From positions 1 through 64,000 of the forward strand of contig JAEUJN010000083.1 in the NCBI GenBank assembly GCA_016794595.1: 64,000 nucleotides of DNA. The letters are read 5' to 3'. This document shows positions 1 through 64,000 of this stretch, one piece after another (positions within the stretch are counted from its first letter, which is position 1; every line of letters starts with the position of its first letter). The notes beneath the pieces were generated by a model. That model worked only from the letters and a program-made list of their open reading frames with translations, was not told the DNA's origin and searched no databases. Source of the stretch: Kineosporiaceae bacterium (GTDB lineage: Bacteria; Actinomycetota; Actinomycetes; Actinomycetales; Kineosporiaceae). The translations under genes were made by a program, and so were the position numbers.

Positions 1-89
1 GCTCCCCGGGACCACCCAGTTGGCGATCATGATCGGCCGAAGCGGTCACATCAAGATCCACATCGGTGGACTGAACACCCATCACGGTC

Positions 90-431
90 ATGCTCCTCAT
101 CTACAGGAGCGACCCCTTACACAATCCAGTAGACACGCCCCGGTTCCGTGACCCGAAGGACCCTGCCCAGTTGGCGTTCGCGTTGGACGCGCCCGACTTC
201 CGGCCCCTGCAATGCGACATCGAACGCCTCCTGGCCGAGCACGGTCCACTGAACCTGGCGGTGATCAAACGACACACCCTGCTGGAAACGATCTACAAGA
301 AGGCCCACGCCAAGACCGCGGTCGACGCGCTCGTTGCGAACCACCGCATCCAACAGACCCAATCCGGTCGTTCCGACACCGACCGCATCTACGAACTCCG
401 ACAGCCCAGCGAACCCGCCACCCTGTTCTAA
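90..431 (+). CDS. winged-helix-like protein or 3' gene fragment
   Basis: The reading frame encodes 113 residues. Residues about 38-90 look like a winged helix: a helix (DIERLLAEHGPL), then TLLETIYKKAHAKTAVDAL, then a turn with RI. This resembles the C-terminal wHTH domain of three-Cys-motif partner (TcmP) proteins, but that is recall-based and weak. No ribosome binding site is visible before the ATG and the upstream 90 bases hold stops in this frame, so it may be the surviving 3' end of a larger gene. It ends 36 bases before the left end of the IS remnant. Confidence 0.35.
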   Translation: MLLIYRSDPLHNPVDTPRFRDPKDPAQLAFALDAPDFRPLQCDIERLLAEHGPLNLAVIKRHTLLETIYKKAHAKTAVDALVANHRIQQTQSGRSDTDRIYELRQPSEPATLF

Positions 432-466
432 CCCCCGTGCACGCCTACGCGGGATTCCGAGGCCCA

Positions 467-725
467 GGGACTGCCCAGGGTCTGGTTGACGGTCATGGTG
501 TGGTGCCTTGTCAGGCCGCGCAGGCGGCGGTGTAGCGGTGCAGACAGGACTCGCAGATCCCGAAGTCCTTGGCGACCTGCGCCACGCTCGCCTCACCGCG
601 GCGGGCCACGGCCACGACATCATCACCGAACTCCTTCGGGAACGGCTTCGGCATGATCGACATCCTTCCAGCGGAAACCCGCAGATCCCCGCAACCTAGG
701 CGTCAACCGATCCCTGGGCAGTCCC
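467..725 (-). mobile_element. internally deleted IS3-family element (MITE-like)
   Basis: Two ends match as inverted repeats. GGGACTGCCCAGGG (467-480) plus GGTTGACG (484-491) pair with CGTCAACC (701-708) plus CCCTGGGCAGTCCC (712-725): 22 of 25 positions, with a 3-base unpaired gap at the same place in each arm. The start of an IS3-type orfA lies between them in the minus orientation, 47 bases inside the right end. A complete IS3 element is 1.2-1.5 kb, so about 1 kb, including the DDE orfB, is missing while both ends survive. I could not see a clear target duplication. Confidence 0.7.
511..654 (-). pseudogene. IS3-family transposase OrfA, N-terminal remnant
   Basis: The reading frame is 47 codons and begins MPKPFPKEFGDDVVAVARRG, the signature start of IS3-family OrfA helix-turn-helix proteins. 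It continues through VAQVAKDFGI to a degenerate CESCLHRY, where the family normally has a serine and then SCLxxW, and stops at 511-513. Intact OrfA is about 90-110 residues and is followed by a frameshifted orfB; neither the rest of OrfA nor OrfB is present. A good ribosome binding site (GGAAGGATG) survives upstream. It is a decayed or deleted transposase that cannot act on its own. Confidence 0.8.
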
Positions 726-968
726 GGCAGGGCAAGAGCATTGGCTCGGTCGAGTTCTTCGCCTTCATCAGAGCCGACAGGGAAGTCCACCGGATGCGTT
801 TCATCCTGTCGTCCAAGTGACAGAGAACAGCCCGCTGGAATGTCCACCGGTCCACTCCCGAGGAGTGGGGACTTCACTGGCCACCACCGGGGACCTCAAC
901 CTGGCCATTGACAGCGCGTGGGACATCGGGACCTGTGCCGGCAGCACCCGGTTCGACACGATGAGGCG
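726..968. other. non-coding stretch between IS remnant and membrane gene
   Basis: I see no supported gene here. Weak open frames exist on both strands but none has a ribosome binding site or a recognisable product. Together with the IS remnant to its left it reads as decayed sequence. Confidence 0.4.
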
Positions 969-1592
969 GTGACCTGGTCGGACACCATCCGCCGTGACTG
1001 GACCGTGGCCTTCGTCATCGGGGAGTTGATCGGGTTCGTCCCACCAGCCCTCACCGGGGCGAGCCTGGCCGCCCTCGGCGTCGGGGACGCCGTCCTCACC
1101 GCCGGCTTGACCCTGGCCGGATCCCTGGAGGGCGCCGCGCTGGGGTGGGCGCAGTCCGCCGTCCTGGCCCGCCGGATTCCCGAGCTCAGACGAGACCGCT
1201 GGATCGGCGCCACCGCACTCGCCGCGGCGCTGGCCTGGCTCGCCGGCATGGGAGGTGCCGCAGCGATTCAGGCGCTCGGCCCGGTGGCGCTGGTGCTGAC
1301 CGTCCCCGCATGGCTGGTCGGCTTGGCGGGCATGGGCTTCCTGCAATGGCTGGTGCTCCGCCCTCACCTGCCCGCCAGCCGGGCCTGGGTGCCGGTGACC
1401 TCCGCCGCGTGGCTGGTGGGTGTCATCATTCCGGTCGCCGCGTTGTCCTCGGTTCCCAACGGCTGGCCTGCGGCGGCGCACGTGATGGTGGCGGTGGCCT
1501 CGGCGGTGGCGATGGGCATCACCGTGGGGCTGCTGACCGGTACCACCCTGGTCCGCCTGCTCCAACGGGGATCACCGAACGCTGCCCGCTGA
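969..1592 (+). CDS. multi-pass membrane protein of unknown function
   Basis: About 207 residues with roughly five or six hydrophobic segments (for example FVIGELIGFVPPALTGASLA, ALAAALAWLAGM, VALVLTVPAWLVGLAGMG, AAHVMVAVASAVAMGITVG). No catalytic motif is visible. I place the start at GTG 969, the point where the soluble N-terminal MTWSDTIRRDW-like segment begins; an in-frame start at 918 would add 17 poorly membrane-like residues. The gene stands alone and is convergent with the sensor kinase to its right. Function unknown. Confidence 0.6.
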   Translation: MTWSDTIRRDWTVAFVIGELIGFVPPALTGASLAALGVGDAVLTAGLTLAGSLEGAALGWAQSAVLARRIPELRRDRWIGATALAAALAWLAGMGGAAAIQALGPVALVLTVPAWLVGLAGMGFLQWLVLRPHLPASRAWVPVTSAAWLVGVIIPVAALSSVPNGWPAAAHVMVAVASAVAMGITVGLLTGTTLVRLLQRGSPNAAR

Positions 1593-1622
1593 CCCCCGGG
1601 ACCTCTTGGTCCACATCGTCGG

Positions 1623-3161
1623 TCACAGCAGCGGAAAGCCCGCCAGTGACTCGGCGCGGCGCCGGTTGGCCGGGACCCGCAACACCAGGGTGGTCCCACC
1701 CCCCCGGCTGGAGTGAACGGTGAGCTCGGCCCCGAGCAGTTCGGCCCGGCGGCGCATGTTGGCCAGCCCGTTGCCCGCGCGCACGGTCGCCGGGTCGTAG
1801 CCTGCCCCGTCGTCGCCCACGGTGAGGATCAGCGCCCCCGACGGTGCCACCTGCAACCGGACGCCGGCCTTGGACGCCTCTGCATGACGGGCGATGTTCG
1901 ACAGGCTCTCGCTCACGATGCCCAGCACATGGTCGACCACGGCCGGGGGCGCGTCGTCCAGGTCGCCGTCGACGTCCAGACTCGGCACGAATCCCAGTTG
2001 GTCGGCCCGGGCGTCGACCACCCGGCGCAGCAGGTCCACCTCCCGCCCCGGGTCGGCGGTCTCGAGCTCGAAGATCGTGGAACGGATCTGCTTGATCGTC
2101 TCGTCCAGCTGATCGACGGTCGCGGCCACCCGCTCGAGCGCCACCGGCGCCGTGAGCAGCGGCTTGACCGAGTCCAATGCCATCCCGGCGGCGAACAGGT
2201 CCTGGATCACGCTGTCGTGCAGGTCCCGGGCGATCCGCTCGCGGTCCTCGAGCACCCGCAGCCGCTCCCGGTCGGCACGCAGCTCACCGATGTGCAGGGC
2301 AGCGGCCGCCTGGTCGGCGAAGCTGCGCGCGACGTCGATGTCGGTGCGACCGAACGGCTGGCCGGAGGGACGCAGCAGGCCCAGGACGCCGATCACGACA
2401 TCCGGGGTGCGCAGCGGCAAGGCGAGTACCTCCCCGCGACCCCGCGGGGGGAGCCGATGATCGATCACGGCCCGAGGCTCGCCGTCCGGCCCGGTCACCA
2501 CGGCCCGTCCGCCCGGCAGCACCCGCCCGGCCACCGTGTCCGGCAACGCGATCGAGGTGTCCACCAGCGGTTCGGCGTCGTGTCCGTCGGCGGCGCGGAC
2601 AGTGACGCTCTGCCCGTCGGGGGAGGGGACCATCACGACGGCATCACTGGCGCCGAGCAGCATCCGGGCGCGGTGGCAGACCAGTGACAGCGACCGTGAG
2701 GACTGGGCCCCCAGCAGGACCGCCAACCGGATCTCCCCGAGCGCGCTGGCCCAGGCCTGACGGCGCTCTCGCGCGGCGTCCGCTGCTCGTCGCCGGCTGA
2801 CATCGACCACGTGGACCAGGCACAGCGCCTCACCGTCGTCGTCCCGCTCGGGCAGGGCAGAGGTGTGCACCTCGACCCAGACGGTCGACCCGTCCGCACG
2901 GCGGCAGGCCCGCTCGCCCGAGAACCCGGGCACCTGTTCGCCGCCCCGCCAGGAGTCGGGCTCGCGCCCATCGGTGCGTTGGCGGTAGTGACTGATCGAA
3001 CGGCCGACCATCCGTTGGGGGTCGACTCCGAGCAGATCCCCCAGCGCGCGGTTGGCCAGCACGATGCGGTGCCCGGCTCGGTTGATCAGAGCCAGCCCCA
3101 CCGGCGCGTGTTCGAAGGCCGCGCGGAATGAGCCGCGACCCAGGTCCGGCCGGCTCACCAC
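1623..3161 (-). CDS. PAS-GAF sensor histidine kinase (NarL/DevS class)
   Basis: 512 residues. An N-terminal PAS domain (about 15-125; FEHAPVGLALINRAGHRIVLAN) is followed by a GAF domain (about 145-290), then a HisKA_3 dimerisation segment with the phospho-acceptor His315 in ERIARDLHDSVIQD, and a C-terminal HATPase (ESLSNIARHAEASK with the N-box, GDDGAGYDP as G1, GNGLANMRRRAELLG as G2). There is no membrane segment, so it is a cytoplasmic sensor. It resembles DevS/DosT-type oxygen or redox sensors, but the ligand of PAS or GAF cannot be read from sequence. It lies 15 bases after the response regulator in a STAS-regulator-kinase operon and should phosphorylate that regulator. Confidence 0.9.
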   Translation of the reverse strand: MVSRPDLGRGSFRAAFEHAPVGLALINRAGHRIVLANRALGDLLGVDPQRMVGRSISHYRQRTDGREPDSWRGGEQVPGFSGERACRRADGSTVWVEVHTSALPERDDDGEALCLVHVVDVSRRRAADAARERRQAWASALGEIRLAVLLGAQSSRSLSLVCHRARMLLGASDAVVMVPSPDGQSVTVRAADGHDAEPLVDTSIALPDTVAGRVLPGGRAVVTGPDGEPRAVIDHRLPPRGRGEVLALPLRTPDVVIGVLGLLRPSGQPFGRTDIDVARSFADQAAAALHIGELRADRERLRVLEDRERIARDLHDSVIQDLFAAGMALDSVKPLLTAPVALERVAATVDQLDETIKQIRSTIFELETADPGREVDLLRRVVDARADQLGFVPSLDVDGDLDDAPPAVVDHVLGIVSESLSNIARHAEASKAGVRLQVAPSGALILTVGDDGAGYDPATVRAGNGLANMRRRAELLGAELTVHSSRGGGTTLVLRVPANRRRAESLAGFPLL

Positions 3162-3176
3162 CGCCTCACCGACTGG

Positions 3177-3836
3177 TCACGACCACCGCCGGCCGAAGCC
3201 GCGGACGCGGGCGCCGTACACGGCCGCCTGGGTGCGCCGCTCGACGTGCAGTTTGGCCATCAGGGAGGTCACGTGGTTCTTGACCGTCTTCTCGGCGATG
3301 TTCAACCGCTGCCCGATCTGCCGGTTGGTCAGGCCCTCGACGATCAGATCGAGGACCCGTTCCTCCTGCGGGGTGAGCTCCGTCAGCGGGTGCCCCCCGC
3401 CCGAGGTGCCGTTGGCGGACGGCGACCGCCCGGGGACCCGCACGGTCTGGCCCCGTTCGCGCAACATCTCCCCGGCGGCCACCCGACGCACCGCGTCGGC
3501 CAGGTCTGGGCCGTGGATCTGCTTGAGGATGTACCCGGCCGCACCCGCCAGCACCGAGGCGGTGAGTGCCTCTTGGTCGTCGTAGCTGGTCAGGATGATC
3601 GCCTTGATGGAGGGGTCGCGTGAGCGGATCTCGCGACACACCTCGATCCCCGATCCGTCCGGCAGCCGCGCGTCGAGCAGTGCGACGTCCGGGCGCAGGG
3701 CCGGGATCCGACGGGCCGCCTCACGGGCCAGCCCGGATTCGCCCACGATCTCGATGCCGCCCGCTTCAACCAGGATCTCGCGCAGGCCTCGCCGGACCAA
3801 TTCGTGATCATCGAGGATGAAGACGGTGACAGTCAT
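3177..3836 (-). CDS. NarL/DevR-family response regulator
   Basis: 219 residues. The receiver domain has the acidic pair Asp9-Asp10, phospho-acceptor Asp55 (DVALLDARLP), the Thr/Ser switch in AIILTSYDD and the conserved Lys in GYILKQIHG. The C-terminal LuxR-type helix-turn-helix is LTPQEERVLDLIVEGLTNRQIGQRL-type with KTVKNHVTSLMAKL as recognition helix, very close to DevR/DosR. Its ATG directly follows the stop of the STAS gene, and the kinase begins 15 bases downstream, so the three are co-transcribed. A DosR-like palindrome upstream of the operon suggests autoregulation. Confidence 0.92.
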   Translation of the reverse strand: MTVTVFILDDHELVRRGLREILVEAGGIEIVGESGLAREAARRIPALRPDVALLDARLPDGSGIEVCREIRSRDPSIKAIILTSYDDQEALTASVLAGAAGYILKQIHGPDLADAVRRVAAGEMLRERGQTVRVPGRSPSANGTSGGGHPLTELTPQEERVLDLIVEGLTNRQIGQRLNIAEKTVKNHVTSLMAKLHVERRTQAAVYGARVRGFGRRWS

Positions 3837-4319
3837 TCAGGCCGTCCTGGATGTGGGCGGCGGATGCCGTCGGGAGGAGGTGTCGAGGGAACGGCGGATC
3901 TCCTCGACGGCTCGCGCCGCATTCCGGGAGATCGGGAACTCTGCCAGCAGCCCGGCGAGTTCGAGTTGGGCTCGCAGCGGATCGGGCACCGCCGCCAGCC
4001 AGAACTGCGATCCGTGCCAGCCCGAGGCCCGCCGCATGGCCTCGAGCAGGTTGGCCGCGTGGTCGTCCACGGAGGTCACCGCGGCCAGGTCGACCAGCAC
4101 GCACCGGGGGCGATGCCTCAGCGCTGCCTCCAGGGCTCGACGGCAGACGGGCCAGGCCCGACGGTCGAAGGCCCCGGCCACGGTGATCACCGGCATCCGG
4201 CTCACGCACCGCAGGGCCACGCACACGACGTCCTCGTGATGCCACCACTGGGTCAGCGGCTCCATCTGCAGGACGCGAGCGTCGAGCAGAGGGGGGATCC
4301 GGCAATTGGCGTCCGTCAC
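3837..4319 (-). CDS. STAS-domain protein (anti-sigma antagonist-like)
   Basis: 160 residues. The core (about 45-135) has a STAS fold pattern: MPVITVAGAFDRRAW, then RPRCVLVDLAAVTSVDDHAANLL, where the Ser/Asp turn VTSVDD is the usual phosphorylation loop with Ser before the acidic pair. It is the first gene of an operon with a response regulator and histidine kinase, and its stop codon abuts the regulator's ATG. STAS proteins usually bind anti-sigma kinases; a role as input or output partner of this two-component system is inferred from position only. Confidence 0.72.
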   Translation of the reverse strand: MTDANCRIPPLLDARVLQMEPLTQWWHHEDVVCVALRCVSRMPVITVAGAFDRRAWPVCRRALEAALRHRPRCVLVDLAAVTSVDDHAANLLEAMRRASGWHGSQFWLAAVPDPLRAQLELAGLLAEFPISRNAARAVEEIRRSLDTSSRRHPPPTSRTA

Positions 4320-4361
4320 AACCCACCTCCGCGTGGTCGGGGACGATCACGTCACACGACG

Positions 4362-4403
4362 ACGCTAGGTGTCCGACATGTCCGATCCCAGGACCGAAGG
4401 TCC
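4362..4403 (-). promoter_or_regulatory. promoter with DosR-like box for the STAS operon
   Basis: On the minus strand a CTAGCGT element (4368-4362) lies 43 bases before the STAS start and fits an actinobacterial -10 hexamer (TAGCGT). About 32 bases upstream of it is the palindrome GGACC-gaa-GGTCC (4391-4403), which resembles the core of the DosR/DevR box (GGGACT-N2-AGTCCC), though with a 13-base rather than 12-base core span. The spacing would put the box near -43, the usual activator position. Confidence 0.45.
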
Positions 4404-4431
4404 CAGGTACCGTCCGTCTACCTGCGCTGCG

Positions 4432-7176
4432 TCACCCTGAGTGAGCAAAGATCCGGGCTGTTGAGCCTGATCCCGCCGTTCCGGCACCGTTGACGGCAGC
4501 CACCGCAATGGTGGCGTTGCGGCCTGCCACCAGCGTCCCCGCGGGCAGGGTCACCTGCCGGCTGGCGCCGTCCACGGTGGTCACGACGCGCCCGTTCACC
4601 AGCACCCGGTACCGGGCGATGCCGGACTCCTGGTCGGCCGCTGCCGACCACGCCACGGTCAGGGGCGCGGCCGCCCGCTGGCGGGACGTGACGCTGATCG
4701 TCGGGACGGAGGGCTTGGTGCTGTCCACCCGAACGGTCGTGCTCACCGTCGGTCCCGGGGTCCCGCCGGCGTTGACCGCGGTCACCGAGATCGTGGAGCT
4801 GCCCTCGGGCAGGGTGAGGGAGAGCCGGGTCGAGCCGCCGCTCACCCGACGCTCGACCGGGGCGGCCAGCGACGCAGAGCTGACCCGGAGGCGGTAGGCG
4901 GCGATCCAGGTCTCGGTCTCGGTGGCGGCCCCCCAGCTGAGCAGGACCGTGCGGCGCGGGCTGACCTCGGCCCGGACCCCGCCGAGGCTCATCCCCAGCG
5001 CCGACGGACTGCCCGGGGCCGTGGTGTCGACCGTGCCCTTCACGGTGACGGCGGCCGAGCGGTTGCCGGCGGCGTCCACGGTGCGAACGGTCCACACATG
5101 TCGGCCGGCGGGGGCCACGGCGCTGCGGGGCTCGGTGGTGGAGGCCTCGGCCTGCCCGTCGCGGGTCACCTCGTACCGCAGCGGGGAGCCGGTGTCGGCC
5201 GGTGGGGTCCAGGTCACCCGAGCGGTGCCGGCCGGCAGCTGGGCCTTGACCGGGGGCTTGGGGGCCGTGGTGTCCACGGTGACCGCAACGGCGGCCATCG
5301 GGCTGGTCAGGCCGGAGTCGTTGGTCGCGGTCACGGCCAGGGTCGTGGTGCGGCCCGCGGGGAGGGCCACTCTCAGTGCGGTGGTGGTGGCCGGCAAGGG
5401 GGCGGTCAGGGCCGACCCATCCGCGTAGACGCGGTAGGCGATGATCGTTCCCCCCGGCGTGGCCGGGGGCGTCCAGGCCAGCGGGACGACGGTGGTCCTG
5501 CTGGCACTGCCCGCGCCCGGTGAGGTGATGACCGGGGCACTCGGGGTGCCGTCGCCGCCCCCGCCGGTGATGGTGGTCGGCACCGCGGCCACGGTCCCGG
5601 TGGCGATGTTGCCGGCGGCGTCCACAGCGTCGACCCGGAGGGTCTTGGCCGAGGTCGAGGCGCTGACCTGGACCGAGGTGGCGGCCGGAGGCGCAAAGGT
5701 CACCGGGGTCCCGTCGAGGCTCACCCGGTAGCCGGCCACGCCGGTGCCGGTGTCGCTCGATGCGGTCCAGATCGCCCGGACGGCGGTGGCCGAGCTCCGG
5801 GTGACCATCGTGCTCGGCACACTCGGGGCGGTGGCGTCGCCGGCGGTCGGCGTCACCCTCACCCGGGCGGTCGCACCCACGGTGCCGATCGAAACCGCCA
5901 GCGCGGTGCCGGGCACCTTCCAGACCGAGTGGGCCGGCATGGAGGTCAGGGCGAAGGCCGTGGACCGCCAGGGCTGCAGGTCGAGCAGTTGCGACTGCGG
6001 GTAGGAGCCGTTCGGCAGGTAGTGCACCTGGACGCCGGCCCAGTCGGTGCGGCGGGTGTCCGGTGCCTGCGCCGGGCGGTAGTCCAGGTAGACCCAGCCG
6101 GTGCCCACGTCGACCTTCACCGCGCGCAGGCCCCTCACGTCGGTCAGGGGGGCCAGTTCGACGTCCACCGGAGCGGCCGTCGTGGCGGTGACCGTGCGGA
6201 CCAGGCCGATCTGGTCGGCCAGCGAGGTGTTCAGCGAGCCGCTGGCGCTGTACGTGGCGTACCCCATGACGTCGGCGCTGTCCCGGTAGGCCGCGACCTC
6301 GCAGGTCGGGGAGAAGCTCACCCGGGTGCCGGCCGAGGTGCAGGTGGCCGTGTTGGCGTGGCCCAGGCCGATGTTGTGCCCGAACTCGTGGGCGGTCACG
6401 TCGATCAGCGGGTACCCGTTCACCCAGATCCGCGATCCGAGCACCGATCCGAGGCCCGCCCAGCCCCCGCAGTCCGACCGCAGCGGGAAGTAGATCATCA
6501 CGTGGTCGGTGATCGAGGTCGGGGCCGCCACCCCGTGAGCCGCGAGCGCCCGGTCGAAGAGCGCCGAGGCGTTGCACGACCCGGGGTCGGTGATCTTCGC
6601 CCAGGGCTTGACGGTGGGGGTGATCGCGATGGCGCCGTCCGACTGGGCCCGCCAGTACTGCGCGGTCCGTTGCGCCAGGTCGGTCAGCGACGCCTGCGTC
6701 TGGGAATCGGGAGTGCTCCAGTACACGGGCAGGACCCGCAGGGTGTGGGCGCCGGCGGCGCGGGGCAGCGTGCTCGCGGCCACCGTGGCCCGAGCCGTGG
6801 TCGGGGCGAGTGAGGTGACGGTGGTGGTGGACGCCGCGGAGGCCGAGCTGCCGCTGAAGCCCAGCGCGCGCCGGGTCGTGCGCAACCCGACCTTGACCCT
6901 CTGTCCCGACCGCAACCCGCTGCGCAGTCCGGCCGGAACCGGATAGGTCCGCCCCCCGGCCGAGACCATGGCGATGGTCTCCAGCGGGGCCCCGGTCTCG
7001 CCGTGGCCGTGCTCGGTGTGGCGATCCACCACCACCACGTCGACCACGCCGGTCTCCACGGACGTGATCTCGGACGAGGCCTGGGCGGGAGAGGCCAGCC
7101 CGGCGATGGTGGCCGCGACAGCGAGGGCAACGGTGAGGCTCGAGGTTCGATGCAGGTGAATCCGGGGCAGGCGCAC
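4432..7176 (-). CDS. secreted metzincin metalloprotease with five FN3-like repeats
   Basis: 914 residues from GTG 7176, chosen because GGAGGA lies 5 bases upstream; an in-frame ATG at 7218 would add 14 residues. A signal peptide (HRTSSLTVALAVAATIAGLASPAQA) directs export. The protease domain has HEFGHNIGLGH from about residue 263, the full HExxHxxGxxH zinc site of metzincins, and a Met-turn DVMGY further on; Cys pairs nearby suggest disulfides. The C-terminal half (about 480-914) has five divergent FN3-like repeats with the recurrent motifs AYRVY/GYRVSL, VTVDTTAP and AVNGAG. It is probably an extracellular reprolysin-like enzyme that binds cell-wall or polysaccharide through FN3. Substrate unknown; no neighbour explains it. 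Confidence 0.85.
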   Translation of the reverse strand: MRLPRIHLHRTSSLTVALAVAATIAGLASPAQASSEITSVETGVVDVVVVDRHTEHGHGETGAPLETIAMVSAGGRTYPVPAGLRSGLRSGQRVKVGLRTTRRALGFSGSSASAASTTTVTSLAPTTARATVAASTLPRAAGAHTLRVLPVYWSTPDSQTQASLTDLAQRTAQYWRAQSDGAIAITPTVKPWAKITDPGSCNASALFDRALAAHGVAAPTSITDHVMIYFPLRSDCGGWAGLGSVLGSRIWVNGYPLIDVTAHEFGHNIGLGHANTATCTSAGTRVSFSPTCEVAAYRDSADVMGYATYSASGSLNTSLADQIGLVRTVTATTAAPVDVELAPLTDVRGLRAVKVDVGTGWVYLDYRPAQAPDTRRTDWAGVQVHYLPNGSYPQSQLLDLQPWRSTAFALTSMPAHSVWKVPGTALAVSIGTVGATARVRVTPTAGDATAPSVPSTMVTRSSATAVRAIWTASSDTGTGVAGYRVSLDGTPVTFAPPAATSVQVSASTSAKTLRVDAVDAAGNIATGTVAAVPTTITGGGGDGTPSAPVITSPGAGSASRTTVVPLAWTPPATPGGTIIAYRVYADGSALTAPLPATTTALRVALPAGRTTTLAVTATNDSGLTSPMAAVAVTVDTTAPKPPVKAQLPAGTARVTWTPPADTGSPLRYEVTRDGQAEASTTEPRSAVAPAGRHVWTVRTVDAAGNRSAAVTVKGTVDTTAPGSPSALGMSLGGVRAEVSPRRTVLLSWGAATETETWIAAYRLRVSSASLAAPVERRVSGGSTRLSLTLPEGSSTISVTAVNAGGTPGPTVSTTVRVDSTKPSVPTISVTSRQRAAAPLTVAWSAAADQESGIARYRVLVNGRVVTTVDGASRQVTLPAGTLVAGRNATIAVAAVNGAGTAGSGSTARIFAHSG

Positions 7177-7487
7177 TCTGGTCCTCCGTGACGGGTGGCT
7201 TGCCCAGTTCCTCGGCATCGACCGGCGATGTCCTTGAGTGCACCTGTGCGGAAGCGGACCACTCGTTCGGAGGAGCCCGGTAGCGTGCGAACGGCACGGA
7301 TCGGGCAGGTGGCGGACGCCGAGTGCTCCGCCCGAGGGACGCTCGGCGCGTGCCGGCCCCGCCGTCCGTCACGCTGAGTTCAGGTGAGGGGCGACAGGGT
7401 GGTTCACCTCGTTCACCCGGACAGGCCATCACCGATCACGGCCGTTCGGGCGGGCGGTTGGCCTCGGGATCGGGAAGGAGCGCGGTG
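7177..7487. other. divergent intergenic region, protease / excalibur gene
   Basis: 311 bases between two divergent starts. A plus-strand TAGCGT at 7282-7287 could be a -10 for the excalibur gene, with a leader of about 200 bases. I see no strong palindrome or riboswitch fold. Confidence 0.35.
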
Positions 7488-8267
7488 GTGGGAGCCACAG
7501 GTCGGCGTCGGGCCCGCTCGAGGAGGACCGGCAGCGCACTTCTGGGCGACCTCACCCGTGTCCTTCCCCGGGGCCTCACCCGCAGTCTCACCCGGGGCGA
7601 ACTGGCCGGGCTGGCGATCGCGGGAGTGGTCATGGCCATGACGCTGGGCGCCTTCGTGCTCTCGCGACAGCTCACCGGTCGAGACCCGGTGACCGTGATG
7701 CCGACCCCGGTGGAGATCCAGGCCTGGTTGCCGAGTGACGCCGCACCGGAGAGCTCCTCACCGGTGAGCTCCGCGATGCCCGCTGAAGGGAGCCCCGGTG
7801 CTCCGGCGGCGCCGGGCCCGGCACCGGCCGGGGCCGGGCCGGGAGCGGTCGCGGTCACCACGGCCGGGTCGGGGACCGGCACGGCGGTGACCACCACGGC
7901 GACCGCGGCGCCCACCACCGCGCCGCCGCCCCGGGACACCTCCGGTCCGAACCCGCCCCCTGACCCGACCGGCCAGAGCACGACCGGCTCGACGTCCGGC
8001 TCGGGCAGTTCCGGCGGCGGCGAGCCGACCAGCCCGTCGAGCAGCCCTCCGGGTTCGTCGGCGGCCCCCTCACCGTCCCCGTCGAGCAGCCCCTCCAGCA
8101 GCGCGACGACCCCCGCGGCGGCGGCTCCGCAGCCCGCGGTGTACTACCGCAACTGCACCGAGGTGGCTGCAGCGGGCGTCGAACCGCTGGTCCGTGGTGA
8201 GCCCGGATACCGTGCCGGACTCGACCAGAACAACGACGGGATCGCGTGTAGCGGGCGCCCGAGCTGA
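7488..8267 (+). CDS. membrane-anchored excalibur-domain protein
   Basis: About 259 residues from GTG 7488, 7 bases after GAAGGAG (7474-7480); a GTG at 7485 is equally in frame. After an Arg-rich cytoplasmic segment there is one transmembrane helix (ELAGLAIAGVVMAMTLGAFVL), then a long low-complexity linker of Pro, Ser, Thr, Gly and Ala that probably spans the wall. The C-terminus is an excalibur calcium-binding domain: YYRNCTEVAAAG with GLDQNNDGIACSG, i.e. the DxDxDGxxC loop (first Asp, then N-N-D). Such proteins sit outside the cell; the linker length fits wall-spanning. Role unknown. Confidence 0.85.
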   Translation: MGATGRRRARSRRTGSALLGDLTRVLPRGLTRSLTRGELAGLAIAGVVMAMTLGAFVLSRQLTGRDPVTVMPTPVEIQAWLPSDAAPESSSPVSSAMPAEGSPGAPAAPGPAPAGAGPGAVAVTTAGSGTGTAVTTTATAAPTTAPPPRDTSGPNPPPDPTGQSTTGSTSGSGSSGGGEPTSPSSSPPGSSAAPSPSPSSSPSSSATTPAAAAPQPAVYYRNCTEVAAAGVEPLVRGEPGYRAGLDQNNDGIACSGRPS

Positions 8268-8384
8268 CATGGAGATCACGTGTGGCGCAGTGCCACGGCG
8301 CGACCGATCGGCGCGACCGATCGGGCCACCGGGGGATCCGACTGCGAAGGTGTGATCCGGACAACGGGGGGCTTGTGGCGCAGG

Positions 8385-8404
8385 CCCATCAGGAGTCTGA
8401 TGGG
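8385..8404. repeat. perfect 8-bp inverted repeat upstream of SRPBCC gene
   Basis: CCCATCAG-gagt-CTGATGGG, a perfect 20-base dyad ending 50 bases before the SRPBCC start. The decamer TGTGGCGCAG occurs twice nearby (8281 and 8375). It could be an operator or a leader hairpin. Confidence 0.5.
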
Positions 8405-8454
8405 GACACCGGTTCCGCCACCGGATCCGGTTCTCGCGGAACGAGGAGGGCGCC

Positions 8455-8883
8455 ATGTCGGCAAGTGTCAGTGAGTCGGAGGAGCAGACCGCCGGGAAGC
8501 CGGATCTGCCTCCTGTCGTCGAGGTGAGCCGGGCGGTCGCAGCCCCGCTGACCCACGTCTGGGAGGTTCTGGTCAGTCCCGCTGGTGCGGAGGCCCTGCT
8601 GGGTGCGGGTGCCCGGCTCGGAGGCAAGGGTGAGCCGTACCACTGCTCCGACGGTGTCAGTGGCGTCCTGCGCAGCTTCCACCCCTTGGAACAGCTGCGG
8701 GTGTCCTGGCACGAGACTCCTGACAGCCCGGCATCCATCGTCGAACTCGACCTGCGCAGGGACGGCGAGAGCACGCGACTCGACCTTCGCCAGGACCACC
8801 TGAGCGCCGTCAGCGACGTCGACGCCCTCGCCGCGCGCTGGAGCCGCGCGCTGGATGCCGTGGCCGAGGTCGCCGAAGCCTGA
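8455..8883 (+). CDS. SRPBCC (AHSA1/START-like) domain protein
   Basis: 142 residues with the SRPBCC pattern: EVSRAVAAPLTHVWEVLVSPAGAEALLG near the N-terminus, a central strand VSGVLRSFHPLEQLRVSWHE, and a C-terminal long helix (DVDALAARWSRALDAVAEVAE). These small helix-grip proteins bind hydrophobic ligands or stress-related partners. The start is set by GAGGAGGG 5 bases upstream. It is preceded by a perfect hairpin or operator and is convergent with corA. Ligand unknown. Confidence 0.8.
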   Translation: MSASVSESEEQTAGKPDLPPVVEVSRAVAAPLTHVWEVLVSPAGAEALLGAGARLGGKGEPYHCSDGVSGVLRSFHPLEQLRVSWHETPDSPASIVELDLRRDGESTRLDLRQDHLSAVSDVDALAARWSRALDAVAEVAEA

Positions 8884-8970
8884 CCCGGTCGAGGCCCTCG
8901 GTCGGCCCCTGGGCCGTCGGTGGGTCGCCGGTCGGCACGACGGTGGGCACCCCTGGGCAACCCCGGGCGG

Positions 8971-9978
8971 TCAGATCCAGTCGCGGTGACGGAACACGAT
9001 GTAGAGCACCCCGGACATCAGCACGATGGCGGCGCTCGACATCCAGAACCCACTGATCTGGCCGAACCCGGGGTAGGGGACGTTCTGGCCGTAGAAACCC
9101 GTGATCGCGGTCGGCACAGCGATGATCGCTGCCCAGCCGGTCACCTTCTTCATCACCGCGTTCAGCCGATTGCCCTGGATCGTGAGGTGGGTGTCCAGCA
9201 CGGTGGCGATCAGGTCGCGGAGTGAGTCGGTCCACTCGGTGGCCCGCAACACGTGGTCGTAGACGTCCTGGTAGTAGGGCACCAGGGCCGGGGGCACGAA
9301 CTCGACGTCCCTGCGCATCAGGGAGTTGACGACCTCCCGCATGGGCAGCACCACCCGGCGCAACAGGACAACCGACTTGCGCATCTCGAAGGTGCGCCGC
9401 TGCACCAGGTGCTGGCGAGAGTCCTCGTCGAAGAGCAGGTCCTCGAGCGCGTCCATCTCCTCGTCCAGCGCCCGCACGGCGTCGAAGTGGCTGTCCACCA
9501 CCACGTCCAGCAGGACGTGCAGCAGGAATGCGACCCCGTGGACGGTCAGGTCCACGGAGGAGTCCCAGCGGCGCACGACGTCCTCGATCGGGAACCCCCG
9601 GCCGTGCACCGTCACCAGCGCCCGGCTGGTGACGAAGGCCGACACCTCGGCGGTGGACAGCTCCCCGCTGATCTGGTCCAGGCGGACGTACACCGCGTTG
9701 ACGAAGAGATGCTCGCTGTACCGGTCGACCTTCGGTCGCTCGTGGACCATGATCGCGTCCTCGAGGGCCAGCGCGTGCAGTGACAGTTCCTCGGCGATCA
9801 GGTCGAGCACCGCCTGGTCGGGGTCCACCAGATCGATCCAGACCACGGTGCGCTCGTCCTTCAGATGGTCCGAGATGTCCGCCGCCGGGACGGCGTCCAG
9901 CTCCAGCAGGCCGTCGCGGTAGAGCCGGGTCGTCACCCCGGCCGGCTGCCCGGCGGTGTCCGTGGCGATGTCCGGCAC
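8971..9978 (-). CDS. CorA-family divalent cation transporter, GQN variant
   Basis: 335 residues. A large cytoplasmic N-terminal domain (WIDLVDPDQAVLDLIAEELSLHALALEDA) and long stalk helices are followed by two C-terminal membrane helices (VTGWAAIIAVPTAITGFYG and GFWMSSAAIVLMSGVLYIVF). CorA channels normally carry the selectivity motif GMN after the first helix; here it is YGQN followed by VPYPGFG. The MPEL-like loop is also replaced. It should be a pentameric Mg2+/Co2+ (or Zn2+) channel in the membrane; the ion may differ. It is divergent from the sugar ABC operon. Confidence 0.88.
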   Translation of the reverse strand: MPDIATDTAGQPAGVTTRLYRDGLLELDAVPAADISDHLKDERTVVWIDLVDPDQAVLDLIAEELSLHALALEDAIMVHERPKVDRYSEHLFVNAVYVRLDQISGELSTAEVSAFVTSRALVTVHGRGFPIEDVVRRWDSSVDLTVHGVAFLLHVLLDVVVDSHFDAVRALDEEMDALEDLLFDEDSRQHLVQRRTFEMRKSVVLLRRVVLPMREVVNSLMRRDVEFVPPALVPYYQDVYDHVLRATEWTDSLRDLIATVLDTHLTIQGNRLNAVMKKVTGWAAIIAVPTAITGFYGQNVPYPGFGQISGFWMSSAAIVLMSGVLYIVFRHRDWI

Positions 9979-10103
9979 GGCGTCGAGGCTATCCGAGCGG
10001 GTGGTCGATCCGCCCTGGGGAGAGGGTCAGATGCCGAGCAGGCACCTCGCGCCCGTTCGCACCGGTGCGCACATCTGGTCAGGTCAAACCACCATCAAAC
10101 GGC

Positions 10104-10109
10104 TATAAC
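10104..10109 (+). promoter_or_regulatory. possible -10 element of the sugar ABC operon
   Basis: TATAAC stands in an unusually AT-rich patch (10084-10110) between corA and the solute-binding protein gene, 58 bases before its ATG. No convincing -35 is visible. Confidence 0.35.
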
Positions 10110-10166
10110 GGGGTGAAACGGCGGCGTCGCAACCCCGCTCAGGGGCACTGCGGGCAGGAGGGGACC

Positions 10167-11483
10167 ATGGCGAGTCAGTCACGATCCGTTCGCGCGCGAC
10201 GTCCGCGAGCCTGGGCGGGTCTGGTCGCCGCGGCCCTGCTGGCGACCGGCCTGGCGGCCTGCGGCACCGAATCGGGACCACCCACGCTGAGCTGGTACAT
10301 CAACCCCGACAGCGGGGGGCAGGCCGAGATCGCCGGCCGCTGCACGGCTGCGACGCAGGGGAGATACCGGATCGAGACGACCTTGCTGCCCCGGGAGGCC
10401 TCGGCTCAGCGCGAGCAGCTCGTGCGCCGGCTCGCCGCCAACGACTCCTCCATCGACCTGATGAGTCTCGACCCGCCGTTCATTCCCGAGTTCGCCGAGG
10501 CCGGCTTCCTGGCCGAGATCCCCGAGGACGTCGCGACCGAGGTCACCGACGGGGTGGTCGAGAGCGCCGTGCAGGGCTCGACCTGGGAGGGCCGGGTGGT
10601 CACCGTGCCGTTCTGGGCCAACACCCAGCTCCTGTGGTATCGCAAGTCCGTCGCCCAGGCTGCGGGACTCGATCTGAGCGGCCCGGTCACCTGGGACCAG
10701 CTCATCGAGGCCGCCACCGCCCAGAACACCACGATCGCTGCGCAGGGGATCCGGGCCGAGGCACTGACAGTCCTGGTCAACGCGGTGGTCGCCTCGGCCG
10801 GCGGCACCATCGTGCTGACGCCGGATGCGCCACCGGACGAGGTCGAACTCGGCATCGACGACGCCCGAGGCCGGCGGGCCGCCGAGGTCATCCAGAACAT
10901 CGCGAACAGCGCGGCCGCGGGCCCGGCGCTCAACACCCGCAACGAGGATGCCTCCGCCACGCTGTTCGAGCAGGGCGCGGCCGCCTTCATGGTCAATTGG
11001 CCGTTCGTCTTCCCCCGGGGGCAGGGCGCCGTCGAGGACGGCACCCTCACGCAATCCGCCCTGGACGACTACGGCTGGGCGCTCTACCCGGCCGTGGACG
11101 CCGGCACGCCGTCCGCCCCGCCGTACGGCGGCATCAACCTGGGGATCGGGGCCTTCAGTGAGCACCCGGACCTCGCTCTCGAGGCGGCCCAGTGCATCGT
11201 CTCCGCCGAGAACCAGGCCTACTACTTCGTCACCAACGGCAACCCGGCGGCGCTGGAGTCGGTGTACGACGACCAGGAGGTCGTGCAGGCGTTCCCGATG
11301 GCCTCGACCATCCGGGAGTCCCTGCGTCGCGCGGCACCGCGCCCGCAGACCCCCTACTACAACGAGGTCTCCTCGACCATCCAGCGGACCTGGCATCCGC
11401 TGGGGTCGGTGAACCCGGCCACCACCCCCGCGCGCACGGCGGACATCATCCGCGCCGTGCTCCGTAAGGAGGACCTCCTGTGA
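10167..11483 (+). CDS. sugar ABC transporter substrate-binding lipoprotein
   Basis: 438 residues from ATG 10167 after GGAGGGG. A Tat/Sec-like N-terminus ends in the lipobox LAAC with Cys32 as the lipidation site, so the protein is anchored outside. The rest has the bacterial family 1 fold (LMSLDPPFIPEFAEAGFL, then VPFWANTQLLWYRKS and INLGIGAFSEHPDLALEAA), closest to LpqY/ThuE trehalose-maltose binders. Its stop overlaps the first permease start (GTGA at 11480). The substrate is probably a disaccharide such as trehalose, by family resemblance only. Confidence 0.88.
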   Translation: MASQSRSVRARRPRAWAGLVAAALLATGLAACGTESGPPTLSWYINPDSGGQAEIAGRCTAATQGRYRIETTLLPREASAQREQLVRRLAANDSSIDLMSLDPPFIPEFAEAGFLAEIPEDVATEVTDGVVESAVQGSTWEGRVVTVPFWANTQLLWYRKSVAQAAGLDLSGPVTWDQLIEAATAQNTTIAAQGIRAEALTVLVNAVVASAGGTIVLTPDAPPDEVELGIDDARGRRAAEVIQNIANSAAAGPALNTRNEDASATLFEQGAAAFMVNWPFVFPRGQGAVEDGTLTQSALDDYGWALYPAVDAGTPSAPPYGGINLGIGAFSEHPDLALEAAQCIVSAENQAYYFVTNGNPAALESVYDDQEVVQAFPMASTIRESLRRAAPRPQTPYYNEVSSTIQRTWHPLGSVNPATTPARTADIIRAVLRKEDLL

Positions 11484-12433
11484 GCTCCACGACCCTGGCC
11501 CCCGGTGAACAGGAGCGAGCGCGGACGGCGTCCGGACGGCGACCGGGTCTGACGGACCGGGCGAAGGCCGAGCGGCGACTGGGATGGATGCTCGCCGGCC
11601 CCGCGTTCGCCGTCATGCTGCTGGTCACCGCGTACCCGATCCTGCAGGCGGTCTACGAGTCCCTGTTCGACTTCCGGCTCACCGACCCCGACAACCGGTC
11701 GTTCACCGGGCTGACGAACTACTGGGTGATCCTCACGGATTGGATCTGGTGGCGCTCGCTGCTGGTGACGCTGCTCATCACGGTCGTCACCGTCGCCGTG
11801 GAACTGGTGCTCGGATTCGGACTGGCGCTCGTCATGCACCGGGCGCTGACGACCCTGCGGCCGATCATCCGCACCGCGATCCTCATCCCGTACGCCATCA
11901 TCACCGTCGTCTCGGCGTTCGCCTGGCAGTACGCCTTCGCGCTGGACACCGGGTTCGTCAACCCGTGGCTGAACCTCGGCGCCTTCAACTGGTTCGGCAG
12001 CTTCTCGCCGTCCATCGTCGTCATCTGCCTGTCCGAGATCTGGAAGACCACGCCCTTCATCTCGCTGCTGCTCCTCGCCGGCCTGGCCCAGGTTTCCGAG
12101 GATCTGCAGGAGGCCGCCAAGGTCGACGGTGCCACCTGGTGGGAGCGCCTGCGCAAGGTGACGATCCCGAACATGAAGGCGGCCATCATGGTCGCCCTGT
12201 TGTTCCGGACCCTGGACGCGTTCCGGGTCTTCGACAACATCTTCATCATGACCAACGGTGCCAACGGCACCGAGTCGGTGTCGTTCCTGGCCTACCGGCA
12301 GACCATCAGCCGGCTGGAGATCGGTCTGGGATCGGCGGTGTCGGTGCTGCTCTTCCTCTGCGTCGTGCTCATCAGCGCGCTGTTCATCAAGGGATTCAAG
12401 GTCGACCTGTCCCAGGCGCGAGGGGAGAAGTGA
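11480..12433 (+). CDS. sugar ABC transporter permease (MalF/SugA type)
   Basis: 317 residues with six predicted membrane helices. The EAA loop EDLQEAAKVDGATWWERLRKVTIP (about 210-234) contacts the ATPase. GTG 11480 overlaps the binding-protein stop by four bases and its own stop overlaps the next permease (TGATG), so the genes are translationally coupled. It forms the heterodimeric pore with the second permease. Confidence 0.92.
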   Translation: MSSTTLAPGEQERARTASGRRPGLTDRAKAERRLGWMLAGPAFAVMLLVTAYPILQAVYESLFDFRLTDPDNRSFTGLTNYWVILTDWIWWRSLLVTLLITVVTVAVELVLGFGLALVMHRALTTLRPIIRTAILIPYAIITVVSAFAWQYAFALDTGFVNPWLNLGAFNWFGSFSPSIVVICLSEIWKTTPFISLLLLAGLAQVSEDLQEAAKVDGATWWERLRKVTIPNMKAAIMVALLFRTLDAFRVFDNIFIMTNGANGTESVSFLAYRQTISRLEIGLGSAVSVLLFLCVVLISALFIKGFKVDLSQARGEK

Positions 12434-13278
12434 TGGACCGGCAACTGTCGACCCGCGCGAAGGTCGGGTGGGCCCTCGGAGGTCTCGCCATCCTCGTCTA
12501 CGCCCTGTTCCCCGTGGCCTGGATCGTCTCGCTGTCCTTGAAAGCGCCCAGCGACCTGTCCAACCAGCAGTTCCTGCCCACCCGGTTCTCCCTCGAGAAC
12601 TACCGGGAGATCTTCACCGGGAATGCCAGCGAGCTGTTCCTGTCCGCGCTGCGCAACTCGGTGGGCATCTGCCTGATCGCGACGTTCATCTCCGTGGTCC
12701 TGGCGATGTTCGCGGCCTACGCCATCGCGCGGCTGGAGTTCCCGGGCAAGCGGCTCATCCTGTCGACGGCGCTGGCGGTGGCCATCTTCCCGGTCATCTC
12801 GATCGTGACGCCGCTGTTCAACCTGTGGCGGCAGATCGGGCTCTACGACACCTGGCCCGGGCTGATCATCCCCTACCTGTCGCTCACCCTGCCGATCTCG
12901 ATCTGGACCCTGTCGGCCTTCTTCCGGGAGATTCCCTGGGAGATGGAGCAGGCCGCGCAGGTGGACGGGGCGACGAACTGGCAGGCATTCCGCAAGGTGA
13001 TCGTCCCGCTCGCCGCTCCAGGAGTGTTCACCACGGCGATCATCTCCTTCTTCATCGCCTGGAACGACTTCGTCTACGGCATCTCCCTGACCTCCACCGA
13101 ACGGGCCCGGCCGGTGCCCGCGGCGCTGGCCTTCTTCACCGGCTCCTCACAGTTCGAGCTCCCGACCGGTGCCATCTCGGCCGCTGCGGTCATCGTGACC
13201 ATCCCCGTTGTGGTTCTCATCCTGTTGTTCCAACGGCGCATCGTCGCCGGGCTGACCAACGGTGCCGTCAAGGGCTGA
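12433..13278 (+). CDS. sugar ABC transporter permease (MalG/SugB type)
   Basis: 281 residues, six membrane helices, EAA loop EMEQAAQVDGATNWQAFRKV (about 173-192). ATG 12433 shares its bases with the upstream stop codon. A C-terminal RRIVAGLTNGAVKG tail is typical of the MalG partner. The ATPase gene follows after 39 bases, completing a four-gene importer. Confidence 0.92.
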   Translation: MDRQLSTRAKVGWALGGLAILVYALFPVAWIVSLSLKAPSDLSNQQFLPTRFSLENYREIFTGNASELFLSALRNSVGICLIATFISVVLAMFAAYAIARLEFPGKRLILSTALAVAIFPVISIVTPLFNLWRQIGLYDTWPGLIIPYLSLTLPISIWTLSAFFREIPWEMEQAAQVDGATNWQAFRKVIVPLAAPGVFTTAIISFFIAWNDFVYGISLTSTERARPVPAALAFFTGSSQFELPTGAISAAAVIVTIPVVVLILLFQRRIVAGLTNGAVKG

Positions 13279-13317
13279 TCCGGGCCCCTCCACCCACCCC
13301 CGGAAGGAAGACGTGGC

Positions 13318-14580
13318 ATGTCCGAGATCAAGCTCGAGCACCTGGTGAAGAAGTACGGCGACGGGTTCGCCGCAGTGAACGACGTCTCGCTGGACATCCG
13401 GGACGGGGAGTTCATGATCCTCGTCGGTCCGTCGGGCTGCGGGAAGTCGACGCTGCTCCGGATGGTGGTGGGCCTCGAGGACATCACCTCCGGTGACCTG
13501 CACATCAACGGCGAACGGGTCAACGACAAGGCCCCACGCGACCGCAACCTGGCCATGGTGTTCCAGAACTACGCTCTCTACCCGCACCTGTCCGTCTACG
13601 AGAACATCGCCTTCCCGCTGCGGCTGCAGCGGAGCAGGCACCCCGAGCCGGAGATCGACGAGATGGTGCGGCGGGCGGCCGGCCTCCTGGAGCTCGAGGA
13701 ACACCTGGAGCGCAAGCCGGCGAACCTCTCGGGCGGGCAGCGTCAGCGGGTGGCGATGGGCCGGGCGCTGGTCCGGGACGCAGACGCCTTCCTGTTCGAC
13801 GAGCCGCTGTCGAACCTCGACGCCAAGCTCCGCGGCCAGATGCGAACGGAGATCGCCCGGATCCAGCGCCGGCTGGGCACCACGACCATCTACGTGACGC
13901 ACGACCAGACCGAGGCGATGACGCTCGGTGACCGGGTCGCGGTGCTTCGCCGGGGCATCCTGCAGCAATGTGCCAGTCCTCGCGAGCTGTACGAGCAGCC
14001 GGTCAACCTGTTCGTGGCAGGCTTCATCGGGTCCCCGCCGATGAACTTCCTGCCCGGCCGGGTCGAGGGCGACGTCCTGCACCTGCCGATCGGCGACGTC
14101 CCGTTGCCGGAAGCCGCCCGGGCGGCCGCCACAGGGCACGACCTGCTCATCGCCGGGATCCGTCCGGAGCTCTTCGAGGACGCCTCCGTGCTGGATCGCA
14201 GCCGCCAGGCCGGAGGAGTGCTGGTCGATCTCGACATCGACGTCACGGAGTGGCTCGGCAACGAGCTCTACGCCTACGTGCCCTACGAGCCGGACCCGGC
14301 GGTGCGCGCGAAGCTGGACGAGCTCGACCGGGACCTCGACGGCGAGGGCATGCGCACCCAGCTCGTGGTCTCGCTCGACGCGCAGAGCCGGGTCCGCGAC
14401 GGCGACCGGGCCAGGTTGTGGTTCGACCCGGCCCGGATGCACCTGTTCGACCCGGAGTCGGGGGTCACCCTGACCCGCGACGAGGAGGTCGCCGCCCGGC
14501 TCGACGCCGAGAACGAGGACCTGCGTCAGGGGTCACTCGAACGGGCCCGGCGGGCGGCGGACCGAGCGGTGCCGGCCTGA
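13318..14580 (+). CDS. sugar ABC transporter ATPase (MsmX/SugC/UgpC type)
   Basis: 420 residues. Walker A is GPSGCGKST (37-45), the signature LSGGQRQRV, Walker [15 protein letters not shown] and the switch His in [10 protein letters not shown]. The C-terminal TOBE-type regulatory domain (about 240-420) is longer than usual and contains an acidic insertion ([18 protein letters not shown]). Starts at ATG 13318 after GGAAGGAAG. It energises the two permeases. In streptomycetes a single shared ATPase serves several importers; here the gene is in its own operon. Confidence 0.93.
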
Positions 14581-14604
14581 CGCCGCGGGCTCGTGGTCGG
14601 ACGG

Positions 14605-16368
14605 CTACCCGAGCAGAGCGGCCGCGACGCCGGCTGCGCGGCGGGTGAGTTCGTCGTCCGAGCGGGTCGCGCCGTCGGCGACCAGCACCGCGAAGGCCAC
14701 CGAACCCTGGTAACCGGTGCACCAGGCGTCCGCGGGAGCCTGCGCGGACGGCCCGTACCCGGCTGATCCGGTGATCGCGGCCACGGCACCGGCCGACGCG
14801 GAGCGCAGCGCGGCCAGGCGCTCGTCGGAACGCACCGAGCGGCGCATCACCTCATCGAGCACCGCCTGCTCGCCCAAGGCCAGCGGGACGGCGTCCGGGG
14901 TGGGCGTGGTGGGGGCACCGATCAGGGTGGGGATGGGTGCCGTGCCGGTGGAGACCGCGGCCGCGGCGCGTGCCAGGGCCAGCGGGCTGACCAGCACGCT
15001 GCCCTCGCCCAGGCTGTTCTGCACGGACTGCAAGGTGCCCTCGGGGCGAGGCACCAGGCCGTCGAAAGCCTGCACCCCGGTGGCGCTCGGGACTCCGATG
15101 CCCAGGGTGCGGGCCGCCGAGGCGAGATCGTCGGCAGCCAGCGAACCGGCCAGCCTGCCCAGCCCGGTCAGGCACCCGTCGGCCAGGCCGGCGCCCATCG
15201 GGGTCGGTGACCCCTGAGGAGCGGCGGACGGGTTGGTGAAGCGTTGGCCCTCGACGTCCAACGGCCGGCAGTCCAGGGCGAGCCGGTCCAGCGCCGTGCG
15301 GTCGCCGGCCACCAGCTCGGCACCGGGCCCCTCGCCGAGGACCCCCGAGCGCAGGACCGCCAGCGTGGTCACCGTGCGGAAGGCGGCCCCGGCGGGGTAA
15401 CGCCCTTGCAGGGCGAGCTCGCGGCCGTCCCCGCCGGAGCTGGTCACGGCGAGCACCTGCCCGGTCAGCCCGTCGAGAGCGATCACCCCGACCGCCCCGC
15501 CGGCCGAGCGCGCGGCGGCGTCGGCCCGCGCCTGCCAGGTCGGGTCCAGGGTCAGGCGCAGCGGCTTGCCCGGTACCGGCGGCACGACGAACAGCTGACG
15601 TACGGGTGGCTGAACCGGTGCGGCGTCCCCGAGGGGCACGGCGACCACCTCGACGCCCGCCGCCCCGGCCAGCTGGGCGTCGTAGAGCAGTTGCAGGCCG
15701 CTGGTGCCCACGATGTCCTCGACGGCGACCCGATCCGGGGCGATGGCCGCCAACTGGCGGGTCGCCGGGGCGGTGGTCCCCACCAGTTGGGTTGCCAGCC
15801 CGGCCGGCAGCGGGCGGGCCTGAGCGTCCAGCACGGGGGCACGTGCCGGCCGGAGCCGCCGGGCCTCGAGTCCCAGACCACGGGTCAGTGCGGGGTGGAC
15901 GGCGCTGGGACGCCACAGCACGCGCTGCCGGCTGTCCTCGGTGCGCAGCGCCACCTCGGTGCGGTAGGTCCAGGTGCGGCCGTGGCCGAGGTCCCAGGTG
16001 ACCTCCAGGGGCTGCATGTGGTCACCCACCCGCAGGTCACCCTCGGGCTGGTCGACGCGGCGAGCAGCCCCGACCGCGACCACGGACACCGGGTGGTCCT
16101 CGTCCTGAGAGGAGAGGCGGGCCACCATGCGAGCGGCCTCGTCGGCGATCTGGTCGGCGTCCCCTCGGTCGAGGTCGTCAGCCCCGCTGGGGTCGTAGTC
16201 GAGGGAGTCCAGGTTGCCCGCCTGCCAGGCCTCGGCGAACTGCCGTCCGGCCTCGGAGGGCTCCGGGGCCTCGGGCGATCCGGTGGGCTGTCGCCAGAAG
16301 ACGGCGGCGATCACGAAGACCACGATCAGCAGGGCCCCTCCGGAGATCCGCCCCAGACAACCCTTCAC
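14605..16368 (-). CDS. penicillin-binding-protein-like pseudoenzyme
   Basis: 587 residues from GTG 16368, set by GGAGGAGGTGG just upstream. One N-terminal membrane helix (ISGGALLIVVFVIAAVFW) is followed by an NTF2-like MecA N-terminal domain (EAGRQFAEAWQAGNLDSLDY) and a transpeptidase-fold domain. In active enzymes the three motifs are SxxK, SxN and KTG. Here the aligned positions read A328-A-F-R331 (in YPAGAAFRTVT), G398-C-L400 (in GCLTGL) and I532-T-G534, so the nucleophile Ser, its Lys and the KTG Lys are all absent. The fold is kept but transpeptidation should be impossible. It may be a scaffold or sensor in wall synthesis. A perfect DosR-like palindrome lies upstream. Confidence 0.82.
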   Translation of the reverse strand: MKGCLGRISGGALLIVVFVIAAVFWRQPTGSPEAPEPSEAGRQFAEAWQAGNLDSLDYDPSGADDLDRGDADQIADEAARMVARLSSQDEDHPVSVVAVGAARRVDQPEGDLRVGDHMQPLEVTWDLGHGRTWTYRTEVALRTEDSRQRVLWRPSAVHPALTRGLGLEARRLRPARAPVLDAQARPLPAGLATQLVGTTAPATRQLAAIAPDRVAVEDIVGTSGLQLLYDAQLAGAAGVEVVAVPLGDAAPVQPPVRQLFVVPPVPGKPLRLTLDPTWQARADAAARSAGGAVGVIALDGLTGQVLAVTSSGGDGRELALQGRYPAGAAFRTVTTLAVLRSGVLGEGPGAELVAGDRTALDRLALDCRPLDVEGQRFTNPSAAPQGSPTPMGAGLADGCLTGLGRLAGSLAADDLASAARTLGIGVPSATGVQAFDGLVPRPEGTLQSVQNSLGEGSVLVSPLALARAAAAVSTGTAPIPTLIGAPTTPTPDAVPLALGEQAVLDEVMRRSVRSDERLAALRSASAGAVAAITGSAGYGPSAQAPADAWCTGYQGSVAFAVLVADGATRSDDELTRRAAGVAAALLG

Positions 16369-16484
16369 CGCCCACCTCCTCCGCGTGGCCTCCTCGCTCG
16401 GGCGTGCGAGCCGGGAGGGATGTGGACATCGGCGTGCACACCCGCCCGGACCTGCGCGAACACCGTATCCCTCACCGTCCCCAA

Positions 16485-16504
16485 GCGGGGACCTAGGTCC
16501 CCGC
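16485..16504. promoter_or_regulatory. perfect 20-bp palindrome, DosR-box-like
   Basis: GCGGGGACCTAGGTCCCCGC is an uninterrupted palindrome. Its core GGGACC-TA-GGTCCC has the spacing of the DosR/DevR box (GGGACT-WW-AGTCCC) with C for T. The centre is 30 bases upstream of a minus-strand TACGGT, consistent with an activator site near -42 of the PBP-like gene. Confidence 0.5.
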
Positions 16505-16720
16505 GCGGCTCCCGCCCGCCGAGAGCACTGTGGTCCTGGCGGCTCGAACCGGCTCACCCAGGCAAGTGACCGAAAGCCACGGACCGAGCGTCGCGGTACT
16601 GATCAGACGCGACAGCGGAGTTGGCGAAGGGACCTGGTGAGTAACCGGTCGAGCCGCTTGATCTTGCCCGGACGCCGACGCGGCGGCCTGCCGCCGGGAG
16701 CCGGGGACGACCGGCCGATC

Positions 16721-16726
16721 TATCCT
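16721..16726 (+). promoter_or_regulatory. -10 element of PAC2 gene; probable leaderless mRNA
   Basis: TATCCT ends 7 bases before the ATG at 16734, so transcription should begin at or next to the start codon. No Shine-Dalgarno sequence lies before the ATG, which agrees with leaderless translation. Confidence 0.45.
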
Positions 16727-16733
16727 GGACGGC

Positions 16734-17660
16734 ATGCTCGATCCTCGCGCGTTGTACGAGTTCACGGCCGATCAGCCGGGTCCGGACGAACTGTCCAGCC
16801 CGGTCCTGCTCTTCTGCCTGAACGGGTTCATCGACGCCGGCCAGGCGGGACGCCTGGCCGCCGACCACCTGCTGGCCACGCTCGAGCACCGGCTGGTGGC
16901 CGTCTTCGACCTGGACCAGGTCTTCGACTACCGCGCCCGCCGTCCGATCATGACCTTCGACGGTGATCACTGGGAGAGCTACCAGACCCCGAGCCTCAAC
17001 CTGTACCTGACCACGGACCTCGCCGGCACCTCGTTCCTGCTGTTGGTGGGCCCGGAGCCGGACCTGCAGTGGGAGCGCTTCGCCGCCGCGGTGATCGGCC
17101 TGGTGGAGCACTACGACGTCCGGCTCGCCCTCGGAGTGCACGCGATCCCGATGGGCGTGCCCCACACTCGCCCGGTCGGGGTCACCGCCCACGCCACCCG
17201 GCCCGAGACCGTGTCGGACTACCGGCAGTGGGTCGGCCGGGTCCAGGTGCCGGGCCACATGACGGGTCTGCTGGAACTGCGCCTGGGGGAGGCGGGGCGC
17301 GACGCGGCCGGGTTCGCCGTCCACGTGCCGCACTACCTGGCGCAGAACGAGTACCCGGCGGCGGCTCAGGTGCTGCTGGAGTCGGTCGGACGGCTGGCGG
17401 GACTGCGGCTGCCGACCCAGGCTCTGGCCACTGCAGGGGAGAAGATCCAGTCGATGATCGCCGAGCAACTGGCCGAACAGCCGGACGTCGCCGCCGTCGT
17501 GCGCGCCCTGGAGGAGCAGTACGACGCGCTGGCCGCCGAACAGGCCGACTCCGTCGGGGGCGGGGTCCCGGCGGACCTGCCGACCGCCGATGAGCTGGGA
17601 GCCGAGCTGGAACGCTTCCTGGCTGCGGAGAACGAGCGCCGGGGACGCGGCGAGGGTTAG
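16734..17660 (+). CDS. PAC2-family protein (proteasome-assembly-chaperone-like)
   Basis: 308 residues matching the actinobacterial PAC2 family: LLFCLNGFIDAGQAGRLAADHLL near the N-terminus, VAVFDLDQVFDYRARRP, FLLLVGPEPDLQWERFAAAV and the C-terminal long helices with VVRALEEQYDAL. PAC2 proteins resemble eukaryotic proteasome chaperones; in actinobacteria the role is unproven. The gene probably has a leaderless mRNA. Its stop overlaps the stop of the convergent next gene by four bases. Confidence 0.9.
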   Translation: MLDPRALYEFTADQPGPDELSSPVLLFCLNGFIDAGQAGRLAADHLLATLEHRLVAVFDLDQVFDYRARRPIMTFDGDHWESYQTPSLNLYLTTDLAGTSFLLLVGPEPDLQWERFAAAVIGLVEHYDVRLALGVHAIPMGVPHTRPVGVTAHATRPETVSDYRQWVGRVQVPGHMTGLLELRLGEAGRDAAGFAVHVPHYLAQNEYPAAAQVLLESVGRLAGLRLPTQALATAGEKIQSMIAEQLAEQPDVAAVVRALEEQYDALAAEQADSVGGGVPADLPTADELGAELERFLAAENERRGRGEG

Positions 17661-18145
17661 CCCCCCGCCTGACCCGGGACCTCGGGGGTCCCAGGGTGCG
17701 GTGCGGGCTCGGGGCCGGCGTCGGGCTCGGGCGCGCTGCGCAGGTCGTCGAGGATGGCGAGCAGGGCCTCGGCATAGGCCTGGCCCGCATCGTCGGCGCG
17801 ATGGTGGCGCACGCCGTCCGGGGTGCGCACTCCCACCAGGTACCCACCGGACTCCTCCCGGGCGAGGTGGACGAACATCGCGCCCAGCAGGTCGCGCAGC
17901 TGATGCTCGGCCGGCAGCCACAGGGCCTCGTCGGCCTGCACCGAGTCCAGCGCCCACTCGGCCACCCCGTTGAACCCGATCACCGCCCCGGTGGGGAACT
18001 GGTGCACCTCGACGGTCATGTCCGAGAGGACGAACACCTCATCGTCCATGCCGCGATGAGGCAGCACGAACCGGTCCCCGGGCGCGGGGGTCCAGCGCAG
18101 TCCGGCCGCCCGCAGGGCGAGGGCCTGCGCGACGGTGATCGTCAT
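17657..18145 (-). CDS. conserved actinobacterial protein of unknown function
   Basis: 162 residues, soluble, acidic. It opens MTITVAQALALRAAGLRWTP and has a phage-like or wall-like beta segment (RFVLPHRGMDDEVFVLSDMTVEVHQFPTGAVIGFNGVAEW) and a helical middle. The last 25 residues are Pro/Glu-rich. It follows the DNA ligase gene on the same strand after 15 bases, so the two are probably co-transcribed. I do not recognise a function. Confidence 0.7.
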   Translation of the reverse strand: MTITVAQALALRAAGLRWTPAPGDRFVLPHRGMDDEVFVLSDMTVEVHQFPTGAVIGFNGVAEWALDSVQADEALWLPAEHQLRDLLGAMFVHLAREESGGYLVGVRTPDGVRHHRADDAGQAYAEALLAILDDLRSAPEPDAGPEPAPHPGTPEVPGQAGG

Positions 18146-18160
18146 CGGCCTCCTGCCCGC

Positions 18161-19711
18161 TCAGGTGTGGTGGCCGCGGACGGTCTGGACGGTGTCCGCC
18201 TCGGCGGCCGGCTTGTCCGGCCGGTGGGCCAGCACGCGGGCGAACCGCAGGGCCATGCCCGCTGGGTAGCGCGAGGAGGTCTGGACGCCGTCGAAGGCCA
18301 CCTCGACCACCAGCTCGGGACGAACCCTGACCACGTACCCGTCGTCTGCCACGGCCAAGCCGGCCAGGTGCTCGGTCTGCCACCGCAGCATGGCGTCGGT
18401 CAGGCCCTTGAAGGTCTTGCCGAGCATCACGAACCCGCCCGGGGCGCCGTGGGCGCCCTCCGGGTCGCGGGCGCCCAGGTGCAGGTTGGACAGCCAGCCA
18501 CTGCGCCGCCCGTGTCCGCGCTCGACGGCCAGCACCACCAGGTCGAGGGTGATCCGCGGCTTGACCTTGACCCAGGCAGCGCCACGGCGGCCCATGGCAT
18601 AGGGGGCCTCCAGTGACTTGACCACCACCCCCTCGTGCCCGTCGGCCCGGGCCCGCGCGGCGAAGTGGTCGGCCTGGGCCTGCCGGGCGGCGGGGGTGTC
18701 GGCGTCCGGCACCAGGCGCGGCACCACCAGCCCCGGGGGAACCAGCGTGCTCAACACGTCGTGCCGCTCACCGCCGGGCCGCTCGATCAGGTCGTTGCCG
18801 TCCAGGTGCAGGACGTCGAACAGCCGGGTGCTCAGCGGTACGGCCGACCGGGCGCCCGTCACGTCGCGGCGTGCCGTCCTGGATGCGGTCACCTGGAAGG
18901 GCAGCGGGCGTCCGTCCGGGGCGAGGGCGATCACCTCCCCGTCCAGGACGAGGGATCGGCCGGGCAGGGAGCGGACCGTCTCGACCACCTCGGGCATCCG
19001 GTCGGTGACCTCGTCCAGGGTGCGGGTGAACACGGCCACGTCGTCACCGTCCCGGTGGACCTGCACCCGGACGCCGTCCAGCTTGTACTCCACCGCCGCC
19101 GGCCCGGTCCGTCCCAGTGCCGCGGACACGTCGGGAGCGCTCTGGGCGAGCATCGGCGCGAGCGGACGTCCGACCCGCAGCCCGAACTCGCCCAGGCCCG
19201 CCGGGCCTGACCGGCGCAGTGCCGAGGCCACCGGGGCCAGGTCACCGGCGAACGTCAGTGCGCGTCGAACCCGTTCTGCGGCAACACCGTTGGCCAGGGC
19301 AACCGCATCGATCAGCACGCCTTGCTGAGCCCCCTGCCGAACCCCTCCGGACAACAGGTCCCGCAGGAAGGTCTGCTCGTCGACGGTGGCGGCGGTCAGC
19401 AGCCCGGCCAGCAGGTCCCGCCGGAGCGTCGCCGAGCCGGTGCCCGCGGCCGCGGCCGTGCGCTCCAGCACCTCGTCGACGCCGGCCACGGTCAGGGTGG
19501 CCCGCCCGGCGGGGGGCGGCAAGGTGCGAACCCCGGCCCATCCCACGCCGGTGCGCCGCTGGCGTGGGGACCCGGCGAGCCAGGCCACCAGGATGGGCAG
19601 TTCGTCGAGGGAGGCCGCCCGCAGGGTGTCGGCGAGCAGCTCGACCTTGGCCCGGCGACCGGGGGTGGCGGCCACGGCGATGCTGGTCGCGGCAACCTCC
19701 GCGAACAGCAT
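18161..19711 (-). CDS. ATP-dependent DNA ligase (LigB type)
   Basis: 516 residues from ATG 19711 (a GTG one codon upstream is also possible). An N-terminal DNA-binding domain (about 1-190) is followed by the nucleotidyltransferase core with the adenylated lysine in EYKLDGVR (Lys210), then VLDGEVIAL, EGVVVKSLEAPY and WVKVKP, and an OB-fold. The order and length match mycobacterial LigB (about 507 residues) rather than the LigD or LigC repair ligases. It seals nicks using ATP; the replicative NAD ligase is not in this window. It is preceded by a DUF937 gene reading toward it. Confidence 0.9.
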   Translation of the reverse strand: MLFAEVAATSIAVAATPGRRAKVELLADTLRAASLDELPILVAWLAGSPRQRRTGVGWAGVRTLPPPAGRATLTVAGVDEVLERTAAAAGTGSATLRRDLLAGLLTAATVDEQTFLRDLLSGGVRQGAQQGVLIDAVALANGVAAERVRRALTFAGDLAPVASALRRSGPAGLGEFGLRVGRPLAPMLAQSAPDVSAALGRTGPAAVEYKLDGVRVQVHRDGDDVAVFTRTLDEVTDRMPEVVETVRSLPGRSLVLDGEVIALAPDGRPLPFQVTASRTARRDVTGARSAVPLSTRLFDVLHLDGNDLIERPGGERHDVLSTLVPPGLVVPRLVPDADTPAARQAQADHFAARARADGHEGVVVKSLEAPYAMGRRGAAWVKVKPRITLDLVVLAVERGHGRRSGWLSNLHLGARDPEGAHGAPGGFVMLGKTFKGLTDAMLRWQTEHLAGLAVADDGYVVRVRPELVVEVAFDGVQTSSRYPAGMALRFARVLAHRPDKPAAEADTVQTVRGHHT

Positions 19712-19737
19712 CACCGTGGCCCCCGCCGCCGTCCGGG

Positions 19738-20379
19738 TCAGCGGCGTCCGCCGCCGAGCAGACCACCCAACAGGTCGCCGATGTCGATCCCCCCGGCCTG
19801 GCCACTCGGCGCGCTGCCCCCGCGGCCACCCCCCAGCACCTGCCCGAGGATGTCCGCCAGGCCACCACCGCCGGCGCCACCACCCGCGCCCCCACCACCG
19901 AGGACGTTGCCGAGCACGTCACCCAGCCCGCCGAGGCCCCCGCCGGAACCGCTGCCCGATCCGGCGCCGGCCCCGCCGAGGACGCGCTTGGCCAGGTAGG
20001 ACATGACGATCGGGGCGAGCATCGGCAGGAGCTTGGCGATCAGTCCGCTGCCGGCGCCGCTGGCCCCGGCGAGCTGGCTGACCACCTGGGGCTGGTTGTC
20101 GCCGAACACGTGGCCCACGATGCTCTGCCCGTCCGCGGTGTCCACCTGGCCGACGTCCAGCCCGCCGGCGGCGAGGGAGTCCAGCAGGTCGTTGTCGTGC
20201 TGGCCGAGGGCCGAGGCCAGCGAGGCTGCGCCGGAGGGATCCTGGGCGTTGGCCTGCATGCCGCCCACCAGGGCGGGCAGCGAGACGCTGATGGCGTTGC
20301 GGGCGGTGTCGGTGTCGACGCCGAGCCGGCCGGCGATCTGGTCGACCGGGATCAGCTCGAGGATGTCGTCCAGGTTCAT
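19738..20379 (-). CDS. DUF937 family protein, Gly-rich tail
   Basis: 213 residues. The DUF937 segment covers about 1-130: MNLDDILELIPVDQIAGRLG, then VSLPALVGGMQANAQ and LLPMLAPIVMSYLAKRV. The C-terminal 75 residues consist of Gly-rich repeats (GGLGDVLGNVLGGG, GLADILGQVLGGG, GGIDIGDLLGGLLGG), a regular I/V-L-G-G-x-L pattern often seen in this family. Function unknown. It lies 26 bases before the ligase gene. Confidence 0.85.
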   Translation of the reverse strand: MNLDDILELIPVDQIAGRLGVDTDTARNAISVSLPALVGGMQANAQDPSGAASLASALGQHDNDLLDSLAAGGLDVGQVDTADGQSIVGHVFGDNQPQVVSQLAGASGAGSGLIAKLLPMLAPIVMSYLAKRVLGGAGAGSGSGSGGGLGGLGDVLGNVLGGGGAGGGAGGGGLADILGQVLGGGRGGSAPSGQAGGIDIGDLLGGLLGGGRR

Positions 20380-20421
20380 GGGGTGCAGTGCTCCTCTGTC
20401 GCGCTTCGGGACGGCGGCAGC

Positions 20422-21312
20422 CTAGCCCCGGGCGCGGGCGGCCGCCGCCCGAAGTTGATCGAGGATCTCCGGCTCGATCCACCCCTCGTGCAGGCGGTAC
20501 TCGAAGTTCTCCATCCCACCCCAGGTGGTCAGACCCTGGGGCAGGGGGGCGTGACCGAGCAGGTGCAGGTGGGCGTCCACTTCGACGGCCAGCTCTGCGG
20601 TCAGGGGGAGCCAGGTACTCGGGTCGGTGCGTTCGGTGTAGAGCCGGTGCAGCTCCAGCAGGCGCGCCAGTTCGCGGACCGGCCAGGGATGATCGTCCAC
20701 CCGCAGGTCGACCTCGACGTCCGGCACCAGGTCGCTGCCGAACTCGGCCCGGTTGACCTCGCGGGCATCGACCGAGGCGACCAGGACCCCGGCGCTCTGG
20801 CGACCCCGCCGGTCACCGCCCGCGGCGTCCCCGGCAGCGAGGGTGGCAACCAGGCGCGGTGCCAGCGGCGCGGTGGGATCACCGGCGAGCCAGGCCCGCT
20901 CCATCGCCTCGACCACCTGCGGCCCGACCAGGATGTTGCCCTGGATCGCATAGGCCTGGCCGCGCTCACCGCTCCGGGTCACGCCCCCGCTCACGCCCCC
21001 GGCCCAGTCCAGGCAGTTGCCGCCGGTGAAGGTCGCTGCCGGGCCGGTGGCGCCCACCACGCCCAGTTGTCGCTCGGCCGCACCGGGGTCGGCGGCGGTC
21101 AGCTCGGCCACCACCTCGGCCGCGGTCAGCCCGGCCCGCAGCCGAGCCGGGCCGAGCGACCTCCAGGCGAGGTTGCACCAGGCTTGGGTGGCCACCGCCC
21201 CGACCCCGGCCTCGGCCGCCCCGACCGCCGCGGAGGCCGCCAGGTACTTCGAGGCGACCGCGACCCCGACACTGCGCCCGTCCGCCGAGCGGGCGACGAT
21301 GGAGAAGGTCAC
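20422..21312 (-). CDS. DUF1028 family protein (Ntn-hydrolase-like)
   Basis: 296 residues. The N-terminal 200 match DUF1028: TFSIVARSADGRSVGVAVASKYLA, VGAVATQAWCNLAWRSLG and QAYAIQGNILVGPQVVEAM. Members have an Ntn-hydrolase fold but their substrate is not established. The C-terminal 90 residues are a separate segment (LHRLYTERTDPSTWLPL, LHEGWIEPEILDQLRAAAARARG), a peptidoglycan-binding-like extension found in some members. Starts at GTG 21312. Confidence 0.88.
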   Translation of the reverse strand: MTFSIVARSADGRSVGVAVASKYLAASAAVGAAEAGVGAVATQAWCNLAWRSLGPARLRAGLTAAEVVAELTAADPGAAERQLGVVGATGPAATFTGGNCLDWAGGVSGGVTRSGERGQAYAIQGNILVGPQVVEAMERAWLAGDPTAPLAPRLVATLAAGDAAGGDRRGRQSAGVLVASVDAREVNRAEFGSDLVPDVEVDLRVDDHPWPVRELARLLELHRLYTERTDPSTWLPLTAELAVEVDAHLHLLGHAPLPQGLTTWGGMENFEYRLHEGWIEPEILDQLRAAAARARG

Positions 21313-21344
21313 CGGTGGTTGCTCAGCCGGTCAGTGCCGGGCGG

Positions 21345-22568
21345 TCAGTGCTCGACCAGCACGTGCTCGCCCTTGGGCTGGCCGATGGCGGCCAGGAGCT
21401 CGGTGAACCACGGCTCGTCGGTGTCGAAGGCCTTGCCGCCCTTGATCCGCGGGAACTCGCAGACCCGCAACTGGTTGCCGGCCTCCTCGTCCTCACCGAC
21501 CACCCCGGACTCCCCGCGCATGGCGGCGTCCACCGCCAGGTCGGTGCAGCGCTTGATCAGCGCCAGGTCCTCGGCGTTGGCCGCGGCCGACCGCGAGTAG
21601 TAGCCGCTCTTCTGGACCATGGTCTTCTCGGCGCCCACCAGGGAGGCGAACTGCTTGGCGAACCAGGCCCCGGGGTTGATGGTGTCCAGCTTGACGTGGC
21701 CGAAGGCATCGCGCTGCGGCTGATCGCCGCGGGCGATCATCTCCTCGACGATCGTGGTCACGCCGGCGCCCTCGGACAGGAAGATGTTCACGCAACCCAG
21801 CTCGTCCATGACTGCCTTCAGCCGGTGCGACTCCTCCTCGAGGTCGAAGCCCAGCTCGGGCACGAAGATCGCGTGCACGTCCCACCGGCGGGCGTCGTTG
21901 CCGAAGCCGGCGAACTCCTGGGTGCCCAGCCACTCCCGGTACTTGGCGGCGGTGGCGGCGGTGAGCCAGCCACAGTTGCGGCCCATGACCTCGTGCACGA
22001 TCAGCATGCGCGGGTTGGAGGAGTGCTCCGAGATGATGTTGCGCGCGTAGATGGCGCCCTGTTCGGCGGCGGTCCAGGCCCCCAATGACTGGCGGATGGG
22101 GATCACGTCGTTGTCGACGGTCTTGGGCAGTCCGACCACGGTCAGCTCGTAGCCGTTGCCGTGCAGGTACGCGGCCAGGTCGGCGGCGGTGGTGTTGGTG
22201 TCGTCCCCGCCGATGGTGTGCAGGACGTCGACCCCGTCCCGGGTCAGCTGTTCGGCGGCCACGTGCAACGGGTCCTGGCCCTCGGCGACCAGCCCGCGCT
22301 TGACGCAGTCCTTGACGTTGGTCAGCTTGACCCGGCTGTTGCCGATCGGGCTGCCGCCGAAGCGGTGCAGCAGGTGGGCCTTGGCCCGAACGTCGGGGGT
22401 GACGGTGAGGTGGCGGCCACCGAGCAGCCCGGCGTACCCGTCGAGGTACCCGATGATCTCGACCTCGGGGGCCAGCTCGGTGTACCGCTCGATCAGGCCA
22501 CCGACGGCGGAGGAGAGGCAGGGGGCGAGGCCGCCTGCGGTCAGCAGGGCGACGCGACGAACGGACAT
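21345..22568 (-). CDS. pfp: diphosphate-fructose-6-phosphate 1-phosphotransferase
   Basis: 407 residues from ATG 22568, preceded by GGAG. The phosphofructokinase fold is clear: LLTAGGLAPCLSSAVGG, TIGGDDTNTTA and GLPKTVDNDV. The second Asp of GGDD and the Lys of PKTVDND are the residues that select pyrophosphate over ATP. The enzyme reversibly phosphorylates fructose 6-phosphate with PPi, which lets one enzyme serve glycolysis and gluconeogenesis. It is divergent from mftD. Confidence 0.92.
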   Translation of the reverse strand: MSVRRVALLTAGGLAPCLSSAVGGLIERYTELAPEVEIIGYLDGYAGLLGGRHLTVTPDVRAKAHLLHRFGGSPIGNSRVKLTNVKDCVKRGLVAEGQDPLHVAAEQLTRDGVDVLHTIGGDDTNTTAADLAAYLHGNGYELTVVGLPKTVDNDVIPIRQSLGAWTAAEQGAIYARNIISEHSSNPRMLIVHEVMGRNCGWLTAATAAKYREWLGTQEFAGFGNDARRWDVHAIFVPELGFDLEEESHRLKAVMDELGCVNIFLSEGAGVTTIVEEMIARGDQPQRDAFGHVKLDTINPGAWFAKQFASLVGAEKTMVQKSGYYSRSAAANAEDLALIKRCTDLAVDAAMRGESGVVGEDEEAGNQLRVCEFPRIKGGKAFDTDEPWFTELLAAIGQPKGEHVLVEH

Positions 22569-22794
22569 GGTGATCTCCACGATCGAGGACCAGCGACGGG
22601 GCGAGCAGGCACACCGGCGACCAGCTCGGCGGGAAGGCCGCGGGTGGTCGCCACCGAACCCAGCCTAATGCGGGCCGCGTGTCCTTCGGAGCGGGGGGAG
22701 TGGTGACGCGCAGGCGAACGCCGAATGATCGTCTCGTGACGCCGTCCCCTGGCGGGGCGGCAGGCTCGGGCCCATCCGCCAAGGCTCCCCGCCC

Positions 22795-22810
22795 CTGCCC
22801 GCTCGGGCAG
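22795..22810. promoter_or_regulatory. mft operator candidate, site 1 (mftD)
   Basis: CTGCCCGCTCGGGCAG: perfect six-base arms around a four-base centre. It shares length and sequence with the sites at 24900 and 34134 (consensus CTGYCC-N4-GGNYAG). Its centre is 34 bases before the TAGCGT element, i.e. next to the expected -35. Confidence 0.55.
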
Positions 22811-22832
22811 TTCAGCGTGCTCGTGCCGCTGG

Positions 22833-22839
22833 CTAGCGT
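22833..22839 (+). promoter_or_regulatory. mftD promoter -10 candidate (CTAGCGT)
   Basis: CTAGCGT recurs before several genes of this window (4368, 34060 on the minus strand; 34196 on the plus strand), so it is probably the general -10 element of this genome. Here it lies 38 bases before the mftD ATG. Confidence 0.45.
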
Positions 22840-22877
22840 CGAGACGACGGGCCGGAGCGAGCCGAGGAGTGATCACG

Positions 22878-24056
22878 ATGGCGAGATCGGGGTGGTTCGA
22901 GACGGTCGCCGAGGCGCAGCGACGGGCCAAGCGCCAGTTGCCCAGGTCGGTGTACTCGGCTCTGCTGGCCGGCTCCGAACGCGGTGTGTCCTACCAGGAC
23001 AACACCGATGCCTTCGCTGAACTCGGGTTCGCCCCGCACGTGGCCGGGTTGGCGGCCACCCGAGATCTGTCGACGACCGTGATGGGCCGGCAGATCTCGC
23101 TGCCGGTGATCATCTCCCCGACGGGGGTGCAAGCGGTTCACCCGGACGGCGAGGTCGCCGTGGCCCGGGCCGCCGCGAGCCGTGGGACGGCGATGAGTCT
23201 GTCCTCCTTCGCCAGCAAGTCCCTGGACGAGGTCGTGGAGGCCAATCCGACGACCTTCTTCCAGATGTACTGGCTCGGGGGACGCGAGGTGCTGGAACGC
23301 CGGATGAACCAGGCGCGCGAGCGCGGGGCGGTCGGGCTCATCCTCACCCTGGACTGGTCCTTCTCCTACGGGCGTGACTGGGGCAGCCCGGCCATCCCGG
23401 AGAAGATCGACCTGAAGGCCATGGCCAGCTTCGCCCCGGAGGTGATCCTCAAGCCGCAGTGGTTGCTGCGCTTTGCCCGCAGTGGCTCCCTGCCCGATCT
23501 GGCCGCCCCGAACCTGGCCGAGGACGGCGTGGCCCCGACCTTCTTCGGCGCCTACGGCCAGTGGATGCAGACCCCTCCGCCCAGCTGGGAGGACGTTGCC
23601 TGGATGTGCGAGCAGTGGGGAGGACCGTTCCTGCTGAAGGGCATCTCCAGGATCGATGATGCCCGCCGCGCGGTGGACGCCGGGGTGAGCGCGATCTCGG
23701 TGTCCAACCACGGTGGCAACAATCTCGACGGCACCCCCGCGCCGATCCGGGTGCTGCCCTCGATCGCCGAGACTGTCGGCGAGCAGGTCGAGGTGCTGCT
23801 GGACGGCGGCATCCGCCGCGGCAGTGACGTGGTCAAGGCACTCGCCCTCGGGGCACGAGCGGTCATGATCGGCCGTGCCTCCCTGTGGGGGTTGGCCGCC
23901 GGTGGTCAGACGGGCGTCGAGAACGTGCTGGACGTGCTCAGGGGTGGGATCGACTCGGCCCTGCTCGGACTGGGCAAGTCCTCGGTCCGCGATCTGGGGC
24001 GGGACGACGTGCTGATCCCCGAGGGCTTCCAGCGCCGCCTCGGCGACGGCGGCTGA
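22878..24056 (+). CDS. mftD: pre-mycofactocin synthase MftD (FMN-dependent)
   Basis: 392 residues from ATG 22878, 8 bases after GAGGAG; GTG 22869 would add three. It belongs to the alpha-hydroxy-acid oxidase family with an FMN-binding TIM barrel: VIISPTGVQAVHP, FFQMYW, the catalytic SNHGGNNLDG, LLDGGIRRGSDVVKALALGARAVMIGR. MftD uses FMN and O2 to deaminate the AHDP ring released by MftE and yields the redox-active alpha-keto amide PMFT. The C-terminal GVENVLDVLRGGIDSALLGLG is diagnostic for MftD. It is unusual in being 11 kb away from mftABC, leading an operon of dehydrogenase and sensor genes. Confidence 0.93.
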   Translation: MARSGWFETVAEAQRRAKRQLPRSVYSALLAGSERGVSYQDNTDAFAELGFAPHVAGLAATRDLSTTVMGRQISLPVIISPTGVQAVHPDGEVAVARAAASRGTAMSLSSFASKSLDEVVEANPTTFFQMYWLGGREVLERRMNQARERGAVGLILTLDWSFSYGRDWGSPAIPEKIDLKAMASFAPEVILKPQWLLRFARSGSLPDLAAPNLAEDGVAPTFFGAYGQWMQTPPPSWEDVAWMCEQWGGPFLLKGISRIDDARRAVDAGVSAISVSNHGGNNLDGTPAPIRVLPSIAETVGEQVEVLLDGGIRRGSDVVKALALGARAVMIGRASLWGLAAGGQTGVENVLDVLRGGIDSALLGLGKSSVRDLGRDDVLIPEGFQRRLGDGG

Positions 24057-24066
24057 CAGCGCCGCG

Positions 24067-24882
24067 ATGGTCTGGGCAGCCTCCGGCCCCGGGTCCTCGG
24101 AGCACCGGGTGGCGCTGGTCACGGGCGCTGCGCGGGGGATCGGCGCCTCCACCGTGCGCAGTCTGGCCGCTCGGGGTTACCGGGTGGTCGCGGTGGACGC
24201 CTGCGCCGGCAACGGCCACGGGCTGCCGGGGGTCGACTACGAACTGGCCACCCCGGACGACTTGATCGACCTCCAGCAGCAGTGCGGCGAGGACGTGGTC
24301 ACGGCGATCGCCGATGTCCGCGACGTGGCGCAGCTGCGGTCGATTGCGGACCAGACCGTCCGGCGCTGGGGACGCCTGGACGTGGCCGTGGCCGCCGCGG
24401 CGGTGATCGCCGGGGGCAAGCCGTTGTGGGAGGAGAACACGCTGGAGGTCCTCTGGCAGGTCGACGTGCTGGGGGTGTGGAACACCGCTGCGGTCACGGT
24501 GCCGCACATGCTGGCGAGCGAAGACCCCTCCGGGGGGCGGTTCATCGCCGTCGCCTCCTCGGCCGGCGTCCGCGGCATCTACCGGCTGGCCGCCTACACC
24601 ACGGTCAAGCACGCCGTGGTCGGCCTGGTCCGCGGCTTGGCCGCCGACCTCGTCGGCACGGGGGTGACGGCGGTGGCGGTCTGCCCGGGAGCCACCCGGA
24701 CGCGCAAGTTGCGGGCCACGGCCGACATCTACGGCGTCCCGGTCGAACAGCTGGCGGACGCCCACCTGCTCAAGCAACTGCTGCACCCGACCGAGGTGGG
24801 CGAGACGATCGCCTTCTGCTGTTCCCGCGAGGCCCGCGGCCTGAACGGCTCGGTGGTGGCCCTGGACGGCGCGGGCGGGTGA
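24067..24882 (+). CDS. mycofactocin-coupled SDR oxidoreductase
   Basis: 271 residues. Rossmann motif VTGAARGIGASTV (about 19-31), catalytic Ser in VASSAGVRG and YxxxK as Y-T-T-V-K. Between the first two strands is an insertion (GNGHGLPGVDYELATPDDLIDL) like that of the mycofactocin-associated SDR subfamilies, in which bound NAD cannot leave and electrons pass to mycofactocin instead. The alcohol substrate is unknown. It begins 10 bases after mftD and should be on the same transcript. Confidence 0.85.
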   Translation: MVWAASGPGSSEHRVALVTGAARGIGASTVRSLAARGYRVVAVDACAGNGHGLPGVDYELATPDDLIDLQQQCGEDVVTAIADVRDVAQLRSIADQTVRRWGRLDVAVAAAAVIAGGKPLWEENTLEVLWQVDVLGVWNTAAVTVPHMLASEDPSGGRFIAVASSAGVRGIYRLAAYTTVKHAVVGLVRGLAADLVGTGVTAVAVCPGATRTRKLRATADIYGVPVEQLADAHLLKQLLHPTEVGETIAFCCSREARGLNGSVVALDGAGG

Positions 24883-24894
24883 GCACCGAGCTCG

Positions 24895-24920
24895 CGAACC
24901 TGTCCTTTCGGGCAGGTTCG
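24895..24920. promoter_or_regulatory. mft operator candidate, site 2, with hairpin potential
   Basis: The core CTGTCCTTTCGGGCAG (24900-24915) shares the shape of sites 1 and 3. Here the dyad is longer: CGAACCTG (24895-24902) pairs with CAGGTTCG (24913-24920), so RNA could fold an 11-bp stem with a TTTC loop, 13 bases after the SDR stop. It could therefore be a terminator as well as an operator, but no T-run follows. Confidence 0.5.
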
Positions 24921-24960
24921 GCCCGTTCCGTCGCCGGTGGGCCAGGCCGAGGCCGCCTGC

Positions 24961-24967
24961 CTAGGCT
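24961..24967 (+). promoter_or_regulatory. -10 candidate before the DUF4242 gene
   Basis: CTAGGCT lies 64 bases before the DUF4242 ATG and 47 bases after operator site 2, nearly the same layout as the mftA promoter. It suggests an internal promoter within the mftD block. Confidence 0.35.
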
Positions 24968-25030
24968 GGCCCCGGGGGCCGCCGGGGACCGATCCCCGCC
25001 GTGGACGGCGATCAGACTCTGGAGGGCATC

Positions 25031-25300
25031 ATGGCTCGGTACGTCATCGAACGGACCCTTCCCGGTGCGGGGGACCTGACCGCCGAGCAGCTGCACGACA
25101 TCAGCGCCAGGTCCAACGGCGTGCTGGCCGGGATGGTCGACGTCACCTGGGTGAGCTCGTACGTCAGCGATGACAAGCTGTACTGCATCTACGACGCCGC
25201 CGACCCCGCCCTGATCGAGGAGCACGCCCGGCGGGGAGGCTTCCCGGTCGACGTGATCAACCCGGTCCACACCGTGATCGGTCCCGAGACGGGTCGGTGA
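25031..25300 (+). CDS. DUF4242 (SCO4226-like, metal-binding ferredoxin-fold) protein
   Basis: 89 residues from ATG 25031 after GGAGGG. It matches the DUF4242 family: YVIERTLPGAG, then DVTWVSSYVSDDKLYCIYDAADPALIEEHARRGGFPV. A Streptomyces member (SCO4226) binds nickel and the fold is a small alpha/beta barrel dimer. It sits between the mycofactocin SDR and the iron alcohol dehydrogenase; a role in metal handling or as an accessory for the dehydrogenases is inference from position. Confidence 0.82.
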   Translation: MARYVIERTLPGAGDLTAEQLHDISARSNGVLAGMVDVTWVSSYVSDDKLYCIYDAADPALIEEHARRGGFPVDVINPVHTVIGPETGR

Positions 25301-25349
25301 CGCCGGCCGAGCCCCGTCGAGACCAGCGAATGGGGCCTTTTGCGCGAAT

Positions 25350-25400
25350 CGGTGGTAACGACACTGACCAGTGCGAGTCGGCGGGCGTTACGGTGGTCAC
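25350..25400 (+). promoter_or_regulatory. adh promoter region with direct repeats
   Basis: The decamer CGGTGGTAAC (25350-25359) recurs as CGGTGGTCAC (25391-25400), 41 bases apart, i.e. on the same face of the helix. CTGACC (25364-25369) and TACGGT (25389-25394) could be -35 and -10 with a 19-base spacer. This could be a second internal promoter for adh-madS-madR. Confidence 0.35.
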
Positions 25401-25422
25401 ACTCTGGGAGGAGTGATCTGTG

Positions 25423-26703
25423 ATGTCCACCGTGTCCGCCCGGGTGAGTGGGCGCACCACAGGTGGGCGCCACCCAGGGGAGGCCTCCGGCCCGCTCGGT
25501 GTCGAGCCCGACCCCGCGTCCGGGTTCGCTGCGACCTCGCCCGGGCACTCTGCCGGCTCCCTGGCCAAGTTCCACGCCCCCGAGGTGGTCTTCGGGATCG
25601 GATCGCTGGGCGAGGCGGGCTTCGCCGCCGTCCGCTTGGGCGCGCGGCGGCCGATGATCGTCACCGATCCGGGGGTGATCGAGGCCGGTTGGGTGGCGAT
25701 GCTGCGTCATCACCTGGCCGAGGCCGGCCTGCGCCCCGTGCAGTTCTCACAGGTGACCCCCAACCCCAAGGATCGCGAGATCCGCGCCGCCTACGAGTAC
25801 TACCTGCAGGAGCAGGCCGACGTGCTGATCGCGATCGGCGGCGGGTCCTGCATAGATGCCGCCAAGGGGGTGGCGATCCTGTCCGGCAACGGCGGGCAGA
25901 TCCTGGACTACGCAGGGGTCGACCAGGTGAGCCGGCCGATCCCGCCGACACTGATGATCCCGAGCACCTCCGGGACCGGCGCGGATGTCTCCCAGTTCTG
26001 CATCGTCACCGACACCGCCAGCGCTGTGAAGATCACCATCATGGGACGGGCGCTCGTCCCCGACATCTCCATCACCGATCCCCTCCTGCTCACCACCATG
26101 CCCGAGGACCTGAATGCGGCGACCGGGCTGGACGCGCTCACCCACGGGATCGAGTCCTTCGTCTCCCTGGCCCACAACCCTCTGGCCGACACCCACGCCC
26201 TCAACGCCGTGGGCCTGGTCTTCGGTCATCTGCGGGCCACGCAGGAGGACCCCGGCGAGCACGAGCACCGCACCAAGATGGCGCAGGCGAGCCTGCAGGC
26301 AGGGCTGGCGTTCAGCAATGCGATCCTGGGGGCGACCCACTCGATGAGCCACCAGGTGGGCGGGTTGCTGGATGCCCCCCACGGGGTGGTCAACGGGGTG
26401 CTGCTGCCTCACGTCATCCGCTACAACGCCGCCTCCAGCCCGCAGCGGTTCATCGCCCTGGCCCGGGCCGCCGGCCTGGTCGTCGACGGTCTGCCGGGTC
26501 AGGAGGCCGCCGAGCTGCTGGCCACGCACGTGCGGCGGCTCGCCGATGACGTCGGCGTTCCCCGGGGCCTGGGCGAGTTGGGCGTGACCGAGTCCGACAT
26601 CCCCAGGTTGGCCCGCACGACCATGCACGACGCCTGCCTGACCACCAACCCCCGCTCGGTCAGCGTCGAGGACGTCGCACAGCTCTTCCGCCAGGCACTG
26701 TGA
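25423..26703 (+). CDS. iron-containing (group III) alcohol dehydrogenase
   Basis: 426 residues from ATG 25423, 9 bases after GGAGGAG. The first 45 residues are a Pro/Gly-rich extension not usual in the family. Then follow the NAD-binding GGGSCIDAAKG and the metal site GLDALTHGIESF, ATHSMSHQVGG and DAPHGVVNGVLLPH, so Asp and the three His ligands are present. It oxidises an alcohol to an aldehyde, or the reverse. Its relatives in mycobacteria lie beside the methanol dehydrogenase gene. The stop overlaps the kinase start (GTGA). Confidence 0.88.
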   Translation: MSTVSARVSGRTTGGRHPGEASGPLGVEPDPASGFAATSPGHSAGSLAKFHAPEVVFGIGSLGEAGFAAVRLGARRPMIVTDPGVIEAGWVAMLRHHLAEAGLRPVQFSQVTPNPKDREIRAAYEYYLQEQADVLIAIGGGSCIDAAKGVAILSGNGGQILDYAGVDQVSRPIPPTLMIPSTSGTGADVSQFCIVTDTASAVKITIMGRALVPDISITDPLLLTTMPEDLNAATGLDALTHGIESFVSLAHNPLADTHALNAVGLVFGHLRATQEDPGEHEHRTKMAQASLQAGLAFSNAILGATHSMSHQVGGLLDAPHGVVNGVLLPHVIRYNAASSPQRFIALARAAGLVVDGLPGQEAAELLATHVRRLADDVGVPRGLGELGVTESDIPRLARTTMHDACLTTNPRSVSVEDVAQLFRQAL

Positions 26704-28133
26704 TCGAGGGCGGGGTGGATGCCATGGGCGAGGTCTCCCCGGCGCCCCCTGACCTGGCCACCCTCACCGGCGTCCGATCCGGCAAGCGGTCCTACTACAG
26801 CGCCTACGTGCGGTCCGACGAGCGGATGCAGCGCGCCGTCCGGGCCATGGACTCGATCTCCCGCGCCCTGGTCCGCACCGTGGAGGGCCCGCGCGCGCTG
26901 CTGGAGGAGGTGGTCAGGGCCGCGGCATCCCACCTGGCCGCCGAGTGGACGATCCTCGCCCTGTCCGATGGCCATCTGCGGGGTGCCCGGCCGCGCTTCC
27001 TGGTGCTCGGCCGCTTCGGCGAGCCGAGCGGTGAGGATCAGGGGCTGCCCGCACTGGTTCGACGTGAGCTCGCCGCCATCCGTGCTGGTCACGCGGTACG
27101 CAGCAACGATCACGGACGCTGGGTGCGGGTGCCGATGACGCTCGAGGGGCGCCAGGTGGGCAGCCTGGTGGGCCTGCACGGTCTGACCGACGATCCGGAG
27201 CCGGGGGACCTGTCGGTGCTGCGCATCCTGGCCAACCAGGCGGCGGTCTCCCTGCACACCTCGGAGCAGCACCAGGCCGGGCTGGCCCTGCACCGGCGTG
27301 CACAACGGCTGTACGAAGAGGCCACCGTGCGGACCCAGGACCTCGAGGCGCGCACCCGGGAGCTGCACCGGCTCGAGGAGCGCCTGGCTCAGGCCTACCG
27401 GCGAGAGCTGATCGACGGCGAACGCCAGCGGATCGCCCGGGAACTGCACGACAGCGTCACCCAGTACGTGCTGTCCACCGGGATGGCGCTCGAGCTGGCG
27501 CGCACGGACGCCGAGGGGCTCGGGCCGGCCGGTGCCGACCTGGCCCGGCAGCTGGGTGCGGCCAAGCAACTCACCCAGGAGGCGGTCGAGCAGCTGCGCA
27601 GCGCCATCTACGCCCTGCACCAGTCGCGACTGCAGACCTTCTCGACCTTGCCCGAGTTGCTCTCCGCCGTGGCCGATCACCACCGACCTCACCTGACGGT
27701 CGCCGTCCGAGTCGACGGGAAGGTGACGAGCCTGCCGGAGGGGTGCGGACACGAGATCGCCCGCGCGGTCGGCGAGGCCTTGTTCAACGTCGCGGTGCAC
27801 GCCCGGGCGAGCCGTGCCGTGATCCGACTGCAGTACCGCCCGGATCGGTTGACCGTCACCGTGGCCGACGACGGGCAGGGGAACCCGAGTGATCTGCGCC
27901 GGCGGCTGCGACTGGAGCAGGCGGCCAGCGACGGGCACCATCGTGGGCTGATGAACATCCAGAGCCGGATCACGGGGATCGGCGGCCAGGTGGCCTTCCG
28001 CCGCTCCGGCTGGGGCGGGGTCAAGGTCGAGCTGCGTATCCCCCTACCCCTGACCCTGCCCAAGAAGGCCAGATTGATCGAAGAGCTGCTCGGCACCGGA
28101 CAGCTCGCCCCACCCGAGGGAGGCTCTGGATGA
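26700..28133 (+). CDS. madS: GAF sensor histidine kinase, MadS family
   Basis: 477 residues from GTG 26700, which overlaps the adh stop; ATG 26724 is an alternative. A GAF domain (about 60-190) precedes a coiled segment and HisKA_3 with phospho-acceptor His250 in ERQRIARELHDSVTQYVLS; the HATPase has EALFNVAVHARASRAV, VADDGQGN and GLMNIQSRI. There is no membrane helix, so the signal is cytoplasmic. The same kinase/regulator pair lies beside the methanol dehydrogenase gene of mycobacteria; I recall the family names MadS/MadR for them. The inducer may be an alcohol or aldehyde. Confidence 0.85.
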   Translation: MIEGGVDAMGEVSPAPPDLATLTGVRSGKRSYYSAYVRSDERMQRAVRAMDSISRALVRTVEGPRALLEEVVRAAASHLAAEWTILALSDGHLRGARPRFLVLGRFGEPSGEDQGLPALVRRELAAIRAGHAVRSNDHGRWVRVPMTLEGRQVGSLVGLHGLTDDPEPGDLSVLRILANQAAVSLHTSEQHQAGLALHRRAQRLYEEATVRTQDLEARTRELHRLEERLAQAYRRELIDGERQRIARELHDSVTQYVLSTGMALELARTDAEGLGPAGADLARQLGAAKQLTQEAVEQLRSAIYALHQSRLQTFSTLPELLSAVADHHRPHLTVAVRVDGKVTSLPEGCGHEIARAVGEALFNVAVHARASRAVIRLQYRPDRLTVTVADDGQGNPSDLRRRLRLEQAASDGHHRGLMNIQSRITGIGGQVAFRRSGWGGVKVELRIPLPLTLPKKARLIEELLGTGQLAPPEGGSG

Positions 28134-28801
28134 GTCCCGCCCACGTGGCCCCGCCGGACGTGAACGACCCGGCTCGCATCATGTTGATCGACGATCACGC
28201 CATCGTGCGTCAGGGACTGCGCTCGATCCTCGAGCGCGAGCAGGACATGCAGGTGGTCGCCGAGGCCTCGACAGCGCTCGAGGCGTTGGCCGTGGTCGTG
28301 CGCGCACGCCCCGGGGTGGTCCTGCTGGACCTGAAGCTGTCCGCCTCCAGCGACACCGAGGGCCTGGACCTGTGCGCCGCCCTGGCGGCCGCACACCCCG
28401 AGATCGCCGTCCTCGTGCTGACCACGTTCCTGGACGAGCACCTGGTGCTGCAGGCCATCCGGGCCGGGGCCAAGGGGTACGTGGTCAAGGACGTCGACAC
28501 CACCGGCCTGATCCGCGCGATCCGCGATGTGTGCCGGGGCGAGAGCGCCTTCGACGCGCGATCGGCAGCGGCCATGGTGCGTGGCCTGAGCGCGCCGGCG
28601 GTGGAACAGTCCCAATTGACCGCTCGCGAGGCCGAGGTGTTGGCGCTCCTGGCGCGCGGTCTGTCCAACCGGGACATCGGCGTCCAGCTGTTCGTCTCCG
28701 AGACCACCGCGAAGTTCCACGTGGGCAACATCCTGCGCAAGCTGGGGGTCGCCCGTCGCACCGAGGCGGTGTACGCCGCGACCAAGATGGGGCTCATCTG
28801 A
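28130..28801 (+). CDS. madR: NarL-type response regulator, MadR family
   Basis: 223 residues. Receiver domain with Asp21-Asp22, phospho-acceptor Asp67 (VVLLDLKLS) and Lys in GYVVKDVDT; the LuxR-type helix-turn-helix is LTAREAEVLALLARGLSNRDIG with ETTAKFHVGNILRKL. ATG overlaps the kinase stop (ATGA), so they are coupled. It is the only DNA-binding regulator in the mycofactocin locus and the best candidate to bind the shared palindrome upstream of mftD, the DUF4242 gene and mftA. It is convergent with mftM and overlaps its end by 8 bases. Confidence 0.87.
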   Translation: MSPAHVAPPDVNDPARIMLIDDHAIVRQGLRSILEREQDMQVVAEASTALEALAVVVRARPGVVLLDLKLSASSDTEGLDLCAALAAAHPEIAVLVLTTFLDEHLVLQAIRAGAKGYVVKDVDTTGLIRAIRDVCRGESAFDARSAAAMVRGLSAPAVEQSQLTAREAEVLALLARGLSNRDIGVQLFVSETTAKFHVGNILRKLGVARRTEAVYAATKMGLI

Positions 28802-29729
28802 GCGGCCGGGTCGCGGTCTCGATCACCAGCCAGCCGCCGTGGAACTCATGGACGTCGAAGGGCAGGCCGGTGGCCAGTCCCCAGTGGTGCAGATCGGCCA
28901 GGCTCACGGTGCGCACGTGCCCCCAGGTCTCGTCGGCCTCCTCCTCCAGCGGGACGGCGATGACCACCCGAGACCTCGCCAGGCGGGTGGCCTCGGCGAT
29001 CACCCGGTTGCCGTCGGCCGGGTCGAGGTGCTCCACCAGGTGGACGGCCAGCACGGTGTCTGCGCAGGCGCTGTCCCTGGGGAAGCGGGTCGCGTCGGCG
29101 TGCATCGCCTGCAGTGCGACGCCCAGCCGCCGGGCGAGTGCGGTGAGCAGGTGGATCACCCCGGGGGAGGCGTCCGACGCAGTGACCTGCCGGCCAGCGG
29201 CCGCCAGCCGTAACGACAGGAACCCGAAGCAGCACCCCAGTTCGAGCACCGGTCCGTCCGCGGTGAGGGCCTCGGCATGGGCATACACCGGTGCGTAGTC
29301 GGCGATGGCCCCGTGCCCGGCCGCCTCGCCCCGCCGAGTTGCGAGCAGACACTCCTCGATCCGCCGCATCGTGTTGCGGTAGAACAGTTCCCAACTGGAC
29401 AGGGGGTCTGCCGCGCTGGTCAGCACGACTCCGGTGAAGATCCGTTGAAACAGCTGGGCGCCGCGCAGCCAGCCGGGCCCGAACAGCTCCCCGGCGAGGA
29501 GCCCGGCCAGGTCGTCGTCCACTGCCTGGGTGCCCAGGGTGTGCCCCACCTGGATGCGGGCGCCCACCCGCACGACGTCGAAGTGCTCGGTTCGTACCAT
29601 GTGCAGCACTCGCCGAGGGCGTACCGAGCCCAGTGCCCGTACCTCCACCACGGCGTCCCGGTAGACCCCGTCGACCGTCGACGCGAACGGATTGATCGGG
29701 CCTGCGTTGTCCCGGACCTCGATCGTCAT
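28794..29729 (-). CDS. mftM: mycofactocin oligosaccharide methyltransferase MftM
   Basis: 311 residues. SAM-dependent methyltransferase fold: motif I VLELGCCFGFLSLRLAAAG, acidic loop VTASDASPGVIHLL, motif TVLAVHLVEHLDP. The N-terminal 150 residues (MTIEVRDNAGPINPF, HMVRTEHFDVVRVGA) resemble MSMEG_6237, which methylates a glucose of the mycofactocin oligoglucoside. Its ATG overlaps the VWA gene stop by four bases (ATGA). The same order, methanol dehydrogenase region with the methyltransferase between regulator and VWA genes, is known from mycobacteria. Confidence 0.85.
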   Translation of the reverse strand: MTIEVRDNAGPINPFASTVDGVYRDAVVEVRALGSVRPRRVLHMVRTEHFDVVRVGARIQVGHTLGTQAVDDDLAGLLAGELFGPGWLRGAQLFQRIFTGVVLTSAADPLSSWELFYRNTMRRIEECLLATRRGEAAGHGAIADYAPVYAHAEALTADGPVLELGCCFGFLSLRLAAAGRQVTASDASPGVIHLLTALARRLGVALQAMHADATRFPRDSACADTVLAVHLVEHLDPADGNRVIAEATRLARSRVVIAVPLEEEADETWGHVRTVSLADLHHWGLATGLPFDVHEFHGGWLVIETATRPLR

Positions 29730-31270
29730 GGCGCCGTCGCCAGTGCCAGGCTCATCCGCTCCAGACCCCGCAGGCCGCGAACCACCCGCACTCGGTCGCA
29801 GAACTCGGCGTAGGCGGGCAGGTCGCACCCGCCGAGGGTCCAGGAGTAGCGCGGCTCCGGGGTCAGCCAGATCGTCGAGCGGGCCCGCCGACTGATCTCC
29901 CGGAAGGTGTCGAGCCGTGGGTTGTTGCCGTTGCCGCGGCCATCCCCGAGCACCAGTACCGTGGTCCGACGGGTGATCGCGGAGCCGTACTGCTCCAGGA
30001 AGACCTCGAACGCCCGGCCGTAGTCGGAGTCGGCATCGACATCGAGCAACCCGCCGGCCGGCAACCCGGAGACGACCAGCGACAGCGCCTCCTCGATCCG
30101 GTGTTCGGCGAACAGGTCGGTGATCTCGACCAGGTCGGCGCAGAAGGCAAACGTGCGTACCCCGGTGGCCAGACTCGCGAGCGAGTGCACCAGGTGCAGG
30201 GTGAACCTGGCCGTCATGCGCACCGACAGCGACACGTCGCACAACACCAGCAGCCGGGGGCGGTCCTCGACCTTGCGCACCGTCACCGGCCGGAACGGGA
30301 CCCCGTCGTAGCGCATGTTGGTCCGCATGGTGCGGGCCGGATCGACCGCGCCCCGGGCGGCCACCCGGCGGCGGGGTCGGGGAGCCCCGTGCAGGCTGCG
30401 CAGCAGGCGGCGCAACCCCTCCTCCAACGCTGCTCGGTCGGACTCGTCGACGGTGTGTGCGGTGACCGCGGCGATCTCACGCTCCTCGACCTCGTGGTGG
30501 CGGGTCATCAGTCGCTCGAGGTGCTCCCGCAGCCGTTCGGGCAGCGCGGCCAGGAACGGGGCGAGGGCCTCCCGCAACGCGGCCAGGGCCTCGGCGTCCC
30601 GAGCCGATCCGGTCGACTCCTCGGGCAGTTCGTCGGGCAGGTGCTCCCCGAGCCAGTCCAGCAAGGCCATCTCCTGGGCGACCGTGAGCTCGGTGTCCAG
30701 GTGCAGCCCCGGACGTCGGGCCAGGTCCCCGGGCATTCCCGGGTTGTGCAGCCGGCTCGTGGACAACTGCACCCGAGCGGCCTCGCCCGGGCCGCCCCGG
30801 TCATCCGCCGACAGCACGATCTCGTCGGTCACCGAGGCCATGTCCAGGCGTGAGGCCTCCTGGTGCAGGTTGTACTGCTGGGCCATGTCCTCGGGGCGGA
30901 AGTAGCGGTGCAGCTCCACCGGCTTGCCGTGGGAGTGGCCCTGAGCCGGGGTGTCCCCGGGTTCCTCGCTGAGGGTGAACTCGGTCAGCTCGCCGGAGTC
31001 ACTGAGGTCGTCGTGGGCGTGCGAGTGCTCGGGCTCCTGTGCCGTCAGGACTGCCCGCAACCCGAAGAAGGCGTCGAAGACCCTGTCGAAGGCGTCCAGG
31101 TCCCGCCGGTCCTTGATCAGCGAGACCATCAGTGCGCTGCGCAACACCTCCCGGTCCTCGAGAACTCCCGGTTGGGCGGCAGCGTGCAGGGCGTCGATGG
31201 TCTCGGCCACGCTGATCCGCACCCCGTGCAGGCGCAGCAGCCTGACGAAGCGGTGCAGCGCGCCGTCCAT
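29726..31270 (-). CDS. madC: VWA (CoxE-like) domain protein, MadC family
   Basis: 514 residues. An N-terminal helical part (VRLLRLHGVRISVAETIDALHA) and a charged middle precede the C-terminal VWA domain (about 315-514) with the metal-ion site DVSLS in LLVLCDVSLSVRMTARF. VWA proteins of the CoxE type act with MoxR ATPases to insert metal or cofactor into oxidoreductases. It follows the AAA ATPase gene after 21 bases and overlaps mftM. It should form a chaperone pair with the ATPase for the methanol dehydrogenase; that is inferred from the family. Confidence 0.85.
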   Translation of the reverse strand: MDGALHRFVRLLRLHGVRISVAETIDALHAAAQPGVLEDREVLRSALMVSLIKDRRDLDAFDRVFDAFFGLRAVLTAQEPEHSHAHDDLSDSGELTEFTLSEEPGDTPAQGHSHGKPVELHRYFRPEDMAQQYNLHQEASRLDMASVTDEIVLSADDRGGPGEAARVQLSTSRLHNPGMPGDLARRPGLHLDTELTVAQEMALLDWLGEHLPDELPEESTGSARDAEALAALREALAPFLAALPERLREHLERLMTRHHEVEEREIAAVTAHTVDESDRAALEEGLRRLLRSLHGAPRPRRRVAARGAVDPARTMRTNMRYDGVPFRPVTVRKVEDRPRLLVLCDVSLSVRMTARFTLHLVHSLASLATGVRTFAFCADLVEITDLFAEHRIEEALSLVVSGLPAGGLLDVDADSDYGRAFEVFLEQYGSAITRRTTVLVLGDGRGNGNNPRLDTFREISRRARSTIWLTPEPRYSWTLGGCDLPAYAEFCDRVRVVRGLRGLERMSLALATAP

Positions 31271-31291
31271 GACTGTCTCCCGATCCCTCGT

Positions 31292-32596
31292 TCAGACCGG
31301 CCGGCGTCGCGCCCGCGAGGCAGCGAAGGACCGGCTGCCCTGGGCCCGGCCGACGGACCGGACGGGGCCGACCCGACCCGTGGTCCCGTAATAGGCCTCG
31401 TCGTGCCGACCGGGAGTGTCCTTGGCTGCCCGCGCCGCCCGTCCGTCGACGTCGTCGTCGATCAGTTCGAAGGCGGTGCTCTGTTCCGGGCGCCCAGGAG
31501 CTGCCACCGGGGCGTGCCCGTCTCTCTCGTGCGCGTGATCGTGCCCGCTCCCGTGCGCGTGCCCGTCGTCGTGACCGTGCCCGTGCCCGTGGTCGTGCCC
31601 GTGCCCGTGCCCGTCGTCGTGACCGTGCCCGTGGTCGTGGCTGCCCGGGAGTCGGTGCGGCACAGCGGTGTTCGGGTCCACCAGCCCCGAGAGCAGCTGG
31701 GTCATCGATCTCGAGGCACGGTCCAGGTCCCGTTCGTACTTCAGCACCACGTTCAGAGTGGCCGACAGCACGTCGGCGCTGAGGTCCTCGACCCCCAGGA
31801 CGGCGAGAGTGCGTGCCCAGTCGATGGTCTCGGAGATGCTGGGGGCCTTGCGCAGCTCCAGCTCGCGCAACCTGCGGACCACCTCGACCAGCCTCGCGGC
31901 GAGCGCATCGGTCAGTCCGGTGTCCTTCGATCTCAGGATCTCCAGCTCACGCTCGGCGCTGGGGTAGTCCAGGAACAGGTGCAGGCAGCGGCGTTTCAGG
32001 GCTGCAGACAGATCGCGGCTGTTGTTCGAGGTCAGGATCACGTAGGGCAGGTGCACCGCACTCACGGTCCCGATCTCGGGAATGGAGATCTGGAACTCGG
32101 CGAGCAGTTCCAGGAGCACCGCTTCCAGGGCCTCGTCGGCACGGTCCACCTCGTCGATCAGCAACACGGTGGGCTCGGGGGAGCTGATCGCCTCCAGGAG
32201 CGGGCGGGGGGCCAGGAAGCGCTCGGAGAAGAACACGCTCTCGCTCGCCGCGATCCGTTCCACCGACGTGGGCAGGTCCGGGGCGTCGCCGACCAGTTGC
32301 CCGATCTTCTCCCGCAGGATCTGGGTGTACAGCAACTGCTTGCCGTAGTCCCACTCGTACAGCGCCTTGGTCTCGTCCTGTCCCTCGTAGCACTGCAGGC
32401 GCAGCAGCCGCCGGCCGGTGACCGCTGCCAGGCTGGTGGCGAGCTGGGTCTTGCCCACCCCCGCCGGGCCCTCGAGCAGCACCGGCTTGCCCAGCCGGGT
32501 CTGCAGGAACACGGTGGTCGCCAACCGCTCATCGGTCAGGTATCCGTGCTCGGCGAACCTCTCGGCGGTCTCGGCGACGTCGACGAAGTCCTTCAC
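31292..32596 (-). CDS. madB: MoxR-type AAA ATPase with His-rich tail, MadB family
   Basis: 434 residues from GTG 32596, preceded by GAAGGG. AAA core: Walker A GPAGVGKT (43-50), Walker B TVLLIDEVDRAD, sensor 1 VILTSNNSRDLSAALKRRC. From about residue 315 to 357 the C-terminus is a metal-binding-type tract of alternating His with Gly and Asp (HDHGHGHDDGHGHG...), about 17 His in 42 residues, followed by a short basic end. MoxR ATPases remodel dehydrogenases during maturation; such His tracts in HypB, UreE or CooJ store or deliver Ni or Zn. Here the tract could supply metal to the methanol dehydrogenase. It lies 110 bases after that gene. Confidence 0.88.
   Translation of the reverse strand: MKDFVDVAETAERFAEHGYLTDERLATTVFLQTRLGKPVLLEGPAGVGKTQLATSLAAVTGRRLLRLQCYEGQDETKALYEWDYGKQLLYTQILREKIGQLVGDAPDLPTSVERIAASESVFFSERFLAPRPLLEAISSPEPTVLLIDEVDRADEALEAVLLELLAEFQISIPEIGTVSAVHLPYVILTSNNSRDLSAALKRRCLHLFLDYPSAERELEILRSKDTGLTDALAARLVEVVRRLRELELRKAPSISETIDWARTLAVLGVEDLSADVLSATLNVVLKYERDLDRASRSMTQLLSGLVDPNTAVPHRLPGSHDHGHGHDDGHGHGHDHGHGHGHDDGHAHGSGHDHAHERDGHAPVAAPGRPEQSTAFELIDDDVDGRAARAAKDTPGRHDEAYYGTTGRVGPVRSVGRAQGSRSFAASRARRRPV
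31525..31652. repeat. CCCGTG hexamer repeat encoding the His-rich tail
   Basis: Imperfect tandem repeats of CCCGTG/GTCGTG on the plus strand read as Gly-His and Asp-His codons on the minus strand. Such hexamer tracts expand and contract easily, so tail length probably varies among strains. Confidence 0.75.
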
Positions 32597-32626
32597 GGCG
32601 CACCCTTCGGGTCGGGGCCGGGGAGG

Positions 32627-32658
32627 GTCCGGTCCGGATGGGCCGATCCGGACCGGAC
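32627..32658 (-). terminator. hairpin between mno and madB
   Basis: GTCCGGTCCGGAT (32627-32639) pairs perfectly with ATCCGGACCGGAC (32646-32658) around a six-base loop. No T-run follows. It lies downstream of mno and upstream of madB on the same transcript, so partial termination or 3'-end protection of the mno mRNA is likely. Confidence 0.6.
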
Positions 32659-32706
32659 GCCTCGTGCCCGGCACAGTGACAGGTGGACGAACCCGACCGA
32701 GCGGGC

Positions 32707-33999
32707 TCAGCCGAGCAGGTCGTCCAGGTCTCCGGTCATGCAGTGCTCCACGACGGGGCGGACCGTCTCGAAGGTGCACTCCTTGGCGTTCCCCGGGGTG
32801 CACGCGTCACCGAGCACGTGCCGGGTGATCCGGTCGACGTCCTCGGCGTCCCCCCTGATCACCGGGGAGTTCGCGTAGAACGCCGTCGGGCCCTGGCCCA
32901 GCCGGTTCTTGGAGTACGTGTCCTGCTTGACGTCGACGAACCGCTCGGTGATGCCCACGTCGCGCAACAGTCGGATGGCAGCCTCCAGCGCGGCCTCGGC
33001 GGCCTGTACGTCGGTCATGCCGTGGGTGTCGATCCCCATCGCCCGGGCGATGTCGGCGAACCGCTTGTACTGGGTGGGCATGTTGAACGCCCAGACCCGG
33101 GGGAGCGCAATGGCGTTGTTCAGCCCGTGGTGGGTGTCGTAGAACGCCGAGATCGCGTGTGAGATGGAGTGGATGATGCCCAGCCCACCGGAGTTGAACG
33201 CCTGGGCCGCGATGTACTGGGCGTACATCATGCCTTCCCGACCTGCGAGGTCCTGACCGTTCCACGTCGCCTGACGCAGGTTCTCCGCCGTCAGCTTGAT
33301 CGCGTGCAGGGCGTTGCCCAGCGAGGGATGGAAGTTCAGGCGGGACACGTACGGCTCACTGGCGTGCGCGAGCACGTCGAAGCCGCACTGGGCCGTGTAG
33401 TCGACCGGGCAGTCGTAGTAGAGCACCGGATCGTCGATGGCCAGGGTGGCCACCGAGGCGTCATCGAACGCCACGTACTTGTGCGGGTTGTCCGGGTCCG
33501 TCGTGGTGTCGGTGATGACATAGGCCCACGAGGTCTCCGAGCCGGTGCCGGCGGTGGTCGAGACCGCGATGTGCGGGGGGTTCTTCGGGTTCTCGCTCTT
33601 GTTGAAGCCCTCGAACTCGTTGACGTTGCGGCCGTCGTGGGCCACAGAGATCCGGGCGCCCTTGCACGCGTCGTGCGAGGAGCCGCCACCGATGGAGACG
33701 AAGGAGTCGCACTCGTTCTCCTGGTACAGGGCCACGGCATCCATGGAGTTGTAGTCCTTGGGATTGGACTCGACCTTGTCGTAGACCACGACCTCCAGGC
33801 CGTGGTACTTCATCGACTCCACGATCTTGTGCACGATGTCGGTGCCGCGCAGTCCCGAGGTCATCACCAGCGACTTGCGGAAGCCGAGCTTGAGGGCCTC
33901 GGGCCCGATCATCTCGTGCGCACCGGGACCCATCAGGGCCCGGGGGAAGGGATGGAACTCCTTGATGGGGAACGGTTTGAGTAGCTCGTCAACCTGCAT
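32707..33999 (-). CDS. mno: NDMA-dependent methanol dehydrogenase
   Basis: 430 residues. Group III alcohol dehydrogenase with FVSIGGGSSHDACKG for NAD and CGFDVLAHASE, IHSISHAISAFYDTHHGLNNA for metal. Length, the N-terminal KPFPIKEFHPFPRALMGPGAHE and the C-terminus match the methanol:NDMA oxidoreductases of Amycolatopsis and Rhodococcus and the mycobacterial MDO. These decameric enzymes hold NADH tightly and need an external acceptor; mycofactocin is the established or proposed natural one. The start is fixed by AGGAGG upstream. It converts methanol and other short alcohols to aldehydes in the cytoplasm. It is divergent from mftA. Confidence 0.92.
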   Translation of the reverse strand: MQVDELLKPFPIKEFHPFPRALMGPGAHEMIGPEALKLGFRKSLVMTSGLRGTDIVHKIVESMKYHGLEVVVYDKVESNPKDYNSMDAVALYQENECDSFVSIGGGSSHDACKGARISVAHDGRNVNEFEGFNKSENPKNPPHIAVSTTAGTGSETSWAYVITDTTTDPDNPHKYVAFDDASVATLAIDDPVLYYDCPVDYTAQCGFDVLAHASEPYVSRLNFHPSLGNALHAIKLTAENLRQATWNGQDLAGREGMMYAQYIAAQAFNSGGLGIIHSISHAISAFYDTHHGLNNAIALPRVWAFNMPTQYKRFADIARAMGIDTHGMTDVQAAEAALEAAIRLLRDVGITERFVDVKQDTYSKNRLGQGPTAFYANSPVIRGDAEDVDRITRHVLGDACTPGNAKECTFETVRPVVEHCMTGDLDDLLG

Positions 34000-34053
34000 G
34001 GGGACCTCCTGGCGGTGAACTCGTCGGTGAGTCGGGCCGGTCGTTCGATGCGG

Positions 34054-34060
34054 ACGCTAG
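34054..34060 (-). promoter_or_regulatory. mno promoter -10 candidate (CTAGCGT)
   Basis: On the minus strand CTAGCGT reads from 34060 to 34054, 55 bases before the mno ATG. The same heptamer is found before mftA, mftD and the STAS operon. Confidence 0.45.
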
Positions 34061-34131
34061 ATCGCCGATGGGCGGGCACGACAGGGCGGGGGCGCCAAAC
34101 AGGCCGACAAACACCTCGCCCGGTGGGTGTC

Positions 34132-34151
34132 ACCTGTCCGTTCCGGTAGGT
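34132..34151. promoter_or_regulatory. mft operator candidate, site 3 (mno/mftA)
   Basis: ACCTGTCCGTTCCGGTAGGT, an imperfect 20-base palindrome whose core CTGTCCGTTCCGGTAG (34134-34149) aligns without gaps with sites 1 and 2. It lies between the divergent mno and mftA genes, so one site could govern both. A second, unrelated dyad ACACC-N10-GGTGT sits beside it at 34111-34130. Confidence 0.55.
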
Positions 34152-34195
34152 CCTGGCCGACCCCCCTGACAGTGGTCGTCGACGGCGCCGGGTTC

Positions 34196-34202
34196 CTAGC
34201 GT
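34196..34202 (+). promoter_or_regulatory. mftA promoter -10 candidate (CTAGCGT)
   Basis: CTAGCGT lies 64 bases before the mftA start and 47 bases after operator site 3. The arrangement is the same, within a base or two, as at the DUF4242 promoter. Confidence 0.45.
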
Positions 34203-34266
34203 GGAACGACCGACCCTTTCGCCGCCCGGGCCATCCCCACCGGGCCTGTCACCCCCGGAGGATCCC

Positions 34267-34389
34267 GTGTCCGAGAAGCCGACCGGTTCCCCTGAACCCC
34301 TTGTGCGCCAAGAGGCAGAGAAGGCTCAGGCCGTCGAACAGAGCCTTGTCGAAGAGGTCTCCATCGACGGGATGTGTGGCGTGTACTGA
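34267..34389 (+). CDS. mftA: mycofactocin precursor peptide MftA
   Basis: 40 residues from GTG 34267, preceded by GGAGG. The leader is acidic and ends in EEVSIDGMCGVY: the conserved IDGMCGVY core in which the terminal Val-Tyr becomes the cofactor. MftC decarboxylates the Tyr and joins it to Val; MftE then cuts off the Val-Tyr derivative. In-frame upstream sequence (34201-34266) lacks a ribosome binding site and is not part of the peptide. First gene of mftABCEF. Confidence 0.95.
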   Translation: MSEKPTGSPEPLVRQEAEKAQAVEQSLVEEVSIDGMCGVY

Positions 34390-34451
34390 CGCCTGCGGAC
34401 AGTAGCGCGGGCAGTAGGCAGTCGCTTCGAGCAGAGGAGGTCGAGTCCACC

Positions 34452-34730
34452 GTGCAGGAGAGCGAGACCTGGCGTCTGGCCCCGTCGGCGGCGCTGCGCC
34501 CGGAACCGTTCGGGGCCCTCGCCTACGACTTCGCCAGCCGGCGCCTGACCTTCCTGAAGACCCCCACCCTGGTCGACGTCGTCCGCTCGCTCGCCGACCA
34601 TCGGACCGTCGGTGCGGCGCTGGATGCCGCCGCAGTGACGGCCGAGGAACGTCCGGCCTATCTGCGTGCCCTGGACCGGCTCGGTGCCACCGGGCTGATC
34701 GTGCACGCCCGAGCAGGGAGCCCACCGTGA
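34452..34730 (+). CDS. mftB: mycofactocin peptide chaperone MftB
   Basis: 92 residues from GTG 34452, 11 bases after GAGGAGG. A PqqD-like RiPP recognition element: WRLAPSAALRPEPFGALAYDFASRRLTFLKTPTLVDVVRSL. It binds the MftA leader and presents it to MftC. 62 bases separate it from mftA, and its stop overlaps the mftC start (GTGA). Confidence 0.93.
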   Translation: MQESETWRLAPSAALRPEPFGALAYDFASRRLTFLKTPTLVDVVRSLADHRTVGAALDAAAVTAEERPAYLRALDRLGATGLIVHARAGSPP

Positions 34731-36058
34731 CCCTGACACCCCAGCCGCGTGCCGGATCGTCGCCGGGTGCCCGGGGGGCATCCGCGCCGAGACCGCTGGT
34801 CGAGAGCTTCGAGGAGGGTTTGGATGCCCCGATCTGCCTGACCTGGGAACTGACCTACGCCTGCAACCTGGCGTGCGTGCACTGCCTGAGCTCCTCGGGA
34901 CGGCGAGACCCTCGCGAGCTGTCCACGGCCGAGTGCCGAGCACTGATCGAGGACTTCGAGCGGATGCAGATCTTCTATGTCAACATCGGCGGCGGCGAGC
35001 CGACCGTCCGGGCGGACTTCTGGGACCTGCTCGATCACGCCGTCGAGCATCACGTCGGGGTCAAGTTCTCCACCAACGGGTTCCGGATCACCCCCGATCG
35101 GGCCCGCCGGCTCGCGGCGAGCGACTACATCGACGTCCAGATCTCGCTGGACGGCGCGACCGCTGCGGTCAACGATGCCGTCCGGGGCGCCGGCACCCAT
35201 GCCGCTGCCCTGCGCGCGCTGGGCCTCCTGCAGGACGCCGGGATGCGCGGGATGAAGATCTCGGTCGTGTGCACCCGGCACAACATCGACCAGCTCGACG
35301 ACCTCGCCGCGCTCGCCGACCGTCACGACGCCACGTTGCGACTGACCCGGCTGCGGCCCTCCGGTCGCGGCGCCGACGTCTGGGGGGAGTTGCACCCCCG
35401 GCCCGAGCAGCAGCGTCAGCTCTACGACTGGCTGCTGACGAACGGGGAGCGGGTACTCACCGGGGATTCCTTCTTCCACCTGTCCGCCTACGGGCAGCCG
35501 CTGCCGGGGTTGAACCTGTGCGGGGCGGGGCGCGTGGTCTGCCTGGTCGACCCGGTGGGCGATGTCTACGCCTGCCCCTTCGCGATCCACGAGCGGTTCC
35601 GAGCCGGATCGGTACGCGGGGCCGGCGGGTTCGAGCAGGTTTGGCGGCACAGCGACCTGTTCACCGAGTTGCGGTCACCGACCTCGGGAGGAGCCTGCTC
35701 CCGGTGTTCGGCCTACGACGCCTGCCGTGGTGGGTGCATGGCGGCGAAGTTCTTCACCGGCCTACCGCTGGACGCCCCGGACCCGGAGTGCGTCATGGGA
35801 CACGGCCAGGCCGCGCTGGAGTCCGTGCCCGCGAGCTCCCGGCCTGCCTGCGGTCAGGATCACTCGCACCCCGGCCCGGTCCGCAACGCCCCCGTGCGCA
35901 CCCCGGTGGCCGGACCCGTCGCGCTCGGCCCGGTGAGCGTTCGCCCGCGATCCTCGCCGCCGGACAGGGCCTGCGCGAGCGGGCCGTTGGCCCCCCGGGA
36001 ATTGACGCTCTTGACCGAGGAGCGCCGTGCGGCCGGGCCGCCCCGGGCCGCCGGGTGA
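34727..36058 (+). CDS. mftC: mycofactocin radical SAM maturase MftC
   Basis: 443 residues. The radical SAM Cys motif is C46-x3-C50-x2-C53 (CNLACVHC), followed by the GGE motif NIGGGEPT. The C-terminal SPASM domain supplies further Cys for auxiliary Fe-S clusters (NLCGAGRVVC, YACPF, ACSRCSAYDACRGGCMAAKFF, PECVMGHG). MftC performs the SAM-dependent oxidative decarboxylation of the MftA C-terminal Tyr and then its cross-link to Val. After the SPASM domain there is an 80-residue Pro/Arg-rich, probably disordered tail, longer than the minimal family core. Confidence 0.95.
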   Translation: MTLTPQPRAGSSPGARGASAPRPLVESFEEGLDAPICLTWELTYACNLACVHCLSSSGRRDPRELSTAECRALIEDFERMQIFYVNIGGGEPTVRADFWDLLDHAVEHHVGVKFSTNGFRITPDRARRLAASDYIDVQISLDGATAAVNDAVRGAGTHAAALRALGLLQDAGMRGMKISVVCTRHNIDQLDDLAALADRHDATLRLTRLRPSGRGADVWGELHPRPEQQRQLYDWLLTNGERVLTGDSFFHLSAYGQPLPGLNLCGAGRVVCLVDPVGDVYACPFAIHERFRAGSVRGAGGFEQVWRHSDLFTELRSPTSGGACSRCSAYDACRGGCMAAKFFTGLPLDAPDPECVMGHGQAALESVPASSRPACGQDHSHPGPVRNAPVRTPVAGPVALGPVSVRPRSSPPDRACASGPLAPRELTLLTEERRAAGPPRAAG

Positions 36059-36074
36059 CCCGGCCGGCCCGGCG

Positions 36075-36845
36075 ATGATCGATCCGCGTGGCCTGACGGG
36101 CGTGCGAGAGGACAGCACCGTGCCACCCGTCCAGGTCGGGCCTGCCGGGCGGCGGGTCGAGCTGGCCGCTCGACGGTGGATCGAGCTGGACGGGGTTGCG
36201 GAGGTGACGCTGCTGGTCCCGGTCGGCTCCCTGGAGCAGCACGGACCACATCTGCCGCTGAGTACTGATGCCGACGTCGCGACCGAGGTCGCCCGGCGAG
36301 CGGCGGCCCGACTCGGCGCCGAGGGAATCCACGCCCTGTGCGCACCGACGATCGGCTACGGCGCATCGGGTGAGCACCAGGACTTCCCGGGAACGATCTC
36401 GATCGGGCACCAGGCGCTCGAGCTGCTGCTGGTCGAACTCGCGCGCTCGGCCTGCCGTTGGGCCGGCACGGTCGTGGTGGTCAACGGACACGGCGGCAAC
36501 TCCCCGACCGTCGTCCGCGCGGTGACCCGGTTGCGCGCCGAGGGTCGCGATGTGCGCTGGGTGGCCTGCGCGGTCGTGGGTGGGGACGCCCACGCCGGAC
36601 ACGCCGAGACCTCGATCATGCTGTCCCTCGATCCACTGGCCGTGGGTCCCGACTGGTCACCCGGATTGCGCACCCCGATCACCGAGATCCTGCCCGCGCT
36701 GCGTGAGCACGGGGTGCGGGCGCTCTCTCCGAGTGGCGTGCTGGGCGACCCGAGGTCGGCGAGCGCGGCCACCGGTCGGCGGATGCTCGAGCTGATCACC
36801 CAGCGGGTCGTCCAGAAGGTGCTGCACGGTCCGGACCAGCCGTGA
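36075..36845 (+). CDS. mftE: mycofactocin peptidase MftE (creatininase family)
   Basis: 256 residues from ATG 36075; GTG 36027 would overlap the end of mftC, GTG 36120 is a third option. Creatininase-fold metal ligands are visible: the Glu and His of GSLEQHGPHLPLSTDAD, then NGHGGN and GDAHAGHAETSIML. It releases the modified Val-Tyr (AHDP) from processed MftA. Its stop overlaps the mftF start (GTGA). Confidence 0.93.
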   Translation: MIDPRGLTGVREDSTVPPVQVGPAGRRVELAARRWIELDGVAEVTLLVPVGSLEQHGPHLPLSTDADVATEVARRAAARLGAEGIHALCAPTIGYGASGEHQDFPGTISIGHQALELLLVELARSACRWAGTVVVVNGHGGNSPTVVRAVTRLRAEGRDVRWVACAVVGGDAHAGHAETSIMLSLDPLAVGPDWSPGLRTPITEILPALREHGVRALSPSGVLGDPRSASAATGRRMLELITQRVVQKVLHGPDQP

Positions 36846-38380
36846 ACACCCTTCTGCCGCAAGGCTTCTCGATTCGGCTGTCGGATCGGACCCGGGTCTG
36901 TGACGGCGGGGCGTCACTGGTCGGTGGGGCACGCGGGGGGGTGGTCTATCTCGGCCCGGAGGCCCGCGGCCGGATCGGGGCCGACGGTCTCCTGGTGGTC
37001 GCCGACGACACCGATGCGGCTCTGGCCGCCGCCCTGCTCGACGGTGGCTACGCGGATCCCGACTTCTCCCCGTCGCGGCCTTCCGACGACCTCTCGACAG
37101 CCGTCGGCGGATCCGTGACCCTGGTGGTCCCGGTGTACGGGCGGGCCGAGGGGCTGGCCCGGTTGTTGCGGGCGCTGCCGTCCGCTCTGGCAGTGATCGT
37201 CGTGGACGACGCCTCGCCGGACCCCCGGGCGATCGCCGCACTCGCTCGGGCCCACGGCGCCCGGCTCGTGCGGCTGGAGCGCAACGCCGGACCGGCCGCG
37301 GCGCGCAACGCCGGATTGGCCCTGGCCGGCACGGCCCTGGTGGCCTTCTGCGACAGCGACGTGGTGCCTGAACCCGGCTGGTTGGCCACCCTGGCCCGGC
37401 ACTTCGCCGATCCGGGCCTGGCGGTGGTGGCACCCCGCGTGCTGGGCCCGCCCCGCAGAGGTGTGGAGTCGGTGATCGAGCGGTACGAGCAGGCCCGATC
37501 CTCTCTCGATCTCGGCGACCGGCCCGGCCCGGTGCGTCCGGGCACCCCCGTCGCCTACCTTCCTGCAGCCTGCCTCCTCGCCCGTCGAGGGGCACTCGGG
37601 GGAGGCTTCGACGAGTCGATGCGCTGCGGGGAGGACGTCGACCTCATCTGGCGCCTGGTCGCTGCAGGGTGGCGGGTGCGCTACGACCCGGCTGCCGCGG
37701 TGCGCCACGACCATCGCACCAGACCCTGGGAGTGGTTGCGCCGCAAGGCGTTCTACGGCACCTCGGCGGGTCCGCTGGCCGCCCGGCACGGTGACGCGGT
37801 GGCCCCGCTGGCGCTGACCGCCTGGAGCGGCGCCTTCACCGTGGCGCTGCTCGCCCAACGGCGCTGGTCGCTGCCGTTGGCCGCGCTGATCTGGGGGGCC
37901 GCCACGGTGCGGGTGGCCGGCAGGCTGCACCGTAGCGGGCGCCCGCTGCTCTCGGCCGCCGCGCTGACCGTCCAGGGCGCGGTGGCCGGGCCGTGGCAGG
38001 TCGCCTCGGCGATGACCCGCCACCACTGGCCGCTGGCCCTGCTGGCGGCGGCTCACTCGCGGCGGGCCCGGCGGGCCCTGCTGGTGTCGGCGGTGGTCGA
38101 GGCGCTGGTCGACCGTCGCCGCACCCGGGCGGACCTGGACCCGGTGCGGTACCTGGTCGCACGCCGACTGGACGACGTTGCCTACGGTGCCGGGCTGTGG
38201 TGGGGCGTGCTGCATCAGATCAGCAGTCCGCGAACGGGTCCGGGCCGCGCCCGCTGGCCGGCGGTGCAGGCGCTGTTGCCTGCCCTGCGCCGGTCCGGTC
38301 CCTCGGCCCGCCGAGAGCGCGTGGCCGGCTCCGGGCATCGGTTCGGACCGGTGCCCTCTCGTCGTGTCGCCCGGGGGTGA
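36842..38380 (+). CDS. mftF: mycofactocin glycosyltransferase MftF
   Basis: 512 residues. A GT2-type domain (about 95-320): VTLVVPVYGRAEGLARLL, VIVVDDASPD, NAGPAAARNAGLALA, CDSDVVP (DxD motif), CGEDVDLIWRL. The C-terminal part has hydrophobic helices (FTVALLAQRRWSLPLAALIWG, LLSAAALTVQGAVAGPW), so it is probably membrane-associated. MftF adds the beta-1,4-linked glucose chain to PMFT, which MftM then methylates. Only 12 bases separate it from the aldo-keto reductase gene. Confidence 0.93.
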   Translation: MNTLLPQGFSIRLSDRTRVCDGGASLVGGARGGVVYLGPEARGRIGADGLLVVADDTDAALAAALLDGGYADPDFSPSRPSDDLSTAVGGSVTLVVPVYGRAEGLARLLRALPSALAVIVVDDASPDPRAIAALARAHGARLVRLERNAGPAAARNAGLALAGTALVAFCDSDVVPEPGWLATLARHFADPGLAVVAPRVLGPPRRGVESVIERYEQARSSLDLGDRPGPVRPGTPVAYLPAACLLARRGALGGGFDESMRCGEDVDLIWRLVAAGWRVRYDPAAAVRHDHRTRPWEWLRRKAFYGTSAGPLAARHGDAVAPLALTAWSGAFTVALLAQRRWSLPLAALIWGAATVRVAGRLHRSGRPLLSAAALTVQGAVAGPWQVASAMTRHHWPLALLAAAHSRRARRALLVSAVVEALVDRRRTRADLDPVRYLVARRLDDVAYGAGLWWGVLHQISSPRTGPGRARWPAVQALLPALRRSGPSARRERVAGSGHRFGPVPSRRVARG

Positions 38381-38392
38381 GAGGGTTCGGAC

Positions 38393-39439
38393 ATGACTCT
38401 GCCGACCCCCTTCGTGCCCGCCGAGGACCGCTACGACCGGATGCCCTACCGCCGCTGCGGACGCAGCGGACTCCTCCTGCCAGCGGTCTGCCTCGGGCTG
38501 TGGCACAACTTCGGTGGGGACGTGGCCCTGGACACCCAGCGCGGCATCCTGCGCAGGGCCGTCGACCTGGGCGTGACCCACCTGGACCTGGCCAACAACT
38601 ACGGCCCGCCCTACGGGGCCGCCGAGACCAATTTCGGCTCGATCATGGCCACCGATCTGCGCCCGTACCGTGACGAGCTGGTCATCTCGACCAAGGCCGG
38701 GTACGACATGTGGCCCGGGCCGTACGGCAACTGGGGATCGCGCAAGTACCTGCTGTCCAGCCTGGATGCGTCGTTGGGGCGCATGGGCCTGGACTACGTG
38801 GACATCTTCTACAGCCACCGGTTCGACCCGGACACCCCTCTGGAGGAGACCATGGGGGCCCTGGACACCGCCGTCCGCTCGGGCCGTGCCCTCTACGCCG
38901 GGATCTCCTCCTACTCCGCCGAACGAACCCGTGAGGCGGTGCAGATCATGGGATCGCTGGGGACGCCGCTGCTGATCCACCAGCCGAGCTACTCGATGCT
39001 GAACCGCTGGGTCGAGGCCGGCGAGCCCAGCCTGCTCGACGTACTCGACGAGGAGGGCGTCGGCTGCATCGCCTTCTCCCCCCTGGCCCAGGGAATGCTC
39101 ACGGACCGGTACCTGAACGGGATCCCGTCCGATTCCCGGGTGGCCCGGGGCGGGGCGCTGAGCGCCTCGATGCTGGACGACGCGGTGCTGGCGCGGGTCC
39201 GGGCGCTGGACGGCATCGCCCGGCGCCGGGGCCAGAGCCTGGCCCAGCTGGCGCTCTCCTGGGTGTTGCGGGACCGGCGCGTGACCAGCGTGCTGATCGG
39301 TGCCAGCAGCATCGCCCAGCTGGAGGCCAATGTTGCTGCGGTGCACGCCCCGGCCCTGACCGCGCAGGAGCTGGCCGAGATCGACACCCACGCGATCGAG
39401 AGCGGGATCAACCTGTGGCAGGCGTCCAGCGACGCCTGA
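38393..39439 (+). CDS. aldo-keto reductase (YghZ/GPR type)
   Basis: 348 residues. AKR family 14-like: HLDLANNYGPPYGAAETNFG contains the catalytic Asp and Tyr; the catalytic Lys is in VISTKAGYDMWPGPYGNWGS, and FYSHRFDPDTPLEETM has the His. The YMWPGPYGxWGSRK-type loop is typical of E. coli YghZ, which reduces glyceraldehyde 3-phosphate and methylglyoxal with NADPH. It follows mftF by 12 bases and is probably co-transcribed; detoxifying aldehydes made by the nearby dehydrogenases is a reasonable inference. Confidence 0.9.
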   Translation: MTLPTPFVPAEDRYDRMPYRRCGRSGLLLPAVCLGLWHNFGGDVALDTQRGILRRAVDLGVTHLDLANNYGPPYGAAETNFGSIMATDLRPYRDELVISTKAGYDMWPGPYGNWGSRKYLLSSLDASLGRMGLDYVDIFYSHRFDPDTPLEETMGALDTAVRSGRALYAGISSYSAERTREAVQIMGSLGTPLLIHQPSYSMLNRWVEAGEPSLLDVLDEEGVGCIAFSPLAQGMLTDRYLNGIPSDSRVARGGALSASMLDDAVLARVRALDGIARRRGQSLAQLALSWVLRDRRVTSVLIGASSIAQLEANVAAVHAPALTAQELAEIDTHAIESGINLWQASSDA

Positions 39440-39480
39440 GGCAGCTGACCCGTCGGCGGGTCGCCGGTGGTCGTTCACTC

Positions 39481-39535
39481 GGCAGTGACAGTGACAGCGG
39501 CAGCGGCAGCGACACGGGCACGGGCACGGGCATGG
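39481..39535 (+). repeat. hexamer microsatellite-like tract
   Basis: Successive hexamers GACAGT, CAGCGG and GGGCAC run in tandem between the aldo-keto reductase and DUF885 genes. It is not coding in any convincing frame and is likely to vary in length. Confidence 0.6.
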
Positions 39536-39584
39536 GGAGGAGTGCCCGCCGAGCCGAGCGGTCGCGCTGCGGCATGATGCGGTC

Positions 39585-41297
39585 ATGGCCCCAGACCCCG
39601 TTCGGACCGGTCCCCGTCAGGTCGCCGATGCCCACCTGGACCGACTGGTCCGGCTCGACCCGATGCTGGCGACCTCCCTGGGCCTTCCGGACGGGGAGGA
39701 CGACCTCACCGACCTGAGCCCGGACGGTCTCGAGGCCCGGGCCGCGGAAGCCCGCCGAACGCTGGCCGAGCTGGACGCCGTCGAGGCCTCGGTCGGTGTG
39801 GCCGATGCCGAGGAGCGCCGGTGCGCACGGCTCCTGCGCGAGCGGCTGACTGCAGGGCTCGCCGTGCACGAAGGCGGTGAGCTGCTGCGGGACGTCAACA
39901 CCCTCGGGAGTCCGGTGCACCAGGTACGCAGCGTCTTCCTGCAGATGCCTGCCGTCACTGCGCAGGACTGGCAGCGGATCGGAGCTCGGCTGGCCCGGGT
40001 GGGTCACGCCCTGGACGGCTACCGCCGCACCCTGGCCGAGGGCCTGCGCCGCGACCTGGTGGCCGGACCGGGGCTGGTGGCCGCTCTGGTCGAGCAGTTG
40101 GGCGCCTGGAACGCCGGGGAGGGCTGGTTCTCGACGTTCGTCGGCCCCGGTCGCCGCAGCCACCCGGACGTCGAGGACGCGCTCGTCCGGGGAGCCCGGA
40201 TCGCCGACGTGGCCGTGGAGGATCTGCGCACCTGGCTGGCGCGCGAGTACGCCCCGCCCGCGGCGGCGTCCGGGCGGGACGTCGTCGGACGCGAGCGCTA
40301 CCAGGTGCACTCGCGCAACTGGAACGGTGCCGATCTGGACCTGGACGAGGCCTACGCCTGGGGCTGGGTCGAGTTCGCCCGCCTGGACGCCGAGTTGCGG
40401 GCGGGTGCCGAGCAGGTTCTGCCGGGTGCCCAGCCCCTGGAGGCCATGCACCACCTGGACACCCAGGGCCCGGCGATCGAGGGCGTGGACGCCGTCCGGG
40501 ACTACCTGCAGTCCTTGATGGACGGCGCGATCGCCGCGCTGGACGGCGTGCACGTCGATCTCGCCGAGCCATTGCGTCGAGTGGAGGCCATGATCGCCCC
40601 CGTGGGCAGCGCGGCGGCGCCCTACTACACCCCACCCTCGATGGACTTCTCCCGACCAGGGCGCACCTGGCTGCCCACGCTGGGGCGCACCCGGTTCCCC
40701 ACCTGGGACCTGGTCAGCACCTGGTACCACGAGGGCGTTCCCGGTCACCACCTGCAACTCGCCCAATGGGTGCTGGTCGCCCCGAGCCTGACCCGCTACC
40801 AGTCCACGATCGGCTCGGTGGGCGCCAACGTCGAGGGCTGGGCGCTGTACGCCGAGCGCCTGATGGACGAGCTCGGCTTCCTGACCGAGCCCGGCGAGCG
40901 GCTGGGGTATCTCGAGGCCCAGCAGATGCGCGCCGTCCGGGTGATCATCGACATCGGGATGCACCTGGAACTGCCGATCCCGGCCGACCAGCAGGTGCCC
41001 ACGCCCTTCCACCCCGGTGAACGCTGGACGCCGGCGTTGGCCCGGGAGTTCTTCGCCGCCAACAGCGGCCGGCCGGCCGACTTCATCGACAGCGAGATCG
41101 TGCGCTACCTGGGCATGCCCGGGCAGGCCATCGGCTACAAGCTCGGGGAGCGCGCGTGGCTGGCGGGTCGCGATGCCGCACGGAGCCGGCGGCGCCGGGC
41201 CGGCCGGTCGTTCGATGCCAAGGCCTGGCACATGGCCGCACTGTCCCAGGGGTCACTCGGGCTGGACGACCTGACTGCCGAGTTGGCCGCCCTGTGA
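39585..41297 (+). CDS. DUF885 family metallopeptidase-like protein
   Basis: 570 residues. DUF885 proteins look like zinc peptidases: the motif WYHEGVPGHHLQLAQ (about 380-394) gives the HExxxGHH site, and NVEGWALYAERLMDELGF lies downstream with the third ligand Glu. The C-terminal NSGRPADFIDSEIVRYLGMPGQAIGYKLGE is typical. No signal peptide is seen, so it acts inside the cell. It is separated by 145 bases from the AKR gene and 22 bases from the next. Substrate unknown. Confidence 0.9.
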   Translation: MAPDPVRTGPRQVADAHLDRLVRLDPMLATSLGLPDGEDDLTDLSPDGLEARAAEARRTLAELDAVEASVGVADAEERRCARLLRERLTAGLAVHEGGELLRDVNTLGSPVHQVRSVFLQMPAVTAQDWQRIGARLARVGHALDGYRRTLAEGLRRDLVAGPGLVAALVEQLGAWNAGEGWFSTFVGPGRRSHPDVEDALVRGARIADVAVEDLRTWLAREYAPPAAASGRDVVGRERYQVHSRNWNGADLDLDEAYAWGWVEFARLDAELRAGAEQVLPGAQPLEAMHHLDTQGPAIEGVDAVRDYLQSLMDGAIAALDGVHVDLAEPLRRVEAMIAPVGSAAAPYYTPPSMDFSRPGRTWLPTLGRTRFPTWDLVSTWYHEGVPGHHLQLAQWVLVAPSLTRYQSTIGSVGANVEGWALYAERLMDELGFLTEPGERLGYLEAQQMRAVRVIIDIGMHLELPIPADQQVPTPFHPGERWTPALAREFFAANSGRPADFIDSEIVRYLGMPGQAIGYKLGERAWLAGRDAARSRRRRAGRSFDAKAWHMAALSQGSLGLDDLTAELAAL

Positions 41298-41319
41298 GGC
41301 CCGCCGGCGAGGGGTCGGC

Positions 41320-42414
41320 ATGCGGGCGGTGATCTTCGAGGCCTTCGCGGGTCCGCTGAGCCTGCGTCAGGTGCCCGAGCCCGACTGCCCCCCCGACGGC
41401 GCGGTGGTGGCAGTCGAGGCGACCGGGCTCTGCCGCAGCGACTGGCACGGCTGGCTCGGTCACGACCCGGACGTCCGGCTGCCCCACGTTCCCGGCCACG
41501 AGTTCGCCGGTCGGATCGCGGCCCTGGGCTCGCAGGTGCGTGGGTGGCAGGTGGGCGAGCTGGTCACCACGCCGTTCGTCAACGGGTGTGGCCGGTGCGT
41601 CCACTGCCTGGCCGGGGATCATCAGGTCTGCCCCGAGCAGACCCAGCCCGGGTTCAGCCGGTGGGGGTCCTTCGCCGAGCTGGTGGTGGTCGAACGGGCG
41701 GAGGTCAACCTGGTCGCTGTGCCCGCCGCCCTGGACGCCGTGGCGGCGGCGTCCCTGGGCTGCCGGTTCGCCACCGCGTACCGGGCCGTGACCGAGGTCG
41801 GGCGGGTCGGGGTGGGCCAGTGGCTGGTGGTCGCCGGGTGTGGGGGAGTGGGGCTGTCGGCGGTCATGATCGCGGTGGCCGCCGGCGCCCGGGTGGTCGC
41901 GCTCGACATCCGGCCCGAAGGGGTGGCCGCCGCCACCGCGCTGGGCGCCGAGCACGCCATGGTGATCTCGCCGGACGAGGATCCGCTGGTGGTCGGTGAG
42001 CGGGTGCGCGAGCTGACCGGGGGTGGTGCTCACGTCAGCCTGGACGCCGTGGGCACGGTGGCAGGAGCCGCGGGGCACGGGCGGGCCGTGGCCCTGGCCA
42101 CGTGTCTGGCCGCCTCGAGACCGCGAGGCCGGCACGTGCAGGTGGGATTGACCCCAGCGGTCCTGGGGTGGCCCGAGGTGCCGATCCACCTGGTCATAGG
42201 CCGGGAACTGGAGGTGCTCGGCAGCCATGGCCTCTCGCCGCGGTCCTACCCGCAGCTGCTCTCGCTGGCGGCCTCGGGGGCGGTACGTCCGGCGGAGCTG
42301 GTCGGTGAGCGGATCGGGCTCGAGGGAACCGGGGCCGCGCTGGCGGCACTGGGGGACGGCGAGCGCCCAGGAGCGGATCGGCCCGCAGCAGGCATCACCG
42401 TGATCATCCCCTGA
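41320..42414 (+). CDS. zinc-dependent medium-chain alcohol dehydrogenase
   Basis: 364 residues. Catalytic zinc ligands in GLCRSDWHGW and PGHEFAGRI, structural zinc cluster CGRCVHCLAGDHQVC with four Cys, and the Rossmann turn VAGCGGVGLSAVM followed by VALDIRPEG, which suits NAD. Preferred alcohol unknown. It follows the DUF885 gene by 22 bases. This is the fourth alcohol-dehydrogenase class within 20 kb of the mycofactocin genes; whether it uses the cofactor is not known. Confidence 0.9.
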   Translation: MRAVIFEAFAGPLSLRQVPEPDCPPDGAVVAVEATGLCRSDWHGWLGHDPDVRLPHVPGHEFAGRIAALGSQVRGWQVGELVTTPFVNGCGRCVHCLAGDHQVCPEQTQPGFSRWGSFAELVVVERAEVNLVAVPAALDAVAAASLGCRFATAYRAVTEVGRVGVGQWLVVAGCGGVGLSAVMIAVAAGARVVALDIRPEGVAAATALGAEHAMVISPDEDPLVVGERVRELTGGGAHVSLDAVGTVAGAAGHGRAVALATCLAASRPRGRHVQVGLTPAVLGWPEVPIHLVIGRELEVLGSHGLSPRSYPQLLSLAASGAVRPAELVGERIGLEGTGAALAALGDGERPGADRPAAGITVIIP

Positions 42415-42432
42415 ACCGGTCGGCTGGGGTCC

Positions 42433-43281
42433 TCAGAGCTCTGCGTCGTCGAACGGGGCCCGTCCGGAGGCGAAGGCCACCGCAGCCTCGCCGTCGACCA
42501 GGCGGGCACGGACCGGGTCCGAGGCGAGCCGGCGTACCCAGGCGGCCGAGGGCAGCGGAGCGGCGGACGCCGCGATCACCACGTTGCCGTACCGGCGACC
42601 GCGCAGCTGGCCCGGCTCGGCCACCAAGGCCACGTGGGGGAAGTGCCCCAACGCGGTGGCCACCTCGCGCCGGGCCGTCGCCAGCAACTCGCCGTCCGCC
42701 AGATTGGCCAGGTAGATCCCCTGCGGGGTCAGGATGCGGGCCACCTCGGCCACGAACTGCCGGGTGAGCAGGGGTGGGGGCACCGTGGACCCGGTGAAGG
42801 CGTCCCGGACCACGACGTCGTAACGCTCCGACTGCTCGGCGGTCACGGTGGCCCGGGCCTCACCCACGCGCAGCCGCAGCCCGGGGCGCGACCGCAGGCC
42901 GAAGGCCTGCTTGGCCAGCTCGAGGACTCCCGGGTCGAGTTCGACGACGACCTGACGGCAGCGAGGGTGGGTGGTCGCCAGGTAGCGCGGCAGGGTGCAG
43001 CCCCCACCGCCGAGGTGCAGCACCCGCCAGCCGGCCCCGGACGCCGGATCCGCCGGATCCCCGGCCACCAGGGGAAGGGACTCGATCCCGGCGACCACCC
43101 AGCGGAGGTACTCGAAGTCCAGTCGCCCCGGGTCGTCGAGGTCCACGTGACTGGACTCCATGCCGTTGAGATACAGGGTCCAGCCGCGGCGGCCGTCGGA
43201 GTCCGGGATGAGGGTGGCCAGGCCGGTGCTCACGGCGCGGGTCCCGGCCACCGGCCTCGGGGTGACGCGGTGCGTCGGCAC
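42433..43281 (-). CDS. spermidine-synthase-like methyltransferase-fold protein
   Basis: 282 residues from GTG 43281. The fold resembles polyamine aminopropyltransferases: YLNGMESSHVDLDDPGRLDFEY, VLHLGGGGCTLPRYLA (dcSAM-binding glycine loop), VVVELDPGVLELAKQAFGL, YDVVVRDAFTGSTVPPPLLTRQFV. The catalytic Asp of DAFTG is kept. True spermidine synthases have GGGDGG at the loop; here it is LGGGGCT, so the real substrate is uncertain. It is convergent with the Zn-ADH gene. Confidence 0.82.
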   Translation of the reverse strand: MPTHRVTPRPVAGTRAVSTGLATLIPDSDGRRGWTLYLNGMESSHVDLDDPGRLDFEYLRWVVAGIESLPLVAGDPADPASGAGWRVLHLGGGGCTLPRYLATTHPRCRQVVVELDPGVLELAKQAFGLRSRPGLRLRVGEARATVTAEQSERYDVVVRDAFTGSTVPPPLLTRQFVAEVARILTPQGIYLANLADGELLATARREVATALGHFPHVALVAEPGQLRGRRYGNVVIAASAAPLPSAAWVRRLASDPVRARLVDGEAAVAFASGRAPFDDAEL

Positions 43282-43660
43282 GGGCCAATCCTGACAGGTC
43301 GAGCTCGCCCGGACCCGTCGGTCCGCGCCGCTGGGCTTTCCCGGTGATCCGCACAACTGGTTCCGCCCGCAGCGGCTCGACCCCCGGCCTCGTCGAGGGC
43401 CGGAGTGCTTCGGTGGAGGCCTCCCCGTGGCAGGCCTCCACCGAAGTGGCGAGCGCCTTCTCGGGTGGCGCTCGCTGTGCAGGATCCGCCGCTGGTCGAG
43501 CTCGTACCGGCACCATGTGTGACATAGGGCACACTGAGGGCGGGTGGCTGTTCGCAGGGTTACGGAACCCCCTCGGCGTGGGCGACCGTTGACGGGAGTG
43601 GCCAACTGCCGGACGGCGACCGCCACCCTGCTGCGGCAGGCAAGGAGGGAGGACGTGGCC
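43282..43660. other. divergent intergenic region with twin hairpins
   Basis: 379 bases between the divergent spermidine-synthase-like and DUF1232 genes. Its centre holds two adjacent perfect hairpins (43408-43475). Open frames cross it but end in the hairpins or lack ribosome binding sites. Confidence 0.5.
43408..43475. repeat. two tandem perfect hairpins
   Basis: Hairpin A: CTTCGGTGGAGGCCT (43408-43422) with AGGCCTCCACCGAAG (43432-43446), 15 bp, nine-base loop. Hairpin B: GCGAGCGCC (43449-43457) with GGCGCTCGC (43467-43475), 9 bp, nine-base loop. They lie between divergent starts, an unusual place for terminators. Confidence 0.75.
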
Positions 43661-44035
43661 ATGGCACCCACCGTCAGGATTCGGCGCCGCGCGGCGTGGG
43701 CGACGTTGATGCGCAGCCTGCGCTCCGCGGGTGGCCCAGGCGTCGGGACGCGCCTGCGCGCACTGCCCCGGATGATGTCCATGGGGCTGAGGGGCGACTA
43801 CCCGCACCTGGATCGCAGCCGGATCGTGATGGCGATCCTGGGACTGCTCTACCTGATCTCACCCATCGACCTCATGCCGGAGGCGCTGCTGTGGATCTTC
43901 GGTCTGGGGGACGACGCCCTGGTGGCGGCCTGGCTGGCCGGTGTGGTCCTCAGTGAGACCGAGACCTTCCTGACCTGGGAGGAGCTCGTCCGTGAACCCG
44001 GGGTCACGGTGGTGGTGGGCGAGGTCGTCGACTGA
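43661..44035 (+). CDS. DUF1232 (YkvA-like) membrane protein
   Basis: 124 residues from ATG 43661; GTG 43655 is also possible because AAGGAGGGAGG covers both. DUF1232 core: LDRSRIVMAILGLLYLISPIDLMPEALLWIFGLGDDALVAAWLAG with the conserved S-P-I-D-L-x-P turn between two hydrophobic helices. The first 40 residues are basic. Function unknown. Confidence 0.82.
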   Translation: MAPTVRIRRRAAWATLMRSLRSAGGPGVGTRLRALPRMMSMGLRGDYPHLDRSRIVMAILGLLYLISPIDLMPEALLWIFGLGDDALVAAWLAGVVLSETETFLTWEELVREPGVTVVVGEVVD

Positions 44036-44210
44036 GGTGTGGGTGGTGTGGGGGACGGCGCAAGGCCTCCCGCGCCGGGCCGACGCCCAGGTGCCGGCGA
44101 CCTCGTGACGTCGGGGACGACGCGTCCCCATCCGGCGGGTCAGGTCCCGCCGTCCACAGCCTGGTCCTCCGCTCGGGCAGGGTGGCCCGCCCGGCACCCA
44201 GAGTCGGCAC

Positions 44211-45302
44211 ATGCACACGATCACCGCCGGCCATCCCGCGGACCTCATCGCCTACGCCTACTACCGGATCGGGTGCCGCCCGCGGGAGAGCCTGGTCCTG
44301 ATCGGTCTGTTGCCCAACGAGCCGCAGCGACGCGCGGCGGGCGGCGGGCGCTTCGTGACCGGGGTGGTGGCCCGGTTGGACTTGCCGCCGGTGCGCGCGA
44401 GGCGAGCGGAGTTCACCCACGTGATGAGGCTGCTGGCCGATCACGGGCACGAGGCGTTGGTGGCCATGGTGATCACCGAACGCCCCTCGGCCGCGTTGGC
44501 CCGCGCTGTGCGTCAGGCGGGCCGTGCAGTCGGGATGCCGGTGATCGATCTGATCGCGGTCGGTGCGGATTCCTTTCGCTCGATGCTCTGCTCCGATCCG
44601 TCCTGTTGTCCCGAGGAGGGCGAGCCACTGGACCAGGTCTGGCACGGGTCCATGGCCGCCGAACTCGTCCTGAGGGGGCTGACCCTGGCGGACGATGCAC
44701 GCCAGGTGATCGCCGACGTCCTGCCGGGGGCGGAACCGGAACTGGCCGCCTTGTCCGGGGGGGACCGCGAGCCGCCGGTGGTGGCCCGACGGGTCCGGCT
44801 GGCCCGCCTGGAGCGCTGGGGTGCGTTGGTGGCGGCGCAGCCGTCGCGCACGGATGGGCGCGATGCGCCGATCGAGGAGACCGATCTGATCGAGCTGTGC
44901 CGCGGGCTGGAGGACCTGCGGCTGCGGGACGCGGTGTTGATCGCCATGTCCGCGCCGGAGGGGGCAGATGGACTCGAGGCGGCGCGGTTGATGGCCTCGG
45001 GGGAGGCCGAGATCGCGCTGGGGGGAACGGATCGCCGGCAGCCCGACGAGGATCTGTTGGCCCGATCCTCCCGGGTCCTGGCCGCAGTGGCGCGCAGGGC
45101 ACCCCGCGGACGGCGCGCCGAGGCGCTCGGAGCGCTTGCCTGGGCGGCATGGTGGCAGGGGGCCACGCTTCGGTCGCGGTTGCTGGCCGAGTTGGCACTC
45201 GAGGACCGGCCCGGTCACCGGCTGTCGGAGCTGGTGCTGGGCCTGCTGAGCGCCTGGGTGGCACCGCCCTGGCTGGCGCACCGAGAGCAGTTCACATCGT
45301 GA
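44211..45302 (+). CDS. DUF4192 family protein
   Basis: 363 residues. The family signature is at the N-terminus (GHPADLIAYAYYRIGCRPRESLVLIGL) and in the middle (VIDLIAVGADSFRSMLCSDPSCCPEEGEPLD). Common in actinobacteria; no enzymatic motif is visible and the role is unknown. Between it and the DUF1232 gene are two weak dyads, GGGGAC-N5-GTCCCC (44113-44129) and GGCGGG-N6-CCCGCC (44134-44151). Confidence 0.85.
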   Translation: MHTITAGHPADLIAYAYYRIGCRPRESLVLIGLLPNEPQRRAAGGGRFVTGVVARLDLPPVRARRAEFTHVMRLLADHGHEALVAMVITERPSAALARAVRQAGRAVGMPVIDLIAVGADSFRSMLCSDPSCCPEEGEPLDQVWHGSMAAELVLRGLTLADDARQVIADVLPGAEPELAALSGGDREPPVVARRVRLARLERWGALVAAQPSRTDGRDAPIEETDLIELCRGLEDLRLRDAVLIAMSAPEGADGLEAARLMASGEAEIALGGTDRRQPDEDLLARSSRVLAAVARRAPRGRRAEALGALAWAAWWQGATLRSRLLAELALEDRPGHRLSELVLGLLSAWVAPPWLAHREQFTS

Positions 45303-45334
45303 GACGGGGATCCACATCACGAGCGGCAGGCCGC

Positions 45335-45340
45335 TAGGGT
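45335..45340 (+). promoter_or_regulatory. -10 element of metY transcript
   Basis: TAGGGT, preceded by C as in the recurrent CTAGSGT element of this genome, ends 6 bases before the 5' side of the SAM-IV riboswitch, as expected for its promoter. Confidence 0.5.
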
Positions 45341-45346
45341 GAGCGT

Positions 45347-45440
45347 GCGTCAAGAGCGCCAGCGTCAAGCCCCGGCTCGCTGGCCGGCAACCCTCCTCCG
45401 CGGTGGGGTGCCCCGGGTGATGACGCGGCCTCTCGTCGCG
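45347..45440 (+). ncRNA. SAM-IV riboswitch
   Basis: The segment carries the SAM-IV hallmarks: GTCAAGAGCGCCAGCGTCAA, then GCCCCGGCTCGCTGGCCGGC forming the first stem, AACCCTCC, CGCGGTGGGGTGCC and CCGGGTGATGAC. SAM-IV is an actinobacterial SAM sensor, normally before methionine genes. It sits just upstream of metY and should switch it off when S-adenosylmethionine is plentiful. Confidence 0.9.
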
Positions 45441-45496
45441 GTGGCGGGGGCAAGCGCGGGCCCCGGTGACGGGCCCCATGGCTCGAGGAGTTCAGC

Positions 45497-46813
45497 ATGA
45501 GTGACGCCTGGTCGTTCGAGACCCGTCAGATCCACGCAGGCCAGTCGCCCGATCCCACGACGGGGGCCCGTGCGCTGCCGATCTACCAGACCACGTCCTA
45601 CGTCTTCCGGGACGCCGAGCACGCGGCGAACCTGTTCGCGCTCAAGGAACTCGGCAACATCTACACCCGGATCATGAACCCCACCCAGGACGCGGTCGAG
45701 CAGCGGATCGCCAGCCTGGAGGGCGGCGTCGGGGCGCTGCTCGTGGCCAGCGGCCAGGCGGCCGAGACCCTGGCGATCCTGAACGTGGCCGAGGCGGGTG
45801 ACCACGTGGTCTCCAGCCCGAGCCTGTACGGGGGCACGTACAACCTGTTCCACTACACGCTGCCCAAGCTCGGGATCCAGGTGTCCTTCGTCGATGACCC
45901 CGACGATCTGGACGCCTGGAGGTCCGCTGTCCGGCCGAACACCAAGGCGTTCTTCGGCGAGACGATCTCCAACCCCAAGCAGGACCTGCTCGACATCGAG
46001 GGGGTCGCCGGGGTGGCGCACGAGGCCGGAGTTCCGCTGATCGTCGACAACACCGTGGCCACGCCGTACCTCGTCCGCCCGTTCGAGTGGGGCGCGGACA
46101 TCGTCGTCCACTCGACCACGAAGTACCTGGGTGGGCACGGCACGTCGATCGGTGGTGTGATCGTCGACGCGGGCACCTTCGACTATGCCCAGCACCCTGA
46201 CCGGTACCCCAACTACAACCAGCCGGACCCCAGTTACCACGGCCTGGTCTACGCCCGTGACCTGGGGGTGGGCGGCGTCTTCGGGGTGAACCTGTCCTTC
46301 ATCCTCAAGGCCCGGGTGCAGTTGCTGCGCGACCTCGGGCCGGCGATCTCCCCGTTCAACGCCTTCCTGCTCGCCCAGGGCCTGGAGACGCTCAGTCTGC
46401 GAGTGGAGCGCCACGTGGCGAACGCCCAGGCGGTGGCGACCTGGTTGCAGGGCCGCGACGAGGTGGAGAGTGTCGCCTACGCCGGCCTGACCACCAGCCC
46501 GTGGTACGCGGCGGCCCAGAAGTACGCGCCCAAGGGGCCGGGAGCCGTCCTGGCCTTCGAGATCAAGGGCGGGGTCGAGGCCGGCAAGCGGTTCGTGGAT
46601 GCGCTCGAGTTGCACAGCCACGTGGCCAACATCGGGGACGTGCGCAGCCTGGTGATCCACCCGGCCTCGACCACGCACAGTCAGTTGAGTCCGCAGGAGC
46701 AGCAGGCCACCGGGGTCAGCCCGGGACTGGTTCGGCTGTCGGTGGGCATCGAGCACCTCGACGACATCCTGGCCGACCTGGAGACAGGCTTCCGCGCCGC
46801 CAAGGCCGACTGA
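45497..46813 (+). CDS. metY: O-acetylhomoserine aminocarboxypropyltransferase MetY
   Basis: 438 residues; ATG 45497 after GAGGAG. PLP enzyme of the Cys/Met gamma family: ALPIYQTTSYVFRDAEHAAN, VASGQAAETLAILN, DNTVATPYLVRPFEWGADIVVHSTTKYLGGHG with the PLP Lys in STTKYLGG, and the long C-terminal domain that distinguishes MetY from MetB. It makes homocysteine directly from O-acetylhomoserine and sulfide. Controlled by the SAM-IV riboswitch upstream. Confidence 0.95.
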   Translation: MSDAWSFETRQIHAGQSPDPTTGARALPIYQTTSYVFRDAEHAANLFALKELGNIYTRIMNPTQDAVEQRIASLEGGVGALLVASGQAAETLAILNVAEAGDHVVSSPSLYGGTYNLFHYTLPKLGIQVSFVDDPDDLDAWRSAVRPNTKAFFGETISNPKQDLLDIEGVAGVAHEAGVPLIVDNTVATPYLVRPFEWGADIVVHSTTKYLGGHGTSIGGVIVDAGTFDYAQHPDRYPNYNQPDPSYHGLVYARDLGVGGVFGVNLSFILKARVQLLRDLGPAISPFNAFLLAQGLETLSLRVERHVANAQAVATWLQGRDEVESVAYAGLTTSPWYAAAQKYAPKGPGAVLAFEIKGGVEAGKRFVDALELHSHVANIGDVRSLVIHPASTTHSQLSPQEQQATGVSPGLVRLSVGIEHLDDILADLETGFRAAKAD

Positions 46814-46821
46814 GCCCAGCG

Positions 46822-46870
46822 GATCCGGTTCACCGGGGATCAGCTCGGCGGTCCCGCGGTGAACCGGATC
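46822..46870. terminator. bidirectional terminator candidate, metY / NUDIX
   Basis: GATCCGGTTCACCG (46822-46835) pairs perfectly with CGGTGAACCGGATC (46857-46870) around 21 bases. It lies between convergent genes and its right arm is inside the last codons of the NUDIX gene. Confidence 0.6.
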
Positions 46871-47391
46871 GCTCGCACGGCGGCCCTGGCCAGCCCCGGC
46901 CAGGCGACCTGCAGCGCAGGGTGCAGATCGTAGGTCGCCACCTGAGGGAGCTCGACCCAGCGCAGCTCCTCGCTCTCGGCCGAGCTGCGGTGTACGTGTC
47001 CCGGCCGGTCCGTGTGAGCCACCACGTAGGTGTAGTCCCAGTCGCCGTGGTCGAGACCACGATGCTCGACGAGAACCGTGAGGTCCTCGGCTCGGCTGCC
47101 CACCTCCTCGGCGGCCTCCCGCAGGGCCGCGGTGACGGCGTCCTCGTGGCTGTCCCGGGCGCCCCCCGGCAGAGCCCAGGAGCCACCCTGGTGAACCCAG
47201 CCGGCTCGCAACTGCAGCAGGACCCGAAGGCCTGACTCGCCGGTGCGTCCCGACCCCAGGTCGGCCCGCTGACCGTCGCTGCCGGAGGGCACCGATCCGG
47301 TGAGCAACAGCAGGCCGGCGGCACCGTGCCGGCCCCAGTGCCGGCGTCCGCACCGGCACTCGACCCACCCGTTGCCATCGTGAACCGCCAT
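46840..47391 (-). CDS. NUDIX hydrolase
   Basis: 183 residues from ATG 47391. An N-terminal Cys-containing segment (WVECRCGRRHWGRHGAAGLLLL) resembles NADH-pyrophosphatase-like zinc ribbons but has only two Cys. The Nudix box is complete: G-G-A-R-D-S-H-E-D-A-V then REAAEEVG. It hydrolyses a nucleoside diphosphate derivative, substrate unknown. It is divergent from the universal stress protein gene only 21 bases away. Confidence 0.9.
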   Translation of the reverse strand: MAVHDGNGWVECRCGRRHWGRHGAAGLLLLTGSVPSGSDGQRADLGSGRTGESGLRVLLQLRAGWVHQGGSWALPGGARDSHEDAVTAALREAAEEVGSRAEDLTVLVEHRGLDHGDWDYTYVVAHTDRPGHVHRSSAESEELRWVELPQVATYDLHPALQVAWPGLARAAVRAIRFTAGPPS

Positions 47392-47402
47392 GGCGTCACG
47401 GT

Positions 47403-47408
47403 AGGTTG
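47403..47408 (+). promoter_or_regulatory. -10 of the usp gene; probable leaderless mRNA
   Basis: TAGGTT ends 4 bases before the ATG at 47413, and GTGAAC (47380-47385) is 17 bases upstream of it. The start codon should be the first transcribed bases. Confidence 0.5.
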
Positions 47409-47412
47409 AAGC

Positions 47413-47817
47413 ATGCCTGTCGTCGTGGGATATGTGGCTACCGCTGAGGGGCGCGCGGCCCTGCGGCACGCTGCCCGGGAGTGTCGGCTGCGCAACACGA
47501 GCCTGGTCGTGATCAATTCCAATCGTGGCGGTCGTGACCTCGATGGCGAGGATGCGGTGCGCTACGAGCGGGACGTCCAGTACATCCGTGAGCAGCTCGA
47601 TGCCGACGGGGTGACCTTCGAGGTCCGTCAGCTCGTGCGCGGGATGGACCCGGCCGAGGATCTGATCGCCGTGGCCGAGGAGGTGCACGCCGATTTCATC
47701 GTCATCGGGCTGAGGCGGCGCACCCCGGTCGGAAAGCTGATCCTGGGCTCGAACGCCCAGCGGATCCTGCTGGAGGCGCCCTGCCCCGTGCTGGCGGTCA
47801 AGGCCGAGACCGAATGA
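47413..47817 (+). CDS. universal stress protein
   Basis: 134 residues, a single Usp domain: VVVGYVATAEGRAALRHAARE at the N-terminus, then DLIAVAEEVHADFIVIGLRRRTPVGKLILGSNAQRILLEAPCPVLAVKA. The ATP-binding G-x2-G-x9-G(S/T) appears as G-K-L-I-L-G-S-N, so ATP binding is less certain than in the canonical form. Leaderless mRNA is likely. DosR-type regulons often include such genes, but I see no box here. Confidence 0.92.
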   Translation: MPVVVGYVATAEGRAALRHAARECRLRNTSLVVINSNRGGRDLDGEDAVRYERDVQYIREQLDADGVTFEVRQLVRGMDPAEDLIAVAEEVHADFIVIGLRRRTPVGKLILGSNAQRILLEAPCPVLAVKAETE

Positions 47818-47869
47818 GATCGCCCGCGAGACGCACCGCGGGCACCGCCGCCGGCGGCGGGAGCTGTCG

Positions 47870-48460
47870 ATGACCGGCAGCCCTGGCCGGTTGACCCTCG
47901 CCCAGGAGCCGAGGGCCGACGACCTGCTCTCCCGCGACCCGTTCGCGCTGCTGGTGGGCATGCTGCTGGACCAGCAGTTCCCGATGGAGCGTGCCTTCGC
48001 CGGACCTGCACTGATCGCCGAGAGGCTCGGAACCGACCGGCTCGACCCCCGGCAGCTGCTCGAGCTGACCGAGGACCATCTGATCGCGATCATGACCGGA
48101 CCACCCGCCGTCCACCGGTACCCGGCGAGCATGGGCGGGCGGGTCCGCGACCTGGCCGAGCACGTGGTGCACCACTACGACGCCGACGCCTCCGCGCTCT
48201 GGCAGGGCGTCGGCACCGGTGCGGAACTCCTCGCCCGCCTGCGCGCGCTGCCGGGGTTCGGCGTCCAGAAGGCGAGGATCTTCCTCGCCCTGCTCGGCAA
48301 GCAACTCGGGGTACGCCCCGAGGGGTGGCGTGAGGCGGCCGGTGACTACGGGCTCGAGGGATTCCGCTCGGTGGCCGATGTGGTGGATGCGCAGTCCCTC
48401 CAGAAGGTCCGTGACCACAAGCGGGCTGTGAAGGAGGCGGCCAAGGCGGCACGCCGGTGA
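47870..48460 (+). CDS. HhH-GPD family DNA-repair-like protein
   Basis: 196 residues from ATG 47870. Small actinobacterial HhH-GPD type: DPFALLVGMLLDQQFPMERAF, then LARLRALPGFGVQKARIFLALLGKQLG, where LPGFGVQKA is the helix-hairpin-helix. The catalytic Asp typical of the GPD loop is not obvious. It may be a base-excision glycosylase or an inactive relative. It lies 52 bases after usp. Confidence 0.85.
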   Translation: MTGSPGRLTLAQEPRADDLLSRDPFALLVGMLLDQQFPMERAFAGPALIAERLGTDRLDPRQLLELTEDHLIAIMTGPPAVHRYPASMGGRVRDLAEHVVHHYDADASALWQGVGTGAELLARLRALPGFGVQKARIFLALLGKQLGVRPEGWREAAGDYGLEGFRSVADVVDAQSLQKVRDHKRAVKEAAKAARR

Positions 48461-48597
48461 ATCGGCTGCCCGTGCCTTCGGGTCGATGTGCTCGCTGACG
48501 TCCGGGCGTGCCAGAATGACGAGTTGACCCGTTCGGGCATGCTGGCGCGTGCCCCGGCGTTGTTGTTGTGGTTCATCCTCGCGACGAAAGGTCGTCC

Positions 48598-50049
48598 GTG
48601 ACGTCCGTTCCGGCTTCCCCTTCCGCTCCTGCTCCCCGTGAGTCCGACGTGCTCGGCGATGGCGCCGGGCAGCGAGGTGGTGGTGTGCTCGCGGCGGCCG
48701 GTGCTCCTGCCAAGGCGAGCGTCAAGGCAACGGTGTCGGGCAAGCGTTCGGGTCGGGGGGGCGAGGAGGCGGAGGCGTCGGTGAAGCCGGCCAAGAAGAC
48801 AGCTGCCAAGACGGCCAAGGCGGCCGCGTCGAAGTCGGGCGGCAAGGGCCGTGGCGCCGAGGCCGCCGCGCCTGGCGTCGAGGACGAGACCACCGCGGCG
48901 GCGGCTGAGACCGAGGACGGCGAACTCGAAGAGGCCGACCTGGTGGCGATCGACGAGGGGGAGCTCACGGCCGAGCCCGACCTGACCGAGATCGAGGCCG
49001 ACGACGCCGCCGAGAGCGCGGCGACCACTGAGGCGCCGGAGACCGAGGAGCCGGAAGCGCCGGCCGCCGAGGAAGAGGACGCCTTCGTCCTGTCCGACGA
49101 CGACGATGACGCGCCCGCCCAACAGGTGGCCACAGCCGGCGCGACGGCCGACCCGGTCAAGGACTACCTCAAGCAGATCGGCAAGGTGGCCCTGCTCAAC
49201 GCCGAGCAGGAGGTCGAACTGGCCAAGCGGATCGAGGCCGGCCTGTTCGCCGAGGAGAAGCTGAACTCCGGGGCCAAACTCGAGTCCAAGATGCGCCGCG
49301 AGCTGTGGTGGATCGCCGAGGACGGTCGACGGGCCAAGAACCACCTGCTCGAGGCGAACCTCCGGCTCGTGGTCTCCCTGGCCAAGCGCTACACCGGCCG
49401 CGGCATGCTGTTCCTGGACCTGATCCAGGAGGGCAACCTCGGTCTGATCCGCGCCGTGGAGAAGTTCGACTACACCAAGGGCTACAAGTTCTCCACGTAT
49501 GCCACCTGGTGGATCCGGCAGGCGATCACCCGCGCCATGGCCGACCAGGCGCGCACCATCCGCATCCCGGTGCACATGGTCGAAGTGATCAACAAGCTGG
49601 CCAGGGTGCAGCGCCAGATGCTGCAGGACCTGGGCCGTGAGCCCACCCCGGAGGAGCTGGCCAAGGAACTGGACATGACCCCCGAGAAGGTGGTCGAGGT
49701 CCAGAAGTACGGCCGGGAGCCGATCTCGCTGCACACCCCGCTGGGCGAGGACGGCGACAGCGAGTTCGGTGACCTGATCGAGGACTCCGAGGCCGTCGTC
49801 CCCGCGGACGCGGTCTCGTTCACCCTGTTGCAGGAACAGTTGCACTCGGTGCTGGACACGTTGTCCGAGCGGGAGGCCGGCGTGGTCTCGATGCGGTTCG
49901 GCCTGACCGACGGCCAGCCCAAGACGCTGGACGAGATCGGCAAGGTCTACGGGGTCACCCGGGAGCGGATCCGCCAGATCGAGTCCAAGACCATGTCGAA
50001 GCTGCGCCACCCCAGCCGGTCCCAGGTCCTGCGCGACTACCTCGACTGA
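48598..50049 (+). CDS. sigA: principal RNA polymerase sigma factor (HrdB/SigA)
   Basis: 483 residues from GTG 48598, 7 bases after GAAAGG; a GTG at 48568 lacks this signal. The first 170 residues are a variable Lys/Ala-rich then Glu/Asp-rich extension ([19 protein letters not shown]). Region 1.2 is [21 protein letters not shown], region 2 [20 protein letters not shown] and [18 protein letters not shown], region 3 from [10 protein letters not shown], and region 4.2 [20 protein letters not shown]. It directs housekeeping transcription. A palindromic repeat follows directly and may terminate its mRNA. Confidence 0.97.
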
Positions 50050-50053
50050 GCAC

Positions 50054-50160
50054 AAACCTGGTCATGCTCCGCAGGTGACGCATCGTGCGGCCGATTGTGG
50101 CTCGAACGGCGTCACCCGCGGAGCATGAGCTGTCCCCCGGGGAGCATGAGCAGGTTGGGG
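50054..50160. repeat. REP/MITE-like palindromic element, copy 1
   Basis: The core stem CATGCTCCGCAGGTGACGC (50063-50081) pairs at 18 of 19 positions with 50109-50127. Beyond it the outer ends repeat as AACCTGGTCATGCTCC (50055-50070) against GGAGCATGAGCAGGTT (50141-50156), 15 of 16 positions. It lies between convergent sigA and DUF456 genes. The left 19 bases recur exactly at 56822-56840. Confidence 0.8.
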
Positions 50161-50164
50161 TGGG

Positions 50165-50641
50165 TCAGGTGAGGATGAGGCCGGCAGCCCACGTCAGCGC
50201 GATGAGCAGGCCGGAGAGCAACTCGATCAGCATGCTGACGCCGACGGCCTTGAGCGCAGCCACCGTGGACGGCCAGGCGGCCGAGTTGTCGTCCAGCCGG
50301 ACGCGCTCACCCAGGTAGACCCCGGCGACGAAGCCGATGAACAGCCCGAGCACCGGGATCACCACGAAGCCCAGGATGCCCAGCAGGGTTCCCAGGCCGA
50401 GGCTCGACCACGGCACCCCCGCCTCGCGCAGCGCACGGCCGGGCACCAGGTATTTCACCAGCGTGCCCGCGATCAGGATCGCGGTCGCGATCCCGAGCAC
50501 CACCCAGGCGCCGGTCGTGCGCACCGACAAGGCCCAGACCAGGACGCCGGACCAGCTCAGCAACAGCCCGGGCAGCACCGGGACGACGATGCCGACCAAG
50601 CCGGCCACGATCAGCACACCGGCCAGGAGCGTGATCTCCAC
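50165..50641 (-). CDS. DUF456 family membrane protein
   Basis: 158 residues with four or five hydrophobic helices: LLAGVLIVAGLVGIVVPVLPGLLLSW, ATAILIAGTLVKYLVPG, LGTLLGILGFVVIPVLGLFIGFVAGVYLGE, and SMLIELLSGLLIALTWAAGLIL. This gene family is known only by structure, with the VPVLPG and GFVVIPVLGLFIG loops conserved. Function unknown. Confidence 0.9.
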   Translation of the reverse strand: MEITLLAGVLIVAGLVGIVVPVLPGLLLSWSGVLVWALSVRTTGAWVVLGIATAILIAGTLVKYLVPGRALREAGVPWSSLGLGTLLGILGFVVIPVLGLFIGFVAGVYLGERVRLDDNSAAWPSTVAALKAVGVSMLIELLSGLLIALTWAAGLILT

Positions 50642-50739
50642 GGCGCGAGCCTAGGGCCTGCTCGCTCGGTTCACCCGGCCAGGGACCGTGGCCTCCACCC
50701 GCCCGAGCCGGACCGGTGACCGCCCGGCGTCCGCAGTGA

Positions 50740-50967
50740 TCAGCGCTCGCCGTCCGGGGCCGTGCCCGGGGTGCCGGTCAGCTGACCGGTCTCGTCCTGG
50801 AAGTGAACGGCCCGCTCGCGCAGGGCCGGCTCGTGGGTGCGGCCGTGGTGAGCGCAGAACAGCAGGTCGGCGCCGCCGGGCAGGACGACGCGGATGTACG
50901 CCCGGGCGCCGCAGCGGTCGCAGCGGTCGGCCGCGCTGAGCTCAACGGGGGCGATGGTGGCGTTCAC
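50740..50967 (-). CDS. DUF7455 family small zinc-ribbon-like protein
   Basis: 75 residues from GTG 50967 with AGGAGG upstream. Two Cys pairs: CDRCGARAYIRVVLPGG and FCAHHGRTHEP, so a small zinc knuckle with C-x2-C and C-x2-H is likely. In streptomycetes the same small gene lies between hrdB and the topoisomerase IV gene parE, which matches here. Function unknown. Confidence 0.85.
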   Translation of the reverse strand: MNATIAPVELSAADRCDRCGARAYIRVVLPGGADLLFCAHHGRTHEPALRERAVHFQDETGQLTGTPGTAPDGER

Positions 50968-51188
50968 GGCTGGCCTCCTCGGGCGGACGGCGGTCGGTGC
51001 CGGCGTGGGTCGTGCTGACGAGTACCGGACTGGCGTCCGCTCGCTGGTGCTGTCCCGCGATCGTGATCTCCTCGAGCGAGATTCCTGTCGGCTGGTGCGT
51101 TGTCGGCAACAGTGAACCAGCCCGGGGACTTCCCGAAAACCGCGGCGAGTCGCGTTCGCTGACCGCGAAGTCCCCCGTCGGGGCCAGG

Positions 51189-51194
51189 TAGCCT
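51189..51194 (+). promoter_or_regulatory. -10 candidate of parE
   Basis: TAGCCT is 55 bases before the parE start. Just upstream, GGGGACTTC (51124-51132) and GAAGTCCCC (51167-51175) form an inverted repeat separated by 34 bases. Confidence 0.35.
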
Positions 51195-51249
51195 CGATCA
51201 GACGTACGAGAGCGACAACGCCGTCGGGGCGACAGGTGCCGGCGCGGGG

Positions 51250-53433
51250 ATGGACGAGGTGAGCAGGGCGGTGGCCGTTCAGCCGATGGGAACCAGCCGC
51301 GCGGGGGCGCCGCGACGGACTGCCGGCGGGGCCACCGACTACACCGCACGGCACCTGTCCGTGCTGGAGGGGCTCGAAGCCGTCCGCAAGCGTCCGGGCA
51401 TGTACATCGGCTCGACCGACTCCCGTGGCCTGATGCACTGCCTCTGGGAGATCATCGACAACTCCGTCGACGAGGCCCTGGGCGGGCACTGCACCCGGAT
51501 CGACGTCGTCCTGCACGCCGATGGATCGGTCGAGGTCGGCGACAACGGCCGGGGCATCCCGGTGGACATCGAGCCCAAGACCGGCCTGTCCGGGGTCGAG
51601 GTGGTCTACACCAAGCTGCATGCCGGGGGGAAGTTCGGCGGCGGCTCCTACGCGGCGTCCGGTGGGCTTCACGGAGTCGGGGCCAGCGTGGTCAACGCGC
51701 TGTCGGCGCGATTGGACGTCCGGGTCGACCGTGGCGGCCGGACGCACGCCATGAGCTTCCGGCGCGGCGAACCCGGGCTGTTCGACGACGGACGCGGGGA
51801 TCCGTCGCCCGAGTCGCCGTTCACCCCGTTCACCGACCGCAGCGACCTGCGGGTGGTCGGCAGCGTCAAGCGTGGCGTCACGGGCACCCGGGTTCGGTAC
51901 TGGGCCGACGGCCAGATCTTCCTCGAGGACGCGGCCTTCACCTACGACGAACTGGTCACCCGGGCCCGGCAGACGAGTTACCTGGTGCCCGGGCTGACCA
52001 TCGAGCTCAGGGACGAGCGCGGCCTGCCGGGGACGCCAGGTGAGCACGGCGTCCACACCGAGACCTTCGTGCACGACGGCGGGATCGCCGAGTTCGCCGA
52101 GTTCCTGGCCACCGACGAGAAGGTGACCGACGTCTGGCGATTGGGCGGGTCGGGGACCTTCCGAGAGAACGTCCCGGTGCTCGATGAGCGGGGGCACATG
52201 ACCCCCACCGAGGTCGAGCGCGAGTGCACCGTCGACGTCGCGCTGCGCTGGGGTACCGGCTACGACACCGAGGTGCGTTCGTTCGTCAACATCATCGCCA
52301 CCCCCAAGGGCGGCACCCATATGGCCGGCTTCGAGCAGGCGCTGGTGAAGACCTTCAAGAAGGTCGTGGACGACAACGCGCGGCGGCTCAAGTTCGGCAG
52401 GGACGACAAACTCGAGAAAGACGACGTGCTCGAGGGCCTGACCTCGGTGGTGACCGTCCGCCTGGCCGAGCCACAGTTCGAGGGACAGACCAAGGAGGTC
52501 CTGGGCACCGCCGCCGTTCGCCGGATCGTCGCCGAGGTGGTCGAGCGCGAGCTGACCGCGCTGCTCACCTCGACGAAGCGGGTCGAGAAGGCCCAGGCAG
52601 GGCTGCTGCTGGAGAAGGTGGTCGGGGCGATGCGCACCCGGGTCACCGCTCGCCAGCACAAGGAGGTCAGCCGGCGCAAGAACGCCCTGGAGTCCTCGTC
52701 GTTGCCGGCCAAACTGGTCGACTGCCGCAGCGACGACGTCGACCGTACCGAGCTGTTCATCGTCGAGGGGGACTCGGCCCTCGGCACCGCCCGCCGGGCT
52801 CGCACCAGCGAGTTCCAGGCACTGCTGCCGATCCGAGGCAAGATCCTGAACGTGCAGAAGGCCTCCGTGGCCGACATGCTCAAGAACGCCGAGTGCGCCT
52901 CGATCATCCAGGTGATCGGCGCCGGGTCGGGGCGCACGTTCGACTTGGACGCCGTGCGGTACGGGAAGATCATCCTGATGTCGGACGCCGATGTCGACGG
53001 CGCGCACATCCGGACCCTGCTGCTGACCCTCTTCTTCCGCTACATGCGGCCGTTGGTCGAGGCGGGGAGGGTGTTCGCAGCGGTCCCACCGCTGCACCGG
53101 GTGGAGATCGTCAATCCCGGGGCGAAGAAGAACGAGTACGTCTACACCTACTCCGACGCCGAGCTCCACCGAACCCTGACCGGCCTGGACAAGCGCAACC
53201 GGACGTACAAGACCCCGCCCCAGCGGTACAAAGGGCTGGGCGAGATGGACGCCGACCAGTTGGCCGAGACCACCATGGACCCTCGCTACCGCACGTTGCG
53301 CCGGGTTCGTACCAGCGATCTGGACGCCGCGGCGAAGGTGTTCGAGTTGCTCATGGGCAACGAGGTCGCCCCGCGCAAGGACTTCATCGTGGCCGGAGCA
53401 GCCGGACTCGACCGGGAACGGATCGACGCCTGA
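51250..53433 (+). CDS. parE: DNA topoisomerase IV subunit B (ParE)
   Basis: 727 residues. GHKL ATPase: EIIDNSVDEALGG, DNGRGIPVDIEPKTG, GGLHGVGASVVNAL; TOPRIM: FIVEGDSALGTARRAR and MSDADVDGAHIRTLLLTLFFRYM. The C-terminal KGLGEMDADQLAETTMDP is complete. No insert is present. Its partner ParC is encoded 3.5 kb away on the other strand. In actinobacteria this is the second type II pair besides GyrBA, and it decatenates chromosomes. A short charged extension of about 30 residues precedes the ATPase. Confidence 0.93.
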   Translation: MDEVSRAVAVQPMGTSRAGAPRRTAGGATDYTARHLSVLEGLEAVRKRPGMYIGSTDSRGLMHCLWEIIDNSVDEALGGHCTRIDVVLHADGSVEVGDNGRGIPVDIEPKTGLSGVEVVYTKLHAGGKFGGGSYAASGGLHGVGASVVNALSARLDVRVDRGGRTHAMSFRRGEPGLFDDGRGDPSPESPFTPFTDRSDLRVVGSVKRGVTGTRVRYWADGQIFLEDAAFTYDELVTRARQTSYLVPGLTIELRDERGLPGTPGEHGVHTETFVHDGGIAEFAEFLATDEKVTDVWRLGGSGTFRENVPVLDERGHMTPTEVERECTVDVALRWGTGYDTEVRSFVNIIATPKGGTHMAGFEQALVKTFKKVVDDNARRLKFGRDDKLEKDDVLEGLTSVVTVRLAEPQFEGQTKEVLGTAAVRRIVAEVVERELTALLTSTKRVEKAQAGLLLEKVVGAMRTRVTARQHKEVSRRKNALESSSLPAKLVDCRSDDVDRTELFIVEGDSALGTARRARTSEFQALLPIRGKILNVQKASVADMLKNAECASIIQVIGAGSGRTFDLDAVRYGKIILMSDADVDGAHIRTLLLTLFFRYMRPLVEAGRVFAAVPPLHRVEIVNPGAKKNEYVYTYSDAELHRTLTGLDKRNRTYKTPPQRYKGLGEMDADQLAETTMDPRYRTLRRVRTSDLDAAAKVFELLMGNEVAPRKDFIVAGAAGLDRERIDA

Positions 53434-53719
53434 CGCCCGTGGCGGTGGCGGTGCTGACTCCGCACGGGCCGATCAGTCCCCGGTGAAGCACCACCCGGAC
53501 CCTGCGGCGTCCGCGGCCAGGCGCAGGTCGGGCCACTCGGCCCCTCGACCGCACCAGCACCACACGCCATCGAGCCCAGATCGCGATGAGTGGCATCGAG
53601 CCGAGGCGGTGGGGACCGGGCGGGTGATCATCGCGGCGAACTCTCGGGGAGCTGAGGCGCTGCCCGACGGGTCCGGGGCGGGTCGAGATCCGGCCCTCGA
53701 CGACGAAAGGTTCGAGACC

Positions 53720-54049
53720 ATGCCGTTGTGGCTGAGAATCACGGTGATGGTGGTGTTCTTCGCCGCTGGCTATCAGCGGGCGACCTGGTTCCGGGGACGC
53801 TACGGACGGACCCAGTGGGGATGGCCACCGGCGGTCTGGGGAGCGCTGTGTGCACTCGCGTTCCTCCTCGGCCTGATCCTGCTGGCCGTCTCCGAGCGTA
53901 CTGAGCGTGGTAAGGCTGCCCGAGCCGCGGACGGCGGGCTGTCCGGAGGGTGGGCAACCCAAGCCTCGCCGTCCGCTCAGTTCACCCTCCCGCACCGCTC
54001 GACCCATCCCGGATCGGCACCGACGTCATGGGGGCAGCCTCAGCCGTGA
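53720..54049 (+). CDS. small membrane protein of unknown function
   Basis: 109 residues from ATG 53720, 9 bases after GAAAGG. Two hydrophobic segments: LWLRITVMVVFFAAGY and WGALCALAFLLGLILLAVSE, then a basic, Ser/Pro-rich tail. In-frame sequence upstream to 53483 lacks membrane features and a ribosome binding site. The 286 bases between parE and this gene hold nothing else that I recognise. Confidence 0.65.
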   Translation: MPLWLRITVMVVFFAAGYQRATWFRGRYGRTQWGWPPAVWGALCALAFLLGLILLAVSERTERGKAARAADGGLSGGWATQASPSAQFTLPHRSTHPGSAPTSWGQPQP

Positions 54050-54160
54050 GATCAGCTCCCTCACTCGTTCGGACCCGATGGTCGCCCGCTGGCGGGAGGT
54101 GACCCAGGTCGCTGATCGCAGCGGCCGCCCGGACCGTCCAACCGCCGTCGGCCCGTATCG

Positions 54161-54186
54161 CCGGTCACCGGTGCACAGGTGACCGG
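54161..54186. terminator. bidirectional terminator candidate at the end of the ROK gene
   Basis: CCGGTCACC (54161-54169) pairs with GGTGACCGG (54178-54186) around eight bases, just beyond the ROK stop at 54188 and after the convergent small gene. Confidence 0.55.
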
Positions 54187-54187
54187 G

Positions 54188-55552
54188 TCACGGCAGGGGT
54201 AGCTGCTGGTCCGGCCGGTCCAGGGCCCGGCCCAGCAGGTGGTAGGCCGCGCCGGTCGCCGCCAGGGAGAGCTCGGCTGCCTCGACCGGCGGGGCGAGGG
54301 CGACCGGAACCCGGGATGTGGCTCCGCCGGTGGGGACGTCCCCGGTGAGCGCCGACCCCGGGTGGGCGACCACCATCCGGGGTGGGACCCAGCGTGCGGA
54401 CAGCACGCGGCGAACGAGTTCGGGCTCGGCGGCCGGGATCAGGTGCCGGGCGAGCAGGCCCAGGTCCCCGCCGAGGACCACGGTGGGCACATCGAGCAGA
54501 TTGATCACACCCGCCAGGGCGATGCCCAGTGCACCACCTGCCCGGTGCAGGGCCTGCCGCGCGCCAGGGTGGTCGGTGTCCGCCAGCCTGGCCAGTTCGG
54601 CCGGGGTGGTGTGCTCGGGCAGCCCGGCGGCCCGCAGGATGGCCGGGCGTCCGGCGTACTGCTCCAGACATCCGCTCGACCCGCACCGGCACAGCGGTCC
54701 CGACACATCGACGGTGAGATGGCCGACCTCACCCGCCCACCCGTGGCGTCCGGCCAACACCGCGCCCTCGCGTACCACGGCCGCACCGATGCCGACCTCT
54801 CCCGACAGGTAGATCATGTCGCGCAGGGCAGAGGGGTGTCCGGGCCGGGTCTGGGCCACGGCGGTCGCGGCCAGATCCGCCTCGTTGCCCACGTGCACCA
54901 CGTCGCCCGCACCCAGCCGGGGGCCGGGCCCGAGCCCACGGACCAGGCGGGCCGGCACCACATCCCGCCAGCCGAGGTTCGGCGCCTGCAACAGCCGCCC
55001 GCTACCTTGCTCGACCAATCCGGGCAGGGCCAGCGCCGTGCCGAGTGGGCGGACGCCGTCCGGCAGCCGGGCGTGTACGGTGCGCAGGCTGACGCCGAGG
55101 TCACCGAGCACGACCTCGGCGTCGGAGCCCATCAGGTCGGTGTCGTGCCAGTGCTCGGCCAGCACCCGGCCGGACAGGTCGACGCTTCGCACCGCCACGT
55201 GGGCGGGGGCGATCTCGGCGCCGGTGGCCACCAGGGTGCCGGTGGCAGGTGCCAACGGGACGGCGGGACGTCCGGGGCCAGTGATCCGTGCCGGGCCCAA
55301 CTCGCGCAGGAAGCCGGCCTGGAGCAGGTCTTCGGTGAGGCGCGAGACGGTGGAGCGGGTCAGTCCGCTGGCCACCGACAGGTCGGCGCGCGAGATCGGC
55401 TCGTCCGCGGCGTACACCAGTGTGACGATCAAGCGCAGGTTGGATGCTCGCAGGCTGGCCTGGCCGGCGTTCTCGGCGGCGGATCTGCGACCCCCGGACC
55501 CGTGACCCACGGACCGTTGACCGGCTGCTGCCCGCGGGTTAAGTTTTTCCAT
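54188..55552 (-). CDS. ROK-family transcriptional regulator (XylR-like)
   Basis: 454 residues from ATG 55552. A winged helix-turn-helix (about 35-85; [28 protein letters not shown]) precedes a ROK sugar-kinase-like domain with the ATP-loop relic, [17 protein letters not shown] and the zinc-binding [14 protein letters not shown]. The kinase role is probably lost in favour of sugar sensing. It is divergent from xylA and its ATG lies inside the presumed operator between them, so it should repress both. Xylose or a related sugar is the likely inducer. Confidence 0.88.
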
Positions 55553-55564
55553 ACAACAAATTAG
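55539..55564. promoter_or_regulatory. ROK/XylR-type operator overlapping its own start codon
   Basis: An AT-rich dyad in a GC-rich genome: left half TTAAGTTTTT (55539-55548), right half AACAAATTAG (55555-55564), 7 of 10 positions symmetric. It resembles XylR/ROK operators built of TTTGTT/AACAAA. The ROK start codon (55550-55552) is at its centre and the xylA ribosome binding site begins at 55565. Confidence 0.65.
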
Positions 55565-55577
55565 AGGAGGCCCCACG

Positions 55578-56765
55578 ATGCCCCGTCAACCCCGCCCCGA
55601 GGACAAGTTCTCCTTCGGCCTGTGGACCGTCGGATGGGTCGGTGTCGACCCGTTCGGTGTGGCCACGCGTCCGGCGCTCGACCCCTGGGTGTACGCCGAG
55701 AAGCTCGCCGAACTGGGCGCCTGGGGGGTCAGCTTCCACGACAACGACGTCTACGGCTTCGGCCTGGACGACGCCGAGCGCGAGAAGGCGTGCCGCCGGT
55801 TCAAGGAGGCCACCGACGCGGCCGGGATCGTGGTCGAGATGGTGACCACCAACACCTTCAGCCACCCGGTGTTCAAGGACGGCGGCCTGACCGCCAACGA
55901 CCGCGCGGTGCGCCGGTTCGGCCTGCGCAAGATCCTGCGGGCGGTCGACCTGGCCGCCGAGATGGGCGCCGAGACGTTCGTCATGTGGGGCGGGCGCGAG
56001 GGCAGCGAGTACGACGGGTCGAAGAACCTCTACGCCGCCCTGGAGCGGTACAAGGAGGGGTTGGACACCGTCGCGGGGTACATCAAGTCCCAGGGCTACG
56101 GCCTGCGGATCGGCCTGGAGCCCAAGCCTAACGAGCCGCGCGGTGACATCTTCCTGCCGACGGTGGGGCACGCCCTGGCCCTGATCGCCGAGCTGGAGCA
56201 CGGCGACATCGTGGGCCTGAACCCCGAGGTCGGCCACGAGCAGATGGCGGGGCTCAACTACACCCACGCGCTGGCCCAGGCGCTGTTCAGCGGCAAGCTG
56301 TTCCACATCGACCTGAACGGTCAGCGCGGCCTGAAGTACGACCAGGACCTGGTCTTCGGTCACGGCGACCTGGCCTCGGCGTTCTTCACGGTCGACCTGC
56401 TGGAGAACGGCTTCCCCGGTTCGCCGGACGCGCCGCGCTACAGCGGGCCGAAGCACTTCGACTACAAGCCCTCGCGCACCGAGTACCTGGACGGCGTGTG
56501 GGACTCGGCCCGGGCGTGCATGGACATGTACCTGCTGCTGGCCGAGAAGGCCGCGGCGTTCCGGGCCGACCCGCGGGTGGCCGAGGCGGTCGCGACGTCC
56601 GGGCTGGCCGAACTCGCCGTCCCGACGATGGGCCCGGGCGAGACGGTTGCCGACCTGCTCGCCGGCACCGAGGCGGACAACGCCTTCGACCCCGATGAGG
56701 CCGGACGGCGCAACTGCGGCTTCGTGCGCCTCAACCAGCTGGCCATGGAGCACCTGATCGGCTGA
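55578..56765 (+). CDS. xylA: xylose isomerase
   Basis: 395 residues, class I length typical of actinobacteria. GAGGAGG lies 6 bases before the ATG. Active-site segments: [12 protein letters not shown] with the base His, [26 protein letters not shown] (metal-binding Glu and Lys), [26 protein letters not shown]. It converts D-xylose to D-xylulose and also glucose to fructose. No xylulokinase gene follows. It is paired with the divergent ROK repressor. Confidence 0.96.
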
Positions 56766-56952
56766 CCACCCGACCCAACCCAACCCGACCCCCGACCCTA
56801 CCCCGACCCCCCGAACCCGCCCATGCTCCGCAGGTGACGCCCGATGACTTGGGCATGCCCGAATTGTGCCCATCTCTGCGGAGTGTGAGCGGTCGGCGGC
56901 GGAGCATGAGCAGGTTTGGGGGGGGTGGTTGAGGGGGTGGTTGGGGGGTGGG
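56766..56952. repeat. convergent intergenic region: C-rich tract, REP-like copy 2, G-rich tract
   Basis: The CATGCTCCGCAGGTGACGC box (56822-56840) and GGAGCATGAGCAGGTT (56901-56916) are copy 2 of the element at 50054. The right inner arm is degenerate (GCGGAGTGTG). To the left is a run of CCC-containing pentamers (56766-56815); to the right, four G-runs of at least three (56918-56925, 56933-56937, 56943-56948, 56950-56952). Both tracts could form quadruplexes on opposite strands. Confidence 0.7.
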
Positions 56953-59900
56953 TCAGGCGGGGGCGGCGATGGCCGAGACGGGTTGGGAGAGAGGGGTTCC
57001 CGAGCCGTCACGGCGGGGGTCAGGGGCGGGCAGGGGGACGGCGACTCCGTTGGCCGCGGCGGCCAGTGGGGGAGCGGTGCCGGCCCAGGCGAGCAGGAGG
57101 GTGTCCTCGCCCTTGAGGAACCGCTGGCAGCGCACGCCCGAGGTGCCGCGGCCCTTGGCCGGGAACTCGGCGAACGGGGTCACCTTCGCCGAGCCGCTCT
57201 GGGTGCCGGGCAACCCGTAGCCCGATCCGGCGACGGTGACCACGACGCTGGCCCACTCGCCGTCGTCCAGCGTGAGGTCGACCGCCCCGAACCAGACCAC
57301 CCGGGCGCCACGGCCGAGGGCGATCCCGGCCATCCCGCCGGCGGCTCGGCCCTGCGGCCGGACCTTGTCGGCGCCGAAACGCAACAGTTGGGCATCGCTG
57401 GTCACGAACACCAGATCGCAGGTGGCAGAGGGCAGTTCGACCGCTCCGACCACGTGGTCTCCGTCTCGGAGCGAGATCACCTCCCAGGAGTCCTTGTTGG
57501 ACGGGTGGTCCGCGATCACGCGTTTGACCACGCCCTGGGCGGTGCCGAGAGCGATACCCGGCCCGTCCGTGCGCAGAGAGGTCAGGGCCAGCACGCGCTC
57601 GCCCTTCTCCAGTGCCAGGAACTCCTCGACCCGCACCCCGCCGGACAGCGTGGGAGCGCTGGAGGTCGGTGGCAGCGAGGGCATGTCGACCACGCCGAGC
57701 CGGATCATCCGCCCATGGGTGGTCAGTGCCCCCACCTCACCGCGCGCGGTCACCGCCACCTTGGAGACCACCGCGTCGTGGGTGGCTCGCCGGGAGGGGT
57801 CCGGGGCGGGCAGGGGGTCGGCGTTCGCCGTCCGGGCCAGCAGCCCGGTCGAGGACATGAGCACCCAGCACGGGTCGTCGGCAACTTCCAGAGGTGTTGC
57901 GCGGGAGGCGGTCACGGCCGTCCCCGCAGACTCCAGCAATACCGTGCGCCGGGGAGTGCCGAACCGGGCGGCCACGTCGGCCAGCTCGCTGGAGACGACT
58001 TCGCGGCGGCGTTGCTCATCGGCCAGGATGGCCTCGAGGTCGGCCATCGTCCGCTCCAGCTCGGACTTCTCCTTCTCGAGTTCCAGCCGGGAGAACTTGG
58101 TCAGCCGGCGCAGCGGCATCTCCAGGATGTACTCGGTCTGCACCCGGGTGAGGTCGAAGATCGCCATCAGCCGTTCGCGCGCCTGCGGGGTGTCGTCGCT
58201 GGACCGGATCACGGCGATCACCTCGTCGATGTCCAGGATCGCGATCAACAGGCCCTCGACCAGGTGCAGCCGGTCACCGGCGCGGCCCAGGCGGTGCACG
58301 CAGCGCCGCCGGACGACCTCGAGCCGGTGGGCGACGTAGACCTCGAGCATCTCGCGCAGCCCCAGGGTGCGCGGCTGGCCCTCGACCAGGGCGACATTGT
58401 TGACCGAGAAGGAGTCCTCCATCGGCGTCAGCCGGAACAGCTGCTCCAGGACGGCGTCGGCGTTGAACCCGCCCTTGAGTTCGATCACCAGCCGCAGGCC
58501 CTGCTCGCGGTCGGTCAGGTCGACCACGTCGGCGATCCCCTGCAGCCGCTTGGCCTGCACCAGATCCTTGATCTTCTCCTTGATCTTCTCGGGTCCGACC
58601 AGATAGGGCAGCTCGGTGACCACGATTCCCTGGCGGCGGGCGGTGACCGCCTCCACCCGGGTGGTCGCGCGGGTGCGGAACGTGCCGCGGCCGGTGGCGT
58701 AGGCCTCGCGGACGCCGTCCAGCCCGACGATCTTGCCCCCGGTGGGCAGATCCGGGCCGGGCACGAAGCGCATCAGGTCCTCCAGCGCGGCGTCCGGGTG
58801 CGCGAGCAGGTGCCGGGCGGCGCCGATCACCTCGACCAGGTTGTGCGGAGGCATGTTGGTCGCCATGCCCACGGCGATCCCGCTCGCCCCGTTCACCAGC
58901 AGGTTGGGCAGGGCCGAGGGCAGCACCTCCGGCTGCATGAGCTGACCGTCGTAGTTGGGCACGAAGTCGACGACGTCCTCGTCCAGCGTGTCGGTCATCA
59001 GCGTCGCCGGCGGGGCCATGCGGGCCTCGGTGTTGTGGTTGACGAACCCACCGGCGAGGAACGAGTGATCCCGGCTGACGACCCTGACCGAGTAAACCGG
59101 TTGCGGCCGGCGGTGTTCGACGGTCGCAACCTGGACGTAGCGGTACCCGGGATCCATGATCTCGGCCACCACCTCCCGTACCCGGCTGCGGGTGAGGGTG
59201 GCCATCACGCCGTCGCGCCGGTCCGGCCAGATGTCGACCGCATCCGCGGTGGCCGCCTCACCCGGCTGCTCGCCGCCCTGGTGCCTCTGGCCGGGCAGTT
59301 CGCGCACCAGGTACTGGGCCAGGAAGGGAGCCGAGTCGGCGCTGAGCCGGTGGGCGTCGTGCGGGACGTCGTCCAGGGCGCGGCGCAGCCGGGCCTGCCC
59401 GGAGCCCAGGAACGACACCGCGCGGGCGAACTCCTCCACGTTGCTGCGACCGGCCACGAGCACCCGGTGGACGCCCCGGTGGACGTCCTGGGTCAGGTGG
59501 GCCACCACCCCGAACTCCAGCAGCAGCTGGGCCAGGTCCTGGGCCAGGGCCCGGTGCGGGGTGCGCAGACGCACCGAGACCCGGTGCCGCCGGGTGCGGA
59601 CCACGGTGCCGTCGTCCTGGAAGGCCGCCATCAGGAAGGCGCGCTTGGTCGCCGGCCCGGCGCACCAGACCGACTCCGGGATCCCCTCGGCCAGCCGGTC
59701 GGCGCCGCCACCCGCGGCATAGGCGGCGACCCCGGCGGAGACCTCCGGGTCGGACAGGTCGATCTCGCCGGGTACCGCCCCGGCGACAGCCGTCGGCGGA
59801 TGAGCGGCGTTGCGGGCCAGGCAGATCACGTCGCCCGGGGCGAGCCGATCCAGCCGTTGCCAGACCAGGCGGGGGATCCGGTCGACCTCGCGCAGGGTGA

Positions 59901-60525
59901 GAACCGGGTGGTTGTGGCTGCCCAGCAACTCGTGCCCGGTCTCGGTGGTGACCGCGAGGATCGGGTGCGTCCCGGAGTGGAACAGCCGATCGGCGCGCAC
60001 CGGGGTGCCCTGGCGATCGAGCACCTCGAGGTCGACCTCGGCCTCGGACTCGGGGCACAGACCGTGCCGATCGGCCAGGTCGGCGATCCGCGGGGAGGTC
60101 CCGTCCGCCAGCCGGATCCGAGTGTTGCCGGTGACGCAGTAGCGGTAGGCGGCGGGGCCGTCGTCCAGGGACCCGAAGTTGCCGTGCCCGTCGACCAGTG
60201 GCAGCCGCATGGTGAAGTCCTGCGCCAGCCTCACCAGCGCGTCGTAGATCGCCCCGTCGCCGTGCGGGTGCAACTTGCCCATCACGTCCCCGACGATGCG
60301 CCCACACTTGACGTGGGCGCGGTCCGGGCGCAGGCCCATCTCGGTCATCGTGTAGAGGATGCGCCGCTGCACCGGCTTGAGCCCGTCGCGGGCGTCCGGC
60401 AGGGCGCGGGAGTAGATGACCGAGTAGGCGTACTCCAGGAACGCGCCCTGCATCTCGTGCTGGACGTCGATGTCGACGATGCGCTCGCCAGGGGAGTTGT
60501 CGGGGTGGTTGGTGGAGCGGGCCAT
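56953..60525 (-). CDS. parC: DNA topoisomerase IV subunit A (ParC) with intein
   Basis: 1190 residues from ATG 60525: 821 residues of extein and a 369-residue intein. The N-extein (1-129) has YSRALPDARDGLKPVQRRILYTM and ends at the catalytic Tyr129 (AAYRY); the C-extein resumes TEARMAPPATLMTD. The C-terminal beta-pinwheel (SKVAVTARGEVGALTTHGRM, VRPQGRAAGGMAGIALG) lacks the GyrA box, so it is ParC rather than GyrA. It cuts and religates DNA with ParE to separate daughter chromosomes. No activity is possible until the intein is excised, because the intein sits next to the tyrosine. A nitroreductase gene lies 26 bases upstream. Confidence 0.92.
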   Translation of the reverse strand: MARSTNHPDNSPGERIVDIDVQHEMQGAFLEYAYSVIYSRALPDARDGLKPVQRRILYTMTEMGLRPDRAHVKCGRIVGDVMGKLHPHGDGAIYDALVRLAQDFTMRLPLVDGHGNFGSLDDGPAAYRYCVTGNTRIRLADGTSPRIADLADRHGLCPESEAEVDLEVLDRQGTPVRADRLFHSGTHPILAVTTETGHELLGSHNHPVLTLREVDRIPRLVWQRLDRLAPGDVICLARNAAHPPTAVAGAVPGEIDLSDPEVSAGVAAYAAGGGADRLAEGIPESVWCAGPATKRAFLMAAFQDDGTVVRTRRHRVSVRLRTPHRALAQDLAQLLLEFGVVAHLTQDVHRGVHRVLVAGRSNVEEFARAVSFLGSGQARLRRALDDVPHDAHRLSADSAPFLAQYLVRELPGQRHQGGEQPGEAATADAVDIWPDRRDGVMATLTRSRVREVVAEIMDPGYRYVQVATVEHRRPQPVYSVRVVSRDHSFLAGGFVNHNTEARMAPPATLMTDTLDEDVVDFVPNYDGQLMQPEVLPSALPNLLVNGASGIAVGMATNMPPHNLVEVIGAARHLLAHPDAALEDLMRFVPGPDLPTGGKIVGLDGVREAYATGRGTFRTRATTRVEAVTARRQGIVVTELPYLVGPEKIKEKIKDLVQAKRLQGIADVVDLTDREQGLRLVIELKGGFNADAVLEQLFRLTPMEDSFSVNNVALVEGQPRTLGLREMLEVYVAHRLEVVRRRCVHRLGRAGDRLHLVEGLLIAILDIDEVIAVIRSSDDTPQARERLMAIFDLTRVQTEYILEMPLRRLTKFSRLELEKEKSELERTMADLEAILADEQRRREVVSSELADVAARFGTPRRTVLLESAGTAVTASRATPLEVADDPCWVLMSSTGLLARTANADPLPAPDPSRRATHDAVVSKVAVTARGEVGALTTHGRMIRLGVVDMPSLPPTSSAPTLSGGVRVEEFLALEKGERVLALTSLRTDGPGIALGTAQGVVKRVIADHPSNKDSWEVISLRDGDHVVGAVELPSATCDLVFVTSDAQLLRFGADKVRPQGRAAGGMAGIALGRGARVVWFGAVDLTLDDGEWASVVVTVAGSGYGLPGTQSGSAKVTPFAEFPAKGRGTSGVRCQRFLKGEDTLLLAWAGTAPPLAAAANGVAVPLPAPDPRRDGSGTPLSQPVSAIAAPA
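59032..60138 (-). other. intein at the ParC active site, endonuclease decayed
   Basis: The intein begins with Cys130 (CVTGNTRIRLADG, block A), has block B GHELLGSHNHPVL, block F VYSVRVVSRDHSFLAGG and ends FVNHN with extein Thr next, so all residues for protein splicing are present. The site is that of the mycobacterial GyrA inteins (M. xenopi, 198 residues). The extra 170 residues in the middle carry one LAGLIDADG-like motif (FLMAAFQDDGTV) but the first is not recognisable. The homing endonuclease is probably inactive. Confidence 0.9.
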
Positions 60526-60551
60526 GGCGACATTCTCGCCTGCGGCCGACC

Positions 60552-61169
60552 TCAGGGTGCCCAGGCCGCGCCGAATCGGCCGTCGTGCGCGACCTCCGGC
60601 AGCGGGCGTCGGCCACGCCTCAGGGAGGGCGAACGGGTGTCCGGGGCCGGCGAGCCCAGGCTCACCACTCCCACGATGCGCCGGTCCTGCGGGATGTCGA
60701 AGGCCTCGCGGACGGCGTCCGCCCGCTCCGGCGGGACCCCGAAGAAGCAGCCGCCGAGGCCGTCGTCGACCGCGGCCAGCAGGATCACCAGGGCCGCCAT
60801 CCCGGTGTCCACGTCCCAGTAGGGCACCGGCCAGCGGGTCTCGGAGCGGTCGGTCCACCCCTTGTCCGGCTCGGCGTACCGGTCGAGGTAGCGCTGCGGA
60901 TCGGACAGGCAGAGCACGAGCGTGGGGGCCGTGCGCATGCCCTGGAGCCAGGTGTCGGCGGGCGCGCCAGGGTCCGCGGTGGCGTCCCAAAACCGTTCGC
61001 GGTCAACGTCTCTGGACAGGACGAGAAAGTCCCAGCCCTGGCTGAACCCGGCGCTCGGAGCGCGGATCGCCAATTCCAGAAAACGGGTCACTTGATCTCT
61101 GGACGGACCTCGATCCACCTGGTAGCGCCGGATCATTCGACGTCGATGAATCACATCGTTGAATTCCAC
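60552..61169 (-). CDS. nitroreductase family protein
   Basis: 205 residues, starting at a GTG. FMN-binding nitroreductase fold: FNDVIHRRRMIRRYQVDRGPS, APSAGFSQGWDFLVL, DTGMAALVILLAAVDDGLGGCFFGVP and VVSLGSPAPDTRSPSLRRGRRPL. It reduces nitro compounds or quinones with NAD(P)H. Same strand as parC and 26 bases before it. Nitroreductases of this branch are often part of DosR regulons; no such box is seen upstream. Confidence 0.9.
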   Translation of the reverse strand: MEFNDVIHRRRMIRRYQVDRGPSRDQVTRFLELAIRAPSAGFSQGWDFLVLSRDVDRERFWDATADPGAPADTWLQGMRTAPTLVLCLSDPQRYLDRYAEPDKGWTDRSETRWPVPYWDVDTGMAALVILLAAVDDGLGGCFFGVPPERADAVREAFDIPQDRRIVGVVSLGSPAPDTRSPSLRRGRRPLPEVAHDGRFGAAWAP

Positions 61170-61323
61170 CTGAGCCCCATCCTTGATTATCTCGACCTGA
61201 AGCTACCCATGTTGCTGCAGGTCAGCGGGCGTTTAACAGCTCCTTCATGGCAGCGAAAGATGGCATCGTCGTGACGAGCATCACGGGGCGATATGCCCGA
61301 TATGTACCCACACCAGGGACGTT

Positions 61324-61350
61324 ATGACTTTGTGATTCAACCAAAGTCAT
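61324..61350. repeat. perfect 9-bp inverted repeat upstream of the riboswitch
   Basis: ATGACTTTG (61324-61332) and CAAAGTCAT (61342-61350) with nine bases between. It lies next to the presumed promoter of the c-di-AMP riboswitch transcript; either an operator or the terminator of an upstream transcript. Confidence 0.55.
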
Positions 61351-61391
61351 GCACGGTATGACGCGGCGGTCCGACAGACCGCTGGATTCAC

Positions 61392-61612
61392 CCACACGCC
61401 GAGTTCCGCCGGTGGGTGATCCCCGAACCGGCGACGGTGCCGTACCGACACCACACTCATCCAGCTCACGGCGGAAGCGGGGGACCCACCTTCGGTGGCC
61501 CCACCAGTGCGCACGACAGTGCGCACGGGCCACCTCGGGGTGAAGCCGGTCCCGACCGGCCGGGCAGCCTTCCCAGCCCGAACCCGACAGCTCACCTCGT
61601 AGGCGACGCCGG
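61392..61612 (+). ncRNA. c-di-AMP riboswitch (ydaO class)
   Basis: Characteristic segments occur in order: CCGCCGGTGGGTGAT, then CCCCGAACCGGCGACGG, CGGGGGACCCACC, CCTCGGGGTGAAGCCGG, and the terminal CCCGAACCCGACAGCTCACC followed by TCGTAGGCG. In actinobacteria this class lies before wall hydrolases, as here. High c-di-AMP should block expression of the NlpC/P60 gene. The exact ends are approximate. Confidence 0.9.
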
Positions 61613-61626
61613 AAGGACCCCTTCGC

Positions 61627-62169
61627 ATGTCTCGAATCCCTCATCGACGCCTGCCTGCCCTCGTCCTGGCCAGCTGTGCCCTCGCCACCTCGGCCCTGGT
61701 CGTCCCCTCCACTTCTGCCGGCGCCTCGCCGCTGGGACCGAGCCTGAGCACCGTGACGGCCGTGGCGCCGTCCGCCCAGGTCTCGACCGCCCGCACCGCG
61801 GCGCAGACCGCAGCCCTGGCCAAGGCCCAGGCCGTGCTGCGGACGGCCGCCTCGTTGAAGGGCCGGCCGTATCGCTACGGCGCCTCCGGCCCACGGGCCT
61901 TCGACTGCTCGGGCTACACCAAGTACGTCTTCTCCCGCAACGGGATCGCCCTGCCGCGCACGGCGCAACAGCAGTGGCGCAAGGCCCGCAAGATCAAGAA
62001 GAGCCAGATCCGCCCCGGCGACCTGGTCTTCTTCGGCGGCGCGCACAAGTACCACGTGGCCGTCTACGCGGGCAACGGCATGATCTGGCACGCCCCCAGC
62101 TCGGGCAAGACCGTGCGCAAGGTCAAGATCTGGACCTCGCGCTGGAGCGCCGGCCGCATCATCGGCTGA
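61627..62169 (+). CDS. secreted NlpC/P60 cell-wall hydrolase
   Basis: 180 residues. A signal peptide (RLPALVLASCALATSALVVPSTSAGA) is followed by a short coiled linker and the NlpC/P60 domain (about 75-180). The catalytic Cys is in FDCSGYTKYVF, the His in KYHVAVYAGNG, and the third polar residue in IWHAPSSG. It cleaves peptide cross-links in peptidoglycan outside the cell. ATG 61627 follows GGAAGGA. Controlled by the c-di-AMP riboswitch just upstream, which links wall turnover to turgor or potassium signals. Confidence 0.94.
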   Translation: MSRIPHRRLPALVLASCALATSALVVPSTSAGASPLGPSLSTVTAVAPSAQVSTARTAAQTAALAKAQAVLRTAASLKGRPYRYGASGPRAFDCSGYTKYVFSRNGIALPRTAQQQWRKARKIKKSQIRPGDLVFFGGAHKYHVAVYAGNGMIWHAPSSGKTVRKVKIWTSRWSAGRIIG

Positions 62170-62205
62170 TCCGGTCCTCACCCTGACGGCGGCGATCGGC
62201 GACGG

Positions 62206-62238
62206 TCGGCGGGCCCGGGCACGACCCGGGCCCGCCGA
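62206..62238. terminator. strong bidirectional hairpin, NlpC / acyl-CoA synthetase
   Basis: CGGCGGGCCCGGG (62207-62219) with CCCGGGCCCGCCG (62225-62237), a perfect 13-bp stem extended by an A-T pair, loop of five. It lies between convergent genes. Three tandem CGATCACCCGC-like units follow at 62235-62268 and run into the end of the next gene. Confidence 0.7.
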
Positions 62239-62260
62239 TCACCCGCCGATCACCCGCTGA

Positions 62261-64000
62261 TCACCCACCGACAGGTCCGGCCCCGCCGGACTCGTCGTCC
62301 AGATCCGTGAACCAGAACTCACTCGGCCCCTGGGCGCCGCTGAACTCGACCCGCCGCCGGGCCTCCTGCTCGCGCAGGGTGACCCGGCGGATCTTGCCCG
62401 CCAGGGTCTTGGGCAGGGCACCGAACTCGATCCGCGTCACGCGCTGGGAGGCGGCCACCGACCCGCTCGCGCTGCGCAGGATGTCGCGGGCGGTCTGCTC
62501 GGTCGGGGGCCAGCCCTCGGCCAGGGTCACGAAGGCCTTCGGGACCACGCCGTCCCCCCCGGCCACACCGCCGGGCGAGGGCACCACCGCAACCTCCGCC
62601 ACGGCCGGGTGGGCGATCAGCGCCGTCTCGATCTCGAACGGGGCCACCTGGGCCTGCTGCGCCCGGAACAGTTCGTCCGCCCGGCCGATGTGCCACAGGT
62701 GGCCGTCGGGGTCGCGCCGCACGATGTCGCCGGTGTGGTAGAAGCCGTCGTACATGGTCTGCGCCGTGCGGCTCTCGTCGTTGCGGTACCCCGTCATCAG
62801 CCCCAGGGGGCGCCCCAGCGGGGTGCCGTCGGCGTCCTGGGGTGCGAGCCGCAGGCACAACTCGCCCTGGAGGCCGTCGGGAAGTTCCCGCCCGGTCGCG
62901 GGGTCGAGGACGGCCACCTCGTACCCGGGCAGGGCGCGGCCCATCGACCCGGGGACGGCAGGCTGACCGGGGGTGGTGCCGATCTGAGCGGTGGTCTCGG
63001 TCTGACCGAACCCCTCACGCACCGGCACACCCCAGGCGCGAGCCACCCGCTCGGCGACGGCCTGGGGCAACCGCTCGCCGGCCCCGACCAGTTCGCGGAC
63101 GACGATCCGATCGCGCCAGGCCTCCAGGTCTGCCTCGGCCAGCATCCGCCAGACGGTCGGCAGGGCGCAGAAGCTGGTCACCCGGCAGCGGGCCATGGTG
63201 GTGAGCAGGGCCCGGGCATCCAGTCGCCCACTGCGGACGGCGACCACCGTCGCCTCGGCGTTCCACGGGGCGAAGATGGTGCTCCAGGCATGCTTGGCCC
63301 ATCCCGGTGAGGCCACGTTGAGATGGACGTCACCCGGGCGCAAGCCGATCCAGAACATGGTCGACAGGTGGCCGATCGGGTAGGACGCGTGCGTGTGCTC
63401 GACCAGCTTGGGCCGCGCGGTGGTTCCCGAGGTGAAGTACAGCAGGAGCGTGTGCTCCCCCTCGGTCCAGGCGACATCGACCAGCGGCGGGGCCGAGAGC
63501 GAACCCGCGTAGTCGTGCCAGCCCACCACACCCGGCCCCACGGCGATCGGCGTCCACCCGCCGAGGTGGTCGGTGAACTTCGGGGTGTCCTCACTGCGGG
63601 CCACGACGAACCGGGCCGCTCCCCGCTCGATCCGGTCGCGCAGGTCTGCCGAGGACAGCTGGATCGCCGCCGGGATCACGGCGGCGCCCAGACGCATGCA
63701 GGCGAGCAGGGTCTCCCACAGTTCGACCTGGTTGTCGAGCATCACCAGGACCCGATCGCCGCGCTGGACGCCCAGCCCGGACAGCCAGTGGGCCACCTGC
63801 CGGGAACGGTGGGCCAGTTCGGCGAAGGTGAGCCGGACGTCGTCCTGGGGGCGAGCCGGGTCGACCACCCACAGCGCGACCCGCGTCCCGCGGTCGGCGT
63901 CGGCGGCCAGATGGTCGAACCAGTCCCGAACCCAGTTGAACTCGGCCGGATCCGGCCACCGGAAGCGTCGTCGGGCGGCGTCGTAGTCCTCGCGCAGTTC
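62261..64000 (-). CDS. acyl-CoA synthetase / AMP-binding ligase, 5' end outside window
   Basis: The open frame runs to the right edge without a start, giving at least 579 residues. Adenylation motifs: LLYFTSGTTARPKLVEHTH (A3/P-loop), REGFGQTETTAQIG, YHTGDIVRRDPDGHLWHIGRADELF (with the Arg-Ala-Asp-Glu turn) and the acetylatable lysine in LPKTLAGKIRRVTLRE. It forms an acyl-CoA from a carboxylic acid and ATP; it looks like the medium-chain/acetyl-CoA-synthetase-like branch, substrate unknown. It ends beyond a strong hairpin shared with the NlpC gene. Confidence 0.92.
   Translation of the reverse strand, partial: ELREDYDAARRRFRWPDPAEFNWVRDWFDHLAADADRGTRVALWVVDPARPQDDVRLTFAELAHRSRQVAHWLSGLGVQRGDRVLVMLDNQVELWETLLACMRLGAAVIPAAIQLSSADLRDRIERGAARFVVARSEDTPKFTDHLGGWTPIAVGPGVVGWHDYAGSLSAPPLVDVAWTEGEHTLLLYFTSGTTARPKLVEHTHASYPIGHLSTMFWIGLRPGDVHLNVASPGWAKHAWSTIFAPWNAEATVVAVRSGRLDARALLTTMARCRVTSFCALPTVWRMLAEADLEAWRDRIVVRELVGAGERLPQAVAERVARAWGVPVREGFGQTETTAQIGTTPGQPAVPGSMGRALPGYEVAVLDPATGRELPDGLQGELCLRLAPQDADGTPLGRPLGLMTGYRNDESRTAQTMYDGFYHTGDIVRRDPDGHLWHIGRADELFRAQQAQVAPFEIETALIAHPAVAEVAVVPSPGGVAGGDGVVPKAFVTLAEGWPPTEQTARDILRSASGSVAASQRVTRIEFGALPKTLAGKIRRVTLREQEARRRVEFSGAQGPSEFWFTDLDDESGGAGPVGG

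Follow-up and report, generated by a model that had tools for sequence, protein, structure and literature searches.

Candidate MadR activator boxes at the methanol dehydrogenase and mycofactocin genes of a Kineosporiaceae bacterium

A palindrome of about 20 bp, ACCTGYCCGNTCGGRCAGGT, precedes three sets of genes in a mycofactocin and methanol dehydrogenase locus of a Kineosporiaceae bacterium (contig JAEUJN010000083.1; the window, that is, the whole stretch of DNA analysed, comprises 64,000 nucleotides). We propose, with a probability of roughly 0.86, that its three copies are activator sites, or boxes, to which the response regulator MadR binds as a dimer. MadR would thereby control mno and madSR and, in a new role, would replace MftR in controlling the synthesis of mycofactocin, the cofactor on which the methanol dehydrogenase depends. 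Many actinobacteria show this arrangement again, and they often lack MftR.

The locus and its three palindromes

Genes were called with NCBIfam profiles and their curated cut-offs, apart from mftA, which was read from the sequence and its translation. A first group on the forward strand starts with mftD (22878..24056; TIGR03966, 691.6 bits), for which we took the ATG at 22878 as the start, the ORF being listed from a GTG at 22869, and the gene of a mycofactocin-coupled SDR oxidoreductase (24067..24882; TIGR04504, above cut-off). It continues with a small protein gene labelled "DUF4242" in the preliminary description (25031..25300; no NCBIfam match), homologues of which precede ercA in four of the related loci (L094, L098, L122, L145), and with the gene of an ErcA-like iron alcohol dehydrogenase (25420..26703; NF041833, 464.8 bits, below cut-off). 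Both partners of a two-component system follow with scores above the NCBIfam cut-offs, namely the sensor histidine kinase MadS (26700..28133; NF047786) and the response regulator MadR, the proposed binder of the boxes (28130..28801; NF047785). The reverse strand carries the genes of a MadC VWA-domain protein (29726..31270; NF047783, below cut-off) and a MadB AAA ATPase (31292..32803; NF047784, below cut-off), as well as mno, encoding the NDMA-dependent methanol dehydrogenase (32707..33999; TIGR04266, 668.5 bits, above cut-off). The MadB ORF as listed, on the same strand as mno, overlaps the end of that gene, and the real start of madB is probably farther downstream. As the MadC, MadB and ErcA-like scores fall below the curated cut-offs, these names are given by best family and position. 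Back on the forward strand lie mftA, whose precursor peptide ends in ...IDGMCGVY (34267..34389), mftB (34452..34730; TIGR03967), the radical SAM maturase gene mftC (34727..36058; TIGR03962), the peptidase gene mftE (36027..36845; TIGR03964) and the glycosyltransferase gene mftF (36842..38380; TIGR03965).

The three 16-base sites from which this analysis started are found in the sequence exactly at the positions first given for them. The consensus proposed for them, CTGYCC-N4-GGNYAG, fails at site 3, where the right arm reads CGGTAG, and in a 16-base frame a palindrome with six-base arms is poor at this site. The outer bases ACCT....AGGT restore dyad symmetry there, and the true unit is therefore about 20 bp, longer than the reported 16-mer. 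Seen in this frame, candidate MadR box 1 (CCCTGCCCGCTCGGGCAGTT, 22793..22812, forward strand) lies before mftD, and candidate box 2 (ACCTGTCCTTTCGGGCAGGT, 24898..24917, forward strand) before the DUF4242-ercA-madS-madR operon, at a position that is orthologous in relatives. Candidate box 3 (ACCTGTCCGTTCCGGTAGGT, 34132..34151, forward strand) is common to the divergent mno and mftA promoters and falls within the interval of about 110–150 bp before the mno start codon (33999). Sites 2 and 3 share the pattern ACCTGTCC-N4-SGGYAGGT over the 20-bp dyad (ACCTGTCCNTTCSGGYAGGT), and the symmetrised logo of related copies gives the half-site ACCTGYCCG. Site 1, with two mismatches to the family consensus and without the outer AGGT arm, is the least certain of the three.

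Specificity in the genome and promoter geometry

The 16-mer pattern, CTGYCCNNNNSGGYAG, matches the 4.95-Mb genome in 15 places (18 strand hits versus 10 for a control pattern), a specificity too low for a search model, and it was therefore dropped. By comparison, the 20-mer derived from sites 2 and 3 matches nowhere else in the genome at up to two mismatches, the next best places having three, and the earlier statement that the window holds no further copy stands, none being present at up to three mismatches. The family consensus, searched over the whole genome, matches five places at up to two mismatches; three of them are sites 1–3, within a 12-kb stretch, the fourth is internal to a coding ORF, and the fifth separates two divergent ORFs, of which one is, by its sequence, an ABC transporter gene. 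Genome by genome, control patterns score near zero, and the box is rare outside the proposed regulon. An equal frequency in random DNA, named at the outset as the outcome that would tell against the motif, was thus looked for, and the motif withstood the test.

The CTAG elements that follow the sites are, to judge from their letters, putative -10 hexamers of the form TANNNT, mostly TAGCGT. Sites 2 and 3 had been placed at a common distance of 47 bases from such an element; the distances are indeed close, but measure 45 and 46 bases after the 16-mers. Site 1, for which no such element had been mentioned, has one too (CTAGCGT at 22833, 22 bases after its 16-mer). When spacing is counted from the end of the 20-mer to the -10 hexamer, the predicted TAGCGT of the mftD-SDR promoter (22834..22839, forward strand) follows box 1 by 21 bases, and the same hexamer occupies the same place in relatives. 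A candidate TAGGCT (24962..24967, forward strand) follows box 2 by 44 bases, the modal spacing of ercA promoters. Box 3 would serve two hexamers, a TAGCGT for mno at 72 bases (34054..34059, reverse strand), a spacing also seen in the Kineosporia relative L080, and a TAGCGT for mftA at 45 bases (34197..34202, forward strand).

These distances fall into discrete classes in the related loci. The box precedes the -10 hexamer by 42–46 bases (21 cases, the window included) or 20–23 bases (9 cases) in ercA promoters, by about 62 (21), 72 (5) or 84 (26) bases in mno promoters, and, in most divergent mft-mno regions, by 42–44 bases on the side facing mft, where the hexamer is mostly TAGCGT. Box centres thus lie near -43, -67 and -95 from the predicted start, which are typical activator positions. 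The clusters at about 21, 43, 62, 72 and 84 bases fit steps of one or two helical turns, and periods of 8 and 13 score equally; helical phasing is only consistent with the spacings. When mno promoters were scanned for an additional degenerate box in a proximal position, no distinct peak emerged. Separately, mno promoters of Nocardioides and others contain a second conserved stretch, approximately GGTTTCCGGATCCTCGYCTGT, between the box and the -10 hexamer and about 33–41 bases before the latter.

Geometry bears most directly on site 1. Sites 2 and 3 could be MadR boxes while site 1 is a chance GC-rich palindrome, mftD-SDR then not belonging to the regulon through a box of its own. The missing outer arm would be explained in this way, as would the abundance of the 16-mer, the presence of a nearly identical 20-mer, CCCTGCCCGGTCGGGCAGTT, inside a coding ORF elsewhere in the same genome, and the degeneracy of the box-like sequences in the mftD promoters of relatives (5–6 mismatches). 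Chance accounts poorly for a genome of 4.95 Mb in which three of the five places at up to two mismatches fall in this one stretch, and for the position of site 1 exactly 21 bases before TAGCGT. In all seven relatives with the gene order of the window (7/7; most are Nocardioides and so not independent), the box-like sequence of the mftD promoter stands 21 or 22 bases ahead of the -10 hexamer, and full boxes in Streptomyces ercA promoters show this distance as well. It is this geometry that mainly supports site 1 as a box, and we regard a chance origin as unlikely.

The conserved spacing also argues against the palindromes acting as RNA hairpins, for instance as intrinsic terminators. The SDR stop codon is 15 bases upstream of site 2, whose RNA could fold into a strong stem (-23.4 kcal/mol for the stretch), but no T-run follows the possible GC stem; moreover, site 3 and many of its relatives stand between divergent promoters, where there is no transcript to end. 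This reading, which we consider barely credible, was set aside on these three grounds.

Conservation in actinobacterial mno loci

We compared 80 other actinobacterial mno loci, from Nocardioides, Phycicoccus, Janibacter, Streptomyces, Saccharopolyspora, Amycolatopsis, Pseudonocardia, Geodermatophilus, Mycolicibacterium and others, in which a frequent gene order is mft, mno, madB, madC, madR, madS, ercA. As an independent test, the pattern derived from window sites 2 and 3 only was run on the 350 bases before mno; it was found at up to three mismatches in 49 of the 80 loci, whereas shuffled promoters always gave five or more. Over 1.57 Mb of related loci, 88 copies occur at up to two mismatches, 55 before mno, 30 before ercA and 3 elsewhere, so that 85 of the 88 strong copies fall before mno or ercA-madS-madR, in regions totalling 61 kb (4% of the DNA). 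One of the three remaining copies lies 43 bases before an ercA match. In a set of 118 relatives of the window, the four genomes that possess both mno and madSR each hold two matches at one mismatch or fewer, and most others hold none.

The arrangement of the boxes varies. Tandem boxes 22 bases apart precede ercA in two Streptomyces loci (L093, L105), and tandem boxes 51–54 bases apart lie between mft and mno in eight loci (L079, L082, L093, L105, L117, L119, L133, L134), where the window has one shared box. No recognisable box was found in the mno promoters of six Pseudonocardia loci (L120, L126, L130, L131, L132, L151), and in these genomes MadR is encoded elsewhere.

MadR as the candidate regulator and the place of MftR

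The suggestion that MadR is the best candidate binder gains support from the association of the box with madSR, from the presence of MadR and from published work on MnoSR. In many loci the box stands before both mno and the ercA-madS-madR operon, and in some genomes where madSR is unlinked from mno it is still found before the madSR operon. Of 27 mno genomes checked for MadR, most of them selected because the 10-kb flank had shown none, 25 encode a protein that exceeds the curated MadR cut-off. MadR has a LuxR/NarL-type HTH that is conserved with the M. smegmatis-group protein. In M. smegmatis, MnoSR regulates mno positively, expression of mno and msmeg_6239 is lost without MnoSR, and MnoR binds a palindrome 137 bp before mno, as determined by EMSA and MST, mismatches weakening the binding (PMC11303327). 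Given this positive regulation, the "operator" of the preliminary description is better read as an activator site.

Two M. smegmatis-group genomes, picked by using the exact published MftR footprint sequence as a tag, both carry the box upstream of mno, at -132 to -113, and encode a MadR that is 66–67% identical to that of the window. The window boxes would thus correspond to the published MnoR palindrome, as judged from position and from conservation against M. smegmatis-group mno promoters. In both genomes a perfect palindrome, ACCTACCCGATCGGGTAGGT, lies between madC and the ercA counterpart (L249:5841-5860, L250:5041-5060), at the msmeg_6239 position; the ErcA-like protein of the window is 63% identical to the M. 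smegmatis-group protein, and we take it as the msmeg_6239 counterpart by position and identity. In published work, a search of the whole genome with the mno palindrome as seed reported a correlation at the mno operon only.

Binding of MadR in this organism, activation of the mft promoters and the inducing signal are what we infer from these observations, and to that extent the boxes might belong to another response regulator, or to a TetR-type protein that has replaced MftR and controls the same genes. Orphan MadR-like proteins without boxes nearby point the same way: in five Kineosporia genomes with a MadR-like regulator and without mno, no box at up to two mismatches occurs near the gene, which is mild counter-evidence to the link between MadR and the box unless these proteins are paralogues. 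Such a substitute nevertheless appears very improbable, as the box follows the madSR operon, in some genomes even away from mno, the palindrome bound by the orthologous MnoR of M. smegmatis has a similar position (PMC11303327), the known MftR site has different letters, and MftR is absent. Together with the boxless Pseudonocardia mno promoters, the boxless orphan proteins of Kineosporia need explanation. In G002, G006, G008, G010 and G011 (for example L234:4410-5153), MadR-like regulators occur where mno is lacking and no MadS is clearly adjacent; the one in L234 lies, as read from the sequence, near a PfaD-like gene.

The absence of MftR, first remarked for the window, extends to the whole genome, where the best TetR-type match reaches 84 bits against a cut-off of 224.9. 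The MftR operator T-N2-GGCA-N5-TGCC-N2-A does not occur before mftA, the palindrome there being that of box 3; with these different letters and MftR missing from the genome, we set aside an MftR operator as the identity of the sites. Among 47 genomes, MftR above the cut-off is missing in 17 of the 29 that have mftB/C in the mno locus and in 1 of the 18 that do not (Fisher p = 0.0002, which overstates independence because the species are related); it is kept in 12 linked genomes. This trend fits a takeover of mft control by MadR, without proving it. Beyond this organism, it seems fairly probable that in a large share of actinobacteria MadSR, not MftR, regulates mycofactocin biosynthesis, that one bidirectional MadR box couples cofactor synthesis to the methanol dehydrogenase using that cofactor, and that MftR has been lost almost only where mft adjoins mno.

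In the mechanism that we propose, MadS would sense a signal, probably methanol, formaldehyde or another alcohol, and phosphorylate MadR, which as an orthologue of M. smegmatis MnoR would act as a dimeric activator. Bound to its boxes, MadR would recruit RNA polymerase to promoters with a TAGCGT or TAGGCT -10 hexamer at fixed distances. Box 1 would drive mftD-SDR, box 2 DUF4242-ercA-madS-madR, which amounts to positive autoregulation, and box 3 both mno and mftABCEF in opposite directions, MadR thereby standing in for the missing repressor MftR. With one regulator on all three boxes, the enzyme, the regulator and the synthesis of the cofactor would be co-induced.

Control of mycofactocin has so far been known mainly from mycobacterial MftR, and the present locus adds a specific alternative, in which control would lie with a two-component system that responds to alcohols. 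Its boxes, -10 hexamers and spacings are given to the base and are open to experiment in Nocardioides, Streptomyces or Saccharopolyspora that can be grown in culture. For the M. smegmatis group, the proposal predicts an MnoR site upstream of the counterpart of msmeg_6239. The boxes also suggest a set of well-defined promoters, probably inducible by methanol, for use in GC-rich actinobacteria.

Compared with known systems, the proposed boxes are closest to the MnoR palindrome of M. smegmatis (Dubey and Jain 2019, via PMC11303327), with which they share an orthologous response regulator, the target mno, a similar distance before it, and positive regulation of both mno and the gene of an ErcA-like dehydrogenase. 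They differ in number, since the published MnoR target is a single copy at mno, whereas the window has boxes before madSR, mftA and mftD as well, and in setting, the mft genes of M. smegmatis lying elsewhere under MftR while those of the window adjoin mno. The mycobacterial MftR operator (PMC8728441) is likewise a palindromic control element in the mftA promoter, but it has the sequence T-N2-GGCA-N5-TGCC-N2-A and is bound by a TetR repressor instead of a response regulator.

NarL/LuxR-type activators generally use inverted repeats of about 20 bp that place a dimer upstream of RNA polymerase, and the boxes of the window resemble such sites in their repeat and predicted distances.
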